From contig NZ_CP128399.1 in the NCBI RefSeq assembly GCF_030389965.1, positions 1,850,934-1,914,933 of the forward strand: a stretch of DNA of 64,000 nt, read 5' to 3'. Shown piece after piece: positions 1-64,000 of this stretch. The notes below the pieces were generated by a model that searched no databases, was not told the DNA's origin, and saw only the letters and a list, made by a program, of their open reading frames with translations. Position numbers and translations under genes: made by a program. Each line of letters starts with the position of its first letter. Position 1 is the stretch's first letter. Origin of the DNA: Candidatus Chlorohelix allophototropha. Lineage in GTDB: Bacteria > Chloroflexota > Chloroflexia > Chloroheliales > Chloroheliaceae.

Positions 1-534
1 ACCACGACTGGTATTCAAATCTCGGCTGATTTTACAGCGCAAGACAAACAGACGAACACTGCCAGCAGTGGTATAGCCATCCCGAATGAAGCGACCTTTA
101 CCTTCAATCAGGAGAGCGTGTTAGTCAACGGGACTCAGAATATGAGAGTGACGGTAGGTAAGTTTGATTTCACCAACGACCCGCAATCACGCTATACCAA
201 GAGTGGCACACTCCGACCCTTTGCGATTAAAGCGGGTATGCAGGAAGCAAAGGGGGAGCTTGATTTCTACGAGGATGCGGCAACGCAAGCGACCTTCTGG
301 GCGAACTTTACCGCAGCCACACCATTGGCATTGATATGGAAGGTAATTGATAGCATCGGAGAATACATCCAAATCGCATTTCCTAAAATCGTTCTCGATA
401 CTTGGAGCGATGGAGACTTCTCACCTGCCGACTTGATTGATGCTAAATCGGCTTGGACAGCGCAATTAGATTCGGGGGCATCCAACGTGCAAGCGACCTT
501 GACGGTAGCAAATGCACAGTACCTACCTTATTAG
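1..534 (+). CDS. Phage major tail (tail tube) protein, 5' partial
   Basis: The reading frame is open from the first base of the window, so the start lies upstream; at least 177 residues are present. It is the likely subunit of the tail tube: a beta-rich protein with a long stretch including VTVGKFDFTNDPQSRY and ending in NAQYLPY. The call rests mainly on position, directly before a small protein, the G/GT chaperone pair and the tape measure, which is the conserved order in long-tailed siphoviruses. The GTG at 118 is an internal codon, not a necessary start. No motif proves the family, so an adjacent tail protein such as a tail terminator is a less likely alternative. Confidence 0.7.
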   Translation, partial: TTTGIQISADFTAQDKQTNTASSGIAIPNEATFTFNQESVLVNGTQNMRVTVGKFDFTNDPQSRYTKSGTLRPFAIKAGMQEAKGELDFYEDAATQATFWANFTAATPLALIWKVIDSIGEYIQIAFPKIVLDTWSDGDFSPADLIDAKSAWTAQLDSGASNVQATLTVANAQYLPY

Positions 535-546
535 AGGATAAAAAAA

Positions 547-570
547 GACCGTCCGGGTTAGGGAACGGTC
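547..570 (-). terminator. Hairpin with minus-strand T tract after the tail tube gene
   Basis: GACCGT (547-552) pairs with ACGGTC (565-570). An A run (541-546) precedes it, so on the minus strand the stem is followed by at least six T residues, as in an intrinsic terminator. On the plus strand there is no T tract. It could stop antisense transcripts entering the tail genes or act as an mRNA-stabilising hairpin. Confidence 0.4.
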
Positions 571-676
571 AGTGGAAGAACTTGGATTCAGTTTTATCTA
601 TTACCAGTTGATTTTTAATAGGTTTGTGGGAAATCCACAAGACAATTATAGCCAGAGTGTTATTTTTTTTCAATAT

Positions 677-709
677 GGTGTTCACATAGATAAACGTTAT
701 GTTAACACC
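677..709. promoter_or_regulatory. Inverted repeat just upstream of a late-gene ribosome binding site
   Basis: GGTGTTCACATA (677-688) and TATGTTAACACC (698-709) form 12-bp arms with one mismatch around a 9-nt loop, ending 5 nt before the AAGGAG at 714-719. Read on the minus strand the left arm contains TCTATGTGAACA, the same 12-mer as the spacer of the early promoter at 22,547. This suggests a shared protein-binding site or a translational hairpin. Confidence 0.5.
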
Positions 710-726
710 GATAAAGGAGAAATGGG

Positions 727-972
727 ATGGCTAAGAGCTTTACCCATAACACGAACGCAGGTGGGGGCAATGCCACGTTGGTAGTAGGCGGCACTGCTAC
801 CGAGCAAGCGCAAGCCCACAGCGACATACAGGATGGGATTTTTTGGACTTACTTACCAGTGATGACCAAGATAAATTCCACGACTTGGCAATTCCCGGCT
901 GTAGCTTCCAAGACTGGACACGTCAATCAGTGGTTAACCAGTGGAGTAGCTAAGAGCTACACCATTAACTAA
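727..972 (+). CDS. Small phage protein of unknown function in the tail operon
   Basis: Encodes 81 residues starting at ATG 727, with AAGGAG at 714-719 giving a 7-nt spacing. The protein is rich in Gly, Ala and Thr, has no membrane segment or signal peptide, and carries no motif that I recognise. It lies between the tail tube gene and the tail chaperone gene, a position where siphoviruses often carry small tail or decoration proteins, so a structural role is possible but unproven. The 190 bp upstream hold two hairpins but no other convincing gene; a 70-codon frame starting at 572 overlaps this gene and lacks a ribosome binding site. Confidence 0.7.
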   Translation: MAKSFTHNTNAGGGNATLVVGGTATEQAQAHSDIQDGIFWTYLPVMTKINSTTWQFPAVASKTGHVNQWLTSGVAKSYTIN

Positions 973-997
973 TCGGCAATTAAGAGAGGATTGAAAG

Positions 998-1552
998 ATG
1001 AATTACCGCAAGAACAGCATTGTAACCTTGCAAAACTTTCCGGGTGACGAAACACCGGGAGAAAATTGGGTCAAGCTACAAAAGCCCACCGGGGAGCATA
1101 TGTTGCAATTCCTTGACCTGAACGGAGCGGTGAAAGAGGTCAACGGGGTCGAAATGCAATTATCTCAGACCGATGCGATGCTGATGATAATCCCTTCTTG
1201 CATACTTGGCTGGTCGTTCACCGATTACGAGACCGGGCAAATATACCCTGCCACCTATGAGAACATCAAGGGCTTAGAAGCCAGCGATTTTAACTATCTG
1301 ATAGCCGAGTTTGGCAACCTACTCAACACTGCTAAAAAGCTAGAACCAGCCGCGATAGGCACACCACGCACTGATTTAACGGCAACGGAAAAAAACTCAT
1401 CCTTGCCGCTTTCATCCAACGAGAGCGGACAATCCGAGACCAGCGACAGTTCATTACCGACAATCCCGGAAAGACCGTCAGAGGATGGGAAATCCCCAGA
1501 GTTTGGTATCCCTGTCACGGAGGAGTCAAACGCGACTGTAGCGGGTGGCTAG
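998..1552 (+). CDS. Tail assembly chaperone (G-like), zero-frame product
   Basis: This 184-residue protein sits between the tail tube and tape-measure genes, where lambda gpG-type tail assembly chaperones are found. Its first ~130 residues look folded (WVKLQKPTGEHMLQFLDLNG), while the last ~50 residues are Ser/Pro/Glu rich and low in complexity, which is typical of a zero-frame tail overlapping a frameshifted partner. ATG 998 follows GAGAGGA about 10 nt upstream. Gene G products bind the tape measure and recruit tail tube subunits; that role is inferred from position and from the frameshift described in the next entry. Confidence 0.8.
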   Translation: MNYRKNSIVTLQNFPGDETPGENWVKLQKPTGEHMLQFLDLNGAVKEVNGVEMQLSQTDAMLMIIPSCILGWSFTDYETGQIYPATYENIKGLEASDFNYLIAEFGNLLNTAKKLEPAAIGTPRTDLTATEKNSSLPLSSNESGQSETSDSSLPTIPERPSEDGKSPEFGIPVTEESNATVAGG

Positions 1553-1692
1553 GTGATTTAGTGCTGGCTGAAAAGTGGCACATCCCGCCTTGGCAGGTAG
1601 CAGACCGAAAGCCCGTCGCTACTTGGAAGGTGGTCTATAGGCTTTTGGAAATGTTTCTCGCGCAAGTGCAAAGCGAAGTAGGTTATGGCTAG
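998..1692 (+). CDS. Tail assembly chaperone GT fusion made by -1 frameshift
   Basis: A slippery heptamer A AAA AAC occupies 1390-1396 and is in the correct phase: zero-frame codons are GAA AAA AAC. A -1 slip moves ribosomes into a frame open from 1336 to the TAG at 1690-1692, giving about 231 residues. The extension looks more protein-like than the zero-frame tail, including LVLAEKWHIPPWQVADRKP and an amphipathic end. It overlaps the tape-measure start (1685) by 8 nt. This matches the G/GT arrangement of lambda, in which the minor GT product carries the T domain that contacts the tail tube. The slip itself is inferred from sequence; its efficiency and any downstream stimulatory RNA structure were not determined. 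Confidence 0.85.
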
Positions 1693-4600
1693 TTCGACAA
1701 GTATCTTTTCATTACAGGTTAAGAGTGAAGGACTAGAGAACCTAAACATTCTAGCCGAGACACTTGAGGGCTTAAAATCCAAAGCGCAAGGGTTTGAGGC
1801 TGCTACCAAGAATATGAGTAGCAGCCTATCCATCACCAAGAGTATCACCACTGAAACCGCGACCAGCTTACAACAGCTTGGACAACACGCAAGCACCGCA
1901 ACAACCGGGATTGGAAACCTTCACGGCTTCACCTTGAATTTACACGCGCCATTAGAACACCTTGCCTTTTTAGCGCGAGAAGCGGGAACGGCTTTATTAG
2001 AGCTTGGCAAACAAGGTGCGGAAGGGTTGATACATGTCGGAACCGAAGTAGTCTCCTTAGCGGGTGATTACGAAGCCAATATGAACCGCTTGAAGTTCAT
2101 CACGGGCGCAACCGCAGACCAGATGACGCTACTAAGCTCAAAAGCGGTAGAGATAGGTAAGACCACTACCTTTAGCAGTAAATCAGCCGCAGAGGGTATG
2201 GCTGAACTGGCGCAACGGGGCTATAACGTGCAACAGGTTTATGACCTGATTACACCCGCCGCGAAAGCGGCAATGACCAATAACGTAAGTCTAGCCCAAG
2301 CAGCCGAAGGCTTGACCACCGTATTGCACTCAATGGGCTTACAAAGCACCGATGCCACTCACGCATTGGATGTAATGAGTCGAGCTAGTCAAATGGGCGC
2401 ATTGAACTTTGCGGATTTCCAAAAAGCAATGGCGAACGTGGGAACGGTAGCCCATAGCGCCCACCAGAGTTTTGAGGAGACCACCGCTGCCCTTGAGGGT
2501 ATGGTCAACACTGGTATGTCGGCTGACCGCGCCTCGCAAGCCCTTCGCTTCACCTTAGTCTCACTTGAGAAACCTAACAAGCAAGCCGCCGAAATGTTCA
2601 AAGAGTTGGGTATCAACATTTATGACGCAAGCGGCAATATGCTTCCCTTCTCCACCCTTGTAGATGAAGTCCAGAAGAAAACCGCAGGGATGACCGAAGC
2701 CCAACGCAACTTCTCGATGGCAACGATGTTTGGGAAGAACGGGCTACTGGCAATGAATGCAGCGATGCAAGCCAGTGTGCAAGTTACCGATGCCACCGGA
2801 ACACACATCCTACACGGAGCAGACGCTCTTAAATACTGGACTACCCAACTAGAGAACAGCAATGGAACGGCTCAGAAGGCTACCGATACCATTATGTCCG
2901 GGTTCAATGCCAGCTTGAAGAATATGAAAGGTTCTTTGGAAGAAGCGGCAATAGCGGTAGGACAAACCTTGCTACCGGGATTAACCAGTCTGGTAAAGGG
3001 TGTGACGGAGGGTATCAATAAGTTCATTGACTTTGAGATGAAAACTCATCTAGTCGGGAACACCTTAAAAGCGGTAGGGGATTTGATAGGCGCGTTCGTC
3101 AAGCCTGTCATAGATGCGATTAGCAAAATGGTGGAGAGCATAGGGAACGGCGCAAGCTCTATGAACGGCTTTATGAGCGTGTTTGAGAGCTTAAAGCCAA
3201 TCTTTAGCGAAATAGGGCAAGCCATAGGCACTACCATCCAGAATATTGTCGGCTACATCCAAATCATAGTCGAGGCTATTCAGAGCAATATGCCAGCAAT
3301 CCAGAAGCTAGGCAATGCAATCGGGGATGTTTTCAAGCTAATCGGGCAAGCCGTTGGCGAGGTGGTTAAGTTTATCTCACAGAATATGGACACCTTCATA
3401 TCCATATTTACCAGTGTGGCGAACATTATCGGGCAAATAGTAACGGGAATTATTGCAGTGTTTGAAGCCTTAAAACCTGCTTTAAGCACTGTATTTGATT
3501 GGATAGCTTATGCACTAGGAAAAGTCAACGAGGCGATTGCAATCTTCGGGGTGGCGTGGGATAGAGCAGGTACTACCGTCAAGCAAATATCCTTCCTAAT
3601 CGAAATGGCATTTACACAGGTTCAGAATTGGATAATTGATGCCATAAACGGGATTATCAGAGGGATAAACACGCTCATTGATGGAATGAACATTGTCGGG
3701 GGAGCGGTAGGTATCCACATTGATAAAATCGGGGAACTTGAACACGCCGCTTTCAATGCCGAGGAGTCGCTTAACCGTCTAGGTTTGGCTGGTAATGATG
3801 CCGCAGGTGGTCTGGACAAGTCAAGCTCGGCAAGTTATGTGGCAGCGCGGGGCTATGATGCGGCTGGTAATTCTGCTAACAATGCCACCAATGCCATAAA
3901 GAATTTGACTTCTGCTCTAGGTAATTCATACACCTTCCCGCAAAATTCCAGTAGCTTACCGGGTAGCAGTGCAGACGAAAACCCGGAAGACGGTTCTGGT
4001 CCAATAACCAGCAGTTCCACGAAAGCCAGTGACCCCTTACAAACAGCGTTGGATTTAGCTTCCAAGCTGGCTGATGTAGGTAAGAAAATATCCGAACTAA
4101 ATTCCTTCTCAGGAGTTAGCGCGGAAGCCTTAGCCACCTTCAACGGCAATATGCAACAAGTGGTGCAGGACTTTGTAGCCTCAGCAATGTACTTCAATTC
4201 CCAAGCCTTAAAAGGTGCAGCCGATTACCTTGAGACCGCAAACAAGGTCGCTGACGTAATCGGGAAGATGGCAGACGGGCTAAATAAGCTACGGGATTAC
4301 CAATCCATTTCCTACGACCACATACAAGCCTTTATGGGTGACGCTCAAATAATGGTTGGGGCTTTTATGCAAGCGGGATTCCGCTTCTCGGTAGAAATGC
4401 TTCAAGCAGCCATCCTATTTTCAAGTGCCGTGTCGCAGGTAGGAGAGGCTATTGGAAAGATGGCAAATGGGTTATCCGGGATTGGCAAGTATAGCTCGGC
4501 TAGCCGAGAGTCAATGTATGGGTTTGTCGGCGATGCGAGGATTATTGTTGACCTGTTTGTAAGCGCGGGATATTCCTTCTATGGCGATATGCTCAAAAAC

Positions 4601-6583
4601 GCCACCTTATACAGCGATGCCGTAGGTAAAGTCGGAGATGCTATTGCGAAGATGGCAAACGGCTTGACCGCACTTAGCAAGTATAGCTCATCCAGCCAGA
4701 TAGCAATGTACCTGTTTGCTCAAGACGCGAAGATTATTACCGGGATATTTGCCAGCGCGGGCTATGAGTTTGCTACCGGGATGCTCACCAATGCCAACAA
4801 CTACAGCGACACGGTAGGCAAGGTCGGTGACTCTATCGGGAAGATGGCAAACGGACTAACCACCCTTAATAACTACAGTTCGTTATCGCTCCAACAGATT
4901 TACTTCTTCACTCAGGACGTGCGATTGGTCACGGCAGCATTTGTCAGTGTCGGCTATGAGTTCAATACCCAAATGCTTACCAGCGCCGATGGCATTGCGA
5001 CCACAACGAGCAAGGTAGCCGATGTTCTCGGAAAGATGGTCACAGGGCTAACAGCCGTTGGGGATTACGGGTCGGTATCCATACAGCAGATGAACTACTT
5101 CATCGAGGATATGCAGACAATCACCGAAGGGTTTGTCGTTGCCGGGAGCGAGTTCAATACCCAAATGCTTACCAGTGCTGATGGCTTTTCTTCTACGGCT
5201 TCAAAAGTGGCTGATGCTATATCTAAGGGAGTAACCGGGTTAAGCGCAATCGGTGGTTCTGGCTCATTGTCAGTACAGCAGATGAACTACTTTATTGAGG
5301 ACATACAGACAATCACCGAAGGGTTTGTCAATGCCGGGAATGGGTTCTCCACCAAAATGCTTGCCAGCGCGGACGGATTTTCTTCTACGGCAAGCAAGGT
5401 GGCTGATGCTACGGGCAAGGGCGCAACCGAACTGGTCAAGCTCAACGACTATATTCCCGTAAGCCAGCAAGCAATCCGGGATTTTGGCGCAGACCTTGTA
5501 TTGATAGTAGCTCAATTTGTGATTATGGCTAGCCAATTCAAGACCGATGGCTTAACAGCCGCAGGTATATTCAGTGACAACGCCAGCAAGGTAGTTGATG
5601 CAATCGGGAAGGGCGCAACCGGGTTCGCTGCCTTACAAGGGTATAGCGGCATACCAAAGGAAACGATGCAGAAGTTCATCGCCGACCTACAGATAGCAAT
5701 CCAACTGACGGTACAAATGACCGCAAATATGAACACGCAAATGTTTACGCAAGTGCAAGCATTTGGTGAGGCAGTGGACAAGCTATTCACGGGCTTCAAG
5801 AATGCGGTGGAGACCTTCACGCTATTGGGCGATGCGAAATATACGGGTGCGCCAGAGAAGGCAATCAGGAGCTTGATTGCGGGTATCAGCTTAACCGTAA
5901 CACTGGCTGGTCAAATGGCAGACCAGACCAGTAAGGATTTAATGGCAAAAACCAGCCAGTTTGGGGAGGCGATTAAGCAGATATTTGACGGGCTAAAGAG
6001 TGCGTTGGATACCTTTACAGGCTTGACCAATATGCCAGAAACACCCGCCGATAGGATTAAGACCTTACTCAGTGGCATACAAAGCGCGATTGAGCAGATG
6101 GCAGCGATGAACGAGAGAGCCAACAACCTACTAGGTTTGGCTTTGAGCTTTGATGACAAAATGCAGAGAGCGGCAACAGCCATCACAGCGGGTCAAAATG
6201 CCGTTGCTATGGCAGGTGTGCCGAGTGGTGCGCCGAGCGGTAGCAGTGGTGCGGCAAGTGGCAAGTTTACAGGTGGGGCTTGGATGGGTCGCGCTACGGG
6301 TGGCACTGCTTTTCCTTACTTTATGGCAGGGGAGAACGGAGCAGAACCTATCTTTTTAGGAGCGCAGAACGCTTATGTAATGAACAATTCGATGGCACAG
6401 AGCAGGGGATTAGTGGGTGGCAATGGTGGCAGCACATCCAACCATCAAACTATCAACATAACTTTGAACATAACCGAGAGCAAAAATGCCAGAGCTACCG
6501 GGAAGGAAGCGAAAGACCAAGTTTTGATGGCATTAGGACAGAGGTCGGCTTTACTGGCAAGTCAGGGAGGAATAGCTAACTAA
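1685..6583 (+). CDS. Phage tail tape measure protein
   Basis: This 1,632-residue protein sets tail length and fills the tail tube. Residues about 125-360 match the TP901-type tape-measure core (EANMNRLKFITGAT, MAELAQRGYNVQ, MGLQSTDATHALDVMSRAS, ADRASQALRFTLVSLEKP). Hydrophobic segments follow at roughly 440-620, then a Ser/Gly-rich linker near 750. Residues about 800-1450 consist of tandem 64-residue repeats. The C terminus (after ~1,500) is Gly-rich with a short basic end. ATG 1685 overlaps the GT stop, suggesting translational coupling. At about 1.5 Å per residue such a length corresponds to a tail of a few hundred nanometres by the usual rule, an estimate only. Confidence 0.95.
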   Translation: MASSTSIFSLQVKSEGLENLNILAETLEGLKSKAQGFEAATKNMSSSLSITKSITTETATSLQQLGQHASTATTGIGNLHGFTLNLHAPLEHLAFLAREAGTALLELGKQGAEGLIHVGTEVVSLAGDYEANMNRLKFITGATADQMTLLSSKAVEIGKTTTFSSKSAAEGMAELAQRGYNVQQVYDLITPAAKAAMTNNVSLAQAAEGLTTVLHSMGLQSTDATHALDVMSRASQMGALNFADFQKAMANVGTVAHSAHQSFEETTAALEGMVNTGMSADRASQALRFTLVSLEKPNKQAAEMFKELGINIYDASGNMLPFSTLVDEVQKKTAGMTEAQRNFSMATMFGKNGLLAMNAAMQASVQVTDATGTHILHGADALKYWTTQLENSNGTAQKATDTIMSGFNASLKNMKGSLEEAAIAVGQTLLPGLTSLVKGVTEGINKFIDFEMKTHLVGNTLKAVGDLIGAFVKPVIDAISKMVESIGNGASSMNGFMSVFESLKPIFSEIGQAIGTTIQNIVGYIQIIVEAIQSNMPAIQKLGNAIGDVFKLIGQAVGEVVKFISQNMDTFISIFTSVANIIGQIVTGIIAVFEALKPALSTVFDWIAYALGKVNEAIAIFGVAWDRAGTTVKQISFLIEMAFTQVQNWIIDAINGIIRGINTLIDGMNIVGGAVGIHIDKIGELEHAAFNAEESLNRLGLAGNDAAGGLDKSSSASYVAARGYDAAGNSANNATNAIKNLTSALGNSYTFPQNSSSLPGSSADENPEDGSGPITSSSTKASDPLQTALDLASKLADVGKKISELNSFSGVSAEALATFNGNMQQVVQDFVASAMYFNSQALKGAADYLETANKVADVIGKMADGLNKLRDYQSISYDHIQAFMGDAQIMVGAFMQAGFRFSVEMLQAAILFSSAVSQVGEAIGKMANGLSGIGKYSSASRESMYGFVGDARIIVDLFVSAGYSFYGDMLKNATLYSDAVGKVGDAIAKMANGLTALSKYSSSSQIAMYLFAQDAKIITGIFASAGYEFATGMLTNANNYSDTVGKVGDSIGKMANGLTTLNNYSSLSLQQIYFFTQDVRLVTAAFVSVGYEFNTQMLTSADGIATTTSKVADVLGKMVTGLTAVGDYGSVSIQQMNYFIEDMQTITEGFVVAGSEFNTQMLTSADGFSSTASKVADAISKGVTGLSAIGGSGSLSVQQMNYFIEDIQTITEGFVNAGNGFSTKMLASADGFSSTASKVADATGKGATELVKLNDYIPVSQQAIRDFGADLVLIVAQFVIMASQFKTDGLTAAGIFSDNASKVVDAIGKGATGFAALQGYSGIPKETMQKFIADLQIAIQLTVQMTANMNTQMFTQVQAFGEAVDKLFTGFKNAVETFTLLGDAKYTGAPEKAIRSLIAGISLTVTLAGQMADQTSKDLMAKTSQFGEAIKQIFDGLKSALDTFTGLTNMPETPADRIKTLLSGIQSAIEQMAAMNERANNLLGLALSFDDKMQRAATAITAGQNAVAMAGVPSGAPSGSSGAASGKFTGGAWMGRATGGTAFPYFMAGENGAEPIFLGAQNAYVMNNSMAQSRGLVGGNGGSTSNHQTINITLNITESKNARATGKEAKDQVLMALGQRSALLASQGGIAN
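4079..5800 (+). repeat. 192-nt in-frame tandem repeats inside the tape measure gene
   Basis: The marker GGNAAGATGGCAAACGG and its variants occur at 4262, 4454, 4646, 4838, 5030, 5222, 5414 and 5606, a spacing of exactly 192 nt (64 codons) in all seven intervals. A shorter, diverged unit precedes at about 4079, and weaker units continue to about 6000. Two neighbours (about 5090-5200 and 5280-5390) are nearly identical in DNA, pointing to recent duplication. Confidence 0.9.
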
Positions 6584-8763
6584 TGCTGGACTTAGAATTT
6601 TGGAGACCAGAACCGAGCTTTTTAGTACCGACAGGTGGTAGCACCTTGATACCGCTCAATGCGTCTTGGGGCGGCAATAACATAACCTTCTCAGTTTTGG
6701 ATGACCAGACTTTTGATTTAGGAAGTCAACCACCAGACTTATTGCAAGCGGGTGGGAGCGGTCGGTATGGACAAGATATTTATGCTTACACCCGGAAGGA
6801 CAGGCAAATACAGTTTACCTTATTCGCGCAAGCGGTAGCGGGTGGTGGTAACACGGCAGCGCAAAACTTGAAGCTCGGTGTATGGGCTTTACAAAGCACG
6901 TTGGTAGAAGCTACTCAATATAACGCTTCATCGGCAATCCACAATACGGGGCAAGTGCTAGGACAGCCGCTATTTTTGAAGTATCAACCTGACAATACTA
7001 ATGCAGTGTATTTTTGGGTAAAGAGCGGGGCAGTTGACCTAAGCCAGTTCGATAGCCAGATTAGATTGCTACAAAACACTGCTTATGTACCTATTACACT
7101 CATAACCAGTTATGCGGCTTATGGGGATGTATCTTGGCTATACAACCTTGTACCGAACGGGGCATTTTCTAACGGTACGGATAATACGGCTTTTAACTGG
7201 ACAGTGGTGGCAGGTAGTTCAACTGAATTTAACATAGTGCTTGCTACAGACCGTCAAAGCTATTATGCGAATGGCTCAACGGCTGGTGGGACGCTTTATA
7301 TGAGTGCTGAACAAGCGTGGGGCTATTCAACCGATAGTCCATTTAGCTTGCAATGGACAAGCCCAACATTGGCAGCAGGTTATACCAGCATTGTAAGCCA
7401 AACCGTTTTTCTTAATGCCTACTCTACAGGGGATTTGTATTGGCTATCGTTTGAGTATAAGGATAACCAGTTTAATTCTGGCTTTATGCGAGTATATCTT
7501 GAATACTCCAATAATGGAACTACCGGCTGGACTAGCACCGGGACAACCATATCATTAGGTAACTCCCCAAACTGGACTAAATTCAGTTGGAATAGTGCAG
7601 TCGTTCAATCAACTTTGACGCTTGGAAACGCTTATTTAAGAGTGAGGATTGAGGGTAATAAAAACATTGTCGCGGGTAGCACTGGACAGATTAGGAAGGT
7701 AGCTTTATGGCACTTTCCAGCCACATTGCCGAGCAGTTTTGTAAAACTTCCCGTTGAGTATGTGGCGCAATCCACCACACAGCGTAGTCCGGCAGTATTG
7801 GTAAACTTGCAAGGTAATTTAGAGACCAATGCAATGTTGTTCGTTGCTAATCCTGTAACCAATGTTGGCGATACGAACAGTTTTGCTCATTTAGGGGCAG
7901 TGTATCAACAGTTGACATTAGGGGCTAGGAAAGTGCAAGGCGCGTCTATCTCCTTATACTCAAATCCTAATGCTACTGTTACCATTGCTTCAAATGCTAC
8001 ATCAAGTCCAGCATTATCAACCCTATTAAATGGCTTCTTCGATTTTGAGCCACGTCAATATAGGGTGCTATTGCAGATTACCACCGATTCTACGTGTGGA
8101 ATACTATTTGGTTCTCTATCTTATAGTAGCTTTACAGGTCAAAATCTGACAACTATTGTACCTAATCCTTCATTGGTAGAGATACCGAACACAAGTAGCA
8201 CAAGTACCTTTGTGGATTGCGGGACGGTCACTATTCCACAGCAACGTCTTTCTATCAGTATTAACAGTACCAGTGCAAACTCTTACATAGCACCATATAT
8301 AAATTTCACTCGATTAGCTTCTTCATCCCCTCTAGCTACCGTGATAAATATCACCCTTACTTCAATTTATTTCATCCCGGCAGACCAACAGTTTTGGGCT
8401 GATATTAGATTTCAAGGTCTTACTATATCAGGTACTAACGGGGTGTCTGGTTGGGCGGCTAGTCCTACCTACCAAACCGGGCATAGGAACTTAGTAATCA
8501 ATTCACTATTTTTAGAGCATTCAAACCTATGGCTAGATAGCACAGATAACAAAGGCACAAACTCTACCATCTTAAATCCAGCCTATACCTTAAACCCTAT
8601 AAGGCTATATCCCTCGACTGTGACAAACCCTGCTCCAATGATGATAGGTGGCGCAATCAGGCAAGCGGATATTTCAGGGGCGCAGGGATTGCCTCAAAAC
8701 AGTTTGGTTGACAATAACCCGGTGTTATATGGGGTCGCTTATTGTCCAGCATATGAGTTTTAA
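6583..8763 (+). CDS. Distal tail / tail fibre-like structural protein
   Basis: Encodes 726 residues; ATG 6583 overlaps the tape-measure stop (TAATG), so translation is coupled. The first ~190 residues (LEFWRPEPSFLVPTGG, YAYTRKDRQIQFTLFAQ) resemble a distal-tail type domain that follows the tape measure in siphoviruses. Residues about 195-380 look like a beta-sandwich carbohydrate-binding module (LVPNGAFSNGTDNTAFNWT, then a jelly-roll-like pattern ending at IRKVALWHF). The remainder is Ser/Thr/Asn rich with many beta strands. No enzymatic motif was seen. A role in the tail tip and host-surface contact is inferred from gene order and the sugar-binding-like module. Confidence 0.65.
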   Translation: MLDLEFWRPEPSFLVPTGGSTLIPLNASWGGNNITFSVLDDQTFDLGSQPPDLLQAGGSGRYGQDIYAYTRKDRQIQFTLFAQAVAGGGNTAAQNLKLGVWALQSTLVEATQYNASSAIHNTGQVLGQPLFLKYQPDNTNAVYFWVKSGAVDLSQFDSQIRLLQNTAYVPITLITSYAAYGDVSWLYNLVPNGAFSNGTDNTAFNWTVVAGSSTEFNIVLATDRQSYYANGSTAGGTLYMSAEQAWGYSTDSPFSLQWTSPTLAAGYTSIVSQTVFLNAYSTGDLYWLSFEYKDNQFNSGFMRVYLEYSNNGTTGWTSTGTTISLGNSPNWTKFSWNSAVVQSTLTLGNAYLRVRIEGNKNIVAGSTGQIRKVALWHFPATLPSSFVKLPVEYVAQSTTQRSPAVLVNLQGNLETNAMLFVANPVTNVGDTNSFAHLGAVYQQLTLGARKVQGASISLYSNPNATVTIASNATSSPALSTLLNGFFDFEPRQYRVLLQITTDSTCGILFGSLSYSSFTGQNLTTIVPNPSLVEIPNTSSTSTFVDCGTVTIPQQRLSISINSTSANSYIAPYINFTRLASSSPLATVINITLTSIYFIPADQQFWADIRFQGLTISGTNGVSGWAASPTYQTGHRNLVINSLFLEHSNLWLDSTDNKGTNSTILNPAYTLNPIRLYPSTVTNPAPMMIGGAIRQADISGAQGLPQNSLVDNNPVLYGVAYCPAYEF

Positions 8764-8766
8764 GCA

Positions 8767-9966
8767 ATGCTAACCGTAGTAACTTTTGACAACCAAGCCC
8801 CTTCTAAAGCCTATGCCTTGACCGATGTGCTTGACATTGAGTTTACAACGGCTGCGCTAGGCGGGTTTGTGGATGCCACAATAACGCTCGGTAGGCAACC
8901 GGGAAGGGCATATCTAGGCATAGCTTACAACTACCATACGCTAATACTTGCGCCGGGTGGAGAAGTGATATTTGAAGGACGCATTCACGCCTTGCCGCAA
9001 TCCATCCAAAATGGCGGGAGCAGTACCTATCAAATTACGGTGAGCGGCTATCTGATAAATCTTAATGAGCAAGATACTTGGATTCCAGCCTATACCACAG
9101 CCACCGACATAGCCACAATAATGCTGGCAGGTATAAGCGGATATGCGCCGATGCTAAATGCCAGCAGCGCCACCGTACCAGCCACCGGGACGAGTGTTCT
9201 CTACAAAACTGATAACACGGCTTCGATTAGGGCGCACCTAGACACCTTGATTAAATACGGGTCGAGTGGCAATCAGGAGCTATTGTGGCAGGTCTGGAAC
9301 AATCGCACTTTTTACCTAACACCTCGCCCGTTGGTAACTTCGCCTTATTACGAGAGCAGCGTGAGAATGGTTGATAGCTGTGATTTGGGTATCAATGGCG
9401 ATGCGTTTATGACCCGTGTGACGGTGAAGTATAAGACCGATACAGGCGTAACCACCTATACCAAAGATGCGACCAGTATAGCGGGTGTGAACTGGCAAAG
9501 TAGGTATGCCACGACTTTTGGTAGCAGTAACCCTTCTGCTTCTTCTGTAAATCTAGTTCGTGCGCCGGGAATCGTTGACCTCACCAATGAAGGGATTATC
9601 ACGGACGCGCAAGCGCAACAGATAGCCACGACAGTAATGACCCGATACGCGCAGAACGGGGTTCAGACCACCGCTACTCACTTGATTTTTAGGCGACCAG
9701 ACGCAATCAGAGATTATAGGTCTGGTGCAATTTATCCCTTGCATAAGGTGAGAGCGGGACAGTGGTTGATGATTAGAGACCTTCTGGGAGCGGATAGCTC
9801 ACTTGCGCCGGGTCAAGCTGGCATATTTGTAATAGCTACCAAATACACTATGTCCACCCGGTCACTTGAGATAACGGGAGAGTACGGACAGAACATAGAG
9901 CATCTATTGAGCAGGTTGTTATCTTCGACTAAAGCCTATGTAAATCTAACGAACGCAGTAGGTTGA
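8767..9966 (+). CDS. Tail tip / baseplate hub-like protein
   Basis: This 399-residue protein begins 3 nt after the previous gene. Its early region (LTDVLDIEFTTAALGGFVDATITLGR, then LAPGGEVIFEGRIHALPQ) has the look of siphovirus hub proteins, in which a ligand-defining N-terminal beta domain forms the tail tip ring. The middle contains TVKYKTDTGVTTYTKDATS and the end LEITGEYGQNIEHLLSRL. No protease or lysozyme motif is visible. Its place, two genes after the tape measure and before a receptor-type protein, fits the hub/baseplate. Family assignment is by order and general pattern only. Confidence 0.6.
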   Translation: MLTVVTFDNQAPSKAYALTDVLDIEFTTAALGGFVDATITLGRQPGRAYLGIAYNYHTLILAPGGEVIFEGRIHALPQSIQNGGSSTYQITVSGYLINLNEQDTWIPAYTTATDIATIMLAGISGYAPMLNASSATVPATGTSVLYKTDNTASIRAHLDTLIKYGSSGNQELLWQVWNNRTFYLTPRPLVTSPYYESSVRMVDSCDLGINGDAFMTRVTVKYKTDTGVTTYTKDATSIAGVNWQSRYATTFGSSNPSASSVNLVRAPGIVDLTNEGIITDAQAQQIATTVMTRYAQNGVQTTATHLIFRRPDAIRDYRSGAIYPLHKVRAGQWLMIRDLLGADSSLAPGQAGIFVIATKYTMSTRSLEITGEYGQNIEHLLSRLLSSTKAYVNLTNAVG

Positions 9967-9967
9967 T

Positions 9968-10600
9968 ATGCCGCTAAACACAGGAATTGGCAAGCAGTAT
10001 TCACAAGCGGATTTATACCTTCAACGAGGGACGGTAATAGATGGCTTTACCAGAGCCAATAATGCCACCTATCCGGGACGAGCGGATAGTGGACAAAGTT
10101 GGTATCCCTATCAAGGGACGTGGGGCATATCGAGCAATCAGTTATACAGTGCCAGCGATGCGACCAATGACCTTCTATTCCTAGATAGCTTCACTAACAA
10201 TCCGACCATTCAATGCACTATATCTGGGACGCTCAATAGTGCGACTATTTACCGATTACCTTGCCTAATCTTTTGCGGGTTGGACAACAGTAATTTTTTA
10301 CAGCTTAACCTGCTCAACGGCGCAATCAATTTAAGCAAGACCGATGCTGGAACTAATACGGTCTTATCCACTACGGCTACCACTACGGCTGATGGGACAA
10401 ACTACACCTTGAAGGTAATCAAGGATGGATTGAGCATAACCGTTCTCAAGAACGGCACATCCTTAATTAGCCACACTTTAGCCAGTGCGAATTTCAAGTA
10501 CCTACAGTGGACAAAGGTGGGCTGTTTATTACTCAAAGCTGGCGCACCTGCTACAGCGGCAAGGTGGTCAAGTTATACCTGTGTCGAAACGGCACATTAA
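9968..10600 (+). CDS. Putative receptor-binding tail protein with lectin-like fold
   Basis: Encodes 210 residues starting 1 nt after the hub gene stop. The pattern of strands around IDGFTRANNATYPGRADSG, WGISSNQLYSASDATNDLLFLDSF and LKVIKDGLSITVLKNGTSL resembles concanavalin-A/LamG-type jelly rolls seen in many exported sugar-binding proteins. As the last of the tail structural genes before the lysis cassette, it is the best candidate for the host-recognition protein. No signal peptide, as expected for a virion protein. The lectin-like call is from the pattern of residues, not from a search. Confidence 0.55.
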   Translation: MPLNTGIGKQYSQADLYLQRGTVIDGFTRANNATYPGRADSGQSWYPYQGTWGISSNQLYSASDATNDLLFLDSFTNNPTIQCTISGTLNSATIYRLPCLIFCGLDNSNFLQLNLLNGAINLSKTDAGTNTVLSTTATTTADGTNYTLKVIKDGLSITVLKNGTSLISHTLASANFKYLQWTKVGCLLLKAGAPATAARWSSYTCVETAH

Positions 10601-10623
10601 CCGATAGAAAGGAGGCTAGATAA

Positions 10624-11061
10624 ATGAACAATTTACTAACCTCATCTGATTTTTATGCCTCAGTAGCGGCTGCACTTATAGGTATAGGGAGTTCTATTAT
10701 CTCCTATAAGCGCAGCCGTAAGAAGATGGCGCAAGAGATAAAGACCTTGCAAAGTGATAACGAACGGTTGAGCAAGCGGGTGGAGCAGCTTGAGTATGAG
10801 AACCAAGAGTTACAGCAATCGGTCAAAAGACGGGACGAGGATTATCACAACATAAAGACTTTGCTAGATGAAGTGCAACAGGAGCGGGAGAACGAACGGG
10901 AGAGCTTTGAGTTAGAACGTCAAAGAGTGCAATCAAACCGGGATAGCTTGAGAGCCAATGTCACTTCACTAAAAAAAGAGAACCAGCTATTGAAAAAACT
11001 TGTCTCTGAAAAAGAGGCTGAAAACAAACTTTTACGAGAAAGGATTAGCAATTATGAGTAA
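10624..11061 (+). CDS. Membrane-anchored coiled-coil protein of the lysis region
   Basis: Encodes 145 residues from ATG 10624 with a strong AAAGGAGG at 10608-10615. One N-terminal hydrophobic segment (residues 9-25, ASVAAALIGIGSSIISY) is followed by KRSRKK and then by an almost continuous charged coiled coil to the end (LQSDNERLSKRVEQLEYENQ). It lies just before the holin candidate and endolysin, overlapping the next gene by 8 nt. Such proteins in this place are often spanin-like or holin-associated, but no lipoprotein partner is present. Function unknown; membrane tethering of a cytoplasmic coil is what the sequence shows. Confidence 0.7.
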   Translation: MNNLLTSSDFYASVAAALIGIGSSIISYKRSRKKMAQEIKTLQSDNERLSKRVEQLEYENQELQQSVKRRDEDYHNIKTLLDEVQQERENERESFELERQRVQSNRDSLRANVTSLKKENQLLKKLVSEKEAENKLLRERISNYE

Positions 11062-11278
11062 TGACACGAAGGTAGTAATCCCTTTATGGGGCGAGGTGGC
11101 AATCCAAGTTTTATTGCAATTGGTAACAGCCCTTTCAACGTGGGCTACATCCAACGACCCGACCATAGCAGCCTTGACCACTTCGGTAGCGGGTGTCCTG
11201 TTCAATGCCACGACCAGCTATCTTCACAAGAGCGGGGCAACCAAAGTCGCTAGCAAAAATGATACATCTAATAAGTAG
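11054..11278 (+). CDS. Putative phage holin
   Basis: The start is set at ATG 11054 because AAAGGA lies 8 nt upstream (11040-11045), inside the preceding gene, which it overlaps by 8 nt; an in-frame upstream start at 11000 lacks a ribosome binding site. The 74-residue product has a short polar N terminus, a hydrophobic middle (VAIQVLLQLVTALSTWA and IAALTTSVAGVLFNATTSYL) and a basic C terminus (HKSGATKVASKN). Size, hydrophobicity, charge distribution and position two genes before the endolysin match small holins, which form the membrane lesions that release the endolysin. Confidence 0.65.
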   Translation: MSNDTKVVIPLWGEVAIQVLLQLVTALSTWATSNDPTIAALTTSVAGVLFNATTSYLHKSGATKVASKNDTSNK

Positions 11279-11509
11279 ATGGCAAAGCGGGTCATAAAAT
11301 TCGCCTATGTGGTAGTCGGAAAAGATGAGCGTGGCAAGCCGATTGTTGACCGGGTGAGCTATGGCAACTATGAGGATTTTGAGTGTCCCAGATGCGGCTA
11401 TCGGTATCAAGTAGAGTTCGGCAGGAAGCCGCCAGTCTGCTACTACTGTGAACCTAGACCTATGAGGATGCGCCATTATGGACAGACGGATAAGGATGGC
11501 AATTGCTGA
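11279..11509 (+). CDS. Small zinc-ribbon protein between holin and endolysin
   Basis: Encodes 76 residues and begins directly after the stop of the holin candidate. It contains CPRCGYRY and CYYCEPR, two CxxC pairs 19 residues apart, the spacing of a zinc ribbon. The N terminus is a short basic strand (MAKRVIKFAYVVVGKDERG). Zinc binding is likely; the function is unknown, with a small nucleic-acid-binding regulator or a structural protein both possible. Confidence 0.7.
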   Translation: MAKRVIKFAYVVVGKDERGKPIVDRVSYGNYEDFECPRCGYRYQVEFGRKPPVCYYCEPRPMRMRHYGQTDKDGNC

Positions 11510-11548
11510 CTGGTTCTGGCGTTGCCTGATAAATAAAGGTAGAAGGTA

Positions 11549-12343
11549 ATGTTTACGATACTTCAAAAACCAGTACAAAATTACTGGACGGGTAGAGCGG
11601 GAATGCAAGCGGTAGCTATCGTTGACCATATTATGCAAGGCACGTTGGCTTCCACTGACGAGTGGTTCAACAACCCGACCTCTCAAGCCAGTAGCCATTT
11701 CGGAGTAGGCAAGGATGGCACAATCCATCAATACGTTGACCTTGCTAACTCAGCGTGGGGCAATGGGATTGTTGACCATCCCGATATGAGTATCGGTTGG
11801 TTATCGAATGCAATTGGGCGAGGTATCAACCTTAATCGTATGACGGTCTCGATAGAACACGAAGGCAATACGGGTGACGTAATGCCAGAGGCGCAATACC
11901 AAGCCAGCTTATACTTGCATCAATACATCAGCCAGCAATTAGGTATAATCTTAGACCGGGAGCATATAATCGGGCATTACCAGATTGATAGTGTGAACCG
12001 TCCGAACTGTCCGGGAACGGGTTTTCAATGGAGCAGATTGATGAGCGATTTACAGCAGACAGGCATACCGCAGAGTAACCCAGACGGTGAGTATTTTCAA
12101 GAGACTGGCTATTGGATAGTCAACGTTTTACCAGACGGGACTAGAATAGGCTTCCTAGACTTCTTCAAAAATAACGGGGGCATCAACGCTTTCGGGCTTC
12201 CAAAAACGGGAGCATATTTCGACCCGGCATTGGGGCGCGTGGTACAGCAGTTGGAAGCCAGTCGGCTTGAATATCACCCGGAGAACCCCGACCCTTACAA
12301 GGTGGAGAGGGGCTTGGTTAATGACGAGCTTCGGGGCGTTTAG
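11549..12343 (+). CDS. Endolysin, N-acetylmuramoyl-L-alanine amidase
   Basis: This 264-residue enzyme should cleave the amide bond between muramic acid and L-alanine in peptidoglycan at the end of the lytic cycle. Residues about 20-165 form an Amidase_2/PGRP-type domain with the zinc ligands H27 (IVDHIMQG), H143 (IIGHYQID) and C154 (NRPNCPGTG); E103-H104 lies in the SIEHEG strand. Residues about 190-250 (FLDFFKNNGGINAFGLPKTG) look like an LGFP-type wall-binding repeat. It has no signal peptide, consistent with export through the holin encoded just upstream. The gene is followed by a strong terminator that closes the late operon. Confidence 0.93.
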   Translation: MFTILQKPVQNYWTGRAGMQAVAIVDHIMQGTLASTDEWFNNPTSQASSHFGVGKDGTIHQYVDLANSAWGNGIVDHPDMSIGWLSNAIGRGINLNRMTVSIEHEGNTGDVMPEAQYQASLYLHQYISQQLGIILDREHIIGHYQIDSVNRPNCPGTGFQWSRLMSDLQQTGIPQSNPDGEYFQETGYWIVNVLPDGTRIGFLDFFKNNGGINAFGLPKTGAYFDPALGRVVQQLEASRLEYHPENPDPYKVERGLVNDELRGV

Positions 12344-12389
12344 ACTACTATCCATCTATTTCAGGGGGTAACTCCTGACAATCCTCCTC

Positions 12390-12429
12390 AAAAAAAGTGC
12401 TTTTCTGCCGAGAAGCACTTTTTTTTATT
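12390..12429. terminator. Bidirectional intrinsic terminator closing the late operon
   Basis: AAGTGCTT (12395-12402) pairs with AAGCACTT (12413-12420), with A residues before and eight or more T residues after the stem, so it can work on both strands. Confidence 0.9.
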
Positions 12430-12489
12430 TTGCTGAAAAAGACAGTTTTTTACCCAAAAATAGCCCTTATAGATTTACTAAAACTAAGA

Positions 12490-12790
12490 ATTGGTAAATT
12501 TATCCGATTTTTAAGGCTTAATCCGCTTGAATGGCTTTATGGCGCAAGTGAAGCTATTTTTGAGACCTTTATGTTGATACCTTTTCCCCTTGCAACAGCC
12601 CTTCACGGGCTTTGTGATTGGTGGGTTCTAAGCGTTGACAAGCCCGTGAAGCGGGGCAACGGTAAACACCCACATAATGCTAGTAACAAATACTGACGGG
12701 CTTTGTATCGCGTGTTTTGAAATTCGTGTGTAAATCTATTGTATTTTGATGTGAACAGTTATATAATGCTAGTAACAAATACAAGTTTAC
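12490..12790 (+). repeat. Composite intergenic repeat region R1
   Basis: No gene is visible between 12,344 and 12,807. The stretch holds GTAAATTTATCCGATTTT (12,494), a large inverted repeat (CTTCACGGGCTTTGT at 12,601 with ACAAGCCCGTGAAG at 12,638, one unpaired base), CATAATGCTAGTAACA (12,673), TGACGGGCTTTGTAT (12,694) and the promoter at 12,739. The same parts recur in the same order, incompletely, at about 22.3-22.6 kb and 27.96-28.25 kb. Confidence 0.85.
12739..12777 (+). promoter_or_regulatory. Prophage early-type promoter P1 with GCTAGTAACA element
   Basis: TTGTAT (12,739-12,744), 17-bp spacer, TATAAT (12,762-12,767), then GCTAGTAACA (12,768-12,777). The spacer includes ATGTGAACAG. It drives the small gene at 12,814. 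Confidence 0.85.
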
Positions 12791-12813
12791 TGATTAAGAA
12801 AGGATTTATGACT

Positions 12814-13029
12814 ATGAAACTTACCAAAGAACAAGCCGAGCAACTTGACCTGTTTTTACAGGATTGCGATGAATATCTTGAATACGCCGATGACCCGGCG
12901 ATGTATATCTGGGACAAGTTTTTTAACAGCCCAGAGCAGCGGGAAGCCCGTGAAGCCGAAGAAGCGGAAAGCCGCTTAGAACTGCTTGCCGCCCGTGTGG
13001 TGCGCCGTAGCAATCGCACCCGCCAATAG
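12814..13029 (+). CDS. Small acidic prophage protein of unknown function
   Basis: Encodes 71 residues. Two in-frame ATGs (12,808 and 12,814) are possible; the second is preferred because AAAGGA (12,799-12,804) lies 9 nt before it but only 3 nt before the first, and the same ATGAC-N-ATG arrangement recurs at 27,385 and 28,278. The protein is acidic in its first half (DLFLQDCDEYLEYADDP) and ends with an amphipathic helix (EQREAREAEEAESRLELLAARV) and a basic tail. No known domain was recognised. Its own promoter and a terminator make it a one-gene transcription unit with possible read-through to 13,073. Confidence 0.75.
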   Translation: MKLTKEQAEQLDLFLQDCDEYLEYADDPAMYIWDKFFNSPEQREAREAEEAESRLELLAARVVRRSNRTRQ

Positions 13030-13041
13030 GGTGCGATTTTT
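13013..13041 (+). terminator. Intrinsic terminator overlapping the end of the small gene
   Basis: ATCGCACCC (13,013-13,021) pairs perfectly with GGGTGCGAT (13,029-13,037), followed by TTTTAT. The left arm and stop codon belong to the preceding coding sequence. Confidence 0.9.
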
Positions 13042-13072
13042 ATCCAAGCTGATTATAGAAAGGGCTAGGACA

Positions 13073-13243
13073 ATGTTGAAATATAAAGTAGAAGATACCA
13101 AATTTGAGACCTACCGGGAAGCCTGTGAATACGCGCTGACCATTGGTAGTGGAACTGCCATCCAAGAGTTAGTAAGAGGAACGGGGAGCTATCAGACAGT
13201 AGCCCATGTTAGTTGGTTACATACAATCCAAGAGGTATATTAA
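13073..13243 (+). CDS. Small prophage protein of unknown function
   Basis: Encodes 56 residues (MLKYKVEDTKFETYREACEY...). The start at ATG 13,073 is chosen because AGAAAGGG and AGGA lie just upstream (13,057-13,070); a longer frame from 12,986 overlaps the previous gene and its terminator. The protein is soluble and mixed in charge, with a pattern like small phage beta-alpha regulators, but no family was recognised. It sits just after the terminator of the preceding gene, so its expression depends on read-through or an unseen promoter. Confidence 0.6.
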   Translation: MLKYKVEDTKFETYREACEYALTIGSGTAIQELVRGTGSYQTVAHVSWLHTIQEVY

Positions 13244-13651
13244 GATGAAAAAAGAAGTAAGCACAAGGCTCTGGTTCTAATTCAAAACCACTTTCTCTTC
13301 TGCGGTAAAGGCTCATCAATTGTAGACTTTTTCTCTTTGATAGAACAGTACAGCAACACCCTGAATAGTTAAGATAGTACACACTCTGCAAATTCGTTAC
13401 ATTTTTAACAATATTTAAACGCTTTTTTACCTTTATTTACTGCTAAGCATCTTATAATATGTTTATAAGATAACGATGGTGACTGTGTTTCGTCTCTTTT
13501 ATTCTGTATAGTTTAAAGATAAGGAGAATAGAGGCATGGTAATGATGTGCGGTAAAGCCCAATTCTAGGTTCAATCAATAAAATTTTCTGACATAGAGAA
13601 ACTAGTTACAGCATTTTGCTATACTACGTACTACTTTAGTTTATACACCCT
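13244..13651. other. AT-rich stretch before the first signalling cassette; no long gene
   Basis: No reading frame above 60 codons has a ribosome binding site here. A TATAAT occurs at 13,453-13,458 without a good -35. A 10-codon frame with a strong Shine-Dalgarno site lies at 13,536. Otherwise nothing is recognised. Confidence 0.5.
13536..13568 (+). CDS. Possible 10-residue leader peptide
   Basis: ATG 13,536 follows a perfect AAGGAG (13,521-13,526) by 9 nt and encodes MVMMCGKAQF before TAG. It lies about 85 nt upstream of the structured leader RNA and could be a regulatory leader peptide of the receiver gene. The evidence is only the ribosome binding site. Confidence 0.25.
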   Translation: MVMMCGKAQF

Positions 13652-13798
13652 AGTTTATTAGACATATCTTATTTTCAGCCTACTGCATCGTTGCAGCAGG
13701 TTGGCTTTTACTGCCTATCTCAATGGCGCGATAGGTAAGTTTTTCGCCACATAAATAAAAACAAGGGGTGGTGCTAACCCATCACCCCTATATTTTCT
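13652..13798 (+). ncRNA. Structured leader RNA A with terminator, upstream of receiver gene
   Basis: This stretch is about three-quarters identical to 16,470-16,611. It can fold as hairpin 1 (CCTACTGC with GCAGCAGG), hairpin 2 (CCTATC with GATAGG, loop ending AATGGCGC), a downstream CGCC (13,745-13,748) able to pair with the loop GGCG as a pseudoknot, and a final hairpin GGGGTG/CACCCC (13,765-13,788) followed by a T-rich run. The last hairpin looks like a terminator in front of the gene at 13,833. Candidate cis-regulatory RNA; it does not match any riboswitch consensus that I can recall. Confidence 0.65.
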
Positions 13799-13832
13799 TG
13801 TACTCAATATTATCACATAGGGAATAGGTGAC

Positions 13833-14183
13833 ATGGTAGTTTTAGTTATAAATGAGACTGCTATTCTGCGAAAAGCCCTACGCAGATTCTTTGAACTACA
13901 GGGCTACACTATGATTGAAGCTGGGAACTTTGGTCAAGCTTATTCTATGGCAATCGAATACAAACCACAGTTTGTACTAGCTGATAACCTTATAGAAGCA
14001 ACATTGTGCCTCAATTTTTTCCAGCTTCTCCAGTCAATTCCCGGTATGGAAATGACTGAGTTTGTAGTATTTACTGACTATGATGATGAGTTTGAAACTG
14101 CCGCCAGTATCAATCTAAAAGCAACTATTACCAAGCCCAACATATTGCCTAAGATGAGAGAGCATTTCCCACCCTTACATTAG
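13833..14183 (+). CDS. Stand-alone receiver-domain protein A
   Basis: This 116-residue protein is essentially one CheY-like receiver domain. The putative phosphoacceptor Asp lies in FVLADNLIEA, the Thr in VFTDYDD and the Lys in ITKPN; the N-terminal acidic pair is replaced by NE (VLVINETAI), so metal binding may be weakened. It has no output domain. It is a paralogue of the protein at 16,655, and both have the same type of structured leader and the same 3' terminator. A hybrid histidine kinase lies convergently next to it, so phosphotransfer between them is plausible. Unusual cargo for a prophage. Confidence 0.8.
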   Translation: MVVLVINETAILRKALRRFFELQGYTMIEAGNFGQAYSMAIEYKPQFVLADNLIEATLCLNFFQLLQSIPGMEMTEFVVFTDYDDEFETAASINLKATITKPNILPKMREHFPPLH

Positions 14184-14225
14184 AATAAACACCTCCTAAC
14201 TTCCCCTCATTTTAAGCAGTACAAC

Positions 14226-14264
14226 AAAGAGCCGAGCATAACCACCCGGCTCTTTCATCTTTTA
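14226..14264. terminator. Terminator after receiver gene A, conserved in the second cassette
   Basis: AAAGAGCCG (14,226-14,234) pairs with CGGCTCTTT (14,247-14,255), followed by CATCTTTT. The motif before it (AAGCAGTACAACAAAG) is repeated after receiver gene B. It probably serves the convergent kinase gene as well. Confidence 0.85.
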
Positions 14265-14289
14265 TAGGGTTGCACTATAAAGAAATATA

Positions 14290-15942
14290 TTATGCCAGCA
14301 TTGCGTCCAACTTCTCGCGCAGTTCCAAAAACTTGAAAGGCTTACTCAGCGCACCCTTAAACCCATATGCCTCAAAATTGCTCAAAATCGGGTCATTGGA
14401 ATAACCGCTCGTAACTATTGCTTTTACTTGAGGGTCTATCGCTAATAAGTGTTGGATGGTTTCCTTGCCGCCCATCCCACCCGGTATGGTTAAATCCAAT
14501 ATCACCGCTTGGAAAGGATTAGCGCTCTCCAACGCTTCCCGGTAGAGTTCAATTCCCATTGCGCCATCAAGAGCGGTTACAACCTCATACCCCACAAGAC
14601 CAAGCACTCGTTTCAATAATACGAGAATATCATTTTGGTCATCTACAATCAGAACTTTGCCTCCATACATCGAAACCAGCTTTTCCCCAGAATCTTTCTC
14701 AAAAGGTGCAACCACTTCTCCAGAAAGGGCTGGCAAATACAGGAAGAAAGTAGCGCCTTTGCCAAGTTTTGAAGTCACCCCCAGAAAACCCTTGTGCTTA
14801 CTGATAATCGAAAAGGAGGTCGCCAGTCCCAAACCGCTTCCGCTGGACTTGGTAGTAAAGTATGGTTCGAATATTTTAGTTAAGGCTTCCTGACTGATAC
14901 CGATACCATCGTCTTGGATGGAGACCTTCACGTAATCAACCGTTTTTAATAGCATTGGCTCATCCTGCCTAACGACACTGTTCGCCAGCACATTCTCAGC
15001 GGTAATCGTAATAATGCCACCTTCCGGCATTGCTTGGTCGGCATTGATAATCAGGTTATTTATTACTTGGCTTATCTGATTGGTATCAATATTCACTACC
15101 CATAAATCCTCCGGTAAGGCAAAGACACAGCGTACATTCGACCCGTGCAAGGCAAAAATAGCTGTTTCTCGCACCAACTCCTGTAGCGACGAAATTTTTT
15201 TGATGGGTGCGCCCCCTTTGGAAAAGGTTAGCAACTGGTGGGTTAATTCCTTAGCTCGGAAAGTTTGGCTTTCGGCTTCTGCCAGCAAGTCCTCTACTTT
15301 AAGCGATTTCTGGTCTTTGGTTGCCAGCTTAGCCAACCAGATATTCCCAGCTATCGAGGTCAAAACATTGTTAAAATCGTGGGCAATACCGCCAGCCAGT
15401 ATTCCCACACTTTCCAACTTTTCGGCGCGGGCTACTTCTAATTCCAGTTTACGTTCGTGGGTAACATCTCGAAAGACCAGCACTACCCCCAATATTTGAC
15501 CAGTAATCGTATCAATAATCGGCGCGGCGCTATCAGCGATGACCCGTGAATTACCTTCTTGACTAATCAAAAGGGTGCTATTAGCCAAGCCCCTGATAAG
15601 TCCGGTATCCAACACCTTTTGAACCGGGTTCTCCACCTCTTTGCCGGTTTTCTCACTGATAATATGGAATACTTCTCGTAGGGGCTTGTTTTGTGCCTCG
15701 GCAATGTTCCAGCCTGTAAGGGTTTCGGCAACCGGATTCATCATCACTACTAACCCTTGCGTATCGGTGGTAATCACCCCGTCACCGATGCTACGTAAAG
15801 TTATAGCCAGCATTTCTTTTTCTTTGAGCAACAACTTTACGTAGGTTTTGCGTATCTCCGCTTCATTTTCCAGTGCGGTAATGCGCTGCTGCAACCGTTC
15901 TAGTTCCTTATGAAGTTGCTGGTTAGAAATATCGTAATCCAT
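14290..15942 (-). CDS. Hybrid sensor histidine kinase (PAS-HisKA-HATPase-REC)
   Basis: Encodes 550 residues from ATG at 15,942, preceded by AAGGTGG; an in-frame GTG at 15,972 has no ribosome binding site. Order of domains: N-terminal coiled coil (about 5-45), PAS (about 50-165, MLAITLRSIGDGVITTDTQG), HisKA with phosphoacceptor H188 (GGIAHDFNNVL), HATPase with N box NLIINADQAMPEGG, G1 DDGIGIS, F box EPYFTTK and G2 GSGLGLA, then a complete receiver (VLIVDDQND, LDLTIPGGMGG, VTSGYS, LSKPF). No transmembrane segment, so it is a cytoplasmic sensor. All catalytic residues are present. It is flanked by two receiver-only genes that face it or point away from it, forming a small phosphorelay-like island inside the prophage. 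Confidence 0.95.
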   Translation of the reverse strand: MDYDISNQQLHKELERLQQRITALENEAEIRKTYVKLLLKEKEMLAITLRSIGDGVITTDTQGLVVMMNPVAETLTGWNIAEAQNKPLREVFHIISEKTGKEVENPVQKVLDTGLIRGLANSTLLISQEGNSRVIADSAAPIIDTITGQILGVVLVFRDVTHERKLELEVARAEKLESVGILAGGIAHDFNNVLTSIAGNIWLAKLATKDQKSLKVEDLLAEAESQTFRAKELTHQLLTFSKGGAPIKKISSLQELVRETAIFALHGSNVRCVFALPEDLWVVNIDTNQISQVINNLIINADQAMPEGGIITITAENVLANSVVRQDEPMLLKTVDYVKVSIQDDGIGISQEALTKIFEPYFTTKSSGSGLGLATSFSIISKHKGFLGVTSKLGKGATFFLYLPALSGEVVAPFEKDSGEKLVSMYGGKVLIVDDQNDILVLLKRVLGLVGYEVVTALDGAMGIELYREALESANPFQAVILDLTIPGGMGGKETIQHLLAIDPQVKAIVTSGYSNDPILSNFEAYGFKGALSKPFKFLELREKLDAMLA

Positions 15943-16469
15943 ATAGATGCCACCTTTTTCCTGCTTTTGCACACAATATCAAGGGTTTATAAATATAGGT
16001 GGAGCAACTCACTTGCTACTAAAAAATGGATTGAGAATAAGTGCAGGAGTTAGAATGGAGTGTAAATTGAAAGCTATAAATGTAAGCCAGTTAACCAACT
16101 CTTATTTGTACATTTAAATTATAGCACGTTTATAGCTTTTAGTACGCCTCGTCCACTTCTTCATTTGGGAAGTATTTATTAAAGTGTATGTATGCAAAGT
16201 ATAACTGGAAAAATAGATATACTATATCCCTTTCTATTTAATTAAATTTATGGTATGATAAACTATCAATAAAACTTTTGTGAGAAAATCCTTGAACGTT
16301 GTTTGCCTAACTATTTCTCCTAACAGTAGGAGTGTAGATGCTTGTATGAGTTAATGAGCAGAATTAGGCTCAGTTAGCGCAGTAATTCTAGCTTAGGCAA
16401 AGAATCTTAGCAGCATATTTTTAGAATACATCCCTCCCCCACCTTTATTTTTAGCACCACAAATAATTA
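15943..16469. other. AT-rich intergenic stretch between kinase and second receiver cassette
   Basis: No reading frame with a ribosome binding site was found. It must contain the minus-strand promoter of the kinase and the plus-strand promoter of leader B; TATGAT at 16,254 is a weak -10 candidate. No repeat or RNA gene recognised. Confidence 0.5.
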
Positions 16470-16611
16470 GACAAATCTTAAATTTAGCCTACTTCTTGGG
16501 GAAGCAGGTTGAATTATTTAGCTTATCGCAACGGCGCGATAGGTATGTTTATAGCCACACAAATTAAACAAAGGGGTGGCTCTAACTAGCTCCCCCCTTT
16601 TTTGCACTGGG
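16470..16611 (+). ncRNA. Structured leader RNA B with terminator, upstream of receiver gene
   Basis: Homologue of leader A. Hairpin 1 is CCTACTTC/GAAGCAGG, where a G-C pair of leader A is replaced by T-A, a compensatory change that supports a base-paired RNA. Hairpin 2 is TATCGC/GCGATA with loop AACGGC; the downstream GCCACA can pair with the GGC of the loop. A last hairpin (AAAGGGG with CCCCCTTTTTT, 16,570-16,602) is a good intrinsic terminator located about 50 nt before the receiver start. The conserved unpaired stretches GGCGCGATAGGTA and GCCACA would be candidate ligand- or protein-contact regions. Confidence 0.7.
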
Positions 16612-16654
16612 TTTTAATTAGATTTAATCAGGTTGGGGTGGAGGACTATTGGCG

Positions 16655-17023
16655 ATGATGGTTCTAATTGTTAACAATGACCATGACTTCAGAAATATCG
16701 TCCGAATAATCCTGAAACCGTATAATTACGATGTAGTGGAAGCAGTCAGCTACAATGATGGGTTCTGGAGAGCGGTGGAGTTCAAGCCCCAGATTGTGTT
16801 AGTGGATAATATTATTACCTCTAAGTCCGGCATTGATTTGTGTAAGGATATTCAGTTAATTCCCGGTATGGAAGCTACGGAATTTTTAGTTTTTACTGAC
16901 TTTGATAATGAGTTAGAAAAGGTTGTGGATAGCAGAATAATTGGTGTGATTAAAAAGCCCTACATACTTTTTGAGATGAGAAAAATATTGCCCTTCCCCT
17001 CTATTCAACAGCAGGCTGGTTAG
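16655..17023 (+). CDS. Stand-alone receiver-domain protein B
   Basis: Encodes 122 residues. ATG 16,655 is preferred because GGAGG (16,640-16,644) lies 10 nt upstream; TTG 16,649 is possible but is only 4 nt away. The protein is a CheY-like receiver with the phosphoacceptor Asp in IVLVDNIITSKSG, Thr in LVFTDFDN and Lys in VIKKPY. The acidic pocket reads NND, so it is less degenerate than paralogue A. No DNA-binding or enzymatic output domain follows. Similarity to A covers the whole length, including PGME[AM]TEF, with the flanking leader and terminator conserved too. Confidence 0.82.
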   Translation: MMVLIVNNDHDFRNIVRIILKPYNYDVVEAVSYNDGFWRAVEFKPQIVLVDNIITSKSGIDLCKDIQLIPGMEATEFLVFTDFDNELEKVVDSRIIGVIKKPYILFEMRKILPFPSIQQQAG

Positions 17024-17086
17024 GCTTGTATTTAGAATATTGACCCCTTTACTAAGCAAGTTCCCCTTTCCCTAAGCAGTACAAAC

Positions 17087-17126
17087 AAAGAGCCGGGTGT
17101 GTAGCTCATCCGGCTTTTTCATCTTT
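17087..17126 (+). terminator. Terminator after receiver gene B
   Basis: AAAGAGCCGG (17,087-17,096) pairs with CCGGCTTTTT (17,110-17,119), with two G-T wobbles. The preceding AAGCAGTACAAACAAAG matches the sequence before the terminator of cassette A. Confidence 0.8.
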
Positions 17127-17225
17127 ACAAAAAATCCCGACCCAACCACGTTAGGACATACTGGTGGCAAAAGACGAGGGGCAGGAAGAAAGATAACGAA
17201 AAGAGCCGGGCTAACATCCTCGCCA

Positions 17226-17678
17226 CTAATGACTATCTTCAACTTGCTTCTCCTGCATAAACTTAATCTGGTCATCGGTCATCTTGCAATCAAGTTTTGC
17301 ATCTAGGATTTCACCGTCTGGATATACCAGTACGTCCCGATTATTGCGTGTGGCAAGATACACACCTGCGGCAAGGGCTTGCGCTATGAGCATTTGGCTT
17401 TGCGTATTGATTGCGCGTTCTTGCGCCCGGTCTGCATAAAGGCTTGCGCGTTCTTGCGTCCTGTCTGCACTAAGCATACGCAAGGTTTGCATATGGTATT
17501 CCCGGTTTGCGTGTTCGTTGCGTAAGAATTGCGTAAGCATCCAACCGACAAACGCAAAGCTGGCAGTGGCGCAAAGCATAACCAGTAATAGCGCAAAGTT
17601 GGCAATCGGGGCTACTACAATGGCAAGCACCACCTCGACCAGTACGACCCCTGAAACTATATATACCAGATTTCTCAT
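17226..17678 (-). CDS. Small membrane protein, last gene of the repressor operon
   Basis: Starts at ATG 17,678 with AAGGAG 4-5 nt upstream; a longer frame to 17,720 would overlap the preceding gene. The 150-residue product has two hydrophobic segments (about 4-23 and 29-51) and then a polar, probably helical region with a short repeat (ADRTQERASLYADRAQERA) and an acidic C-terminal tail. No known domain was recognised. It is the last of six genes transcribed from the XRE repressor leftwards, with its start right at the upstream stop codon, so it belongs to the lysogeny-linked operon. Function unknown; membrane-linked exclusion of other phages is one possibility. Confidence 0.75.
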   Translation of the reverse strand: MRNLVYIVSGVVLVEVVLAIVVAPIANFALLLVMLCATASFAFVGWMLTQFLRNEHANREYHMQTLRMLSADRTQERASLYADRAQERAINTQSQMLIAQALAAGVYLATRNNRDVLVYPDGEILDAKLDCKMTDDQIKFMQEKQVEDSH

Positions 17679-17679
17679 A

Positions 17680-18234
17680 CTACTCCTTTTCACTGGCAAT
17701 CGAGATAAACATTTCTCCAAGTGCGCCTACGGCTGCGGCAATGGTGGTGATAAATATCCCTTGCAAGGTGAGCGGCGCATACTGTGATACTTTCAACAAG
17801 TGCATCAAGCCCACCGTATTGAACACCGTATTCAGGATGAAGAACAAAGATAGGACTACCATTGCCAACGGTGAGTGTCCTTTAGTGAGAAGCGCAATCT
17901 GACTACCTGTGAATATCGCGGCTGGCGCAAGGTCTATCCAAACAGTATTGACTGTCGGGAAGGCTACCAACATAAACAGGTAGGTTAAATAGGCATCCAT
18001 TAGTAGTAGCACGACCCCGAAAATAAAGAGTCTAATCCGGGTTATAGGAGTCAAGCGTCCACGTTCTGGACGTATAAGTAACCAACTAAGTGGGTTTACA
18101 CCTTCACCCGCCTTCTTGGGCTTTGTAGCGCGTCTGGCGGGAATCGGTATATTTGGGGTCTGGGTAGTAGTATCGAAGTCCAGTGCTGCCACACTGCTTT
18201 CGTATCTTTGCGCTCCCGGTAATTTGCTGCTCAT
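17680..18234 (-). CDS. Four-helix membrane protein of the repressor operon
   Basis: Encodes 184 residues. A polar N terminus of about 65 residues (with the basic stretch ARRATKPKKAGEG) is followed by four predicted membrane helices at roughly 67-90 (IRLFIFGVVLLLMDAYLTYL), 95-118, 122-145 and 155-178. It ends in EKE directly before the start of the next gene. The fold is not recognised. The cytoplasmic N-terminal tail and the tight operon with two membrane-anchored helix-turn-helix proteins suggest a membrane complex, which is inference only. Confidence 0.75.
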   Translation of the reverse strand: MSSKLPGAQRYESSVAALDFDTTTQTPNIPIPARRATKPKKAGEGVNPLSWLLIRPERGRLTPITRIRLFIFGVVLLLMDAYLTYLFMLVAFPTVNTVWIDLAPAAIFTGSQIALLTKGHSPLAMVVLSLFFILNTVFNTVGLMHLLKVSQYAPLTLQGIFITTIAAAVGALGEMFISIASEKE

Positions 18235-18253
18235 CTATTTACTCCTCAAAAGT

Positions 18254-18297
18254 ATTCAACGAATTCAACCTATTCAATTGTTATTCAATCTATTCAA
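18254..18297. repeat. Array of five ATTCAA hexamers
   Basis: ATTCAA occurs at 18,254, 18,263, 18,272, 18,283 and 18,292, spaced 9, 9, 11 and 9 nt. The array fills the gap between two genes of the repressor operon and overlaps the end of the 18,290-18,964 gene. Phased short repeats like this are typical binding arrays (iterons), but protein and role are unknown. Confidence 0.6.
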
Positions 18298-18964
18298 TTT
18301 GAACCTGTGATTGAATAGAATAGGCTGGATTTACTACGGTAGAAGGGGAGGGTGGTATAGTTTGCATCACTGCTTGCCAGTAGTTTTGCACACCACTACG
18401 CATTGCCAACTCCCCTATTGCGTCTATGGTCTGGTCGAACGATTTTAATTTGCGCCTACTTGCACGTCCTGCGCCTTCTGGTTTGGTGATTGCGCCCACC
18501 TCCTCTAGCATCTCAACCAGATTGCGGTATTCGGTGCGACTGTAACCACGACCTAACCAAGTGGTTTCGCCTATTGCGCCTTCCACCATTACACCCTTGA
18601 TAAAAGCGTAGAACCGCTTGCGCTCCTCTAGTAGCTCAAGTGGTAGGTCTTGCGTATTAGGCGCAAGCGGCTTGCGTATGTCTTGCGGGTCTTGCGTATT
18701 CGGAGTAGTGGTAGGCGCAAGTGGCTTGCGTATTGCTTGCGTGTCTTGCGTATAGCCTTCTACCTGATTGATAGCTCTTGCGTAATAGTGCAAGCTCGTC
18801 ATAAAAGCGGTCAAGCCAATGAACGCAATGGCAACAGGTGCGAACTGCAATTCCGCTATTGATAGCGACAGTACGAAAAAGTAGATGCACATTGCGGTAA
18901 GCCATAGAAACAGGATTGCTATCCTGCCATCTTCACTGTCTAAATTGCGTATTACTTCCTTCAT
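18290..18964 (-). CDS. Membrane protein with internal repeats and winged-helix-like C terminus
   Basis: This 224-residue protein has two N-terminal membrane helices (about 15-35 and 40-58), a linker with imperfect repeats (TQAIRKPLAPTTTPNTQDPQ, then QDIRKPLAPNTQD) and a soluble C-terminal domain (about 115-185). The segment GYSRTEYRNLVEMLEEVGAITKPEGAGRASRR resembles a winged helix, with a recognition-like helix and basic wing. A membrane protein carrying a DNA-binding-type domain is uncommon in phages. The linker repeats are encoded by repeated TTGCGTAT octamers in the plus strand. Confidence 0.7.
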   Translation of the reverse strand: MKEVIRNLDSEDGRIAILFLWLTAMCIYFFVLSLSIAELQFAPVAIAFIGLTAFMTSLHYYARAINQVEGYTQDTQAIRKPLAPTTTPNTQDPQDIRKPLAPNTQDLPLELLEERKRFYAFIKGVMVEGAIGETTWLGRGYSRTEYRNLVEMLEEVGAITKPEGAGRASRRKLKSFDQTIDAIGELAMRSGVQNYWQAVMQTIPPSPSTVVNPAYSIQSQVQIE

Positions 18965-18974
18965 CCCGATTACC

Positions 18975-19691
18975 CTAATCTTTCAGGTAGTTCTGCACCG
19001 TCCGAAGTGCAATCCCTAATTGCTCGGCTATCTGCTTCTGGGTAAGCCCTTGCTCACGCAAGCGTCTTGCGCCTTGTTTTGCGGTCTCACCCTCACCCGG
19101 TAAAACTTGATAGCTCGGCTGCTCATCCTCAAGTAACCCGGTAACTTGTCCATCCAATTGCATAACCTTCTCAGCGATGGAACGCACTTGATGACCCTGC
19201 TCATCCAACAGCCCGGAGAAGTAGGCGAACCTGCTCTCGATTACACCACGCAATTCTCTTAGCTCATTGAGCGGGTCAACGGTGGTCGGAGTAGGTTGTG
19301 CTACCACAATGGGCTTAAAAAATCCCGGTTTGATTGCGCCTAAAAAGGCGAGGGATAGCGGGAAGATTGCGCTCATCGCCCAACTCCACAAATTACCTTT
19401 ATGCGATGCGTAATAGGCGACATTCAACCCATAACCGCTTGCCAGCAAGCCGAGTAACCAGAGACCACCGAACACCCTTTGATAGCCCTTCAAACTGGTA
19501 TCGGAGGCGATAAAAGCCGCATAAGCAGTGCCAGCGTCCAGCCCGATTGCTAAGAACCAGCTAAGTCCCGCTACTTCCTCAAACTGTCCTAGTATGTCTT
19601 GGCTATGCCAGATAGTCAGCGCGAGGAATAAAAAGATTAGTAGGTCGGCAATCACTCTTTTAGGCTCTAGCTCTTTTAGCTTCTCCACCAC
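18975..19691 (-). CDS. Membrane protein with C-terminal helix-turn-helix (DUF2637-like)
   Basis: Encodes 238 residues. Four membrane helices lie at about 13-30, 41-62, 73-95 and 103-122; the helical region 140-190 is probably coiled; the C terminus (about 203-238, GARRLREQGLTQKQIAEQLGIALRTVQNYLKD) is a clear helix-turn-helix of the type used by ParB-like and sigma region 4-like proteins. The layout resembles DUF2637/SpdB-type proteins of actinobacterial plasmids and integrative elements. It overlaps the upstream gene by one base and is part of the XRE-led operon. A membrane-tethered regulator or DNA-positioning protein is the most likely role. Confidence 0.75.
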   Translation of the reverse strand: MVEKLKELEPKRVIADLLIFLFLALTIWHSQDILGQFEEVAGLSWFLAIGLDAGTAYAAFIASDTSLKGYQRVFGGLWLLGLLASGYGLNVAYYASHKGNLWSWAMSAIFPLSLAFLGAIKPGFFKPIVVAQPTPTTVDPLNELRELRGVIESRFAYFSGLLDEQGHQVRSIAEKVMQLDGQVTGLLEDEQPSYQVLPGEGETAKQGARRLREQGLTQKQIAEQLGIALRTVQNYLKD

Positions 19692-19939
19692 TAATTACCT
19701 CGACTTCTCAAAGAGCGGTTCAGTTCCACCCGTAGCTCTATCGTAAGTAGTTCCCGGTTATACCTGTCTGGATGCGGCATATGACCAGCTAAGGCTATGC
19801 AAGCTGCCAGCTTCACCATTGCGGTCAGTAGTTGGTCTGGTTTCATAGGGGTCGGGTTCATTTGCTGTATCGCTTGCACAAGGTCTGCCGTTTCTTCTGA
19901 TGCGCCACGCAAGGCTTTATAGAATTCTTCGTCACTCAT
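19691..19939 (-). CDS. Small soluble protein following the repressor gene
   Basis: Encodes 82 residues; ATG 19,939 lies within the end of the XRE gene (8-nt overlap) and has GAGGAG upstream. It is largely helical and acidic at the N terminus (MSDEEFYKALRGASEETADL) with a basic C terminus (ELNRSLRSRGN). No domain was recognised. Tight overlap with the repressor suggests a partner or antagonist of it, but this is inference. Confidence 0.7.
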   Translation of the reverse strand: MSDEEFYKALRGASEETADLVQAIQQMNPTPMKPDQLLTAMVKLAACIALAGHMPHPDRYNRELLTIELRVELNRSLRSRGN

Positions 19940-20147
19940 TTAGTAGCTCCTCAATCTCGACTTTCAAGGCTTTTGCCAATTTCATCAACGTGCGGTTCTG
20001 TGGACTTCTTTTACCCGTTTCAATCCCGGAAATAGTTCCCTTGTTTACACCTGCAAGCAGACTAAGCTGCTCAATCGTCATATTGGTTTTAGCACGTTTT
20101 AATCGGAGTCTTAACCCGATTGCACTCGTTGGACTGTTCATCACCAT
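19932..20147 (-). CDS. XRE-family (cI-like) repressor
   Basis: The start at ATG 20,147 is chosen because GGAG lies 5 nt upstream; the longer frame (GTG 20,162) would place this Shine-Dalgarno site inside the coding sequence. ATG 20,141 is a second option. The 71-residue product is a single HTH_3 domain: IGLRLRLKRAKTNMTIEQLS, then LAGVNKGTISGIETGKRSPQ (recognition helix region) and LMKLAKALKVEIEELLNE. It lacks the C-terminal self-cleaving domain of lambda cI, so induction is not by that route. It is divergent to the early promoter at 20,249 and heads a leftward operon, the layout of a lysogeny switch. Confidence 0.85.
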   Translation of the reverse strand: MVMNSPTSAIGLRLRLKRAKTNMTIEQLSLLAGVNKGTISGIETGKRSPQNRTLMKLAKALKVEIEELLNE

Positions 20148-20248
20148 TAACACTCCGTTCACTATCTCACACGGTAATTATACAAAATTGTCAACATATC
20201 GCAAAATTTGAGCTTAAAAATGCGTAAAAATTCATTTTTGTAAATCTA

Positions 20249-20287
20249 TTGACTTCATATGTGAACAGTAATATAATGCTAGTAACA
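20249..20287 (+). promoter_or_regulatory. Prophage early-type promoter P2, divergent from the repressor
   Basis: TTGACT (20,249-20,254), 17-bp spacer with ATGTGAACAG, TATAAT (20,272-20,277), GCTAGTAACA (20,278-20,287). It faces away from the XRE gene and drives the five-gene operon 20,321-22,132. A minus-strand TATAAT for the repressor lies at 20,182-20,177. Confidence 0.88.
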
Positions 20288-20320
20288 AAAGATTTACTGA
20301 TTACAGAAAGGACAACCAAA

Positions 20321-20605
20321 ATGTTTAGAATACCTGCCGGGACACCTTGCGTAGTGACCAAAGACAATATGCCTTTAAGCATTGACCAAATGCGCCACCA
20401 CCAGACCAACTACCTACAATTTTTTGAAGTGGAAGAACTGATTGCCGACCCAACCGGGATTGGACATTGCGCCAAACCGGGTGACGGTAGCGAAGCGGGA
20501 GAGCTTGCCAAAAAAGGGTTATACGTGTTTGCGCCGATTTGGAATGACAACCTACGTGGATGGGTGATTGCGGTGAGCGCAGCCCGTGTGCAATACGTGG
20601 ATTAA
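20321..20605 (+). CDS. Early prophage protein of unknown function
   Basis: ATG 20,321 follows AGAAAGGA (20,305-20,312); longer frames would run through the promoter P2. The 94-residue protein (MFRIPAGTPCVVTKDNMPLS...) looks like a compact beta-rich domain, with KKGLYVFAPIWNDNLRGWVI near the end. No family was recognised. As the first gene under the promoter facing the repressor, it holds the place of an early regulator such as Cro, but it has no helix-turn-helix. Confidence 0.7.
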   Translation: MFRIPAGTPCVVTKDNMPLSIDQMRHHQTNYLQFFEVEELIADPTGIGHCAKPGDGSEAGELAKKGLYVFAPIWNDNLRGWVIAVSAARVQYVD

Positions 20606-20619
20606 GAGGAGCAGGAGCG

Positions 20620-20904
20620 ATGACTAAGATTTACCCTGCCGGGAGACAAGGTGTTATTGAAAAGCTAGAAGCGGGATGGACCATCACCGAGAGCGTGGTA
20701 GCCCATCGCTACCTAAATAAAATAACCCACGAAGCATTTTTTGCGGGTGGGATGAACACGGGTGAAGGTAAGGTGAACTATCACACCTTTAAGAGTTTGG
20801 TTGAGAGCGGGTTCATTAAGCCCATACGCACCCAGACGGTTAAGGGAGCAACATTTACCTGTATAAGCACTGATTATGTAATAGCTGATAGAAAGGACAA
20901 ATAG
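20620..20904 (+). CDS. Early prophage protein, winged-helix-like
   Basis: ATG 20,620 is set by GAGGAGCAGGAG just upstream (20,606-20,617); a longer frame overlaps the previous gene. The 94-residue protein contains NYHTFKSLVESGFIKPIRTQTVKGATFTCISTDYV, which has the look of a winged helix (helix, turn, helix, basic wing). It could be a small DNA-binding regulator. No family assignment is possible from reading alone. It ends one base before the next start. Confidence 0.65.
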   Translation: MTKIYPAGRQGVIEKLEAGWTITESVVAHRYLNKITHEAFFAGGMNTGEGKVNYHTFKSLVESGFIKPIRTQTVKGATFTCISTDYVIADRKDK

Positions 20905-21357
20905 ATGACAACCAGAGAACTAAGCACAGCCGCACAAGCGGCTAAGCTGATACGAGCAGATATGAAGTCGGAATACCCGGATTTGAAAGTCAGAGTGACT
21001 TGCCATAACTTTGCGGGTGGGGACTCGATTACAGTTGAGTTCTACGACCAACCACCCGAAGTTGAGGAAGCCATCAAGAAGTTATTGCATAAGTATGAGT
21101 TTGGACACTTCGATGGGATGACCGATATGTACGAATACAGCAATTGGAATGATGCACTGCCTCAGACAAAGTACCTGCACATTGATAACAATCGAAGCCC
21201 TGAAATGGATGCCAAGCTTGAAGCCTTTGCATTGAGTTTGTATGGAGAAGATAGCCCACAAACTAAGAGCTATGAGATACATACCACGATGCACAGACTG
21301 TTCAGAGACACCTATCCTTATTTTTGGAAAGCATTTAAGAATGGAGAAATAAAATGA
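20905..21357 (+). CDS. LPD29-domain-like early prophage protein
   Basis: This 150-residue protein starts immediately after the previous stop. Its pattern STAAQAAKLIRADMKSEYPD, VRVTCHNFAGGDSITVEFYD, PPEVEEAIKKLLHKYEFGHFD and GMTDMYEYSN corresponds to the LPD29 type of large polyvalent protein associated domains, which usually occur in mobile-element proteins with multiple domains. Here it is a stand-alone protein. Biochemical role unknown. The next gene overlaps its stop by four bases (ATGA). Confidence 0.7.
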   Translation: MTTRELSTAAQAAKLIRADMKSEYPDLKVRVTCHNFAGGDSITVEFYDQPPEVEEAIKKLLHKYEFGHFDGMTDMYEYSNWNDALPQTKYLHIDNNRSPEMDAKLEAFALSLYGEDSPQTKSYEIHTTMHRLFRDTYPYFWKAFKNGEIK

Positions 21358-21872
21358 TTGATATAACTGCCAATAACTACGGTAAGACCGAGCCTAAATT
21401 TGTTTTCGCAAAGTATGAGGGCAAAAGGGTTATACGCTGCCAGCGATGCAAAGAACATATCCAACCTGCCAGTCAGTATGCCTTTGTATCTTTCCATAAC
21501 AATAGGTCGGTTGGATGGCATCCCGATTGCGCTAATGAAGAAGTCGATGAAAGGAAGAACCAGAACCGCTTAATCCAACAAGAAACCCTTAGAACTCTAG
21601 GGTTTAGCAATGAGGAGTTATGGACGCTTGACCATATCCTGTTACCACCTATAAGCGGCACAGACAGAGCGATGCAGAACTTCTCGCTGAAATCCTTTTT
21701 ACAGGTGGGCTACACTGCTCGTTATCACCTAGAGAATATAAGCCCGGAGGCACAAGCGTATTTTATGCAAGAGAGGGCAGCACTGCTTAACCGGGTGAAA
21801 ATCGAGCTTGCAAGGTTGGAGAAGGAATTAGTAGAAGCAGAAAGGATAACCGAATGGCAATCATTGAAATGA
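21354..21872 (+). CDS. Early prophage protein with zinc-finger-like N terminus
   Basis: Encodes 172 residues, ATG 21,354 overlapping the preceding TGA. Residues 29-60 hold CQRCKEHI and HPDC, a CxxC...HxxC set that could bind one zinc ion. The middle has polar helices, and the C terminus (AALLNRVKIELARLEKELVEAERITEW) is a coiled coil. The combination suggests a small nucleic-acid- or protein-binding factor. No family was recognised. Confidence 0.7.
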   Translation: MIDITANNYGKTEPKFVFAKYEGKRVIRCQRCKEHIQPASQYAFVSFHNNRSVGWHPDCANEEVDERKNQNRLIQQETLRTLGFSNEELWTLDHILLPPISGTDRAMQNFSLKSFLQVGYTARYHLENISPEAQAYFMQERAALLNRVKIELARLEKELVEAERITEWQSLK

Positions 21873-22132
21873 ACCCGGTATCCAAACCGCCAAGCGAATG
21901 GCACAAAGAGCTACGAGCAGTAGCTTATACCGGGTGGTTCACCCACGAACCACACAAGGAGAAGATGGACGGTTATTGGTGGCAAAAGATTTTTAAGTAT
22001 TTGGTAGAGACCAATAAGATAGCTTTCAATCAAACCGCGATGACCGCACGATTGACCCCCGAAGGCGAAATGGCACTGCAAGAGTATGACAAGCAATTAT
22101 ATCAATCGCACCGACCAAGAACATCCCGGTAA
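21854..22132 (+). CDS. Small early prophage protein
   Basis: Encodes 92 residues; it overlaps the previous gene by 19 nt, with AAAGGA (21,841-21,846) 7 nt before ATG 21,854. Sequence elements such as YWWQKIFKYLVETNKIAFNQTAMTARLTPEGEMAL suggest a winged-helix-like fold, in which LTPEGEMAL is the final strand-turn typical of such domains. The protein closes the five-gene operon and is followed by a terminator. Confidence 0.65.
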   Translation: MAIIEMNPVSKPPSEWHKELRAVAYTGWFTHEPHKEKMDGYWWQKIFKYLVETNKIAFNQTAMTARLTPEGEMALQEYDKQLYQSHRPRTSR

Positions 22133-22160
22133 TTAACCAGTGACCTTTCTTAATCAGTCA

Positions 22161-22187
22161 GCAGGTGGTAATAGCCATCTGCTTTTT
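22161..22187 (+). terminator. Intrinsic terminator of the P2 operon
   Basis: GCAGGTGG (22,161-22,168) pairs with CCATCTGC (22,175-22,182; one G-T pair), followed by TTTTT. Confidence 0.85.
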
Positions 22188-22191
22188 ACTG

Positions 22192-22320
22192 TGTCTTTTT
22201 AATTGGGTCTTTTTAATTAGGTCTTGTTATGTGTTTGTGTGACAAACGGGTGGTGGTTTGCCACGCAGACGGGTAGGCGTTTGTGTGGCAAACGGGTGGC
22301 GTTTGTGTGGCAAATGGGTC
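22192..22320. repeat. Tandem repeats: 14-bp AT-rich pair and 22-bp GTTTGTG array
   Basis: GTCTTTTTAATT is repeated at 14-bp spacing (22,192-22,220). Then 22-bp units with core GTTTGTGTGGCAAACGGG follow: a variant at 22,231, an inverted degenerate unit (GGTTTGCCACGC) near 22,254, and two nearly identical units at 22,277-22,298 and 22,299-22,320. Each core is itself a small palindrome (GTTTG/CAAAC). The array is noncoding and iteron-like. Confidence 0.8.
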
Positions 22321-22394
22321 TAAGCTCAAAAACCGGGATTTTTTAAGCGGTTTTCTACCATTTAGCAGTGTATTTATACCTATTTCTCCTACAA

Positions 22395-22546
22395 CTACCC
22401 TTCACGGGCTTTGTGGTTTATGGGTTATAGCGGTTTTCAAGCCCAAGAAACGCGATTGCATCTAAAACCCTATGTTGACCGGGTAGCAGATTAGACCCGC
22501 TTCACGGGCTTTGTATTGCGTGTTTTAGTTTATATTAGTGAATGTA
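22395..22546 (+). repeat. Composite intergenic repeat region R2
   Basis: Contains TTCACGGGCTTTGTGG (22,401) with an imperfect inverted partner CAAGCCC (22,440), and TTCACGGGCTTTGTATTGCG (22,501). This is the same arrangement as R1 and R3, but the middle GCTAGTAACA copy is missing. It lies directly upstream of promoter P3. No gene is visible from 22,133 to 22,618. Confidence 0.8.
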
Positions 22547-22585
22547 TTGACATTCTATGTGAACAGTTATATAATGCTAGTAACA
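22547..22585 (+). promoter_or_regulatory. Prophage early-type promoter P3 with GCTAGTAACA element
   Basis: TTGACA (22,547-22,552), 17-bp spacer TTCTATGTGAACAGTTA, TATAAT (22,570-22,575), GCTAGTAACA (22,576-22,585). Both hexamers match the sigma-70 consensus exactly. Drives the genes from 22,619 to at least 24,298. Confidence 0.92.
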
Positions 22586-22618
22586 ATATTTACTGATTAC
22601 TAGAAAGGACAATTACCG

Positions 22619-22804
22619 ATGACCAAGACCTTAAAGCCCGTAATTTACCTGAACCCGATAACCTTGCGAGTAACCGGGTTGACCAAGCAATACAGTACCT
22701 TAAAGCGCGCCGTAGTGGATTTGAACGCTAGAGGGTATATCGTAACTAGCAAGGTGCAAGCCGGGAATTTGGTTTGTGAGCTAAGAGGTGAGCGCAATGC
22801 CTAG
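22619..22804 (+). CDS. Small early prophage protein
   Basis: Encodes 61 residues from ATG 22,619 with AGAAAGGA about 9 nt upstream. The protein (MTKTLKPVIYLNPITLRVTG...) is basic and beta-rich, with LKRAVVDLNARGYIVTSKVQ reminiscent of small phage regulators. No family recognised. First gene of the P3 operon; its end overlaps the next gene by 8 nt. Confidence 0.65.
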   Translation: MTKTLKPVIYLNPITLRVTGLTKQYSTLKRAVVDLNARGYIVTSKVQAGNLVCELRGERNA

Positions 22805-23303
22805 AACCATTGCACAATTACAAGCCGAGCTTGAAGATGCGATTGAGCGGGATAAGACCCGCAACGACCAGATTGCCAACGGTGAGAAGGAATACTCCGA
22901 CTGTTTTTTATCGGATTGGGCTAGCCAGTTGAACATATCCAAACTACAAAGAGCAATTTGGATTGCTGAGAACGGTGGAGAGGATTGGTTTACCGAACTG
23001 CTAACACTGGACGATAAGCCCACCTATGCCAAGCTGTGTAAGACGCAATATGGGTATGCTTGGAGACTACCGAACGGGGTCTGGGTAGGACGCAGCCAAT
23101 CAATCAGCCCGGAGACACAGGAGAAGTACCTTGCTAAGAAGGGCTTCAAAGAGGAGCAAGTATTACACCTTGCCAAAGCAGTAATTAAAGGAGAAGGCTC
23201 AGCCTGTTATGTAGGTAGCCGCAAAGTCTATACCAAAGATTGCCAGTGTGGATACTGCCGTGATGTAGCCAACTATTACCAGATAGAGAATGATGATGAC
23301 TAA
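22797..23303 (+). CDS. Early prophage protein with C-terminal cysteine cluster
   Basis: ATG 22,797 is preferred over the in-frame GTG at 22,788 because AAGAGGTGAG (22,782-22,791) is the Shine-Dalgarno site. The 168-residue product begins with a helical region (AQLQAELEDAIERDKTRND), continues with a compact region around TQYGYAWRLPNGVWVGRSQS, and ends with KDCQCGYCRD, a CxCxxC cluster that may bind metal. No family was recognised. Confidence 0.7.
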   Translation: MPRTIAQLQAELEDAIERDKTRNDQIANGEKEYSDCFLSDWASQLNISKLQRAIWIAENGGEDWFTELLTLDDKPTYAKLCKTQYGYAWRLPNGVWVGRSQSISPETQEKYLAKKGFKEEQVLHLAKAVIKGEGSACYVGSRKVYTKDCQCGYCRDVANYYQIENDDD

Positions 23304-23368
23304 TTTTTTTTACCGGGTGGTTCACACTGGTAAACAAATAGATGACATAGGTGAAAGGATGGGGCATT

Positions 23369-23629
23369 ATGACCACTGAAACCAGCGTAAAAGTGCCAAT
23401 GATGTACGAAATAATACTTGCCAGCCATATGACCGATTTGTACCTGAAAAGCGATATGACCGCAGAGCCAGCAGATTTGATTGACCCGGCAATTGCCAAG
23501 TCAAAAGTTATCAGTGTTTTACCTGATGAAGTGAAAGCAGAACTGAAAAGGATTTTCCTTGAGGAGTGGTTGGTGGACGGTAGCTTCCACAACTACGTAG
23601 CCGACACCCTGAACGGGGACGTGATGTGA
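23369..23629 (+). CDS. Small early prophage protein
   Basis: Encodes 86 residues. ATG 23,369 follows AAAGGATGGGG (23,354-23,364). The protein is acidic and helical (MTDLYLKSDMTAEPADLIDP, LPDEVKAELKRIFLEEWLVD). It lies 12 nt before the Rad52-family gene, so it may act with it, although no domain was recognised. Confidence 0.65.
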   Translation: MTTETSVKVPMMYEIILASHMTDLYLKSDMTAEPADLIDPAIAKSKVISVLPDEVKAELKRIFLEEWLVDGSFHNYVADTLNGDVM

Positions 23630-23641
23630 GGAGGCATAGAA

Positions 23642-24298
23642 ATGTTGCATAAAGACCAGATAGCACTGCTTAGAGAACCGTTGGATAAGAAGCGGGTGAA
23701 GTCTCGCAAGCAAGGCGGGAAGCAAGTAACCTACCTGCCGGGACACGATGTAATTGACACGGCTAATCGGATATTCGGTGAGGATGGGTGGGGCTATACC
23801 ATTACCAGCCAAATCCAAGAAACCATAACCGATATGAACGGAGTGGTAACAGGTGTTCTCTACACTGCCACCGTAAGACTTGAGATTGATGGCTGCAAGC
23901 CCGTTGAGGATGTAGGCACTGGTTTTGTCTATGCAAAGGAAATGGGAACGTTTGCCGCTCGTAGCAAGGGTATTAAGCAAGCAATTACCGATGCACTGAA
24001 ACGCTGCTTCCGGGTAAAGGGAGTGCAATTCGGTAATGGTCTATATGACGATGACCCGGTGTATGAGCAGGATGAAACAGGAGAGCGCAAGCAACAATAC
24101 AAGCGTGACACCTCGACCAGCAACACCACCAAACCTGCTCTATCAGTGCCACAGGTTAAAAGCAACATTAGTGCCATCAAGAGTATTGCGGAGCTTGATA
24201 ACTTCTATGCCGTTATTATGGACGCAGGCTACCAACCCGGAGAAGTAGCAGCCTTGAAGAAAGCTTTCAACGAGCGTTCTCAACAAATAGCAGTATAA
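23642..24298 (+). CDS. Rad52/Rad22-family single-strand annealing protein
   Basis: Encodes 218 residues from ATG 23,642 (AGGAGG at 23,629-23,634). Residues about 15-145 match the Rad52/Rad22 double-strand break repair domain: VKSRKQGGKQVTYLPGHDVI, DTANRIFGEDGWGY, GFVYAKEMGTFAARSKGIKQ, AITDALKRCFRVKGVQFGN and GLYDDD. Members anneal complementary strands, and in phages they support recombination-dependent replication. The C-terminal part (about 150-218) is a linker plus a small helical tail. It is the only clear recombination gene of the visible early region; no partner exonuclease or SSB is next to it. Confidence 0.92.
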   Translation: MLHKDQIALLREPLDKKRVKSRKQGGKQVTYLPGHDVIDTANRIFGEDGWGYTITSQIQETITDMNGVVTGVLYTATVRLEIDGCKPVEDVGTGFVYAKEMGTFAARSKGIKQAITDALKRCFRVKGVQFGNGLYDDDPVYEQDETGERKQQYKRDTSTSNTTKPALSVPQVKSNISAIKSIAELDNFYAVIMDAGYQPGEVAALKKAFNERSQQIAV

Positions 24299-24354
24299 AG
24301 TTTAAGAAAAGGAGAAACTTTCAATAAACATTCTCAACAAAAGGTAGTATAAGG
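24278..24354 (+). repeat. Short direct duplication at the end of the Rad52 gene
   Basis: TTCTCAACAAATAGCAGTATAA at the gene end is repeated as TTCTCAACAAAAGGTAGTATAA about 53 bp downstream. It marks the junction before the restriction-modification gene and may be a footprint of its insertion. Confidence 0.6.
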
Positions 24355-24447
24355 CTAAAAAAGATTGTATTATAAGGTCAAAGAAAAGAAGCACCTAGCC
24401 AGCAGTACAGTACAGTTAACCCACAATAAGCAGACACAGGTAATACA

Positions 24448-27225
24448 ATGCCAATTATTAGCTGGAACGATATTCGCAGTAACGCTGTTGAGTTTTCTCA
24501 GGAATACAAAGACGCTACCCGTGAGAATGCAGAAACCCAATCCTTCTATAACGACTTTTTCAAAGTTTTTGGTGTCACTCGCCGCCGTGTGGCTTCGTAT
24601 GAAGCACCCGTAAAAAAGCTCGGTGCGAAACACGGACGTATAGACCTTTTCTGGAAGAGGACGCTCCTAGTGGAGCAAAAATCTGCTGGCAAAGACCTAG
24701 AAGTTGCCTACACTCAAGCCCTTGATTATTTCCCTAACTTGACAGAGGAAGAATTACCTCGCTACATCCTAGTTTGTGACTTCCAGAATTTCGAGTTGTA
24801 TGACCTTGACACCGATACCGTACATAAGTTCAAGCTGGAAGAATTGCACACTAAGGTTGAGTTGTTCGGGTTTATCGCAGGATACCAGAAGCGGGAATTC
24901 AAAGACCAAGACCCGGTAAATATCAAAGCTTCTGAGCTTATGGGAAAACTCCACGACATGCTCAAAGCTACGGGCTATAGTGGTCATGACCTAGAACAAT
25001 ATTTGGTGCGCCTGTTATTCTGCTTGTTTGCAGACGATACCGGGATTTTCGACAAGGACACCCTAAGTTTCTATATCGAAGAACAGACCCGTGAGGATGG
25101 CAGCGATTTAGGAATGCATCTCAATTCACTTTTTGCCACCTTGAACAAACCCTATGAAACCCGTCAAACAAACCTGAGTGAAGCTCTAAAAGCATTTCCA
25201 TATATTAACGGCAATCTGTTTGCCGAGCGTCTTGAGCCACCGGCATTTGACCGCGCTATGCGTGAAACCCTGATAACCGCTTGTTATTTCGATTGGGGAA
25301 GCATCTCACCCGCGATTTTCGGCTCACTCTTTCAATCAGTAATGGATAAAGACAAGCGGCGAGGTATGGGAGCGCACTATACCACCGAAAAAAACATCAT
25401 GAAGATTTTGAAGCCGCTCTTTCTAGATGCGCTTTATGCCGAGTTCGAGAGTGTGCGCTATGAGAGCAAGAAGCTTCAAAACTTCCATAAAAAGCTGGAA
25501 ACTCTTACCTTCCTTGACCCCGCTTGTGGCTGTGGTAACTTCTTAATTCTGGCATATCGAGAATTGCGTTTGCTCGAAATCGAAGTGCTGAAAGCGTTAA
25601 ATCCTGATAATGACAAAGCTCTAGAAAAGCAGTTAAAGTTGGACGTTAGCCAATTTTCCTCACGTATCAATGTTGATGCATTCTATGGTATCGAGATTGA
25701 GGAATTCCCTGCTCGTATTGCAGAAGTCGCTATGTGGCTAATAGACCACCAAATGAACCTGCGTCTGTCGGAGGCATTTGGACAATATTATGCGCGTATT
25801 CCTTTGAAGAAATCCGCTCACATTCATAATGCTAATGCCCTGAAGTTGGATTGGAACACCGTCATATCAAAAGAGCAGCTATCCTACATTCTCGGCAACC
25901 CGCCCTTTGTAGGTAAACATCTTATGTCTTTAGAGCAAGGCAAAGAAATTGATATTCTTTTTCATGGTGTTAATGGCGCAGGAGTTTTGGATTATGTTAC
26001 GGCATGGTATCTAAAAGCGGCGCAATATATTCAGGATAGCCGTATTGTGTGCGGCTTCGTTTCAACCAATTCTATCAGTCAGGGTGAACAAACGGCTATT
26101 TTGTGGCAGGAGCTTTTCAATCGCTACCATATCAAAATTCACTTTGCTCATCGTACCTTTGCGTGGAGTAGTGAGGCAAAAGGTAAGGCAGCGGTATATT
26201 GCGTTATAGTGGGCTTTGCGGTGTATGACATTGATACCAAGTTACTTTATGATTATGATACCCCGAAATCAGAAGCCCACGAACTCAAAGTAAAGAATAT
26301 CAATCCCTACTTAATTGAGGGCGATGATTTTGTTATTGACAAACGTAGAAGCCCTATATGTAATATCCCGTCTATGTTATATGGCAATAAACCAGTAGAT
26401 GGCGGGAATTTAATTTTATCAGATGCGGAAAAAGAAGAGCTACTTAGTAAAGAACCCTTAGCCCTTAAGTGGATAAGACCTTTTATTACTGCTGAGGAAT
26501 TTATTAACGGTAAAACCCGGTGGTGTTTGTGGCTAGTTGGCATACAACCAAATGAATTACACCAATTGCCTGAAGTAATGAAAAGAGTTAAGTTAGTTAA
26601 AGAAACCCGGTCAAATAGTGTGGATGAAGGGGCTAGAAAATTAGCCAGTCGTCCAGCGGAATTCAGGGATACAAAAGTATTCAAAAAATATATGATATTC
26701 CCTCTCCATTCATCCGAAATAAGGCAATATATTCCTTTTGGTTATATTGATTTTGATTGTATCGTAGGCAATAGCTGTTCATTTATTCCTAATCCTGACT
26801 TATTCCAATTCGGCGTACTCACCTCGCAAATGCACATGGCTTGGATGCGAACGGTATGTGGAAGAATCAAAAGCGACTACCGCTATTCAAATACCATTGT
26901 TTACAACAACTTCCCTTTTCCGCAGAACCCAACCCCAGAGCAGGTAAAAGATATTGAGAAAAAGGCGCAAGCAGTATTGGATACTCGCGCCCTGTTTCCT
27001 ACTAGCACCCTTGCCGACCTGTATGACCCGCTCACAATGCCGCCAGCGTTGGTCAAAGCCCATCGGGTATTGGACAAAGCAGTAGATACTGCCTATCGCA
27101 AACCGCCATTCGACACAGAGCTTCAAAGGGTAGAGTATCTTTTCAATATGTATAAGACCATCACCGAGCCGTTACTCACCGCAATAGCTGAGTCTAACAA
27201 GAAGAAACGCCAGCCCAAAAATTAG
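24448..27225 (+). CDS. Single-chain MmeI-like (type IIL/IIG) restriction-modification enzyme
   Basis: This 925-residue protein combines nuclease, methyltransferase and target recognition in one chain. N terminus: PD-(D/E)xK-type nuclease with D66 (RIDLFW) and E76-Q-K78 (LLVEQKSAGKDL), as in MmeI. Then a helical spacer, SAM motif I D357PACGCGNF, and catalytic motif IV N484PPF (gamma-type N6-adenine methyltransferase). The target recognition part covers about 600-830, and the C-terminal helical bundle begins near 850 (PTPEQVKDIEKKAQAVLDTR). One-strand hemimethylation by the same chain protects the host in this family. It sits alone in the early region, with weak ribosome binding and a slightly different style from its small neighbours, so it is probably cargo that defends the lysogen. 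Confidence 0.93.
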   Translation: MPIISWNDIRSNAVEFSQEYKDATRENAETQSFYNDFFKVFGVTRRRVASYEAPVKKLGAKHGRIDLFWKRTLLVEQKSAGKDLEVAYTQALDYFPNLTEEELPRYILVCDFQNFELYDLDTDTVHKFKLEELHTKVELFGFIAGYQKREFKDQDPVNIKASELMGKLHDMLKATGYSGHDLEQYLVRLLFCLFADDTGIFDKDTLSFYIEEQTREDGSDLGMHLNSLFATLNKPYETRQTNLSEALKAFPYINGNLFAERLEPPAFDRAMRETLITACYFDWGSISPAIFGSLFQSVMDKDKRRGMGAHYTTEKNIMKILKPLFLDALYAEFESVRYESKKLQNFHKKLETLTFLDPACGCGNFLILAYRELRLLEIEVLKALNPDNDKALEKQLKLDVSQFSSRINVDAFYGIEIEEFPARIAEVAMWLIDHQMNLRLSEAFGQYYARIPLKKSAHIHNANALKLDWNTVISKEQLSYILGNPPFVGKHLMSLEQGKEIDILFHGVNGAGVLDYVTAWYLKAAQYIQDSRIVCGFVSTNSISQGEQTAILWQELFNRYHIKIHFAHRTFAWSSEAKGKAAVYCVIVGFAVYDIDTKLLYDYDTPKSEAHELKVKNINPYLIEGDDFVIDKRRSPICNIPSMLYGNKPVDGGNLILSDAEKEELLSKEPLALKWIRPFITAEEFINGKTRWCLWLVGIQPNELHQLPEVMKRVKLVKETRSNSVDEGARKLASRPAEFRDTKVFKKYMIFPLHSSEIRQYIPFGYIDFDCIVGNSCSFIPNPDLFQFGVLTSQMHMAWMRTVCGRIKSDYRYSNTIVYNNFPFPQNPTPEQVKDIEKKAQAVLDTRALFPTSTLADLYDPLTMPPALVKAHRVLDKAVDTAYRKPPFDTELQRVEYLFNMYKTITEPLLTAIAESNKKKRQPKN

Positions 27226-27261
27226 ACCAGCTTAATGCACTGGCAATAGAGAGTCGAGTAA

Positions 27262-27289
27262 AAGCCCGGTGAAAACCGGGTCTTTTTAT
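27262..27289 (+). terminator. Intrinsic terminator after the restriction-modification gene
   Basis: CCCGGT (27,265-27,270), GAAA loop, ACCGGG (27,275-27,280), then TCTTTTT. The same hairpin sequence recurs at 27,895. Confidence 0.9.
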
Positions 27290-27317
27290 TGCATTTTTAT
27301 ATTTATATGTAAATCTA

Positions 27318-27356
27318 TTGACATTCTATGTGAATAGATATATAATGCTAGTAACA
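27318..27356 (+). promoter_or_regulatory. Prophage early-type promoter P4 with GCTAGTAACA element
   Basis: TTGACA (27,318-27,323), 17-bp spacer with ATGTGAATAG, TATAAT (27,341-27,346), GCTAGTAACA (27,347-27,356). Drives the gene at 27,391. Confidence 0.92.
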
Positions 27357-27390
27357 TATAAATTACTGATTACAGAAAGGATTTATGACA

Positions 27391-27867
27391 ATGACTAAGA
27401 AGATTGAGACCCAGACACCCGCTAAAGCCCCGATGAGCTATACAGAAACTTGCGCCATCGCACTGAAACAAATGCTAGAGCAGTATGAGTATGACGTAGC
27501 TTTTGCCGAGAAGCAGATAATGAAAATCAAAGCCGAAGTGAACCTGAACGTATCGGATATGATACAGTGGGACGGGGAGAAGCTAATCCGACATGATGTA
27601 CAGCGTGGGATTGCCCAGAGGATGGTAGAGCTAATAAGCTTTAATGGACTACACATAGAGGAGCGGATTGAGCGGATAATTGCCGATGGAGAGGAATTTT
27701 TGCAGAAGGTGTTAGACCAGAGGATGTGGGAACACAATAGCACTAGCCAATTCTCCAATGTGGTAGCACAAGCCAGATTATCAGCCCGTGTTACCTACAC
27801 CCAGAACACGGTTTTAACAGTAGCGCGAACCTACCTACAAATGATTAAGGAAGCCAAAGCCGCCTAG
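27391..27867 (+). CDS. Helical early prophage protein of unknown function
   Basis: Encodes 158 residues from the second of two in-frame ATGs (27,385 and 27,391); AAAGGA is 9 nt before the second and 3 nt before the first. The protein is almost entirely helical (CAIALKQMLEQYEYDVAFAE, KQIMKIKAEVNLN, HIEERIERIIADGEEFLQKV) and has no cysteine cluster or membrane segment. No family was recognised. It forms a single-gene unit between promoter P4 and a terminator. Confidence 0.75.
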   Translation: MTKKIETQTPAKAPMSYTETCAIALKQMLEQYEYDVAFAEKQIMKIKAEVNLNVSDMIQWDGEKLIRHDVQRGIAQRMVELISFNGLHIEERIERIIADGEEFLQKVLDQRMWEHNSTSQFSNVVAQARLSARVTYTQNTVLTVARTYLQMIKEAKAA

Positions 27868-27894
27868 AGCAAGTAAACCAACGCAGACCCCCAG

Positions 27895-27919
27895 ACCCGG
27901 TGAAAACCGGGTTTTTTTA
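27895..27919 (+). terminator. Intrinsic terminator with GAAA loop
   Basis: ACCCGGT (27,895-27,901), GAAA, ACCGGGT (27,906-27,912), then T residues. Near-identical to the terminator at 27,262. Confidence 0.92.
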
Positions 27920-27959
27920 TGCTCCTCCGACCACCTGCAATTCTTTTACCAAAAACAGT

Positions 27960-28210
27960 AAATCCGTAAATTTACCCGATTTTAGACCCCTAAAACGCTT
28001 CACAGGCTTTGTAAAACACCTGACGGGATTTTTAAGGGTGGTATGTTTGTACCTTTTTCACCTGTAATCGGCACTGACGGGCTTTGTGATTTGTAGGTTA
28101 TAAGCGTTCACAAGCCCTTGAACACCGCTTGCTATAAATACACATCTAATGCTAGTAACAAACCTTCACGGGCTTTGTATTGCGTATTTTTATATTCATA
28201 TGTAATCCTA
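27960..28210 (+). repeat. Composite intergenic repeat region R3
   Basis: Holds GTAAATTTACCCGATTTT (27,966), CTTCACAGGCTTTGT (27,998), TGACGGGCTTTGTGATT (28,075) with partner CACAAGCCC (28,109), GCTAGTAACA (28,151), CTTCACGGGCTTTGTATTG (28,164) and then promoter P5. Same order of parts as R1. No gene is supported between 27,868 and 28,283. Confidence 0.85.
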
Positions 28211-28249
28211 TTGTATTCTAATGTGAATATAGATATAATGCTAGTAACA
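28211..28249 (+). promoter_or_regulatory. Prophage early-type promoter P5 with GCTAGTAACA element
   Basis: TTGTAT (28,211-28,216), 17-bp spacer with ATGTGAATAT, TATAAT (28,234-28,239), GCTAGTAACA (28,240-28,249). Drives 28,284-29,021. Confidence 0.88.
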
Positions 28250-28283
28250 TTTACTGATTTACTGATTGAAAGGATTTATGACG

Positions 28284-28529
28284 ATGAAGAAGCAATTGAC
28301 CGAAGCCCAACGTGAGCAACGCCGCAATGCTGGACGCGCCTTAGCAGCCAAGCGTGGTAGTGAGCATATGAAAGCAATCGCGCGAAGGGGCTATGAGAAA
28401 GCCCTTGATAGCACTGACGGGATGTTCCACGTATTAGGTGGACGTGCCGCCCAAGCCGCGCAAAACGCCTATATGATACGTGCCGGGTTTTTCCCAAACC
28501 AGACCCTTGCACAATGGGGTTATCGGTAG
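28284..28529 (+). CDS. Small basic early prophage protein
   Basis: Encodes 81 residues from the second in-frame ATG (28,284; AAAGGA 9 nt upstream). The N-terminal half is very basic and Ala/Gly rich (AQREQRRNAGRALAAKRGSE, KAIARRGYEKAL), which resembles nucleic-acid-binding or stress-protein-like repeats. The C-terminal half is neutral. No family was confirmed. First of three genes under promoter P5. Confidence 0.7.
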   Translation: MKKQLTEAQREQRRNAGRALAAKRGSEHMKAIARRGYEKALDSTDGMFHVLGGRAAQAAQNAYMIRAGFFPNQTLAQWGYR

Positions 28530-28544
28530 AGAGGAGCAGGAGCG

Positions 28545-28757
28545 ATGATTGAACCGTTGGTTGACTTTTTACGCCCACTACCTGAATGGATACCGAAGGT
28601 CGGTGACTTAATAGTTACCGACCTACCCTTTAGCGGTAGGTGTGGTGGACGCATTTTGAAAATTGAGGGTATCTATGCCCGGATAGGTTTCATTGACGGG
28701 GACGTAGCCGGGATGTGGATACCAGTGGAATTAGACAAACTTTTACCTGCCATCTGA
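28545..28757 (+). CDS. Small SH3-like early prophage protein
   Basis: Encodes 70 residues; ATG 28,545 is preceded by GAGGAGCAGGAG, the same ribosome binding site as at 20,620. The pattern IPKVGDLIVTDLPFSGRCGGRILKIEG followed by ARIGFIDGDVAGMWIPVELDKLL suggests a small beta barrel (SH3-like). Function unknown. Confidence 0.7.
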   Translation: MIEPLVDFLRPLPEWIPKVGDLIVTDLPFSGRCGGRILKIEGIYARIGFIDGDVAGMWIPVELDKLLPAI

Positions 28758-28772
28758 AAGGAGAGCAAAGAA

Positions 28773-29021
28773 ATGATAAAGGTTGAATTCCAGACCCGGA
28801 TTACCTATATGTGCTTCCACGTTGAAGGGATGGACAAGGAGCAGGTTAAGCGGGTGGTCGAGGAACACATTGACGAGTCAGGGGGCTATGCACACCTTAT
28901 GCTTGCCCTCAAAACTGATAGAGGAGAGCTACCCGGCTGGACGATAGCAAACGAAGTGAACCATCCTGCGCCGAAATATTTTGTAATCGAGGAATTGAAT
29001 ACAGTTGAAAATACTGTATAA
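28773..29021 (+). CDS. Small early prophage protein
   Basis: Encodes 82 residues from ATG 28,773 with AAAGGAGAG upstream. It looks like a compact alpha-beta fold (MIKVEFQTRITYMCFHVEGM, DKEQVKRVVEEHIDESGG). Its last codons contain the -35 and -10 region of promoter P6. No family was recognised. Confidence 0.65.
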   Translation: MIKVEFQTRITYMCFHVEGMDKEQVKRVVEEHIDESGGYAHLMLALKTDRGELPGWTIANEVNHPAPKYFVIEELNTVENTV

Positions 29022-29032
29022 TGCTAGTAACA
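28995..29032 (+). promoter_or_regulatory. Prophage early-type promoter P6 inside the preceding gene end
   Basis: TTGAAT (28,995-29,000), 16-bp spacer, TATAAT (29,017-29,022), GCTAGTAACA (29,023-29,032), then AAAGGAG. The ATGTGAA spacer motif is absent, which shows that the GCTAGTAACA element is the most constant part. Drives 29,046. Confidence 0.75.
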
Positions 29033-29045
29033 AAGGAGTGGAAAT

Positions 29046-29432
29046 ATGATTGAAATTAAAAAATGTCGAGTTTGTGGAATTACAAAGCCCAATACACCAG
29101 AATACTTCTATCTAAACAAAGGGAAGCTACTTAACACCTGTATTGAATGTCGTAAAGAGTGGAAGCCTCAAACCTTCGTGCCTGTCGAGGTCGAGGGCTT
29201 GCCAGTACAAATGGTACAACCCTTAACCGTCCGTAATGGACAGACCCTTTTCATTGGATACCACATAGACAAACTGAAAGCCAAACCAATTTGCTATATT
29301 GAAGCAAGCGGGATGCCTGATGAATTCAAGGGCTTGGTCAAGCTACCAGAAGTCTTTGTGAGTGCAGCAATATATAACAATTGGAAGGAAAGCCTACCGA
29401 CATTGGATGAAGTTTTGGCAGTTGCGCCTTGA
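29046..29432 (+). CDS. Zinc-binding early prophage protein
   Basis: Encodes 128 residues from ATG 29,046 (AAGGAGTGG upstream). Residues 8-36 hold CRVCGITK and CIECRK, two CxxC pairs separated by about 20 residues with the aromatic EYFYLNKGKLLNTC between them. This is the zinc-binding half found in HNH-like and recombination endonuclease-VII-like phage proteins; the catalytic His and Asn are not obvious. The rest of the protein looks beta-rich. A small nucleic-acid-binding protein is the best guess. Confidence 0.7.
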   Translation: MIEIKKCRVCGITKPNTPEYFYLNKGKLLNTCIECRKEWKPQTFVPVEVEGLPVQMVQPLTVRNGQTLFIGYHIDKLKAKPICYIEASGMPDEFKGLVKLPEVFVSAAIYNNWKESLPTLDEVLAVAP

Positions 29433-29469
29433 TTCCCGGTAGGCTAAAATGATTCTTGATTCGGATAGA

Positions 29470-29512
29470 AAGAAGCACTGGTAAATGTCGGGTTTGCCAG
29501 TGCTTCTTTTTT
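29470..29512. terminator. Bidirectional terminator between early genes and integrase
   Basis: AGAAGCACTGG (29,471-29,481) pairs with CCAGTGCTTCT (29,497-29,507), followed by TTTTTT on the plus strand. It separates the convergent integrase gene. Confidence 0.9.
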
Positions 29513-30596
29513 ATCGCCGATGCTTTACAGGTCTGCCTTTCTTGGCAATCGAGACCACACCCTTGTCATTGAGCCTTCTCAACGGAGAATTTGCGGCTTG
29601 CACACCCGACAGGTAATTGTCGTTGCGATGGATATACATTTCGGTGGTCGTGATACTGCTATGCCCCATCAATTCTTTCAAATCAATCAGTGAGACCTTC
29701 TGTTGTGCCATTGTGGTAGCAAAAGTGTGTCGGAGTTTATGGGCGTGAAAATCCACACCCGTAGCGGCTTCCAAACGCCTTATAAGGCTACCGAACCCGG
29801 CATAGCCAAGCGGTAACATCTCGTCAGTAACCCATAGCGCGTAATTATCTGGTAGGTCGGATAAGACCTTCTCTGCTAAGTATTGCGTCAAGGCGACCCG
29901 ACACAAATCGCTGAAGCTCACTACTCGCCTATCGGTTTTACCTTCCACTATTGCCCGGTTATGGTCAAGGTCTAAATCTCCTCTCTTGATGGAGAGCAAT
30001 TCCCCTCGCCTAATCCCGGTATCAACCAACATTGAGATGATGGCAAGGTCTCTGCGTCCGGTGAAGGTATCCAACCGCTCTGGTTTGGTTAGCTCATTGA
30101 ACAACTTCTCTAGCTCTAGCTCTGATACAGTTTTGATAACCTTGTTTTGCTTGCGTGTGGAGAAGCTTGCGGCTCTATTGAAGGGCGTATGCTCCACATA
30201 GCCACGCTGCTCCAACCAATTGAAGAAGGTCTTCACAGTGCGTCCATACGAGGCAATAGAAGCAGGTGACAAATCCTTGCCGCATTTGTTATTGGTGGGC
30301 TTGACGATGCCCCATCGGTCTGGATGATGTTCTCGGAGATATACCACAAATTCGGTGGCTTGCGCGGTGGTAACACATTTCGGGTGCGCCCCTATGTCGT
30401 GGTAATAGTTGGTGCAATCCTTCCACCACCAGAAAAACTTGTTTACCTTGTCTCGGTAGTCCAAAATAGTTTTATCGGACAATCCTGTGGCTCGGCAAAA
30501 ATCTATCCATTGATTGATTAAACTGTTAAATGGACAGGCAGAATTGCCTCTTTTGGGGGAGGGGAGTTTTGTCGTATCAGTGGGTTTCTGTTTCAT
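29511..30596 (-). CDS. int: Tyrosine recombinase / prophage integrase
   Basis: This 361-residue XerC/D-like protein starts at ATG 30,596 with AGAGGGA upstream. An N-terminal SAM-like core-binding domain (about 25-150, LINQWIDFCRATGLSDKTIL) is followed by the catalytic domain with the first Arg in DTGIRRGELLSI, HxxR in HAHKLRHTF, the His in LMGHSS and the Tyr nucleophile in TTTEMYIH. It should catalyse integration and excision between the phage and host attachment sites. It is at the element end and reads away from the adjacent tRNA-Lys, the standard order for tRNA-targeting integrases. Confidence 0.95.
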   Translation of the reverse strand: MKQKPTDTTKLPSPKRGNSACPFNSLINQWIDFCRATGLSDKTILDYRDKVNKFFWWWKDCTNYYHDIGAHPKCVTTAQATEFVVYLREHHPDRWGIVKPTNNKCGKDLSPASIASYGRTVKTFFNWLEQRGYVEHTPFNRAASFSTRKQNKVIKTVSELELEKLFNELTKPERLDTFTGRRDLAIISMLVDTGIRRGELLSIKRGDLDLDHNRAIVEGKTDRRVVSFSDLCRVALTQYLAEKVLSDLPDNYALWVTDEMLPLGYAGFGSLIRRLEAATGVDFHAHKLRHTFATTMAQQKVSLIDLKELMGHSSITTTEMYIHRNDNYLSGVQAANSPLRRLNDKGVVSIAKKGRPVKHRR

Positions 30597-30655
30597 ATAT
30601 TCCCTCTAAAATCAGTGGGAATAGGAAACGTTTATCGCATTGTAGTGGCTTGAGA

Positions 30656-30728
<73 letters not shown>

Positions 30729-31198
30729 AAGCGAGGTACATAGTAGCATATTCCGGCATAATCGTCAATACTAAAAAATGAGCTGTATGAATTCAGAGAT
30801 ACTATCAGAAGGTAAGCAAATTGAAGCGCTAAGCTCGATTTATATAATAGTTTTGAACAAAGAAAAGCTTAGACTACAGCAAAGTACTCAAAAGCTAATA
30901 GACTGATGGTAACGGGAGAACCGAGGTCTCGACTTACGGCTTCATAACTGGATAGCAATGGAGAAGACCGACTTGCAAAGACTGTTCCCCGACCATTAGC
31001 GCTAGTAGCGGCAATTAGGCTTGTTACAGCGCAGTTATGCGACTGGCTATCCGCGATAAGCTTACGCACGCGCTGAATGGTTGGGTGTCCCGTAAGTTCA
31101 ATAGTGTATTGTGTAGCAGCCCTTTTAGCTGGACTAAGGTGCAAAAAATGATTACTCCTCCATGTGAAGCCCCAAAGCAAGCCTCAATAGGTCGGCTG
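30729..31198. other. Noncoding or decayed stretch between tRNA-Lys and the IS element
   Basis: Open frames of 61-103 codons exist on both strands, but none has a ribosome binding site or a recognisable domain. It may be remnant DNA. Confidence 0.5.
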
Positions 31199-32516
31199 TG
31201 TATAATGAACCAGAAGAACTGAACAACTAAAAAGGGTTTGGTAAGGTGTATACTTAAAAACATGACAACACCTAGAAAAAAGTATTCACCCACATTTAAG
31301 TCTCAAAGAGTGCAAGAAGTGCTGGAAGGTAATAAAACCGTTACCCAGATAGCTTCTGAATATGGTATTCATCCGAATATGCTCACTAAATGGAAACAAC
31401 TGGCTCTAAAAGGTCTGCCACAATCCTTTGATGAGCGTACTCAGAAGCAAATCGCGCTGCTGACCGCACAGTACGAACAAGAAAAAGAACAACTTTACGC
31501 CGAAATAGGTCGCCTGACTACACCGCTCAGGTGGTTAGGAAAAAAAGTGAAGCAGGCTTTGCCCAGGTCGGTCAGATTAAGCCTAATCGAAACCCAAAAA
31601 GCTGAACTCTCACTCTCAAAACAAAGTGAGTTGCTAGGAATTAGCCGTTCCAGTTTGTACTACCGCTCAGTAGCACCAACCGAACGAGAAATTGAGCTCA
31701 AACACCGAATTGATGAGATTTACACCGTTTACCCTTTTTATGGATATCGGCGAATTCATCAACAATTACTGCGGGAAGGCAAGCACCTCAACCGCAAAAC
31801 GGTGCAAAACTATATGCGGGAGATGGGGCTAGAAGCAATCTATCCTGGTCCTAATCTTTCGAAACGAGATCAAAAGCAGCGGGTATATCCCTATCTCTTA
31901 AGGAACCTGGCTATAACCAGACCCGCTCAGGTATTCGGTACCGACATCACATATATCAAGCTCAAACACGGTTGGCTTTATCTGGTGGCTGTCATCGACT
32001 GGTACAGCAGATATGTGGTAAGTTGGGAATTATCTGATACTTTGGAAATCGATTTTGTGCTTAGAACTACCGAGCGAGCGTTGGCGAAGATAAAACCGGA
32101 GATCTTTAACAGTGACCAAGGTAGTCATTTTACCAGTCCTAAATACACTGCTTTGATATTGGGCGCAGGTGTAAAGTTAAGTATGGATGGACGTGGGCGA
32201 GCACTAGATAATGTTTTCACCGAAAGGCTCTGGCGTTCCTTAAAATATGAGTGTGTTTATTTAGCACAATTTGAGAACCCCAAAGAAGCAAAGCTAGGGA
32301 TTGGTGAGTATTTCGATTTCTACAATAATACTCGACCTCATCAGGCTTTGAAATATCAGACACCGGCTCAGGTTTATTTCAATACCGTGACACCAGTAAT
32401 TATGTTAAAGAGCTAAAAAGAGTTACTAGCTATTTAACATTATTAGTTCTATAGAAAGGACTGTATCACTCCTTAACCAAGCTTTTATTTTTGTCTTGAC
32501 AAACTGGGTCATTTCA
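31199..32516 (+). mobile_element. IS3-family insertion sequence
   Basis: The ends form an imperfect inverted repeat: TGTATAATGAACCAG at the left and, read inwards from the right end, TGAAATGACCCAG, with further matches around AAAAG, TTGGT and AAGG. The element carries one transposase gene. Exact ends and a target duplication could not be fixed by reading. Confidence 0.65.
31262..32416 (+). CDS. IS3-family transposase, OrfA and OrfB in one frame
   Basis: Encodes 384 residues from ATG 31,262. Residues 1-80 are an OrfA-type helix-turn-helix (KTVTQIASEYGIHPNMLTKW) and leucine-zipper-like region. The rest is an OrfB-type DDE domain: FGTDITYIK, NSDQGSHF and DNVFTERLWRSLKYE provide D, D and E. In most IS3 elements the two parts need a -1 frameshift; here they are one continuous frame, although an A7 run (slippery-type) is still present at the junction (about 31,541-31,547). 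The gene looks intact. Confidence 0.92.
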   Translation: MTTPRKKYSPTFKSQRVQEVLEGNKTVTQIASEYGIHPNMLTKWKQLALKGLPQSFDERTQKQIALLTAQYEQEKEQLYAEIGRLTTPLRWLGKKVKQALPRSVRLSLIETQKAELSLSKQSELLGISRSSLYYRSVAPTEREIELKHRIDEIYTVYPFYGYRRIHQQLLREGKHLNRKTVQNYMREMGLEAIYPGPNLSKRDQKQRVYPYLLRNLAITRPAQVFGTDITYIKLKHGWLYLVAVIDWYSRYVVSWELSDTLEIDFVLRTTERALAKIKPEIFNSDQGSHFTSPKYTALILGAGVKLSMDGRGRALDNVFTERLWRSLKYECVYLAQFENPKEAKLGIGEYFDFYNNTRPHQALKYQTPAQVYFNTVTPVIMLKS

Positions 32517-32912
32517 GTTTACCAGCATATCTTATTACTATAGAGCAGGCGTAGCATCTACAACGAAGCTGCCTGACCTGCTAGAAAGCAATTATTTGAG
32601 TCTGCCATGCAAGCGGCACATCAGCGCGGTTACTTTGCTCGGTGTAGTTTATACTGTATTGGCTTAAGATTTTTGTGGTGGTTTTCAAGCCGAACAAATT
32701 GATTTAAATTCGCTTAGCTTGTTTTTAGACATTTTCTCTTCTTTCTGCCGATAGTATCAACTCTTCCTTGATGATACCACTCTTTAACTCCTTTTCCGTC
32801 TTCCTTCAAAGTTTCGACACCCACATATTTCTTGAACTGTGGAAAAGCGACCCAGACTATGCTATTATTCCCCTGACTATTTTGGAGCAAAATTCGTCTT
32901 TATTAGGCTATT
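32517..32912. other. Intergenic stretch after the IS element; no gene seen
   Basis: No supported coding frame, RNA gene or terminator. It must contain the promoter for the gene starting at TTG 32,913. Confidence 0.5.
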
Positions 32913-35900
32913 TTGAAGACTAAACCTAAAATCAATAGTTCCTATTCTGAACCATCTGCACAGGGACTTCCCCCTTATCCGATTCCGAATGCACGACGTA
33001 GTCACAAACTTATGTTTGCCTATGCCTCGCTACTGGCGTTGCTTTACTTTGTAGCGGCGCAGCCTTTAGCAGATTCAACTGCCAATTCGCGCAGTCTATG
33101 GGGTTTGGCTTATGCGCTTGGCACTGAGCAAACTTTTATTATTGATAGCTCTGCTGCCGGGTTGCATGGTTCGCCTTTGCTCAAACCGGGAGATTTTTCC
33201 AATTCCGCTTACTTTGAGGGACATTATTATTCAGGTAGCGCACCGGGAGCCGCTATTGTGGTGCAACCCTTCCTGCAAATCGGGCGGCTGTTTGGCAACC
33301 CTGAGGCTTGGGGAATAGCATTAACTGCTTTGCTGGGAGCCGCAACCGTTTTGTTAATATATGCGGGCGCGCTCAAGCTCGGTTCGTCACAGCAAAGCGC
33401 AAGGTTTGCGGGAGTAGCGTTAGGGTTGGGTTCATTATTGTGGCGGGCTTCGGGTCAATTCACCCCTTCAATTTTCTCTATTACTATATTAAGCGCGGCT
33501 TTATTACTGGTTCTCCCGCCGTTGCCTCGTACTCTGGCGCAACCTGTTAATAGTGGGCAGGAACGTTTAGATAAATTCGGTAGTTTGTTGCTTGGGGCGT
33601 TGCTGGGCTTAGCTGTTACGATAGATTACCAGAATGTGCTTTGGCTACCGCTTTTTGTCGTATATATGTTTTTTGCCAAGCGTACTAAATTGAGTGGCTG
33701 GTTGGGCTTAGCGGGCGGCTGGGTTGCAGGGTTGTTGCCGCTACTTTTGTATAATACCGCTATTTTTGGTAAACCTTGGGCTTTTAGCTATGGGTTTCTT
33801 TTAGACAATAAACAGGCTACCAGTTTCAGTGGGCAGTTTTTAAACGGCTATAATATTAGCCAGTTCTGGCAAGCTTTTTTTGGTTCGGGACGTGCTTCGT
33901 TGGGAATATTTATACTGCTTTTTGGTGTTTGGGGGCTGGTGGCATTGAGTGGGCAAAGGGGTAAGCGCGGCGCAACAGTTCTATTGGTAAGTTTGAGCAT
34001 AGGAATAGTATTTACTGGCTTAATGCGCCGTCCTGTAGGGGAAGGCGAAGTAATGGCGGATTTTATTGCGCCGCTTGTTGTGCCGCTTGCCTATGGAAGC
34101 GCAATCTGGTTTGAGCGATTAATGTTTCTCACCCGCCTTGAATATCGGGGTCTGCCTACCTTTTCAACTTTAGGAATTGCTTTATTTTATCTAATTTCCC
34201 CACCCGGTCCCAACCTATCTAATATACAGAACGTATTACCGATAGTACCGCTTATCTTGCTGGTCGCGCTGGTTAACTGGCTTTTTTTAAATAAAAAGAA
34301 ACCTGCCTTTTTACAATTTCGATTTGATTTCAACTTCAAAGCCATTCTTGCCGGAGGTTTGATATTAATTGCGTTTTTTCCGATCTTTGTATTTCCAGCC
34401 GGGAAGGCTGTTTTTGCAGAAGGTCAGGGTAATAACCTACTTTATAATCCTGAATTAAAAATAGAAGCTAGTAAGGTGGTAGGTTGGTATGGGCTGATTT
34501 CAAACCAAGTGAAGGGTGCCGCACAATTTCAACCCTATCTGGTGCCGGTATTGGGAGGCAAGGTTTACGGACTGGAATTCCAAGCGAAAGGTGCAGGAAG
34601 GTTAAGGGTTAGCTGGATATGGAGCGATGAAGGGCACGAAGTCCTAAACAGTTTTGCGCATGACTTTGTTATTAATGATAAACCAACCTACCAAGATTTT
34701 CGGACTGCCCCACCTGCTGCAACTTACTTGCAATTAGTGTTTGACCAAACATCTGGCGAAATTGCATACAATCGCATTGCCGTTTTTGAGAATGGAGTGC
34801 GGGTCGAGCCGATGAAGAATTATGCTATTGCTGCCCTTTCCTTTAGTTTTGACTGGGAAAGCGCGATGGGCGGATTGGTGCATAGTCGGGGCGGTGGGAC
34901 AAGTTCATTAGGTGAGTCTGGCGGGGATGCGCTGACCGATGAGAATAAAAAGGCAGTTTTGGACTACGCCGAAGAGCGTGGCATGGAGATGAGGCACGGT
35001 GCGGATAACCTACTGAGTATTTTTCAAAAATATGGGGTATCCGGCACTTTCTACGCTACAGGTTATAACTTGCTGGATGGCAATACCGATAAGCGGTCTT
35101 TCTCCAACAACCCGATTTATCGCTGGGCTAAGCCACCCTATTGGGAGAATGATTTCTGGGCGCGTAACCCTTGGTATGGCGCTGACCCTTATGGCACTTA
35201 CCAGTCTGATCCCGCTTGGTATTTTGGGGATCAAACCACTCGGTTGCAGCAAGGCGGTCAAGAAATTGCCAGCCATACCTTTGGGCATTTGCTAGTACGC
35301 GCCGCTACTCCCGCCGACCTTGCAGTTGATTTGAAGGAGTGGCTCACGGCAGCGCATGATAAAAATCTACCGGCGCCGCGTTCCTTCGCTTTCCCTTGGA
35401 AGGGCAGCAACAGCCTAACTCCCGTATTTTATGATGTCCTATACGAGGCAGGCTTCAGATTTATCACTCGCACTTATAACCTCGATCAAGGTTACGAGCA
35501 AGACCCAAAAGACGGCTCTATCGCTTATCTAAACTCACAGCGGGATGCCAGCGGTAAGCCCTTGCGCACTGCTACCCCCCCGCCCGATAATTATTATTTT
35601 TATCTTGACCGGGTACATTATGCTTTGACCAATACAAAAACTGGCAAAACCGAGCGTACAACAGACTCGCGTTTTTTGGTATTGCATGATTATCAGTTAT
35701 TATCTTCCACTGCCAGCGAGCAGGTTTCTAACAGTTTGATAGATGAGCTTTTGCGGCGACGCGGTGGTTATGGTAGCATTTGGACACACCCTGAAGCGGT
35801 GAGCAGTGAACAAGATAAAGCCGCATGGGAGCGTGTAGTGGCATATGCGGCGCAAATGCGTGATAAAGGCTTGTGGGTGGATGGCGTTGAGGCAATCATG

Positions 35901-36128
35901 CAATTCAGGGCTGATGCGCAACAAATAGGGGTTAAGAGCGAAGTTTCGGGCAAGCATATGAAGATAACTTTGAACAACCCGACTGCTCATTCACTAGAAG
36001 GAGTAACTCTGACATTGCCTGCACCCCTCAAAAATGCTCCCGGCGCGGTGAGTGTGCGAGGCGCTCAATTGGTTGCCCCTAAAATACCAGCAAATGGCTC
36101 TATCACTCTGGAGGTAGAACTCGCCTGA
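32913..36128 (+). CDS. Membrane protein fused to a polysaccharide deacetylase domain
   Basis: Encodes 1,071 residues from TTG 32,913. Residues about 30-530 have roughly 11-12 membrane helices and resemble a GT-C/oligosaccharide-transferase-like membrane core. About 540-650 is a beta-sandwich module (AGRLRVSWIWSDEGHEVLNS). About 650-1,010 is a NodB-type polysaccharide deacetylase: FSFDWES supplies the metal Asp, SHTFGH the metal His pair, FAFPWKG and FLVLHDYQ other pocket residues. It should remove acetyl groups from an extracytoplasmic glycan. The next gene, a GT-C type protein, follows by 32 nt, so both may act on the same surface polymer. The membrane/deacetylase fusion is uncommon. Confidence 0.8.
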   Translation: MKTKPKINSSYSEPSAQGLPPYPIPNARRSHKLMFAYASLLALLYFVAAQPLADSTANSRSLWGLAYALGTEQTFIIDSSAAGLHGSPLLKPGDFSNSAYFEGHYYSGSAPGAAIVVQPFLQIGRLFGNPEAWGIALTALLGAATVLLIYAGALKLGSSQQSARFAGVALGLGSLLWRASGQFTPSIFSITILSAALLLVLPPLPRTLAQPVNSGQERLDKFGSLLLGALLGLAVTIDYQNVLWLPLFVVYMFFAKRTKLSGWLGLAGGWVAGLLPLLLYNTAIFGKPWAFSYGFLLDNKQATSFSGQFLNGYNISQFWQAFFGSGRASLGIFILLFGVWGLVALSGQRGKRGATVLLVSLSIGIVFTGLMRRPVGEGEVMADFIAPLVVPLAYGSAIWFERLMFLTRLEYRGLPTFSTLGIALFYLISPPGPNLSNIQNVLPIVPLILLVALVNWLFLNKKKPAFLQFRFDFNFKAILAGGLILIAFFPIFVFPAGKAVFAEGQGNNLLYNPELKIEASKVVGWYGLISNQVKGAAQFQPYLVPVLGGKVYGLEFQAKGAGRLRVSWIWSDEGHEVLNSFAHDFVINDKPTYQDFRTAPPAATYLQLVFDQTSGEIAYNRIAVFENGVRVEPMKNYAIAALSFSFDWESAMGGLVHSRGGGTSSLGESGGDALTDENKKAVLDYAEERGMEMRHGADNLLSIFQKYGVSGTFYATGYNLLDGNTDKRSFSNNPIYRWAKPPYWENDFWARNPWYGADPYGTYQSDPAWYFGDQTTRLQQGGQEIASHTFGHLLVRAATPADLAVDLKEWLTAAHDKNLPAPRSFAFPWKGSNSLTPVFYDVLYEAGFRFITRTYNLDQGYEQDPKDGSIAYLNSQRDASGKPLRTATPPPDNYYFYLDRVHYALTNTKTGKTERTTDSRFLVLHDYQLLSSTASEQVSNSLIDELLRRRGGYGSIWTHPEAVSSEQDKAAWERVVAYAAQMRDKGLWVDGVEAIMQFRADAQQIGVKSEVSGKHMKITLNNPTAHSLEGVTLTLPAPLKNAPGAVSVRGAQLVAPKIPANGSITLEVELA

Positions 36129-36160
36129 TAAGCGCATTTTTAAAGAAATATAGAGCCGGA

Positions 36161-38656
36161 TTGCTTTTTGGCTTGCTCCTACTTGTCGGTTCAACCGCAT
36201 TGCTCACTCTAGCGTACTCACTTAAAAGTGAATTCAGGCTGGCAATTGGAGAGTTTGGGGATGCCCCCTACCTGAGTGGGTTTAACAGTGATGAACCCGG
36301 CGCGCCCCGTTATCGCTGGACGGGCGGTAGCCGTATTACTGAAGGACAAACTTCCGCGCTGGTTAATTTCCCCTTCCTTCCGGCGAGTGGCGTAGAGAAT
36401 CGGGTGAAAATCCAAGCGGGCGCGGCTTCGGCTAAAGATTCCGGACAAAAGAATCCCCCTGTAGTAACCATATTGGTGAACGGCGTAGAAATCGGCAAGG
36501 CGCAAATGCCGGAAGGTACGGTAAGCGACTTTGAATTTAAAGTTCCCGCTAATGTTCTGCGAGACGATTATTTTTTGGTAGAGTTGCGTTCTCCGGTTTT
36601 TAGCGCGGGTGGGCGGCAATTAGGCGTTAAGTTACAGGAAGTAACCCTGCTAACTACTCCTACCCTACGCATTCCACCTTTTGAAGTATGGTTTTGGACG
36701 TTGGTTTTTGCGGCGAGTGGCGGGTTGTTTGCGCTTAAAGTTGTACAAGTGTGGCGCAAGCGCACCGCTATTTTTATCGCAGCCTCGATAGGTTTGTTGT
36801 TTTTAGCGCCCTTGCTGCTTTTGCCCTATATTGTGCCTCGCAATATCAATCTGTGGTACGGACCATCAAACTCTACGCCCTATCTGATGCAGGTGGCGGC
36901 ATGGGTAATGGGAAGCGTGGGGGTACTGGCATGGTTCAGAGAAATCGGAAACTGGCTCTGGGAATTTCCCGCAAAACTGGAAGAAGGCAACCTTACCCGT
37001 AATATTTTGCTGGGCTTCAGTGTTTTGTATGTGGTTTACGCCCTGCTGGTCATCTGGCAAATGGACTTTGTGGGGCATGCGGATTATGCCGATAATGCGG
37101 TGGTGGCGCGAAATCTGATACGCGGAAACGGGCTATCCGCCGATTATGCTGCTCAATTTTACACGCGCTATGACCTGCCGCGCCCTGCCGATACCTGGCC
37201 TATCCTGCAACCGCTGATGATTGCGCCTTTCTTCTTGTTATTTGGTTCAACCGCTTTTGCTGCCAAACTGCCAAACCTGATAATTGTGCTGGTTTTGACA
37301 TGGGCGCTCTATCGTTGGGGTACGCGCTACTTCAACCGCAAAACGGGGCTGGTAGCAGGTTTATTGAGCCTGTCCTCACCTGTTTTCTGGGAAACGGTGG
37401 CGTACCCGATTAATGACATCGGTTTTACTCTCTTTGCCTTTCTCGGTTTGCTGAACCTATATCGTGCCAGTCAGTATCGCCAGTTATCCGGGGCAACGAT
37501 CTCAGATACTGTCGCCGCTCGCCGTTCTATTCCTCGCCAAATTTACCAATGGCTGGTTTATCCCGCTCGAAAATATTGGTTGTGGGCGGGTTTATGGTGT
37601 GGCTTGTTACTATGGAGTAAACCAAGCGGAGCGGTAGTGTTGGTAGCAGCGGGCTTGTGGTTGCTTTATCAGAAGTATTTTAACCGTGAAATCAGAATCG
37701 AGTGGAAAAGCCTGTTACTGTGGGGTGTGCTGGCGTTGCTAGTTTTCTCTCCCTATATGGCACGCAGTATGATTATGAGCGGTAGCCCGATTAACAGCAC
37801 CGAACGTTATGATGCTTGGTTGCTAGAATACACTCCTTGGGAACATATCTACGACCTGTATTATCCCGATAATCGCCCATTACCGGAACCGCGCTTGTTG
37901 TTAAATTATGGCTTCGATACGGTCTTAAAGACCAAATACACCCAATTCCGGGATGCCGCCGAGGATTTTATTCAAGGGCGTTATATTGCTCCGGTAGTAT
38001 GGATTTTTGCGGTAGTGGGTTTGTTTGGGCTATCGCGGAAGCGATACGGGTTGTTGGCATTGCTGGCAAGCGGTTTCGTAATATACCTAATGTTCATAAA
38101 CCTGTACTGGCATTACGAGATTCGCTATTTCATGGTCTGGTTGCCGTGGTTTTATCTACTAGGGGCTTATGGCTTGGGCTGGCTCTATGACAAACTGCAC
38201 CAAAATGAGAATACTGCAAAAGTTGGTAAGTTGGGTATTTGGCTATTATTCGGTTCGCTTATGATAATGGTGCTACCAAATATTCCGCAAATTACCGATA
38301 CCGGATATACCGGAAAAACTGGAATTGTGATAGCCTCCGATTGGATAAAACAGAACACGCCCGCCAATGCGGTTATAATGACTCGCTCACCTTGGGAACT
38401 GAGCTTCCATAGCGACCGACGTAGCGTCATGATTCCCAACAATATCCAAACGTTGACACAGCTTAAGCCGATAATTCGTGACTACAAAGTGCGCTATCTA
38501 CAGCTTAATTATCTGGATACAGGTAACCCAATTTGGCGAGAGCGTCCTGCCATCTCGAAATTGCTCAATCGCGAACCCGTTCCCGGTTTTAACAAAGTCT
38601 ATGAATGGGGCGATTTTGTGGTTTATGAGATTACCGACCCGAATTTGCTCAATTAG
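36161..38656 (+). CDS. GT-C glycosyltransferase-like membrane protein (PMT/ArnT type)
   Basis: About 831 residues from TTG 36,161; the frame is open further upstream (KKYRAG) and the start is uncertain. The first helix is followed by an extracytoplasmic beta domain (about 30-165) with glycan-binding-like features, then about 11 membrane helices. The stretch DFVGHADYADNAVVARNLI has the acidic residues after a helix that are typical of the catalytic loop of PMT/ArnT enzymes, which transfer sugars from polyprenyl phosphates. A large soluble C-terminal region begins near 740. Substrate unknown. Together with its neighbours it forms an envelope glycan cluster. Confidence 0.75.
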   Translation: MLFGLLLLVGSTALLTLAYSLKSEFRLAIGEFGDAPYLSGFNSDEPGAPRYRWTGGSRITEGQTSALVNFPFLPASGVENRVKIQAGAASAKDSGQKNPPVVTILVNGVEIGKAQMPEGTVSDFEFKVPANVLRDDYFLVELRSPVFSAGGRQLGVKLQEVTLLTTPTLRIPPFEVWFWTLVFAASGGLFALKVVQVWRKRTAIFIAASIGLLFLAPLLLLPYIVPRNINLWYGPSNSTPYLMQVAAWVMGSVGVLAWFREIGNWLWEFPAKLEEGNLTRNILLGFSVLYVVYALLVIWQMDFVGHADYADNAVVARNLIRGNGLSADYAAQFYTRYDLPRPADTWPILQPLMIAPFFLLFGSTAFAAKLPNLIIVLVLTWALYRWGTRYFNRKTGLVAGLLSLSSPVFWETVAYPINDIGFTLFAFLGLLNLYRASQYRQLSGATISDTVAARRSIPRQIYQWLVYPARKYWLWAGLWCGLLLWSKPSGAVVLVAAGLWLLYQKYFNREIRIEWKSLLLWGVLALLVFSPYMARSMIMSGSPINSTERYDAWLLEYTPWEHIYDLYYPDNRPLPEPRLLLNYGFDTVLKTKYTQFRDAAEDFIQGRYIAPVVWIFAVVGLFGLSRKRYGLLALLASGFVIYLMFINLYWHYEIRYFMVWLPWFYLLGAYGLGWLYDKLHQNENTAKVGKLGIWLLFGSLMIMVLPNIPQITDTGYTGKTGIVIASDWIKQNTPANAVIMTRSPWELSFHSDRRSVMIPNNIQTLTQLKPIIRDYKVRYLQLNYLDTGNPIWRERPAISKLLNREPVPGFNKVYEWGDFVVYEITDPNLLN

Positions 38657-38673
38657 TCCAAACCGCCGTATAG

Positions 38674-40950
38674 CTAAGAAGCAAAATCAAGCTGCATTTT
38701 TCGGAAGAGCAAGCTCAAGGGGCGGTTATCTTGAGAAATTCCTAATTTGATGGGGCGATCAGCGGGTTCGGGGCTGAAAAGTCTGATCAGGTGATCGCCT
38801 GTGGACAACTCAAGTGTCACGGTAAAAGATTGCTGCGCCGGGTTAGTTTTAAGAGTAGTAACAGCCTTACCGTCCACTTCCAAAGTTAAGCTACGATCTC
38901 GCGCGAAAGCGATAGCATCGAAGCTTAGTACATAGCGTCCGGTTTGGGGCACAAACGCCGCCAGAAATCCCTCTTGCCCGTTCATCCAGCGTTGCCCACC
39001 TCCGTCTGTTTCTGCGCCATACCAGCCACGTGAGAAGGTCAGGAGGGGTTGCATCTGGGCGGGTGGTGGTACCGCACACACCAGCATTTGGGTATCCTCA
39101 TACATGCAGCCGTTCTTAGTTGAGCCTACAACGCGCTCGATAATTTTTAATTGCTGGTTATAAACCGCATCTGAAAGCTTTTCACCATAATCGTACTTGT
39201 ACAACACTAGATAGGCAAAGTGATTGTATGTGAGATAACTGCGCAACCTATCGCTTGTCAGATTAATCGCATCAGACGCACTTAGCTTGAGCGATTCTGC
39301 TTGCATAATAAAAGCCAGCGGAGAGGCGGCATAATCAAAAAATGGTGTGGGCTTTTCGTAAGGCGGTATTTCGGAACGCTCATTGAAATAAACCGGAGTA
39401 CGCGCTAAATAGCCACTCAAAATAGGTCGTCCATGCTCGATCTGGAAACGCATATAGGCGGCTTTGTGATGATAGCGCATGTCAAAAGGCAACTCCAACA
39501 ATGCGCCCGGTTGTTCCATTTGACCTGAAGTAAAAATAGCGGGAGTTGGTTCTACTACCCAATCGCTCCATTCAATCGGCTGCGGCGAAGAACCTAACAC
39601 GAACACTAGCAAAAATATGCCGGAAGTCAGCTTTGCTACACCGGAATTCTCTAACCAGCCTCTAAAACTACCCTTTAACTTGAGTGATTGTGCCAGTTTG
39701 AAAGTTTTTAGGCGCGTTTCAAACCAGACCCAACCATAGCCGCTACACACCGCTATCACCAAACTGGCTGGAATCAACCAGCGCCACAGGTAATGTACTG
39801 AATTCAGCATCGGAATTTTGCTGATTAGCTCGCCTGACATTGGTATGCCCGTGTCGCTTCCAAAAAATACCAGCGTTGTACCAAGCGACAAAATTACCAG
39901 CACCACGAACATAAGACCCCAAACCCGTATTCCACGCTGCCTGATAACTCCAATTAAGCCCAATGCCATAACCGCCAGCCATACCAACGTATGGAGTAGG
40001 AATTTCGGTTCAAAGGGTTGGAGTTGCCACAGGGATTGCCAAGGGGCAAGAATGCTACCTAAATCCGCGCCGGGAATAATCTCGTTGGAAGTTTGGGTAA
40101 ACACACCGGAAGTAGTTTGATGGCTGGTGCGGATAAAGAGCGGGGCATAGCTTAATACTGCGGGTAAAACCGCCAGTCCTACGCCAAGCGCAACTCCTAG
40201 AGCGTTATACCAACGTTTCTGAAACAAAATACGCAGCAAATGCCAGCTTGCTAGGAATACGGTTATAAAGGTGGCGAAAAGCAAATGGTATTGATCGGTA
40301 AAAGCTATTAATACTAAAAAGCTGGCGGAAAGCGTACCATAGCGTATTTTGTAACGTAAAGATACCAGCTTAAGATCAGCAGGGTCGGCAGGCGCTAATT
40401 GTTTCAGGAACTTCAACAGCCATAAGGTATAAAATGGTAGCCATTGTAGCTGGATTATAGTCAGTTGACCAAAATAAGTAGCGGGCGCTTGCCACGGCGA
40501 AAAAGCGTAAACCAACCCGGCTAGTAGCCCGGCTCTCCGGTTGTCGGTAAGGTAAGTTATCAAACAATAAGCGCCCCATGCTCCTCCCACCAAACCCACA
40601 AAGTAAAGAAAATTAAAGGTCGGCACAATTCCCCACAGTAATTGTACGGGTAAACTTAGAATTGAGCCGGTCAAATTGGTTGGGTAAATCGCTAGGTCAG
40701 TGCCACCGGGATAAAATAGCATCGGCGTAAAATAAGGAGTGGTATGAAAGTCTAGTAGCGCGCGTTTTACCCACCACATAAACCAGAAATTCTGATCACG
40801 ATCCGGTTTTATTATGGCGGTTGTATGGTCGTTGAAGGATAGCACTAAGGGCCAAGTATAAAATATAGCGATTGCTAAAAAGAAAAGTATTACAGCCAAA
40901 TGGATGAGATAAGGGGATTTTGATTTTATTTTGAGCCTGAGATTAATCAT
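38674..40950 (-). CDS. Multi-pass membrane protein, YfhO/GT-C-like
   Basis: Encodes 758 residues from ATG 40,950, ending 17 nt after the convergent gene. About 11-12 membrane helices cover residues 15-470; the first loop contains YTWPLVLSFNDHTTAIIKPD and DQNFWFMWWVKRALLD, as in the YfhO-like/GT-C membrane family, which is linked to glycosylation of wall polymers. The C-terminal ~290 residues are extracytoplasmic, with a final beta domain (YVLSFDAIAFARDRSLTLEV). Probable glycosyltransferase or polymer-modifying protein of the envelope. Confidence 0.7.
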   Translation of the reverse strand: MINLRLKIKSKSPYLIHLAVILFFLAIAIFYTWPLVLSFNDHTTAIIKPDRDQNFWFMWWVKRALLDFHTTPYFTPMLFYPGGTDLAIYPTNLTGSILSLPVQLLWGIVPTFNFLYFVGLVGGAWGAYCLITYLTDNRRAGLLAGLVYAFSPWQAPATYFGQLTIIQLQWLPFYTLWLLKFLKQLAPADPADLKLVSLRYKIRYGTLSASFLVLIAFTDQYHLLFATFITVFLASWHLLRILFQKRWYNALGVALGVGLAVLPAVLSYAPLFIRTSHQTTSGVFTQTSNEIIPGADLGSILAPWQSLWQLQPFEPKFLLHTLVWLAVMALGLIGVIRQRGIRVWGLMFVVLVILSLGTTLVFFGSDTGIPMSGELISKIPMLNSVHYLWRWLIPASLVIAVCSGYGWVWFETRLKTFKLAQSLKLKGSFRGWLENSGVAKLTSGIFLLVFVLGSSPQPIEWSDWVVEPTPAIFTSGQMEQPGALLELPFDMRYHHKAAYMRFQIEHGRPILSGYLARTPVYFNERSEIPPYEKPTPFFDYAASPLAFIMQAESLKLSASDAINLTSDRLRSYLTYNHFAYLVLYKYDYGEKLSDAVYNQQLKIIERVVGSTKNGCMYEDTQMLVCAVPPPAQMQPLLTFSRGWYGAETDGGGQRWMNGQEGFLAAFVPQTGRYVLSFDAIAFARDRSLTLEVDGKAVTTLKTNPAQQSFTVTLELSTGDHLIRLFSPEPADRPIKLGISQDNRPLSLLFRKMQLDFAS

Positions 40951-41042
40951 CTAGAATAGTTTAACCGTTTGAGGAAACAATAGGTTAGCGGTGTGGAATT
41001 ATATAAGGAGGTTCTAAGTCTGTCAATTGTGGCTTACCTATA

Positions 41043-41747
41043 CTAATCAAAAGAGGCAAACTTAAGGTAATCCAGTACCGCAGTTATAGTTGGTAACCGA
41101 TAATCTACAACATAGTCCTTTTCAGGGTAACGATAGGCGTGACCTCGTTCTTGCTCTACTAAAGCGGTAATAAAGCCTGCCAGCTTTGCCCCTATCATTT
41201 CATTGTCCCCTCCGTCACCAACAAAGAGACATTCTGAAGCATTAACTTTTAATCGAGTTGCAGCTTGAAGGTAAATTTCCACTTCGGGTTTTACCAGACC
41301 AACCTCGCAACTCAGGATTGTCAAATCTGTTTTCTTCCGAATACCCATTTCGTTAACAATAGAGGGGGTAAGGTAACTACAATTGCTGATTAGCCCGATT
41401 ATATATCCGGTATTTTTCAAATCATCCAGCATTTGTTCAACACCGGGGTAGAAATGCACCTGACTCGCCCGACTCTGCTGTTCGAACTTAGCCAGCACCG
41501 GGGCGATCTGTTCAATTTTTTCAGCCGGGAGTGCCAACTCTTTCAAAGTAAGTTGCGCGCGTTCCAGGCCTGATCTTATTTGACCGCGTAAAGCAGCATC
41601 GGTATAACTTCTCCAACTGTTCCATAATATTTCTGGTGGGACACCCACCATTTCAATTAGTTCGTGGAAGTTGGTTGTGCGCGGCTCATTGTAGATGAGA
41701 GTACCCCATAAATCGAAAATAACAGCTTTAACGGGCAACTTACTCAT
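41043..41747 (-). CDS. HAD-superfamily hydrolase
   Basis: This 234-residue protein is a haloacid dehalogenase-type phosphatase: motif I FDLWGTL with the nucleophile D12, motif II LISNCS, the Lys in GLVKPEVEIY and motif IV VGDGGDNEMIGAK. The helical cap occupies about 18-90. Substrate not predictable; a small phosphorylated metabolite is usual. ATG 41,747 overlaps the upstream gene by 8 nt, so the two are co-translated. Confidence 0.9.
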   Translation of the reverse strand: MSKLPVKAVIFDLWGTLIYNEPRTTNFHELIEMVGVPPEILWNSWRSYTDAALRGQIRSGLERAQLTLKELALPAEKIEQIAPVLAKFEQQSRASQVHFYPGVEQMLDDLKNTGYIIGLISNCSYLTPSIVNEMGIRKKTDLTILSCEVGLVKPEVEIYLQAATRLKVNASECLFVGDGGDNEMIGAKLAGFITALVEQERGHAYRYPEKDYVVDYRLPTITAVLDYLKFASFD

Positions 41748-42054
41748 CTCCCAGCCTTATTCTAGTACGCGCACCACTTACCTGTTTTTCAAGCATCAAT
41801 CGTTTGCGATATTCATGAAGCCATTGTTTGCCTTGAATCGCACGTAAGTTATCAGGGTTGATTGTCAGGCAATTATCTAGCGCGGTTTCTATATCCTCTG
41901 GTGAGTCTACCGCTCCGCTCATCCAGAGCCAGCCTTCCTCGCTAAGTTCGTCCTTGTCAAGATATTGCATGAGAAGTTCGCGCGCTTCTACCTGTTTACC
42001 GTTCAGTACAAGACGCGCACCATCAACAAGTAATCGCCGCGTTTCTACATCCAT
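41740..42054 (-). CDS. Small TPR-like helical protein
   Basis: Encodes 104 residues with a helix-turn-helix repeat pattern of tetratricopeptide type (RLVLNGKQVEARELLMQYLD, then EGWLWMSGAVDSPEDIETAL, DNCLTINPDNLRAIQGKQWL). Such short TPR-like proteins are scaffolds. It precedes the HAD hydrolase in an overlapping pair downstream of purF. Confidence 0.75.
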   Translation of the reverse strand: MDVETRRLLVDGARLVLNGKQVEARELLMQYLDKDELSEEGWLWMSGAVDSPEDIETALDNCLTINPDNLRAIQGKQWLHEYRKRLMLEKQVSGARTRIRLGDE

Positions 42055-42118
42055 TTCTACACAACTTTCTAAATTTTAGACCGAACCTTATTTCGCTGTT
42101 ATTCGCAAAATAAATAGC

Positions 42119-43609
42119 TTATAGGCTTTCCATTGCCAGCTTTGCACCGCCCGGTACATACTTAAAGTCAATCGGATAATGTCCATTAAAGCATGCGAGG
42201 CACAAGCGGTTTTTGTTGATGCCTGAAGCAGTTACAAAATTATCAGCGGAAAGAAAGCCCAGTGAATCGGCATCCACATGCTGCCGGATTTGCTCGACAG
42301 TAAGGCGGTTGGCAATCAGTTCTTCATAAGTACCAGTATCAATTCCCAATACACATGGGTGGAGAATTGGGGGAGCGCTGATTCGCAGATGAACTTCGCG
42401 TGCCCCACCGATGGTACGAAGCATACTGACAATGCCTCTGGTGGTATTTCCTCGTACAATTGAGTCATCTACTACTACTACTCGTTTACCTTCAAGGATT
42501 GGGCGAAGGGGATTCAGCTTTAGTTGTACACTACGACGGCGCATTTGAGGGTCGGGTTGTATGAAAGTACGCCCGATATAGCGGTTTTTAATAATCCCTT
42601 CACGGTATGGTAAACCGCTTTCCTGTGCATAACCGGCGGCGGCAGGAATACCGCTATCGGGTACGCCAATCACCAAATCAGCTTCGACAGAATGTTCTCG
42701 CGCCAGCCAACGACCCAATTCTTCCCGTACCATATAAACGTTACGCCCCGAAATATTACTGTCCGGACGCGCAATATAAAATAGTTCGGTGGCACAAAGG
42801 GCGGCTTGATGTTCTGGCGCTTCCCAACGCGGCAACCGGGAGATAGTTTTAGCCCCACTTTCGGACAATTCAAGGATTTCGCCCGGTTCAACATCAAACT
42901 CGTAACTGGCATCTACCGTGTCAAGTGCGCAGGTTTCACTGCATACAATCCAACCGCCACCATCATTTAGCTGCCCGACACTGAGGGGACGAATGCCAAA
43001 AGGATCACGTATGGCATAAACGTGGTGTTGGGTCATTACTGCAAGGCTAAAAGCGCCTCTCAGACGTTTAGCTCCGTTATATAGCTTTTCGTGCCAATTT
43101 GCGCCGGGCGCTAACGCCAATATATGAGTGATAACTTCGGTGTCGGTGGTTCCCCCTAATTTTACTCCGGCGTTTAACAATTCTTCACGCAACTCGGAAG
43201 CGTTTACCACATTGCCGTTATGTGCTACCACCACATAGCCCAATACCGGGTCATGTGCTTCGAAAGGTCCTGCATTAGCGAGGTTGCTGCTGCCTGTGGT
43301 GGAGTAGCGCACATGCCCTACACCCATATAACCCTGCAACTGGCTGAGGATGCGATCATCGAACACTTCGCTGACCAAACCCATACTTTTGCGTAGCCCT
43401 AAGTCTTTACCGTCCCAAACTGCGATTCCGGCGCTTTCCTGACCGCGATGCTGAAGGGCGTAAAGCCCAAAGTGTATCAAGCGCGCTATTTGTCGTTTTG
43501 GAGCTACAATACCAAAAACGCCGCACTCATCGCGCGGCTTATCATCCAGAGAATCTCTAATAATGGCATTATTAATTTGCAAAACACGTCTCGAGTTGCT
43601 CTTTGCCAC
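42119..43609 (-). CDS. purF: Amidophosphoribosyltransferase
   Basis: Encodes 496 residues. PurF makes 5-phosphoribosylamine from PRPP and glutamine, the first committed step of purine synthesis. An N-terminal propeptide of 28 residues precedes the catalytic C29 (PRDECGVFGI). The glutaminase half contains ALQHRGQESAG and YSTTGSSN; the PRPP motif VVVDDSIVRGNTTRG is complete. The PCVLGID and CLACFNGHYP cysteines match the iron-sulfur type of PurF seen in Bacillus. purD lies 84 nt upstream on the same strand, so a purine operon is likely. Confidence 0.97.
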   Translation of the reverse strand: MAKSNSRRVLQINNAIIRDSLDDKPRDECGVFGIVAPKRQIARLIHFGLYALQHRGQESAGIAVWDGKDLGLRKSMGLVSEVFDDRILSQLQGYMGVGHVRYSTTGSSNLANAGPFEAHDPVLGYVVVAHNGNVVNASELREELLNAGVKLGGTTDTEVITHILALAPGANWHEKLYNGAKRLRGAFSLAVMTQHHVYAIRDPFGIRPLSVGQLNDGGGWIVCSETCALDTVDASYEFDVEPGEILELSESGAKTISRLPRWEAPEHQAALCATELFYIARPDSNISGRNVYMVREELGRWLAREHSVEADLVIGVPDSGIPAAAGYAQESGLPYREGIIKNRYIGRTFIQPDPQMRRRSVQLKLNPLRPILEGKRVVVVDDSIVRGNTTRGIVSMLRTIGGAREVHLRISAPPILHPCVLGIDTGTYEELIANRLTVEQIRQHVDADSLGFLSADNFVTASGINKNRLCLACFNGHYPIDFKYVPGGAKLAMESL

Positions 43610-43693
43610 TACTTACACCCCCATATTTAAAGCTATTAATTGTAAGTTTTTCTCGCCTTTTTGAATCAGCATGGAAAAGCTAACAACTTTGTA

Positions 43694-44983
43694 TTACTCC
43701 TCTTCCCTCTGAGCGATGTCGTGCCGATATTGCATCCCCACAAATGCGCCCAAACCAGCATTAATGGCATTATACACTTTCTTACGGGCTAGTGAAATAC
43801 TGCTCTCCGTTGAAATTATGTTAAAAACCCTGCCACCATTTGTCACGAGTTGCCCATCTGGGTTTAGCGCAGTTCCGGCATGAAATAGCTCTACCCCATC
43901 GAAATGAAGGTCTGCCCCGGTAATTGGGATGCCCTTTTGGTAAGTGCCGGGATAGCCTTCAGCTACCAATACCACTCCCACAGAATATTTATTGCTGTAC
44001 CTGAGGCTAGAAGCTTCGGTTAGTCGTCCCTGTGCGGTTAGTAGTAGATATTCTAGCAAATCCGATTCGAGTAAAGGTAAAAGCGCTTGTGTTTCAGGGT
44101 CTCCAAAACGGCAGTTAAATTCGACCACTTTTGGACCTGCATCGGTAAGCATCAATCCGGCGTAAAGGATGCCTCGGTAATCAATGCCCTGCTGCTGGAA
44201 ACCATGCAAAGCAGGCATCAGGATTTCGCGAAGTACTTGCGCTACCATCTTGCTACCCATCAAACGAGTAGGGGCATATACGCCCATCCCTCCGGTATTA
44301 GCTCCGGCGTCACCATCCCCAATACGCTTATAATCGCATGCGCCCGGTAGTGGAAATATAAAGCCGCTTTTGGTATCGCATAATGCTAGTACCGAGACTT
44401 CTGGTCCTTGCATATATTCTTCGACCAGCAATACTGCGCCGCTCTCTCCAAAGATGCGTTCTAGCATCACCTGTGTGGCAAATTGAATTGCTTCATTGCG
44501 ATCCTCTGTTACCAGAACACCTTTACCCGCCGCCAATCCGTCTGCTTTTAGCACATAGGGACCCGGTTCTGAGTATAGGTAATTTATAGCATCGTTCAAA
44601 TTATCAAAAGTGTGACGGGCTGCCGTTGGAATACCGTACCACGACATAAAAGATTTAGCCCAAGCTTTGCTGGCTTCAATCTGCGCGCCCTGTGCTCCCG
44701 GACCGAATACATCAAACCCTTCTGCCCTTAGTCTATCAGCCAACCCTGCCGCCAAGGGCGCTTCTGGACCTACAACTATCAATCCGGGTTTTTTTTCTTG
44801 CGCCAGTTTGATTAGACCTTCAATATCTTCGATACCCACTGCGACATTTTCGCTATTGGCAAGGCGGGCAGTGCCACCATTACCCGGCGCAAATATCAAA
44901 TGGCGCGCTTCTGGCGATTGTCTCAATTTCCAGCCAAGGGCGTGTTCTCTACCACCACTGCCCACAATAAGAATATCAATCAA
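43694..44983 (-). CDS. purD: Phosphoribosylamine-glycine ligase
   Basis: The start is TTG 44,983, 6 nt after a perfect AAGGAGGAG; a longer frame to 45,118 has unrelated N-terminal residues and no ribosome binding site. The 429-residue ATP-grasp enzyme joins phosphoribosylamine and glycine in purine synthesis. Visible signatures: ILIVGSGGREHALGWKL, VGPEAPLAAGLADRLRAEG, LKADGLAAGKGV, MGVYAPTRL and VVEFNCRFGDPETQ. Full length compared with the family. Directly precedes purF. Confidence 0.97.
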   Translation of the reverse strand: MIDILIVGSGGREHALGWKLRQSPEARHLIFAPGNGGTARLANSENVAVGIEDIEGLIKLAQEKKPGLIVVGPEAPLAAGLADRLRAEGFDVFGPGAQGAQIEASKAWAKSFMSWYGIPTAARHTFDNLNDAINYLYSEPGPYVLKADGLAAGKGVLVTEDRNEAIQFATQVMLERIFGESGAVLLVEEYMQGPEVSVLALCDTKSGFIFPLPGACDYKRIGDGDAGANTGGMGVYAPTRLMGSKMVAQVLREILMPALHGFQQQGIDYRGILYAGLMLTDAGPKVVEFNCRFGDPETQALLPLLESDLLEYLLLTAQGRLTEASSLRYSNKYSVGVVLVAEGYPGTYQKGIPITGADLHFDGVELFHAGTALNPDGQLVTNGGRVFNIISTESSISLARKKVYNAINAGLGAFVGMQYRHDIAQREEE

Positions 44984-45121
44984 GAAACGCTCCTCCTTAT
45001 ATCCGGGATAGACAATATAGCCGCTTGAATTATATAAAATTCTGGAATTGATTTCATCACGTATGATATAGAAAGGTGGCGCAATTAAGGCTAATTGAGT
45101 AAATCCGATTTTTATCAATTA

Positions 45122-45217
45122 TTACCAGTGATAACTGACAGAGGTTAGCACTATGATTAAGGAAACTATCAAGGTTGCCAGCAAAACCAGCAAGCCCATG
45201 ATTTCAAGTAAATCCAT
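45122..45217 (-). CDS. 31-residue single-helix membrane peptide
   Basis: ATG 45,217 is preceded by GGAAG at 5-6 nt and encodes a peptide beginning MDLLEIMGLLVLLATLI and ending VSYHW. It is almost wholly hydrophobic, with two acidic residues at the N terminus, the look of small membrane proteins. It lies about 140 nt upstream of purD on the same strand. No family was recognised, and only length, hydrophobicity and the ribosome binding site support it. Confidence 0.5.
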   Translation of the reverse strand: MDLLEIMGLLVLLATLIVSLIIVLTSVSYHW

Positions 45218-45381
45218 ATTTCTTCCAAGTCTCAACTAATAATTTTGCCATCTGTTTGTGCGTCGCTGATTAGTTGCCAAGTTAGGTGTAGTACCCTCAC
45301 GGACATTTCTCGAATACCCAATGGGTGCAAAGAGTTACGTACTAAAAGCATTCTTGCAACATATCTGCTGGTTAAGGCATA

Positions 45382-45416
45382 TAAAAGAGCAAGAGTCTAA
45401 ATCAAGACTCTTGCTC
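45382..45416 (-). terminator. Terminator of the CDF transporter gene
   Basis: GAGCAAGAGTC (45,387-45,397) pairs perfectly with GACTCTTGCTC (45,406-45,416); on the minus strand the stem is followed by TTTTAT. Confidence 0.85.
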
Positions 45417-45444
45417 AACCCATAGCACAATGTGGAAACGGAAT

Positions 45445-46404
45445 TTATTTACTGGAACTGCAAAGATAGATTCCTTCTGATTCGGTGCAAATGCTTTGCG
45501 GCTCAATGTGGATTTGCACTGTTATACTGTTGACCGAATTGTGAATATCTTCTTCGAGCCAATTGCAGAGACGATGTGCTTCCAGTGCGGTCATTTCATC
45601 TGGTACAACCAGATGAAAGTCAATGTGGCGATCAGGTCCCGATTGGCGAGTACGTAACATATGGTAATTTACATACCACTCCTTGTAATGCTCGATTCTC
45701 TGGCTAATTACCCTGTTTTCCTCGTCTGGCAAGCTAGAATCTACCAAACCTGAAATGGAATGCAGCAAAATTTCCCAGCCTGCTTTGATTATCAACATGG
45801 CGACCAGCAAAGCAACCACCGGGTCAAGCCAGTTCCAGCCTGTTATCCAGACTAACGACAAGCCCACCAGCACTCCAACACAGGTTATAACATCGGCATG
45901 AAGGTGTGCAGCATCTGCCAGCAAGGCGATTGAGTCGGTTTCTTTAGCTACTTTCTTGAGGTACTTCGATACCAAGAAGTTGACCAACGCAGAAGCGCCC
46001 ATAATGGCGGCTCCTAACAAAGGTTGCTCTATCACCGGGGCTGCGCCGAATTTATCCACCGCTTCCATAATGATTACCCCAGCGCCGGCAAAGATCAGCA
46101 ACGATTCAATTGCGCCGCTCAGATTTTCGATTTTGCCGTGACCAAAGGGATGGCTTTTATCAGCAGGACGTGCCGCAATCCTGACTGCTATAAGCGCAAT
46201 AATGGCGGCTATTAAATCCACGCTGCTATGAATTGCCTCTGAAATAACGCTGATTGAACCAATTGATAGACCAACTGCCAGTTTGGAGACTATAAGCGCG
46301 CTATTTGAGACAACACTCCACCGTGCCGCACGTTTGCGCCGCTCGACTATATCTATGCGGGCGGTTTTTGTAATAGTATTAACCTGTTCGTTAACCTTTA
46401 GCAA
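45445..46404 (-). CDS. Cation diffusion facilitator (CDF) metal transporter
   Basis: Encodes 319 residues with about six membrane helices followed by a cytoplasmic ferredoxin-like domain (from about 225). Metal-site motifs HSSVD (helix 2) and HADVITC (helix 5) and the loop SHPFGHGKIE are present. CDF proteins export Zn, Mn, Fe or Co ions by proton antiport; the metal cannot be told from these motifs with certainty. Monocistronic, with its own terminator. Confidence 0.93.
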   Translation of the reverse strand: MLKVNEQVNTITKTARIDIVERRKRAARWSVVSNSALIVSKLAVGLSIGSISVISEAIHSSVDLIAAIIALIAVRIAARPADKSHPFGHGKIENLSGAIESLLIFAGAGVIIMEAVDKFGAAPVIEQPLLGAAIMGASALVNFLVSKYLKKVAKETDSIALLADAAHLHADVITCVGVLVGLSLVWITGWNWLDPVVALLVAMLIIKAGWEILLHSISGLVDSSLPDEENRVISQRIEHYKEWYVNYHMLRTRQSGPDRHIDFHLVVPDEMTALEAHRLCNWLEEDIHNSVNSITVQIHIEPQSICTESEGIYLCSSSK

Positions 46405-46787
46405 AAGATATTTCTCTCTTCCACACTAATGCTACATTAAAAAATAAACTAAAAACCCTTTATTCATTATACGCAGTTTGTGAAGAATCAAAGAAAATAT
46501 TAGAGTTTAACATCCTTAATTGAACACCAAAGATAAACTTTTAGGGTAATATTGATTAATCTTTACCATTAGCCAGTGCTAATTTGCGATGCCTGAGCAT
46601 TAGTACAAAAAGTGTGTTATACTTATTAAGAACAAATATATGGCTGTGATAAGAGGTTGCGTCAATGAAGTTACGTACCTCAGGGAACTTCTTCAGCAAT
46701 CGGCACTTATCCAACGTGTCTTGTTTTCCTTCTTTTTGAAGCTTTCCCCAGGCTAATTTTTATGTTCATCTTTTATCAATAATAAAT
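46405..46787. other. Long leader region of the DEAD-box helicase gene
   Basis: No long gene. A 24-codon frame (ATG 46,665 to TGA 46,739) with AGAGG upstream could be a leader peptide. The great distance between probable promoter (TATACT near 46,617) and start suggests a long regulated 5' leader, as for cold-induced helicases, but no known RNA element was recognised. Confidence 0.4.
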
Positions 46788-48347
46788 ATGACTCGTTCTG
46801 GCTGTATGCCGGGGAGAGATTTTTTAGGAAGGCTAACCATACCTTTGAGTACGAACAATTTAATTACCGAAGAAATAACCCATACGGAAACCAAAGTAGC
46901 AACCTTTGCCCAATTTGGATTTCCTTCCTATTTGAAAGAAGGGTTGCTTAAGATGGGGTTTCATCACCCTACTGAAATTCAATCCAAAGCTATCCCAATA
47001 CTGATGACCGGTCAGGATTTGATGGCACAGTCTATGACTGGAAGTGGAAAGACCGCCGCTTTTGCACTACCCTTGCTTGCTAGAATTCAGACCAAATCAA
47101 GAGAATTGCAAGCGCTCATTATTGTGCCAACCAGAGAACTGGCAGTACAGGTAACCCATGTTTTCAAAGGTCTTGCCGGAAACAGTGCCAGAGTTACCTC
47201 AATTTATGGTGGCGTTGGTATGGAAGGACAAATCCGCGGGTTGCAAACTGGCGGATATCAGGTTGTAGTGGGAACACCCGGACGCTTACGAGATCATTTA
47301 AATCGTGGCACTTTGAAGCTTGGCAACGTCCGTATGCTGATTCTCGATGAAGCCGATGAAATGCTGGATCGAGGTTTCACTCAGGATATCGAAGCAATTG
47401 CCAGTTGTACGGGTGTGCCGGGAAAACGTCAGACCGCTTTATTCTCGGCTACTTTGCCGGAATGGGTGATGAAAACTGCCTTAACGCACATGCGCAGTGA
47501 CCACGAATCCATTTTAATTCCGCCCGGTGAAGCAACTGGTCCCGATATTGAGCATTTGATCTATGATATGAAGGTAATGGATAAACCGGTGGCGTTGTGC
47601 CATTTGCTCGATACCTACCCTTCACATTCTATGCTCGTATTTGCGCGTACCAGACATGGAGTTCACAAACTTGCTGCCCGTTTGCAACATGCGGGGTATT
47701 CTGCGGCAGGGCTTCAGGGCGATTTGAGCCAGAATGCTCGTGACCGCGTAATGTCCGACTTCCGAATGAAAAAAATCCGCATAATGGTGGCTACCAACGT
47801 AGGGGCACGTGGTCTTGATGTTAAAGGCGTAAGTCATGTTATAAACTATGATTTGCCGGAAAGCCCCGAATTATTTACACACCGGGCAGGTCGTACTGGT
47901 CGCAATGGTGAAAGTGGTACTGCTATCACCTTTTTGACCGGCGAAGACCGTGATAAATGGCGTGAGATCGAAGGTGCGATGCGCAGAGCCGGAGTTGATT
48001 TCACTCGTAGCCGCTGGGATGGTCCCCGTGCTACTCCAGAATCGATTCAAGCCTTTAATGCTGTTCCGGTTAACGAAATTAGCAGCTACGATGACTCGAA
48101 ATTTGCGCCAAGGGAGTATCCACGCCGCGAAAATAATTCATGGCAGCCAGCCAGAAACGACAGGCCACGCCGCGAAAATAGCCAACCACAAGGGCAATTT
48201 GACCGTAATGCCAGACGACCTAACCGCAGTGGCAGTTTTGAAAATGGGGCGCAGCCTCGTTCAGAGCAAGGCACTCGCAACGAAGGGTTTCGCGACCGTG
48301 ATGCGGCTTATTCTGGCGGGAAGCGTCGTAATTCCTACGAGCGTTAG
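46788..48347 (+). CDS. DEAD-box RNA helicase
   Basis: About 519 residues; the start is uncertain, with ATG 46,788 used here and a TTG near 46,843 following AGGAAGG as an alternative. All motifs are present: Q motif region (FHHPTEIQSKAIP), MTGSGKTAAF, PTRELAVQV, TPGRLRDH, LDEADEMLD, FSATLPE and HRAGRTGR. The C terminus (about 415-519) is Arg/Asn/Gly rich and disordered (RPRRENSQPQGQ), like the RNA-binding tails of CsdA/DeaD-type helicases. It probably unwinds structured RNA in ribosome assembly or at low temperature. Confidence 0.93.
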   Translation: MTRSGCMPGRDFLGRLTIPLSTNNLITEEITHTETKVATFAQFGFPSYLKEGLLKMGFHHPTEIQSKAIPILMTGQDLMAQSMTGSGKTAAFALPLLARIQTKSRELQALIIVPTRELAVQVTHVFKGLAGNSARVTSIYGGVGMEGQIRGLQTGGYQVVVGTPGRLRDHLNRGTLKLGNVRMLILDEADEMLDRGFTQDIEAIASCTGVPGKRQTALFSATLPEWVMKTALTHMRSDHESILIPPGEATGPDIEHLIYDMKVMDKPVALCHLLDTYPSHSMLVFARTRHGVHKLAARLQHAGYSAAGLQGDLSQNARDRVMSDFRMKKIRIMVATNVGARGLDVKGVSHVINYDLPESPELFTHRAGRTGRNGESGTAITFLTGEDRDKWREIEGAMRRAGVDFTRSRWDGPRATPESIQAFNAVPVNEISSYDDSKFAPREYPRRENNSWQPARNDRPRRENSQPQGQFDRNARRPNRSGSFENGAQPRSEQGTRNEGFRDRDAAYSGGKRRNSYER

Positions 48348-48556
48348 GTAGTTCTACTCTTTTAGGTTCCTTCAATAAAAAGTAACCATACTTCAGACAA
48401 GGGGCATTAAGCTCCTTGTTTGATTTCACACATTTAAGAATTAATTAACTTCTTTCCAATAAAAACCTAATCTTTGCAGAGTATTATATAAATAGAGATT
48501 CAGTTAAATAGATAAATTTTAAAGCGCAAGTAATCATAGAATAAATAGAGGCTATT

Positions 48557-49192
48557 ATGGATACAGTAGATACAAATATATCAATAGATTTCCCAGATTT
48601 AAACGAAACGAATATAGATTTAAATGATAATGAGTTGGTACGATTAATCTTACAGGGTGATAGTAATGCTATGGCGCAACTGATAAACCGTTATCAGGTG
48701 AGCGTCTATAATTTGTGTCGGCGAATGTTGCGTAACCAGCAAGAAGCGGAAGATGCAACTCAGGAAGTTTTCCTGCGGGTGTACCAACAACTCCACACTT
48801 ATAATCTTGATCGAAAATTCTCAACTTGGATTCTTTCGATTGCGGCGCACTATTCCATAGACTTAATTCGGCGAAAGCGTCCGGTTTCCGACCTTGAAGA
48901 AATAATTTCATGGAAGGCAAGCCTAGACCCTGACCCGGAAGATATGGTGGTATCGGGCGAAGAAAGAGACGAAGTGCGCGAACAATTGAAAAAATTGCCC
49001 GGCAAGTACCGCATGGTGTTAATCTTGCGCTATTGGTACGATTTCTCGTATGAGGAAATTTCCAAAGCTACCCTCCTATCGATCTCAAACGTAAAAATCA
49101 GGCTGTTTCGAGCACGCGAAATTCTGGCAAAACAAATGGCAGGTTCACAGCCTGCCTTAAAAGCCGCCGGGAAGCTTGCCTTTGGTTATTAA
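48557..49192 (+). CDS. ECF-type RNA polymerase sigma factor
   Basis: Encodes 211 residues. Region 2 (about 38-105: DSNAMAQLINRYQVSVYNLC, QEAEDATQEVFLRVYQ, FSTWILSIAAHYSIDLIRRK) and region 4 (about 140-195: LKKLPGKYRMVLILRYWYDF, SYEEISKATLLSISNVKIRL) are complete. The acidic N terminus of ~30 residues is extra. No anti-sigma factor gene is adjacent, so control may differ from the usual pair. It directs RNA polymerase to stress or envelope promoters in general. Confidence 0.93.
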   Translation: MDTVDTNISIDFPDLNETNIDLNDNELVRLILQGDSNAMAQLINRYQVSVYNLCRRMLRNQQEAEDATQEVFLRVYQQLHTYNLDRKFSTWILSIAAHYSIDLIRRKRPVSDLEEIISWKASLDPDPEDMVVSGEERDEVREQLKKLPGKYRMVLILRYWYDFSYEEISKATLLSISNVKIRLFRAREILAKQMAGSQPALKAAGKLAFGY

Positions 49193-49294
49193 CTGATAAG
49201 TTGTAAGGGAGAGAAAAAGAAGCGAAGAAAAGCTGAATACTCAGTTGGTAAAGTTAAGTGATCAAACCCTCGGTACGACAACTATTGCTCTAAT

Positions 49295-49325
49295 GAAAAA
49301 AAGAAGGGCGCTTATAACCCTTCTT
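49295..49325 (-). terminator. Terminator of the Crp-type regulator gene
   Basis: AAGAAGGG (49,301-49,308) pairs with CCCTTCTT (49,318-49,325); on the minus strand it is followed by a T7 run. Confidence 0.85.
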
Positions 49326-49354
49326 GAAGATAACTTTAACTTTTAAGCGTGTTG

Positions 49355-50470
49355 CTAAGCGACAAGTTCCTGTAAAGCGCGTCTATCCAAAATCTGGATT
49401 GTACGGTTTTGGACGTTGATAAGTTTCTTGCGCTGAAGCTCAAGCAATTTGCGTGTAACGGTAACGCGGTTGCTACCGATCATATCGGCAAGCTCTTGAT
49501 GGGTTAACCCAAGCTCGATTACAACCGAATTCTGATTCTCCACCCCAAACTCAGTAGCTAATTTAAGAAGAATATTTACTAACCTCAGGCTTACATCCCT
49601 GCCGAGCAAACCTTCAATCAAGATTTGGCTTTGGGAAAGCTGTTGCGAAAAACTGTAGATTATTCTGCTGGCGAGAGTAGGCGATTGTTCCATCAACGTA
49701 TCCAACGCACTCTCTTGAATGCATGCCACAATCGAGTCGCTCATTGCTTCAGCATATACATCGTGGAAATAGCTATTCTGGTTGCTGGATTGTGCAAAAA
49801 CGTCATTCAAGCTCAAAATTGATAGGGTGATAGCCCGTCCGTCTGGCAGGATTTCATACAACCGAACTCGTCCCATCATTACAAAATAAAGGATTGCGCG
49901 GTTATCACCGGGCTGGAAAATTTTCTGGTTTTCGGAGTAGCGTACCAACCGGAAGGCATGCACACTTTTAACCAGTTCTTGCAAACTGCTACGTTCGAGG
50001 CGCAAACGCCGCGACTCGGCGCTTTCCGCAGCCAGTTCATCTTGGATAATCCGATTTTCATCAATAAACCCATTGAGAATTGCGCCTTCAGCGCGAGAAC
50101 GTAGAATATTGAATCTTTCGGTTATGGGTTTTAACAATCCGGGGTTTTGCTCAACCATGTGGGTGTTACTGATAATGTCCCACATCATGTTCATCATTGT
50201 GGACATCTGCCCTACAACTGCCTCAATACGGGTGGAAGCGCGAGCTTGCAGCCTACCTTCTTTTTCAAGAATAACAAGGTATTCGTCGTAGCGGGCTGTT
50301 CTTAGCGCACGAATTAGCTGTTCCCAAAGAGACATGTGCCTCTTACGAACATCTGCGTCAAACTTGGCTACTTCAAACCCATACCCTCGTTGGTCAATCA
50401 GCGAAGCCCATTTCTTTCGAAAAATAGGCTTTGCCTCGGCTAAAGCACGTGCCAGTTCCTCAGCTACCAT
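49355..50470 (-). CDS. Crp/Fnr-type regulator with extra N-terminal helical domain
   Basis: Encodes 371 residues. The N-terminal ~165 residues are helical (LARALAEAKPIFRKKWASLI, EQLIRALRTARYDEYLVILE) and resemble the RsbRD-N type of sensor domain; a coiled linker (about 150-175) follows. Residues ~180-290 form a cyclic-nucleotide-binding-like beta roll (FRLVRYSENQKIFQPGDNRA, FVMMGRVRLYEILPDGRAIT) and ~300-371 the HTH_Crp domain (LTHQELADMIGSNRVTVTRK). No Fnr-type cysteine set is seen. It reads away from bchG, with a 477-bp gap between the starts. Confidence 0.88.
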   Translation of the reverse strand: MVAEELARALAEAKPIFRKKWASLIDQRGYGFEVAKFDADVRKRHMSLWEQLIRALRTARYDEYLVILEKEGRLQARASTRIEAVVGQMSTMMNMMWDIISNTHMVEQNPGLLKPITERFNILRSRAEGAILNGFIDENRIIQDELAAESAESRRLRLERSSLQELVKSVHAFRLVRYSENQKIFQPGDNRAILYFVMMGRVRLYEILPDGRAITLSILSLNDVFAQSSNQNSYFHDVYAEAMSDSIVACIQESALDTLMEQSPTLASRIIYSFSQQLSQSQILIEGLLGRDVSLRLVNILLKLATEFGVENQNSVVIELGLTHQELADMIGSNRVTVTRKLLELQRKKLINVQNRTIQILDRRALQELVA

Positions 50471-50947
50471 AGCTATCCCTTTCCGGCTAATTTCTTAAGA
50501 GAGGAGGGCAACACTAAATTAAGAACTCTGTTTTTGGCTGGAGTCCTCTCATTTTTAACAGCAATAACATGTATTACTTGAAACAATCTGAAATGTGGAG
50601 TCTTAAAAAGAGATTAGTAGTAGCAAAAAGTTCCACACTCAAATACAACAAGCATAAGCTAAACAAGCTATGGCTGGTGCCCGACAAAAATTAGGTTGTT
50701 CGTTATTTTTTTTACGATAAACAGCCGAAATCTTATGCGTATTATAAACAAACCTTGAAAAAAAGGCAAGAAAGTTAAGGTTAAGATTCGAATTCATCAT
50801 GGTATTCAAAGTTGAGACAATATGAGGGTAGTGTAAACTACTGCTATGCAGTTTCGTTTCTGCTTGAATCAATTAAATTGTATTTTTATAACCACATGCT
50901 TCAGCATTGTACCATCCACCGGACGTAAGCAATGAAAGAAGGAAAAA
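50471..50947. other. Divergent intergenic region between the Crp-type regulator and bchG
   Basis: No supported gene; a 77-codon minus-strand frame at 50,639-50,872 lacks a ribosome binding site. AT-rich, and it must hold both divergent promoters. I could not define an operator with confidence. Confidence 0.5.
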
Positions 50948-51919
50948 ATGTCGCTCAATCCCGATAACCGGCAAGGATACAGAGCCAGAATCAGAACAAC
51001 GGGTGATTTGGCTCCGAGTACCGTCAGCTTTAAAACTAGATTGGGCTACAGCATTGGGATTATGAAGCCGGTAACATGGTTTGCGCCAATGTGGGCTTTT
51101 CTTTGCGGTGCAGTGGGTGTCAGCATGGATTGGGGTAAAGCTGAGAATATCTTCAAATTAGTTTTGGGTATTCTTCTTTCCGGTCCAGTTCTGTGCGGTT
51201 TGTCGCAAGTGCTAAACGATTGGTTTGATCGTGAAGTGGACGCGATAAACGAGCCACAGCGGTTGATTCCATCCGGCAAAGTAGGCGGCGGGCATGTGCT
51301 GGTAGAAACGCTGGTGCTTTCTATTCTCGGCGTAGCAATTCCAATGTATTTGGGTACCCCTGTTATGATACTGACTGCTTTGGGTTTTATCCTAGCTCTT
51401 AGCTACAGTATTCACCCTATCCGCGCAAAACGCAACGGTTGGATCGGTAACGCGCTGGTAGCCTTAAGTTATGAAGGCTTACCTTGGTTAGCAGGTTCTA
51501 CTACCTTTGGATCAAACGGCGCGGGTGGTTGGTCTTCTATTACCTCATTGGGGTTGGCTGCGGCAATGTTCTATAGCCTTGGCGCGCACGGTATTATGAC
51601 CATTAACGATTTCAAAAGCATCAAGGGCGATACTCAAATGGGTATCAAAACTATTCCGGTGCAACATGGTCCACGTGCTGCCGCTTGGATTGCGATTGTT
51701 ATTATGAACATTTCTCAAGTTGCTGTTATCACGCTGCTTGTTATGACTGGAAAGTGGGTCAACGCCGGAATTGTAGCAATACTATTGGTAGGACAATTCC
51801 CACTTCAGCGTAAATTCCTAAACGACCCGAAGGGTAAAGCAATTTGGTATAACACCACCGGCACAACTATGTATGTATATGGGATGCTTTTTACCGCAAT
51901 AGGTTTAGGGGTAAATTAG
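50948..51919 (+). CDS. bchG: Bacteriochlorophyll synthase (BchG/ChlG family)
   Basis: This 323-residue UbiA-superfamily enzyme attaches a polyprenyl chain (geranylgeranyl or phytyl) to a (bacterio)chlorophyllide. Visible hallmarks: KPVTWFAPMWAFLCG, first Asp motif N90DWFDREVDAINEPQRLIPSG, YEGLPWLAG, YSLGAHGIMTI and second Asp motif N220DFKSIKGD, then KAIWYNTTGTTMYVYGMLFTA. About eight to nine membrane helices follow the polar N terminus. Motif wording is nearer to purple-bacterial BchG than to cyanobacterial ChlG; BchK (bacteriochlorophyll c synthase) cannot be excluded. No other pigment gene is in the window. It is the main indication that the host is phototrophic. Confidence 0.9.
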   Translation: MSLNPDNRQGYRARIRTTGDLAPSTVSFKTRLGYSIGIMKPVTWFAPMWAFLCGAVGVSMDWGKAENIFKLVLGILLSGPVLCGLSQVLNDWFDREVDAINEPQRLIPSGKVGGGHVLVETLVLSILGVAIPMYLGTPVMILTALGFILALSYSIHPIRAKRNGWIGNALVALSYEGLPWLAGSTTFGSNGAGGWSSITSLGLAAAMFYSLGAHGIMTINDFKSIKGDTQMGIKTIPVQHGPRAAAWIAIVIMNISQVAVITLLVMTGKWVNAGIVAILLVGQFPLQRKFLNDPKGKAIWYNTTGTTMYVYGMLFTAIGLGVN

Positions 51920-51934
51920 AAAAAGAATTTTAGA

Positions 51935-51968
51935 AACCACCTCTCTGAAATGGAGAGGTGGTTTTTTT
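51935..51968. terminator. Terminator between bchG and a convergent glycosyltransferase
   Basis: ACCACCTCTC (51,936-51,945) pairs with GAGAGGTGGT (51,953-51,962), followed by T7. It ends bchG transcription. Confidence 0.92.
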
Positions 51969-51970
51969 AT

Positions 51971-53101
51971 TTATACGGTGAGAAGTGATTTGGAATTGGC
52001 TATGACTTCGCATAACTCTAACAATTTGCGGCTATTTTGGAGAGCGTCATGATCGGTTTTAGCCAACGCTAGGCTGCGTTCGCCCATTTGTAGGCGCAAA
52101 TTCGGGCTTTCCAGTAAAGTAATTAACGCCCTTGAAAGCGCTGCACCATCCCGCGGTTTAATCAAAAAGCCGTTCTGCCCTTCCAATACTGCCTCATCAA
52201 TTGCACCCACGCGGGTAGAGATTACGGGTAGGGCAGAAGCTAACGCCTCGCCTATAACTACCGGGAGACAATCGCCTTCGGTAGGTAGCGCAAATATATC
52301 TGCTTGTTTGTAAAGTTTCTGCATTTCTGGGCTGTTTGCAGCGATACCATGATGCACGAATAACCCAAGTTCCGGTTCATTCGGGATATCGGCTTTTGTA
52401 ACCAAATGTAATTCAGCTTTCAGTCCCTTGCTTTTTATTATCTCACGGTAAGTTTGCAGCAAGAGCTTTCCACCTTTCCGCTCGAAATCGCCTCCTACAA
52501 ACAGGATACGCACCGGGTCAGTATTGCTTTTAACCCGCCGTGTTTGCCATTCTTGGTCGCTTAATTGCCAAAGTTGGAGGTTAGTGCCGGGTCGTATAAC
52601 TTCAACTTTATCCGGGGCAATACCGTAATCTTCAACCAACGATTTTTTGACCCAATGCGACCATGTGACCAATGCTTTAGCGGCGCGATAGGAACGTCGG
52701 TGCATTGCCAATTTCATTTCTTCGCTCAAGCGATTGCCTTGCTTGTGGTTGTAGGCTTGCCCAACGGAGTCAAGGTTTTTGGGTGTCGCATCAAGAGAAA
52801 TAATCGTGGGAACCCCTTTTGTTTTATCAATTGAGAAAACAGTAAGGGTAGCGGTATGGAAGAAGAAAAGATCAGGCTTATAATTTAGTTTTGATATAGC
52901 TCTACGCGCTTTTAGACCTGCACGTATAGTCCAGTTTCGCAGCACGGGAAGCTGTTCCAAGCGTGATGTTGGCGGATAGTTTACATCAAGCCATTCTATC
53001 TTTACTCCGGTTTCATTGCGATAAGCATTTTTCAGGTTCGAGGCATGTACCGCATTACCGAGGGTTTGCTCCATTACGAACGCAAATTTTTTTGGTTCCA
53101 T
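51971..53101 (-). CDS. GT4-family glycosyltransferase
   Basis: Encodes 376 residues with two Rossmann-like halves. The C-terminal half has the GT-B signatures VEVIRPGTN, ILFVGGDFERKGGKLLLQTY, FALPTEGDCLPVVIGEALAS and ISTRVGAIDEAVLEGQNGFLI, with the conserved Glu near residue 285. Retaining nucleotide-sugar-dependent transferase, substrate unknown. No membrane segment. Monocistronic, convergent with bchG. Confidence 0.92.
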   Translation of the reverse strand: MEPKKFAFVMEQTLGNAVHASNLKNAYRNETGVKIEWLDVNYPPTSRLEQLPVLRNWTIRAGLKARRAISKLNYKPDLFFFHTATLTVFSIDKTKGVPTIISLDATPKNLDSVGQAYNHKQGNRLSEEMKLAMHRRSYRAAKALVTWSHWVKKSLVEDYGIAPDKVEVIRPGTNLQLWQLSDQEWQTRRVKSNTDPVRILFVGGDFERKGGKLLLQTYREIIKSKGLKAELHLVTKADIPNEPELGLFVHHGIAANSPEMQKLYKQADIFALPTEGDCLPVVIGEALASALPVISTRVGAIDEAVLEGQNGFLIKPRDGAALSRALITLLESPNLRLQMGERSLALAKTDHDALQNSRKLLELCEVIANSKSLLTV

Positions 53102-53212
53102 TGTTACCTTTACCGGCTAAATTAACAAAAAATCATGTTCCATTTTTATAATAGCCTACTGACTTAAAGAGAGGGTGACACCGGAATAAAGGGTGATTAC
53201 AGAGCATTAATA

Positions 53213-53620
53213 CTATTCTTCGACTTCAAAGCCCTCCGTTGCTATATTTGTGGCGGGATTATGACGCGCTGCAATCAATTCGGCGAAACGTTGCACAATT
53301 GCGCTGTTGGCTACCGCTTTATATGCCCCGGCTTGGCGCGCTTTTAAAAGCGCCTCAGGTTGTATATGCGAACCAAATGCCAGTACCGGAATTCCGGCTT
53401 GGCGCGCTTCCTTAATCAAGCTTTCCCATTCGAATTGGTTTGCTTGCGTATCAACCAAGGCGAGTTCAAAGTGGTCTTTGCTCACCCAAGCCCGAAAGTC
53501 AGCGTCATTACGGGCGAAAACCCCGCTCCAGGTTTCGCCATTTTCAGAGGGAAGATGTTGGAGCGAGGTTTTTAATTTACTCATAAACATAAGATCGCGC
53601 GTTATAGCCAATAACTTCAT
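53213..53620 (-). CDS. Degenerate receiver-like protein
   Basis: Encodes 135 residues with the fold pattern of a response-regulator receiver: MKLLAITRDLMFMSKLKTSL, then LALVDTQANQFEWESLIKEA, then IPVLAFGSHIQPEALLKARQ, AGAYKAVANSAI. The Asp of ALVDTQ may be equivalent to the phosphoacceptor, but the acidic pair and the Lys are missing, so it is probably not phosphorylated in the usual way. It follows a GNAT gene by 9 nt. Confidence 0.65.
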   Translation of the reverse strand: MKLLAITRDLMFMSKLKTSLQHLPSENGETWSGVFARNDADFRAWVSKDHFELALVDTQANQFEWESLIKEARQAGIPVLAFGSHIQPEALLKARQAGAYKAVANSAIVQRFAELIAARHNPATNIATEGFEVEE

Positions 53621-53629
53621 AATTTAGCC

Positions 53630-54181
53630 CTAAAGAGACTTAACAAAACCCTCACCGTTTTTAATAAAGCCGTTTGTGGTAAAGAAGCTTTCGTTCCATT
53701 CTGAGTTATCGTTTTTAGGGAGTGACACGCTGATTGCTTTCAAACCCTTATTACGTGCAATGAGTTCAGCCTCCCTTAAAATTTCAAGTCCTACACCCCG
53801 TTCCTCGTAACCCGGTAGCGTATCATAATGATATAAGTGTAACTGACTGTCTATCAGTCTAGCTTTGCCTCCCGCAATCTGGCGAGTACCCCAATAGGCA
53901 GCGATATTTACCGGAGGATGTACCTCACTGGAAGTTTGCCCGGTATTATCCTCTGTACGCAGCGCAATATGCCTGCCATCCACATCATTGAAAATACGCT
54001 CTACGCCGGGGCGGCAATACATATCTCGCCGCTCTTTACTATTCAAATCTATCTGTCGTTGCTCTTCTTCTTCTTTGGCGGCTTGTGATGCGCTCAACTT
54101 ACGTTTGTTAAGCGCACCACCCCACTCTAATTCATTTGTACCCTTCTCATCTTTTTCTTTTTTCTTGAAGAACCCGAACAT
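53630..54181 (-). CDS. GNAT-family acetyltransferase-like protein
   Basis: Encodes 183 residues. After a charged N terminus (MFGFFKKKEKDEKGTNELEW) a GNAT-type core covers about 90-183; LPGYEERGVGLEILREAELI occupies the place of the acetyl-CoA-binding loop (usually R/QxxGxG/A), and NESFFTTNGFIKNGEGFVK the last strands. Transfers an acetyl group to an unknown substrate, if active. First gene of a pair with the receiver-like protein. Confidence 0.75.
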   Translation of the reverse strand: MFGFFKKKEKDEKGTNELEWGGALNKRKLSASQAAKEEEEQRQIDLNSKERRDMYCRPGVERIFNDVDGRHIALRTEDNTGQTSSEVHPPVNIAAYWGTRQIAGGKARLIDSQLHLYHYDTLPGYEERGVGLEILREAELIARNKGLKAISVSLPKNDNSEWNESFFTTNGFIKNGEGFVKSL

Positions 54182-54300
54182 TGTTAATTCTCCTGTAGTA
54201 TATATTCAGCTCATAAATTACGGTATAAACGGTTTCTATATTTCTAAATTCTATCCTACCACAACTTGTATATAATTTGGTTCAAGGCGATGATAGCTCC

Positions 54301-54335
54301 AACTGTTCTAAAAACCTACCCGGTTTTGAACAGTT
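54301..54335. promoter_or_regulatory. Strong palindromic hairpin in the intergenic region before mrr
   Basis: AACTGTTC-T-AAAACC pairs with GGTTTT-GAACAGTT (8 + 6 bp, one bulged T). No proper T tract follows on either strand. It could be an operator or RNA structure. The rest of 54,182-54,717 shows no convincing gene. Confidence 0.5.
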
Positions 54336-54642
54336 TTGGGAGGGGTAGTATTTGTCGCAAGCGCAAAGATACCTTTAAGCAGCATTATCAGCATTAAAAT
54401 TAACAAGAAAAGATACGCTATGCAGGCGTGAATGGCGTATATGAAATATCCCCTCTATCATATTTGTTATGGGTAAGCCTGATTAGTTTGAGAAGATGAC
54501 GTTATCACAAAATTTATATACCGTCAAAAGTAGTAGTACCGATTACCATCTACCTAAAGTGTATGCGGCAAACATCCTGAAGGGAAATATCCACGACAAG
54601 CTCAGTTTCCGCTTAACCCTTCGTAACGACCTCTTGCAAAAA

Positions 54643-54651
54643 TGCTATAAT
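54643..54651 (+). promoter_or_regulatory. Extended -10 promoter for mrr
   Basis: TGCTATAAT at 54,643-54,651, about 66 nt before the start of mrr, with a poor -35. AAGGAA lies near 54,705 for translation. Confidence 0.55.
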
Positions 54652-54717
54652 CTGTTTTTAGTCACAGAAGTTTTGGTAATGCTATATTGTGTTTAGTTCT
54701 AAGAAGGAATTGTCTAA

Positions 54718-55629
54718 ATGGCTGTACCGGACTTTCAGACTTTAATGCTTCCCTTGATGCGGATAGTAGAGGATGGGGCTGAACATCTATTAAGCGATGC
54801 TATTGAAAGACTTGCAATCCAGTTTAATTTATCAGAAGAAGACCGGAAAGAACTTTTACCGAGCGGTAGACAAGCCAAATTGGATAACAGGGTAGGTTGG
54901 AGCCTAACACATTTGCGTAAAGCCGTTCTCCTTGAAAGTACTGGTCGGGGAAAATTCAGAATCACTGGACGGGGGAAAACTTTACTAAAATCGAACCCTC
55001 AAATCATAAACATGAAAACATTGATGCAGTACCCTGAATTTATTGAATTTCGCAAGAAAGAAGAAGATACCAAGCATAACGATATTAAAGACGAAGTAAA
55101 TACGGGACAGACCCTTGAAGAAGTGCTTGAATCCAGTTATCAAACTCTTAGAAAGATTCTTGCTCAGGAACTTCTTGACAGGGTTAAGAAAGTAACACCT
55201 CGCTTTTTTGAGAGATTGGTGGTTGATTTGCTGGTTAATATGGGCTATGGTGGCTCTCGCAGAGATGCAGGTGCTGCTATTGGTCAAAGTGGCGATGGTG
55301 GAATAGATGGAATTATTAAAGAAGATAGACTCGGTCTTGATGCAGTTTTTATTCAGGCAAAACGCTGGGAAAATACTGTTGGACGACCTGTAGTACAGGC
55401 TTTTGCCGGTAGCCTTGAAGGGCAGCGAGCTAGAAAAGGCATTCTTATAACTACCTCCACTTTTTCTCAAGAAGCCCGCGATTACGTCAATCGTATCGAG
55501 AAAAAAATAGTATTAATTGACGGTGAGCAACTTGCGCAATACATGATAGATTATTGCACCGGGATAACTGACGTTGCTACATATACGATCAAGAAGATTG
55601 ACGCAGATTATTTTGATAATGAGCTTTAG
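54718..55629 (+). CDS. mrr: Mrr-family restriction endonuclease
   Basis: Encodes 303 residues. N-terminal Mrr_N winged-helix region (about 5-95: LPLMRIVEDGAEHLLSDAIE, WSLTHLRKAVLLESTGRGKF), linker, then the catalytic domain from about 160 (VTPRFFERLVVDLLVNMGYG, SGDGGIDGII) with D197 and Q213-x-K215 (FIQAKRW). Full length compared with the family. Mrr enzymes are type IV-like and cut DNA with foreign methylation, so this gene may be relevant when modified DNA enters the cell. No methyltransferase is adjacent. Directly followed by murJ without a gap. Confidence 0.93.
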   Translation: MAVPDFQTLMLPLMRIVEDGAEHLLSDAIERLAIQFNLSEEDRKELLPSGRQAKLDNRVGWSLTHLRKAVLLESTGRGKFRITGRGKTLLKSNPQIINMKTLMQYPEFIEFRKKEEDTKHNDIKDEVNTGQTLEEVLESSYQTLRKILAQELLDRVKKVTPRFFERLVVDLLVNMGYGGSRRDAGAAIGQSGDGGIDGIIKEDRLGLDAVFIQAKRWENTVGRPVVQAFAGSLEGQRARKGILITTSTFSQEARDYVNRIEKKIVLIDGEQLAQYMIDYCTGITDVATYTIKKIDADYFDNEL

Positions 55630-57174
55630 TTGAGACGAATTTTTTCCAATACCCTGATAGTGATGGTGGCGACACTGGCAAGCCGGGTGCTTGGCTTGCT
55701 GCGTGAAGTGGTAATCGCGGCGCGTTTTGGGACAGGCGAGGATTACAGTGCCTATGTTGCCGCTTTCAAAATACCCGATATGCTTTTTCTGGTGTTGAGC
55801 GGTGGTGCGTTGGGTTCTGCGCTCATCCCCGTGTTTGCGGGAATGCTAGGGCAGGGTGATAAAGATAAAGCGTGGCGACTGGCTAACGCGGTGGTAAACG
55901 ACGCTTTCGTGGCTTTGCTGATCAGTGGAATAGTCGCCTTTGTTTTTGCTCCGTATCTGGTTTCGTGGGTAGTTGCGCCCAATTTCTCGCCTGCACAACA
56001 AGAATTGACCACCAGCCTGACCCGCTTACTGCTACTGCAACCCATTATGTTAGGAATGGGTGCAATTGCTTCGTCCGTTCTGAACGGTATGGAGCGATTT
56101 CTAGTTCCTGCGCTTGCGCCTCTCTTTTATAACCTAAGCATCATTCTAGGAGCGTTGTTTCTCTCACAGAGCATGGGGGTATATGGGCTTGTAGCGGGCG
56201 TAATTGGCGGTGCGGCGCTCTATCTGCTGCTCCAGATTCCTGCCATGTTCCGGGCGGGTTTTCGCTTCAAAGTGGGGTTGGATTGGCAAGCGGAAGGGGT
56301 TAGGCGAGTGTTAACCTCGCTTGGTCCGCGACTCATCGGGCAAGCCGCCTTGCAGATAAATTTCATTGTGATTACCAACCTTGCTTCGGGCGAACCTAAA
56401 ACCGTATCCGCGCTAAATTATGCTTTCCAGCTTTTCATGCTTCCGCATGGTTTGTTCGCGCTGAGTGTGGCAGTAGTGACCTTCCCGGCAATGGCACGTC
56501 TCTACGGAGCGGGCGACCTAGCAGGCTTGAAGGCTAAGCTGGTGGAAGGTTTGCGCCGCATTTATTTTTTCGCGCTACCCGCTACGCTTGGGCTAGGTTT
56601 GCTGGCAACTCCTATCGTGCGCTCCTTGTTTGAGCTTGGCAATTTCGATAAAACTAGCACCCAGATGGTTAGCTATCCGTTGGTATTTTTCAGCATTGGA
56701 CTGGTTGGCTACGGTGTAACCGAAATTACCACCCGCACATTTTATGCGATGCACAACACTATCATTCCGGTTTTCGCCGCAGTAATAACCGTGCTGAGCA
56801 ATGTGGCGTTGAGTATTGTGCTGCAACGTTCGCTAGGACATGGTGGGCTTGCGCTCAGCCTCGCTCTCACCAATACGTTAGAGGCGCTGATATTGCTCTA
56901 CCTGATTAGGCGCAAGCTTGGAGCGTTAGATACAGGTAATGGGCTATGGCTTGGCATGCTTAAAATTACGCTGGCAGGCGACCTGATGGGTACATTTCTA
57001 CTGCTGGCGGGCTGGTTGCTGGCAACGCCCCTGACAGACCTTTCCAAAGTCCCACTCATCCTACTGACAGGTGCGATTATTGGTGTAGCGGGTGCGATTT
57101 TCGGTGGCGCTGCCTATCTGCTCAAAATCGAGGAATTGCATAGTGTGACCGCGCGTTTCCGCCGCCGGGCTTAA
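55630..57174 (+). CDS. murJ: Lipid II flippase MurJ
   Basis: Encodes 514 residues from TTG 55,630, immediately after the mrr stop. About 13-14 membrane helices. Family signatures: NTLIVMVATLASRVLGLLRE, VVIAARFGTGEDYSAYVAAF, KIPDMLFLVLSGGALGSALI, SVAVVTFPAMARLYGAGDL and TEITTRTFYAMHNTIIPV. It moves lipid II across the membrane for peptidoglycan synthesis. The longer C-terminal helices are in line with other MurJ/MviN proteins. The higher GC content compared with mrr suggests that mrr was added in front of it. Confidence 0.95.
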   Translation: MRRIFSNTLIVMVATLASRVLGLLREVVIAARFGTGEDYSAYVAAFKIPDMLFLVLSGGALGSALIPVFAGMLGQGDKDKAWRLANAVVNDAFVALLISGIVAFVFAPYLVSWVVAPNFSPAQQELTTSLTRLLLLQPIMLGMGAIASSVLNGMERFLVPALAPLFYNLSIILGALFLSQSMGVYGLVAGVIGGAALYLLLQIPAMFRAGFRFKVGLDWQAEGVRRVLTSLGPRLIGQAALQINFIVITNLASGEPKTVSALNYAFQLFMLPHGLFALSVAVVTFPAMARLYGAGDLAGLKAKLVEGLRRIYFFALPATLGLGLLATPIVRSLFELGNFDKTSTQMVSYPLVFFSIGLVGYGVTEITTRTFYAMHNTIIPVFAAVITVLSNVALSIVLQRSLGHGGLALSLALTNTLEALILLYLIRRKLGALDTGNGLWLGMLKITLAGDLMGTFLLLAGWLLATPLTDLSKVPLILLTGAIIGVAGAIFGGAAYLLKIEELHSVTARFRRRA

Positions 57175-57250
57175 AGGCTCTCAGAGTCTATCCCTAATTC
57201 ACGCAATCGCGCCAAGCTCTTTCTTTTGTGGCAACTTTCGGTAGGTATAA

Positions 57251-57281
57251 TAAAAAAACAAGGGGCTGTTTATACCCCTTG
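57251..57281 (-). terminator. Terminator of the ABC exporter operon
   Basis: CAAGGGG (57,259-57,265) pairs with CCCCTTG (57,275-57,281), with a T7 run on the minus strand. It may also stop murJ transcripts. Confidence 0.85.
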
Positions 57282-57305
57282 CCTTAGAGATTTATTCTTG
57301 CCTTG

Positions 57306-58640
57306 TTATTTGCTGATACGACTCAGCCCCAACGCTTGGAACATGGAGGGGCGTTTGCCGTAAAGCAGTACGCCTGCTCGGTAAATCCGCGCTGCATACC
57401 AACCGCTAACCACGATACCCCCTGCCAATAGCAAAAATGACAACGCGATTTCCCACGGCTCAACCGAGCCAAAACCCACTCGCGCCAGCATCAATATTGG
57501 GCTGAAGAAGGGTACGAAGGACAACACCTTTACCCATATCGCATCAATTGCCTGTAAGCCGAAGATTGACACGAAATACGCGATCATCATCAACGTAGAG
57601 ATAGGCGCAATGGATTGGTTGACATCTTCTGAGCGACTGCACAAACTCCCGGCGGCAGCATAGAGCATCGAATATAGGAAGAAGCCGCCCAGATAGAATA
57701 ACAGGAAGTAGCCAAGAGTAGAGATATCAAAACCAGACAAGTTGAAGGAGTTTGAACTGGCATCCCCGGTCAATGCTTCGGTAATTGGTCCTTGTAAAAG
57801 CAAGGCGGGTACTGCTACCAGCCCAACTATTAGGATGGAAACCAAACCCAACAAGCCAATGCCGAACACTTTGCCGAACATTATATCGGTGGGTTTTGCC
57901 GCGCTAATCATGATTTCCATCACTCGACTGCTCTTTTCTTCTGCCACGCCTTGTGCAATAATCGAGCCGAAAGCGTTCAGGGAAATAAAAAGCATAATTA
58001 TCAATATCAAAACCACCCCGTAGGAAGCCGCTACCTGTGCTTCATCTTTGGCAATACCTTTGTTCTGACTGCGTTCCAGTTCGGTATCGGTCACTTTGAT
58101 AGAAGCAGGGGTGGTAGTAACCTGCGGCGGGACATTCGCTCGCACAAGCCTGTCGGCAATGGTTAAGCGGGTTGCTGCATCAGAGACACGCTGGGTAGAA
58201 GTACCGTTTCGACCATCTTTGGTATAGTAATCAAAACTCAATTCATTTTTACTGTCACGGCTGATTTGCAGAACACCGTTGATTTTTCCATCCCGTACTT
58301 GTTGTTTCAGTCTATCCACCTGATCGGTAGAACTGTAGCTGATGACAAAAGGCGGTTTCTTGGGTTTGTTGGTGGTTACGCCGTTCAGTGAATAATTGAC
58401 GTTAGTATTGAGATAATCATCAAGGAAAGTAGTAAGCTCAAGCCCGCCTATATTCGACTCTTTAGTATTGTTTACAATTGACAGGTGGGTCTGTGAACCA
58501 CCTGTAATGGCAGTGATAATTACCGGAACATACATGTAACCTAAAAACACCAAAATGGTGATTATTATTGTTATCAAAAACGACCTTTTTTTGACGCGGG
58601 TTGAAAATTCGCGCATGAGAATCAATCTAAAGGGATTCAT
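57306..58640 (-). CDS. ABC-2 type exporter permease (NatB-like)
   Basis: Encodes 444 residues: an N-terminal helix (LITIIITILVFLGYMYVPVI), a large extracytoplasmic domain (about 45-195) and five to six further helices with the typical ABC-2 stretch NAFGSIIAQGVAEEKSSRVM, EIMISAAKPTDIMFGKVFGI. The ATP-binding partner is encoded 57 nt upstream. Members export sodium, drugs or peptides; substrate unknown. Confidence 0.9.
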   Translation of the reverse strand: MNPFRLILMREFSTRVKKRSFLITIIITILVFLGYMYVPVIITAITGGSQTHLSIVNNTKESNIGGLELTTFLDDYLNTNVNYSLNGVTTNKPKKPPFVISYSSTDQVDRLKQQVRDGKINGVLQISRDSKNELSFDYYTKDGRNGTSTQRVSDAATRLTIADRLVRANVPPQVTTTPASIKVTDTELERSQNKGIAKDEAQVAASYGVVLILIIMLFISLNAFGSIIAQGVAEEKSSRVMEIMISAAKPTDIMFGKVFGIGLLGLVSILIVGLVAVPALLLQGPITEALTGDASSNSFNLSGFDISTLGYFLLFYLGGFFLYSMLYAAAGSLCSRSEDVNQSIAPISTLMMIAYFVSIFGLQAIDAIWVKVLSFVPFFSPILMLARVGFGSVEPWEIALSFLLLAGGIVVSGWYAARIYRAGVLLYGKRPSMFQALGLSRISK

Positions 58641-58697
58641 TTCATTTCTCCACTCTTGGAAGCTACACCTTACCCGTTAAACGCTTGCCTGATAATC

Positions 58698-59741
58698 TCA
58701 AGACTTTGCAGCAGTCAGCGTCTGGTTATATTCCTTTGCCACTGCGGCGAAGCGGTTGGGGTCTTCGGTTATGGAAACACCCGCTACCTTCTCGATAAAG
58801 ATGTCGTTAAGTGACGGTTCTGCCAATTCGAAGCGCAATACATGGTCGCCTCGCTGTAACACCAGTCGTAGCAAATCGTCGGTAGTGGTGGGCGCAGAAA
58901 GATGCAATTCCACATAATCGGCACGACGTTTGGTGACGGATACTCCCGGTATCTGGTCAAGCCAGAGCATTTCAATATCATTTTGTAGCGCAAGGCGTAC
59001 CACTTTTCTGCCTGTTCCGCTCTTTATCTCACGCAAATTGCCGTGTAGCAATACCTGCCCCTTGTTGATAAGCACGATGTCTTCGCACAACTCTTCCACC
59101 TGCTCCATCTGGTGAGTGCTGAAGATAATCGTTTTTCCACGCTTGTGCATCTCAAGGAAGGCTTCTTTTAGCTGGTTAACATTTATTGGGTCAAGTCCAC
59201 TGAAAGGCTCATCCATAATTAGGATTTCAGGGTCGTGTAGTACCGCCGCTAGGAACTGGATTTTTTGCTGATTACCTTTGGAAAGTTCTTCAAGCTTTTT
59301 CTTGCGGTTCTGCTGGATGTCAAAACGATCAAGCCAATAATTTAAATGTTCTTCTGCTACTTTTTTGGGAGTTCCAAGTAATCGCGCCAGAAAGATAAGC
59401 TGTTCGTCCACCACCATTTTGGGGTATAAACCGCGTTCTTCCGGCAAATATCCAAAGCTTCGCCTAGGTATGTCAATGATCGATTTCCCCTTCCAGGTAA
59501 TAGTACCGCTATCAGGACGCAAAATGTCCAGAATCATGCGAATTGTGGTAGTTTTGCCCGCTCCATTCGGACCGAGAAAACCGAATATATCGCCTGTCTC
59601 AACGGAGAAACTAATTTCATTGGCGGCTTGTATCCGAGTTTTTACGACTTTACTCTTTTTTTTGCGTCCGGTATTACCTGTTTCGCCTTCAACCGCTATC
59701 TCGGTTGTAAAGGTTTTGTTGACCTTATCCAACAAGAGCAT
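58698..59741 (-). CDS. ABC transporter ATP-binding protein (NatA-like)
   Basis: The start is set at ATG 59,741, 4 nt after AAGGAGGGC; a longer frame to 59,774 lacks a ribosome binding site. The 347-residue protein has Walker A GPNGAGKTTT, Q loop YLPEERGLY, signature LSKGNQQKIQF, Walker B ILIMDEPFSGLDP and H loop STHQ. An insertion with KKKSKVVKTRIQ after residue ~25 is unusual. The C-terminal ~110 residues form the extra domain found in NatA/EcsA-like exporters. Pairs with the permease downstream. Confidence 0.93.
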   Translation of the reverse strand: MLLLDKVNKTFTTEIAVEGETGNTGRKKKSKVVKTRIQAANEISFSVETGDIFGFLGPNGAGKTTTIRMILDILRPDSGTITWKGKSIIDIPRRSFGYLPEERGLYPKMVVDEQLIFLARLLGTPKKVAEEHLNYWLDRFDIQQNRKKKLEELSKGNQQKIQFLAAVLHDPEILIMDEPFSGLDPINVNQLKEAFLEMHKRGKTIIFSTHQMEQVEELCEDIVLINKGQVLLHGNLREIKSGTGRKVVRLALQNDIEMLWLDQIPGVSVTKRRADYVELHLSAPTTTDDLLRLVLQRGDHVLRFELAEPSLNDIFIEKVAGVSITEDPNRFAAVAKEYNQTLTAAKS

Positions 59742-59995
59742 AATGCCCTCCTTAAAACTGAATCTTTTATTCATGTTAGCGCCAAAGTCTTAGCGCGAGT
59801 ATTTCTGCTTCTCATAGTAAGCCGATATTAAATAATTAACAATGGTCTATAGACTAATCTTGCTTAGGTCATAATATTTGGTTATCAGGGCTAATTTGTA
59901 ACGCATGTTTCTGATGAATTTTGCAATGTGGGGAAAATCCAAATGCTACATCGGTCTGAAGGGATTGGGAGGATAATACCGAAGGTTCGGATGGA

Positions 59996-60028
59996 AAAAG
60001 AAAAGGCTCAAAAACCGATTTCGAGCCT
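59996..60028 (-). terminator. Terminator of the lipoprotein/membrane protein operon
   Basis: AGGCTC (60,004-60,009) pairs with GAGCCT (60,023-60,028); TTTTCTTTTT follows on the minus strand. Confidence 0.75.
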
Positions 60029-60050
60029 GTATTTCGAGAATTCCGGGTTT

Positions 60051-60491
60051 TTAGTCTTTTTTCAGTTCGTAATCGCTAGTGTAGGGGCGACCCTGAATCT
60101 CGTTTGCTAGGGCGATACCTTCATTAACTAGATGGTCAACGCCCTTTATTAACTGGCTGCGCTCTTCCGAGGATAGACGCAAAAATGAAATGCCACTACC
60201 CAGTACTAACCCCCCGATGAAGAACAAAAGCCCACTCGGACCGCTGCGTTTCTTTTTAATACCTGCCTGCTCACGCAAGTAATCCAGCGCTTTTTCCATT
60301 TCTTCGGCTTTGCGTTGTTTGCGCGACATTATCTGCCCGAAAATCATACGTGCGCCGATGCTACCCAAACCCAACGCCAGTTTCCGCGAGTCGAACGCAA
60401 TACTTTTTTTACCTTCTTCTTGCGGCTTGAGGCTATTTATTACCCCACTTGCGATTTCCATGATTGTGCTAAAATCCAACCCATCTGCCAT
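60051..60491 (-). CDS. Membrane-anchored protein of unknown function
   Basis: ATG 60,491 is chosen because GGGAG is 9 nt upstream and the longer frame would overlap the preceding gene. The 146-residue protein has amphipathic helices, a basic coiled region (SRKQRKAEEMEKALDYLREQ), one membrane helix (SGLLFFIGGLVLGSGISFL) and a C-terminal tail. Probable type of envelope or cytoskeleton-linked protein; no family was recognised. Confidence 0.7.
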   Translation of the reverse strand: MADGLDFSTIMEIASGVINSLKPQEEGKKSIAFDSRKLALGLGSIGARMIFGQIMSRKQRKAEEMEKALDYLREQAGIKKKRSGPSGLLFFIGGLVLGSGISFLRLSSEERSQLIKGVDHLVNEGIALANEIQGRPYTSDYELKKD

Positions 60492-60507
60492 TGTGTTTTG
60501 CTCCCAC

Positions 60508-61287
60508 TTAGCCTCTGGCATTATCCAAAATTTTACCGGTCAGTGCATCTACCCGAATTAGCAAGGTTTTGCTGCCCTGCTCGAAAATCAGGTCGAAAGA
60601 CAGCGATGCTCCCTCGCGGGCTGATTTTGCCAGCCTAAACCCTATCGGGCGATCGCTTTTATCACCGCCATTCGCTCGTGCTACTGCCATTACTTCGTTG
60701 GTATCTATCAGGGAGGGGATAGGCGGTAGGGCTTGTTCTGCCTGAAATTTCACATTATCTTCAGGCAAATCCTCCTCGCCTGATTTTGTAACAGTAAGTT
60801 TACCGTTATCCCACGTAACCAGCCAAGTGGTGCGCTTGCTGGCTTTTACCGAGATGGCTTGAAAGAACCATTCGGTGCAACGTCCGTCCGGTTCAATTCC
60901 AAGTTGTTTTTCCAAATTATTGAAAACCGAAACATATACCGCATCTTGCTGCCAACTTTTCACCTGTTGGTCAACCACCGCAAAAGCTTCTTTCATGGTC
61001 GCGCCACCCTTTGCGCCGATAATAGGGGTAGGTGTGCCGTTGCTACCGGGTAAGGCAACCGTAGTTGCAGGGGTAGGGCTAACCACTGGCGTGGCTAGTA
61101 CTGCCACAATAGTAGTGCTAGGAGCGGCGGAAGTGGTTACGCTTGTGCTGGTGGTAGCGGCAGCGGTGGTGCTACTGGCAACTGGAGTAGCAGTAGTGGC
61201 GCTATCCCCACAGCCTGCCAGAAGCAAAGTGATTAGCACCAGCAACATCATAAATCTCTTATTTAAGTACCATTTCGCTATTCGCAT
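60508..61287 (-). CDS. Secreted lipoprotein of unknown function
   Basis: Encodes 259 residues with a lipoprotein signal peptide (KRFMMLLVLITLLLAGC, acylated C26), then a long Thr/Ser/Pro/Ala-rich linker (about 28-90) and a globular domain (about 95-259) rich in charged residues (VSVFNNLEKQLGIEPDGRCT, WLVTWDNGKLTVTKSGEEDL). The linker is typical of surface lipoproteins with wall-spanning stalks. It lies in a minus-strand group with fur and the previous membrane protein. Confidence 0.8.
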   Translation of the reverse strand: MRIAKWYLNKRFMMLLVLITLLLAGCGDSATTATPVASSTTAAATTSTSVTTSAAPSTTIVAVLATPVVSPTPATTVALPGSNGTPTPIIGAKGGATMKEAFAVVDQQVKSWQQDAVYVSVFNNLEKQLGIEPDGRCTEWFFQAISVKASKRTTWLVTWDNGKLTVTKSGEEDLPEDNVKFQAEQALPPIPSLIDTNEVMAVARANGGDKSDRPIGFRLAKSAREGASLSFDLIFEQGSKTLLIRVDALTGKILDNARG

Positions 61288-61298
61288 TAATGCGCTCT

Positions 61299-61784
61299 TT
61301 ACGAATCCTTTTTCATAATTGAACCGACTACCGCAAATTGTTCCTTATTCTGGCAACGTTCGCACTGTCCGAAAACTTCCAGCCAGTGTCCTTTAATGCT
61401 GAAATTGGTCAGGCGGGATAAATCTTGCAGCAACTCGTTCAGATGGCAATTTTCGAAGTCTATAGTCAAACCGCAGGTGTTGCAAATAAGGTGGTGATGG
61501 TGGCGGCTTTGACATACCACGTAGCTATGGCAACCGTCTCCCAGATGTATTTTCTCCAGCAATTGCATGCTCGTTAGAAGGTCGAGGGTGCGAAAAACAG
61601 TAGCGCGACCAACCGAAGGGGCTTCACTCTTTATGGTTTCATAAAGGTCTGCGGCGCTAAAATGACCTTCGTGTTTGAGGGCAAGCTCAACCACAACTCG
61701 ACGCGACTCGGTTAGTTTATAACCCGAATCGCTGATTTTCTGCATTATTTCTTCGCCGGCTGAAGTCTTTACGATAGTACCCAT
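61299..61784 (-). CDS. Fur-family metal-responsive repressor
   Basis: Encodes 161 residues. The N-terminal winged helix (KISDSGYKLTESRRVVVELA, VGRATVFRTLDLLTSMQLLE) and C-terminal dimer domain with HHHHLICNTCG and CERCQ are present; the two CxxC pairs hold the structural zinc. Could be Fur, Zur or PerR; the metal cannot be determined. It may regulate the neighbouring genes, e.g. the lipoprotein 11 nt downstream. Confidence 0.92.
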   Translation of the reverse strand: MGTIVKTSAGEEIMQKISDSGYKLTESRRVVVELALKHEGHFSAADLYETIKSEAPSVGRATVFRTLDLLTSMQLLEKIHLGDGCHSYVVCQSRHHHHLICNTCGLTIDFENCHLNELLQDLSRLTNFSIKGHWLEVFGQCERCQNKEQFAVVGSIMKKDS

Positions 61785-61908
61785 AGCTCACCACTTGTTA
61801 TACAGCTATGTACTGCCCGGAATATACCGGTACAACGGAAGTGAATTATACGCTATTGCCAACTCAAGGGCAAACAAAAATTCAGCGGTCACAGAAATCA
61901 CAACCACA

Positions 61909-61937
61909 TTTACAGAAAAATAAATATGTTATATAAT
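61909..61937 (+). promoter_or_regulatory. Sigma-70 type promoter for the winged-helix regulator and antiporter
   Basis: TTTACA (61,909-61,914), 17-bp spacer, TATAAT (61,932-61,937); the gene starts at 61,984. Confidence 0.7.
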
Positions 61938-61983
61938 TACATGAACAATATTACCGGTATTAATGATTATATGGGGAACATTT

Positions 61984-62373
61984 ATGACCTCGCAACCTAC
62001 TAAAGATAATAAGTGGCAGCTTTTTACCTCGCACGGGCTGGTGCTGATTTCGTTGCTGAACAAGCCGGGTAAAACCATTCGCGAGATTGGCTATTCGCTT
62101 GATCTCACCGAACGTGCAGTGTCACGGGCTATAACTGACCTAATCGAAGAGGGCTATGTGGTGAAAACCCGCTTGGGGCGGCGTTGCTTTTACCGGGTCA
62201 ACGAAGATAAAGTTTTGAAATTCCCGCTCGGTATCGGCTATGAAGATTCCCCGCATATTACCGTGAAGGGGCTGAAAGCCGAGAACCTGGCGACTCATGC
62301 CGAACATCTGGATAATCCAGATGATGCGCCAGTGCGTAAAAAGGGCGACAAAGCAGCGGTTTCGAGCGTATAA
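61984..62373 (+). CDS. Winged-helix regulator, MarR-like
   Basis: ATG 61,984 follows GGGGA by 7 nt; an upstream in-frame start at 61,963 is less likely. The 129-residue protein has a winged helix (FTSHGLVLISLLNKPGKTIR, EIGYSLDLTERAVSRAITDL, IEEGYVVKTRLGRRCFYRVN) and a polar C-terminal tail. It probably controls the antiporter 34 nt downstream, which it precedes in the same transcript. Confidence 0.85.
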   Translation: MTSQPTKDNKWQLFTSHGLVLISLLNKPGKTIREIGYSLDLTERAVSRAITDLIEEGYVVKTRLGRRCFYRVNEDKVLKFPLGIGYEDSPHITVKGLKAENLATHAEHLDNPDDAPVRKKGDKAAVSSV

Positions 62374-62407
62374 AGCATGTTATAGATGAACTTGTGAGGC
62401 TGGCACG

Positions 62408-63730
62408 ATGAATCTCGTTATCTCACCTGTAGGAAAACTGCTATACACGCCAACGGCGGCAGCAGCAAGCGAAGGCATGAGTCCTGTTTTACAATTTTTG
62501 CTTGTGCTGGCTCTGGTTATTTTTGCTGCCAAAGCAGCGGGCTACCTCAGCACTCGGTTTGGGCAACCGGCAGTGCTAGGCGAATTGCTGGCGGGTGTTA
62601 TTCTCGGTCCTAGCCTAATCAACCTGTACAATCTGGGCTTTATCCAGCCTGAAAATCGCCCTTATTTGGAGAACACCATCAAGATTATTGCCGAATTGGG
62701 TGTAATCTTCCTTATGTTTATGGCTGGTCTTGAAACCAACCTAAGCGAAATGTTTAAGGTGGGCAGGGTTGCGGTATTTTCAGGTATTAGTGGCGTAATC
62801 TTCCCGATTGCCTTTGGTATTCTGGTGGCAATGCCCTTCGGTTACACTTTTGAAAAGAGCCTGTTTATCGGTATCATACTGGCGGCTACCAGCGTTAGCA
62901 TATCGGCGCAAACCATGCTCGAACTGGGCGTACTACGCAAACGCGAGGGCGTTGCGCTGCTTGGGGCGGCGGTTTTTGATGATGTGCTGGTGGTGCTGGT
63001 ACTCTCCTTTTATCTGGCAATGGTGGGTGGCGGTAGCGGTGGTGGTGCGCTTGAAATTATAGCGGTAATCCTGAAAATGGCGGCTTTCTTCCTTGTCACT
63101 GCGCTGCTCGGCTTAAAGGTTTTACCGTGGGCGCTGTCGCGGGTTAAAAAACTGCCAATCAGCGAAAATATAACTGCCACAATGGTAGTGCTTGTGTTGC
63201 TAACGGCGTGGGCTGCCGAATATTTGGGAGGCGTAGCGCTAATAGTGGGGGCGTTTATGGTGGGAGTATTGGCGGCGCGTACCCGTTTCCGGCACGAACT
63301 GGAAGAAAAATTCCGCACAATAATTTACGCGCTGCTTGTTCCGGTATTCTTCGTCAGTATCGGGTTGCTGGTAAATCTGGGCAGTATAAACGGCGAGGCA
63401 TGGTTCTTTGCCGGGTTGGTGTGTGTGGCTGCTATTGTCAGCAAAATAATCGGTTGTGGACTGGGAGCGCGTCTTACCGGCTTTAACAATCTTTCTAGCT
63501 TGCGGTTGGGTGTGGGCATGGTATCACGCGGGGAGGTCGGGCTGATAGTGGCTTCGGTTGGTATTTCTGAAGGAATCCTGAATCAACAAGTGTATGCGGC
63601 GACGGTTTTGATGGTGCTGGTCACTACGCTTTTCACGCCCTTTGCTTTGAAACTGGCATTTCGAGGTGAGAAAAGAACCGATGCGGGCATAAAAGCGGCG
63701 GAACAGGTCGAAGTTAGCGGCGCGAACTAG
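62408..63730 (+). CDS. CPA2-type cation/proton antiporter
   Basis: Encodes 440 residues with about 13 membrane helices. Typical segments include AGYLSTRFGQPAVLGELLAG, FLMFMAGLETNLSEMFKVGR, GAAVFDDVLVVLVLSF (acidic pair in a helix, as in Na+/H+ exchangers) and SRGEVGLIVASVG. No C-terminal TrkA-N domain, so a short KefB-like/NapA-like antiporter. It exchanges Na+ or K+ for H+. The last helices read FTPFALKLAF before a short tail. Confidence 0.93.
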   Translation: MNLVISPVGKLLYTPTAAAASEGMSPVLQFLLVLALVIFAAKAAGYLSTRFGQPAVLGELLAGVILGPSLINLYNLGFIQPENRPYLENTIKIIAELGVIFLMFMAGLETNLSEMFKVGRVAVFSGISGVIFPIAFGILVAMPFGYTFEKSLFIGIILAATSVSISAQTMLELGVLRKREGVALLGAAVFDDVLVVLVLSFYLAMVGGGSGGGALEIIAVILKMAAFFLVTALLGLKVLPWALSRVKKLPISENITATMVVLVLLTAWAAEYLGGVALIVGAFMVGVLAARTRFRHELEEKFRTIIYALLVPVFFVSIGLLVNLGSINGEAWFFAGLVCVAAIVSKIIGCGLGARLTGFNNLSSLRLGVGMVSRGEVGLIVASVGISEGILNQQVYAATVLMVLVTTLFTPFALKLAFRGEKRTDAGIKAAEQVEVSGAN

Positions 63731-63749
63731 CGTAAAAGAGAGTTTATAA

Positions 63750-64000
63750 ATGAGCGATTATTATCTGGCTGTGCTGGTGCTGGACGATGAGGATTTCGAG
63801 GAAGAAGTGATTAATCTGTGGGCTGAAAAAAACGCGCGGGCAATAACAGCACTGGATTGTGAACAGTTTCTGATGCCGCGCAATTTCAACCGCGATGACC
63901 TCCCGCTTTTCCCCGGTCTGAGTGCGCTTACCGAACTGGAACGAAGCGAGCGGCGCTTGTTGTTTGCCCTTGTTAAGAGCCGCGAAGCCTTGCAACAACT
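63750..64000 (+). CDS. Unknown acidic protein, 3' partial
   Basis: ATG 63,750 opens a frame to the window end (at least 83 residues): MSDYYLAVLVLDDEDFEEEV, then INLWAEKNARAITALDCEQF. It is 19 nt after the antiporter stop, so it is likely a third gene of that operon. The N terminus looks like a small alpha-beta (PII-like) domain. No firm assignment. Confidence 0.65.
   Translation, partial: MSDYYLAVLVLDDEDFEEEVINLWAEKNARAITALDCEQFLMPRNFNRDDLPLFPGLSALTELERSERRLLFALVKSREALQQ

Follow-up and report, generated by a model that had tools for sequence, protein, structure and literature searches.

What regulates the two receiver genes that lie on either side of a hybrid histidine kinase gene in the window analysed here (a stretch of 64,000 nucleotides from Candidatus Chlorohelix allophototropha), and is the RNA leader in front of each a regulatory element of a new kind? 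An earlier note, made from the sequence alone, had described two paralogous cassettes at this locus and suggested that their leaders represent a new regulatory RNA class.

A family of seven leader-receiver cassettes

The two cassettes are present as described, although the count of two proved too low, as five further copies are found on chromosome 2. The genome thus carries seven copies of the conserved leader (W1 and W2 in the window; C2a to C2e on chromosome 2), each composed of two hairpins (P1 and P2) followed by a transcription-stop hairpin. In all seven cases a paralogous receiver-only gene lies directly downstream and a terminator closes the cassette. The receiver family has an eighth member (C1:2823645, L048), which lacks a leader. 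The W1 leader (13673-13793) matches the core model with 129.4 bits and W2 (16482-16601) with 118.4 bits. The features of the two window cassettes are as follows:

13347..14262, +, cassette 1 (from the upstream region through leader and receiver gene to the 3' terminator)
13676..13703, +, leader 1 P1, hexaloop AUCGUU with A1 and G4 (RNAalifold, pair counts)
13713..13736, +, leader 1 P2, hexaloop AAUGGC with A1 and G4, U.C mismatch under the closing pair
13739..13750, +, leader 1 GUUU..CGCCAC, which may be the 5' arm of an antiterminator and whose GCC complements the P2-loop GGC (complementarity and one two-sided change; putative function)
13765..13788, +, leader 1 terminator hairpin, then a T-rich tail
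13833..14183, +, receiver-only protein 1, 116 aa (PF00072 at 29.3 bits, just below the cut-off of 30.2)
14226..14255, +, cassette 1 3' terminator (hairpin of -12.3 kcal/mol, conserved in other copies)
14290..15972, -, hybrid histidine kinase PAS-HisKA-HATPase-REC, 560 aa (Pfam)
16159..17048, +, cassette 2, leader and receiver gene as one block of L011 type
16485..16511, +, leader 2 P1, loop UUGGG (five bases, without A1/G4)
16521..16544, +, leader 2 P2, hexaloop AACGGC with A1 and G4
16547..16558, +, leader 2 GUUUAUAGCCAC, which may be the 5' arm of an antiterminator
16573..16597, +, leader 2 terminator hairpin, then TTTTTT
16655..17023, +, receiver-only protein 2, ATG at 16655 (PF00072 at 37.8 bits)
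17087..17119, +, cassette 2 3' terminator (hairpin of -18.3 kcal/mol)

The layout read earlier, with an attenuator-like hairpin at the end of each leader, a second hairpin after each gene, and receiver-domain reading frames flanking a minus-strand kinase, is therefore borne out. The window leaders are 73% identical over their ungapped core, close to the three-quarters first estimated, against 37% for the encoded proteins. Furthermore, leader identity among divergent copies is 64-75% compared to 19-56% at four-fold synonymous sites, indicating that the leader is under constraint and agreeing with the original impression that it is better conserved than the coding regions; the region upstream of the leader is 54-63% identical in the same comparisons. 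Conservation is highest in P2, a GUUU segment and a GCCACA segment of the alignment, and the predicted folding of W1 and W2 was in each case better than that of 200 out of 200 shuffled sequences (z of -4.4 and -3.4, respectively). These data support the view of a cis-regulatory RNA that is conserved and structured and is built like an attenuator.

Hairpins, loops and competing pairings

P1 comprises ten pairs with one mismatch and P2 nine pairs (RNAalifold and pair counts), and alignment of the seven copies reveals compensatory changes in P1, P2 and the terminator. For example, the G-C to T-A change previously reported in hairpin 1 is real, as alignment pair 13/22 is GC in five copies and UA in two. 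A hexaloop with A1 and G4 caps P1 in five of the seven copies and P2 in all seven, the P2 loop AAUGGC being common to W1, C2b and C2e. The P1 loop of W2 and C2e has five bases and lacks A1/G4, and the P2 closing pair of W1 and C2b is stacked on a mismatch, due to which the full, clean dual motif occurs in only three of the seven copies. The linker between P1 and P2 measures 8-10 nt between full stems where both could be scored, and 14 nt in C2a, counting the inner stem only. The terminator is located approximately 28 nt 3' of P2, the two having no base in common, and U-tracts are weak after several of the leader terminators in the alignment.

Two further pairings are suggested by complementarity. 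The GGC/GCC pseudoknot proposed in the earlier note can form in all seven copies, but its bases never vary, so that covariation is uninformative and lends it no support. A candidate antiterminator helix includes pair 73/102, which is CG in four copies and AU in two; covariation also links column 102 to column 109 of the terminator, the two-sided change is probably a single event common to two related copies, and the helix is broken in copy C2a. The invariant terminator loop CUAAC would extend this helix, although the same loop is somewhat favoured among terminators in general here (11 of 491), which weakens its conservation as evidence for an extended antiterminator. Pairing of CUAAC with the P1 sequence GGUUG, judged by eye, was rejected, being broken in C2a and C2b. 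A promoter scan of the window returned no more sites than were obtained from shuffled sequences.

A candidate ANTAR-type attenuator

The note knew of no described riboswitch with this arrangement, but a lack of precedent among described RNAs is not supported: tandem short hairpins with A1/G4 hexaloops upstream of an intrinsic terminator are described for targets of ANTAR regulators (PMC3369931, PMC8934654). Of the claim for a new RNA class, what stands is a structured attenuator without a match in Rfam. Searches of Rfam returned no match at the gathering score, the best permissive matches having E values of 0.88 or worse; two nas leaders bearing the dual A1/G4 motif are also unmatched, and the Rfam result is therefore no proof of novelty. 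The check that the note had called for had a mixed outcome: there is covariation among the seven paralogues and no Rfam family, while no leader homologue was found outside this genome in the other genomes, viral contigs and phages searched. Weak model matches outside the seven copies look like chance where checked: L081 and L221 are 3' terminators, the former after another gene, and L219 overlaps a transporter coding sequence at its 3' end. The other weak matches in relatives disrupt the stems or the loops, or were assigned no closer position.

The leaders look like targets of ANTAR proteins, a known class of RNA-binding regulators, placed in a new setting. We assign a probability of roughly 0.5 to the reading that they are transcription attenuators of the ANTAR type. 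They share with the leaders of EutV (eutP/G/S/A), NasR (nasF), AmiR (amiE) and NasT (nas) two tandem hairpins, a short linker, a downstream intrinsic terminator and regulated gene, and a genome that encodes an ANTAR response regulator. The A1/G4 hexaloops typical of such targets are found in five P1 and all seven P2 hairpins, and the P2 loop, AAYGGC, resembles AANGRR, the loop published for eut. Published linkers span 5-12 nt in eut leaders (PMC3369931) and 2-25 nt in actinobacterial targets (PMC8164766). Two tandem hairpins of at least 3 bp each, a linker of suitable length and an encoded ANTAR protein are all found here, while an intrinsic terminator overlapping P2 is not. Such overlap is seen in eut, nas and ami leaders, and in only about 30% of the targets predicted in a published screen (PMC3369931). 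Unlike known ANTAR targets, the receiver-gene leaders have P2 clear of the terminator, longer stems (9-10 pairs), a possible separate antiterminator helix and a motif that is imperfect in four copies, and they precede stand-alone receivers in seven paralogous copies.

Exactly one ANTAR protein is encoded in the genome (C2:1832654 on chromosome 2, L069 6208-6840; 83.7 bits, cut-off 27.3). It resembles Rv1626 and EutV, retains the RNA-contact loop Met and the following D-x-R region, and its gene is located far from the cassettes. An ANTAR gene is present in 33 of the 41 Chloroflexia genomes sampled, this one included; most of the relatives without the leader also carry one. A scan of 2.46 Mb identified 3204 stable dual hexaloops. 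In sixteen of them both loops have A1/G4, and receiver-gene leaders take the top three places among these by stability, against a background of 13 in 3201. Further convincing ANTAR-type leaders were not found in the scanned 40% of the genome, most of chromosome 1 being covered by BLAST and the covariance model only. With its energy limit relaxed, the scan also recovered, as a positive control, dual A1/G4 hexaloops in Paracoccus and Blastomonas, upstream of a nitrate transporter gene and beside ANTAR genes, the Paracoccus nas leader having the very AAUGGC loop of P2 in W1, C2b and C2e.

According to this model, RNA polymerase would by default halt at the leader terminator, keeping receiver output low. 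Once activated, an ANTAR response regulator, most probably the sole one encoded, would bind to the A1/G4 hexaloops on both P1 and P2, and transcription would proceed into the receiver gene. The (C/A)GCCAC segment after P2 could pair either with the P2-loop GGC, which would leave the terminator free, or with GUGG(C/U)(G/U) of the terminator 5' arm, which would yield an antiterminator; on paper these predicted pairings are mutually exclusive, and protein bound to the P2 loop may block the former and so favour the latter. Since P2 is clear of the terminator and the dual motif is imperfect in four of the seven copies, any such switch would differ from that of EutV. If the leaders are ANTAR targets, the phylum has a candidate ANTAR regulon whose output would consist of response regulators instead of metabolic genes, and whose host is a phototroph with a type I reaction centre; no paper in the literature searched names both 'ANTAR domain' and 'Chloroflexi'. 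How hexaloop binding acts on a distant terminator would then become a testable question, the recognition hairpins being set apart from it.

Alternative readings and apparent cassette exchange

It is possible, though somewhat unlikely, that the leaders are orphan attenuators or riboswitches not read by ANTAR, in which P1 and P2 are compacted either by the GGC/GCC pseudoknot or by a kiss between their loops. The balance between terminator and antiterminator would then be tipped by a small molecule or by a protein other than ANTAR. The complementarity seen in all seven copies is consistent with this, with the reservation that the bases are invariant, and the P1 loop CCGUU can form five pairs with the P2 loop AACGG in C2c and C2d and, including G-U pairs, in W1 and C2b; this kiss is absent in W2 and C2e and has one broken pair in C2a. 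P2, GUUU and GCCACA are conserved beyond the need of ANTAR loops alone, and W2 and C2e lose the P1 hexaloop while retaining P2, GCCAC and the terminator. Against these points, no homologue in another gene context hints at a ligand. No positive evidence supports a ligand-binding riboswitch; in the searches made, the leader was found in this genome alone, and conservation across species in a ligand-related gene context is not seen. We consider unlikely the bolder proposal of a new RNA class, with a non-ANTAR P1-P2 aptamer whose P2-loop/GCC pseudoknot would compete with the antiterminator helix and switch a family of stand-alone receivers that have spread in exchangeable cassettes, some of them phage-borne.

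Quite doubtful, too, is a reading without a regulated switch, in which cassette duplication and recombination have spread either a constitutive 5' untranslated region whose terminator is partial or a leader RNA that is short and stable. Its attraction lies in the weak U-tracts and in the duplicated, mosaic cassettes, whose kinase copies are 96% identical; as all copies reside in one genome, shared ancestry and gene conversion account for part of their likeness. However, leader identity far exceeds that of four-fold sites and the upstream region, and the stems are maintained by compensatory changes. Leader-peptide attenuation through a TTG-started frame across P2 is highly improbable and was rejected on codon-position counts: similar peptides are encoded in several copies, some stopping at the terminator-loop TAA, but the variable sites show no third-position excess, numbering 6, 7 and 6 of 16 at the three codon positions, frame ends differ, and there is no conserved start with a spaced ribosome-binding site. 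Mutually exclusive terminators and antiterminators are also the principle of BglG/SacY ribonucleic antiterminators, TRAP and leader-peptide attenuators, from which the receiver-gene leaders differ in that neither a RAT-like element nor triplet repeats nor a conserved leader peptide was seen, the last being the only one formally tested.

Of the residues that mark a CheY-like receiver (phospho-acceptor Asp, an acidic pair, Thr and Lys), the receiver proteins retain the phospho-acceptor Asp51, Thr81 and Lys101, while the first acidic residue is replaced by Asn7 in all seven (alignment, PDB alignment). Protein searches of GTDB 220, IMG/VR and a phage collection returned no relatives. Window positions 13347-16141 are colinear with the chromosome 2 copy L009 at 91.8% identity, and the kinase matches its chromosome 2 copy at 96%, while the block at 16159-17048 is 85.4% identical to L011 and its flanks on both sides match L009; the leader-receiver block of cassette 2 was thus apparently exchanged as a unit, judging from these alignments. 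The window pair is mosaic and lies within prophage-like sequence, with phage tail, lysis and integrase genes as neighbours. As a self-contained unit with its own terminators among phage genes, the cassette resembles prophage cargo genes (morons), from which it differs in lacking receiver relatives in phage and viral collections and in occurring also on chromosome 2, away from any recognisable phage genes.

Genomic copies and structure of the leader

The genome of 'Ca. Chlorohelix allophototropha' L227-S17, a phototrophic member of the Chloroflexota whose reaction centre is of type I and whose chromosomes are published as 2.96 and 2.45 Mb (PMC10972752), measures 6.09 Mb; its chromosomes here are 2,961,161 and 2,453,413 bases long, and the window covers positions 1850934-1914933 of the first. 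A DNA search of this genome returned seven copies of the leader, i.e., hairpins P1 and P2 followed by a terminator hairpin, and a covariance model (R1) recovered the identical seven, the only other matches above chance being reverse-strand echoes of those sites. All seven are immediately followed by a receiver-only ORF of 116-128 aa, which confirms the paired leaders before receiver genes described in the earlier note and extends them beyond the two window copies:

Leader 1 (W1), window 13673-13793
Leader 2 (W2), window 16482-16601

Another receiver-kinase-receiver set is present on chromosome 2 (stretch L009, leaders C2a and C2b), and its hybrid kinase is 96% identical to that of the window set; chromosome 2 also has a tandem leader-receiver pair (L010, C2c and C2d) and a single copy (L011, C2e). 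An eighth receiver paralogue in the genome has no leader.

RNAalifold analysis of the seven copies yielded P1, P2 and the terminator hairpin, with two-sided changes at five pairs and 94.9% paired cells, compared to at most 57.6% in slid controls (slid and shuffled controls were run). W1 and W2 fold more stably than all of their shuffles. The conserved, covarying structure proposed earlier is thereby borne out among the seven copies, with covariation that is moderate rather than strong since these are paralogues representing few independent events, but not in other genomes: R1 found nothing convincing among 400 Chloroflexota genomes or among 40 relatives, a model of the P1-P2 part only (R2) gave weak, chance-like matches in 30 relatives, and the exact leader patterns were not found in GTDB 220 or IMG/VR. 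The bases of the previously suggested GGC/GCC pseudoknot are invariant across copies and hence carry no covariation information.

An alternative pairing joins columns 73-78, (C/A)GCCAC, to columns 97-102, GUGG(C/U)(G/U), in the 5' arm of the terminator. At its outer pair, four copies have CG and two have AU, and the helix is broken in C2a. It can form together with neither the pseudoknot nor the terminator and so shows the exclusivity expected of an antiterminator, for which it is a candidate. GUUUA/UAAC could lengthen this helix, an extension given little weight because CUAAC is also preferred as a terminator loop here, occurring unusually often (11 of 491 predicted terminators in 2.46 Mb, window plus chromosome 2); there it is often followed by CACC.

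When the copies that differ most are compared (W2 or C2e versus the remaining five), the leader core is 64-75% identical, compared to 37-42% for the receiver proteins, 54-63% for DNA upstream of the leader and 19-56% for four-fold degenerate sites (13-19 sites per pair). Either selection or homogenisation therefore acts on the leader, whose identity is not accounted for by the age of the duplication alone.

By eye, an additional small hairpin, P0, was noted at window 13556-13571 and 16356-16371, ~105-115 bases upstream of P1, with stems differing between copies (AGCC/GGUU, AGCC/GGCU, AACC/GGUU and GAGC/GCUC), which suggests a structured leader longer than P1-P2-terminator.

Resemblance to ANTAR antiterminator targets

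The ANTAR recognition element consists of tandem hairpins with A1/G4 hexaloops, a short linker and a downstream intrinsic terminator (PMC3369931; PMC8934654; PMC8164766), and the minimal site has been cut down to a single hexaloop (PMC8934654). In the leader, five of the seven copies have CUGC-A(U/C)CGU(U/C)-GCAG as P1, and every copy has C-AA(C/U)GGC-G as P2; each of these loops is six bases long with A1 and G4. A scan for stable pairs over 2.46 Mb, comprising the window plus almost the whole of chromosome 2, returned 3204 dual hexaloops with any loop, only 16 of which have A1/G4 in both; C2c, C2d and C2a are the three most stable of these. About half of the remaining 13 lie within long ORFs, and a terminator was detected at none of them. 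W1 and C2b fail the strict rule through a mismatch beneath the P2 closing pair, and W2 and C2e through a five-base P1 loop.

A single ANTAR protein is encoded in the genome: a REC-ANTAR regulator of 210 aa with full-length similarity to Rv1626 (1s8n) and EutV (6ww6). Its gene, at 6208-6840 of chromosome-2 stretch L069, is solitary, and no gene for a kinase was noticed in the several kilobases around it. ANTAR genes are present in 33 of the 41 genomes searched, this one included, so that the protein is older than the leaders.

As a positive control, plasmid regions around ANTAR genes were scanned likewise with a looser energy limit. Leaders before nitrate transporters were found in Paracoccus versutus (AAUGGC and AAUGAU) and Blastomonas (AAUGAU and AAUGAC, overlapping calls), and none within 12 kb of the ANTAR gene in Sinorhizobium. 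Rfam returned nothing except a tRNA from the Paracoccus versutus and Blastomonas regions; absence from Rfam is thus uninformative on ANTAR membership.

An ANTAR-type attenuator is the most likely reading, at a probability of about 0.5. Transcription would by default end at the leader terminator; the activated ANTAR protein would bind the P1/P2 hexaloops and free GCCAC from its pairing with the P2 loop, so that the antiterminator could form, and receiver synthesis would rise. The interpretation given in the earlier note is supported in part, as to the conserved structure, but tandem A1/G4 hexaloops are an already published element, and a class of unknown kind seems rather unlikely.

Receivers and the prophage-like setting

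All seven receivers retain the phospho-acceptor Asp, Thr and Lys, with Asn replacing the first acidic active-site residue (column 7 of protein alignment A3), so that their own phosphorylation is uncertain despite the kept Asp; they may serve as sinks for phosphate or as binding partners.

The cassette pair of the window lies within prophage-like sequence (1685-30729), the receiver-kinase cassettes being situated between the lysis gene and the leftward genes:

1685-6583, tail tape-measure-like protein
11549-12343, endolysin
24448-27225, MmeI-type restriction enzyme
29511-30596, tyrosine integrase, beside tRNA-Lys
30654-30729, tRNA-Lys

Window 13347-16141 matches L009 (91.8%), 16159-17048 matches L011 (85.4%) and 17078-17215 matches L009 again (95.7%). 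Apart from the second leader-receiver unit the cassettes are colinear; that unit was apparently swapped between them, the breakpoints lying near 16141-16159 and 17048-17078, and from this mosaic the unit appears to move as a block.
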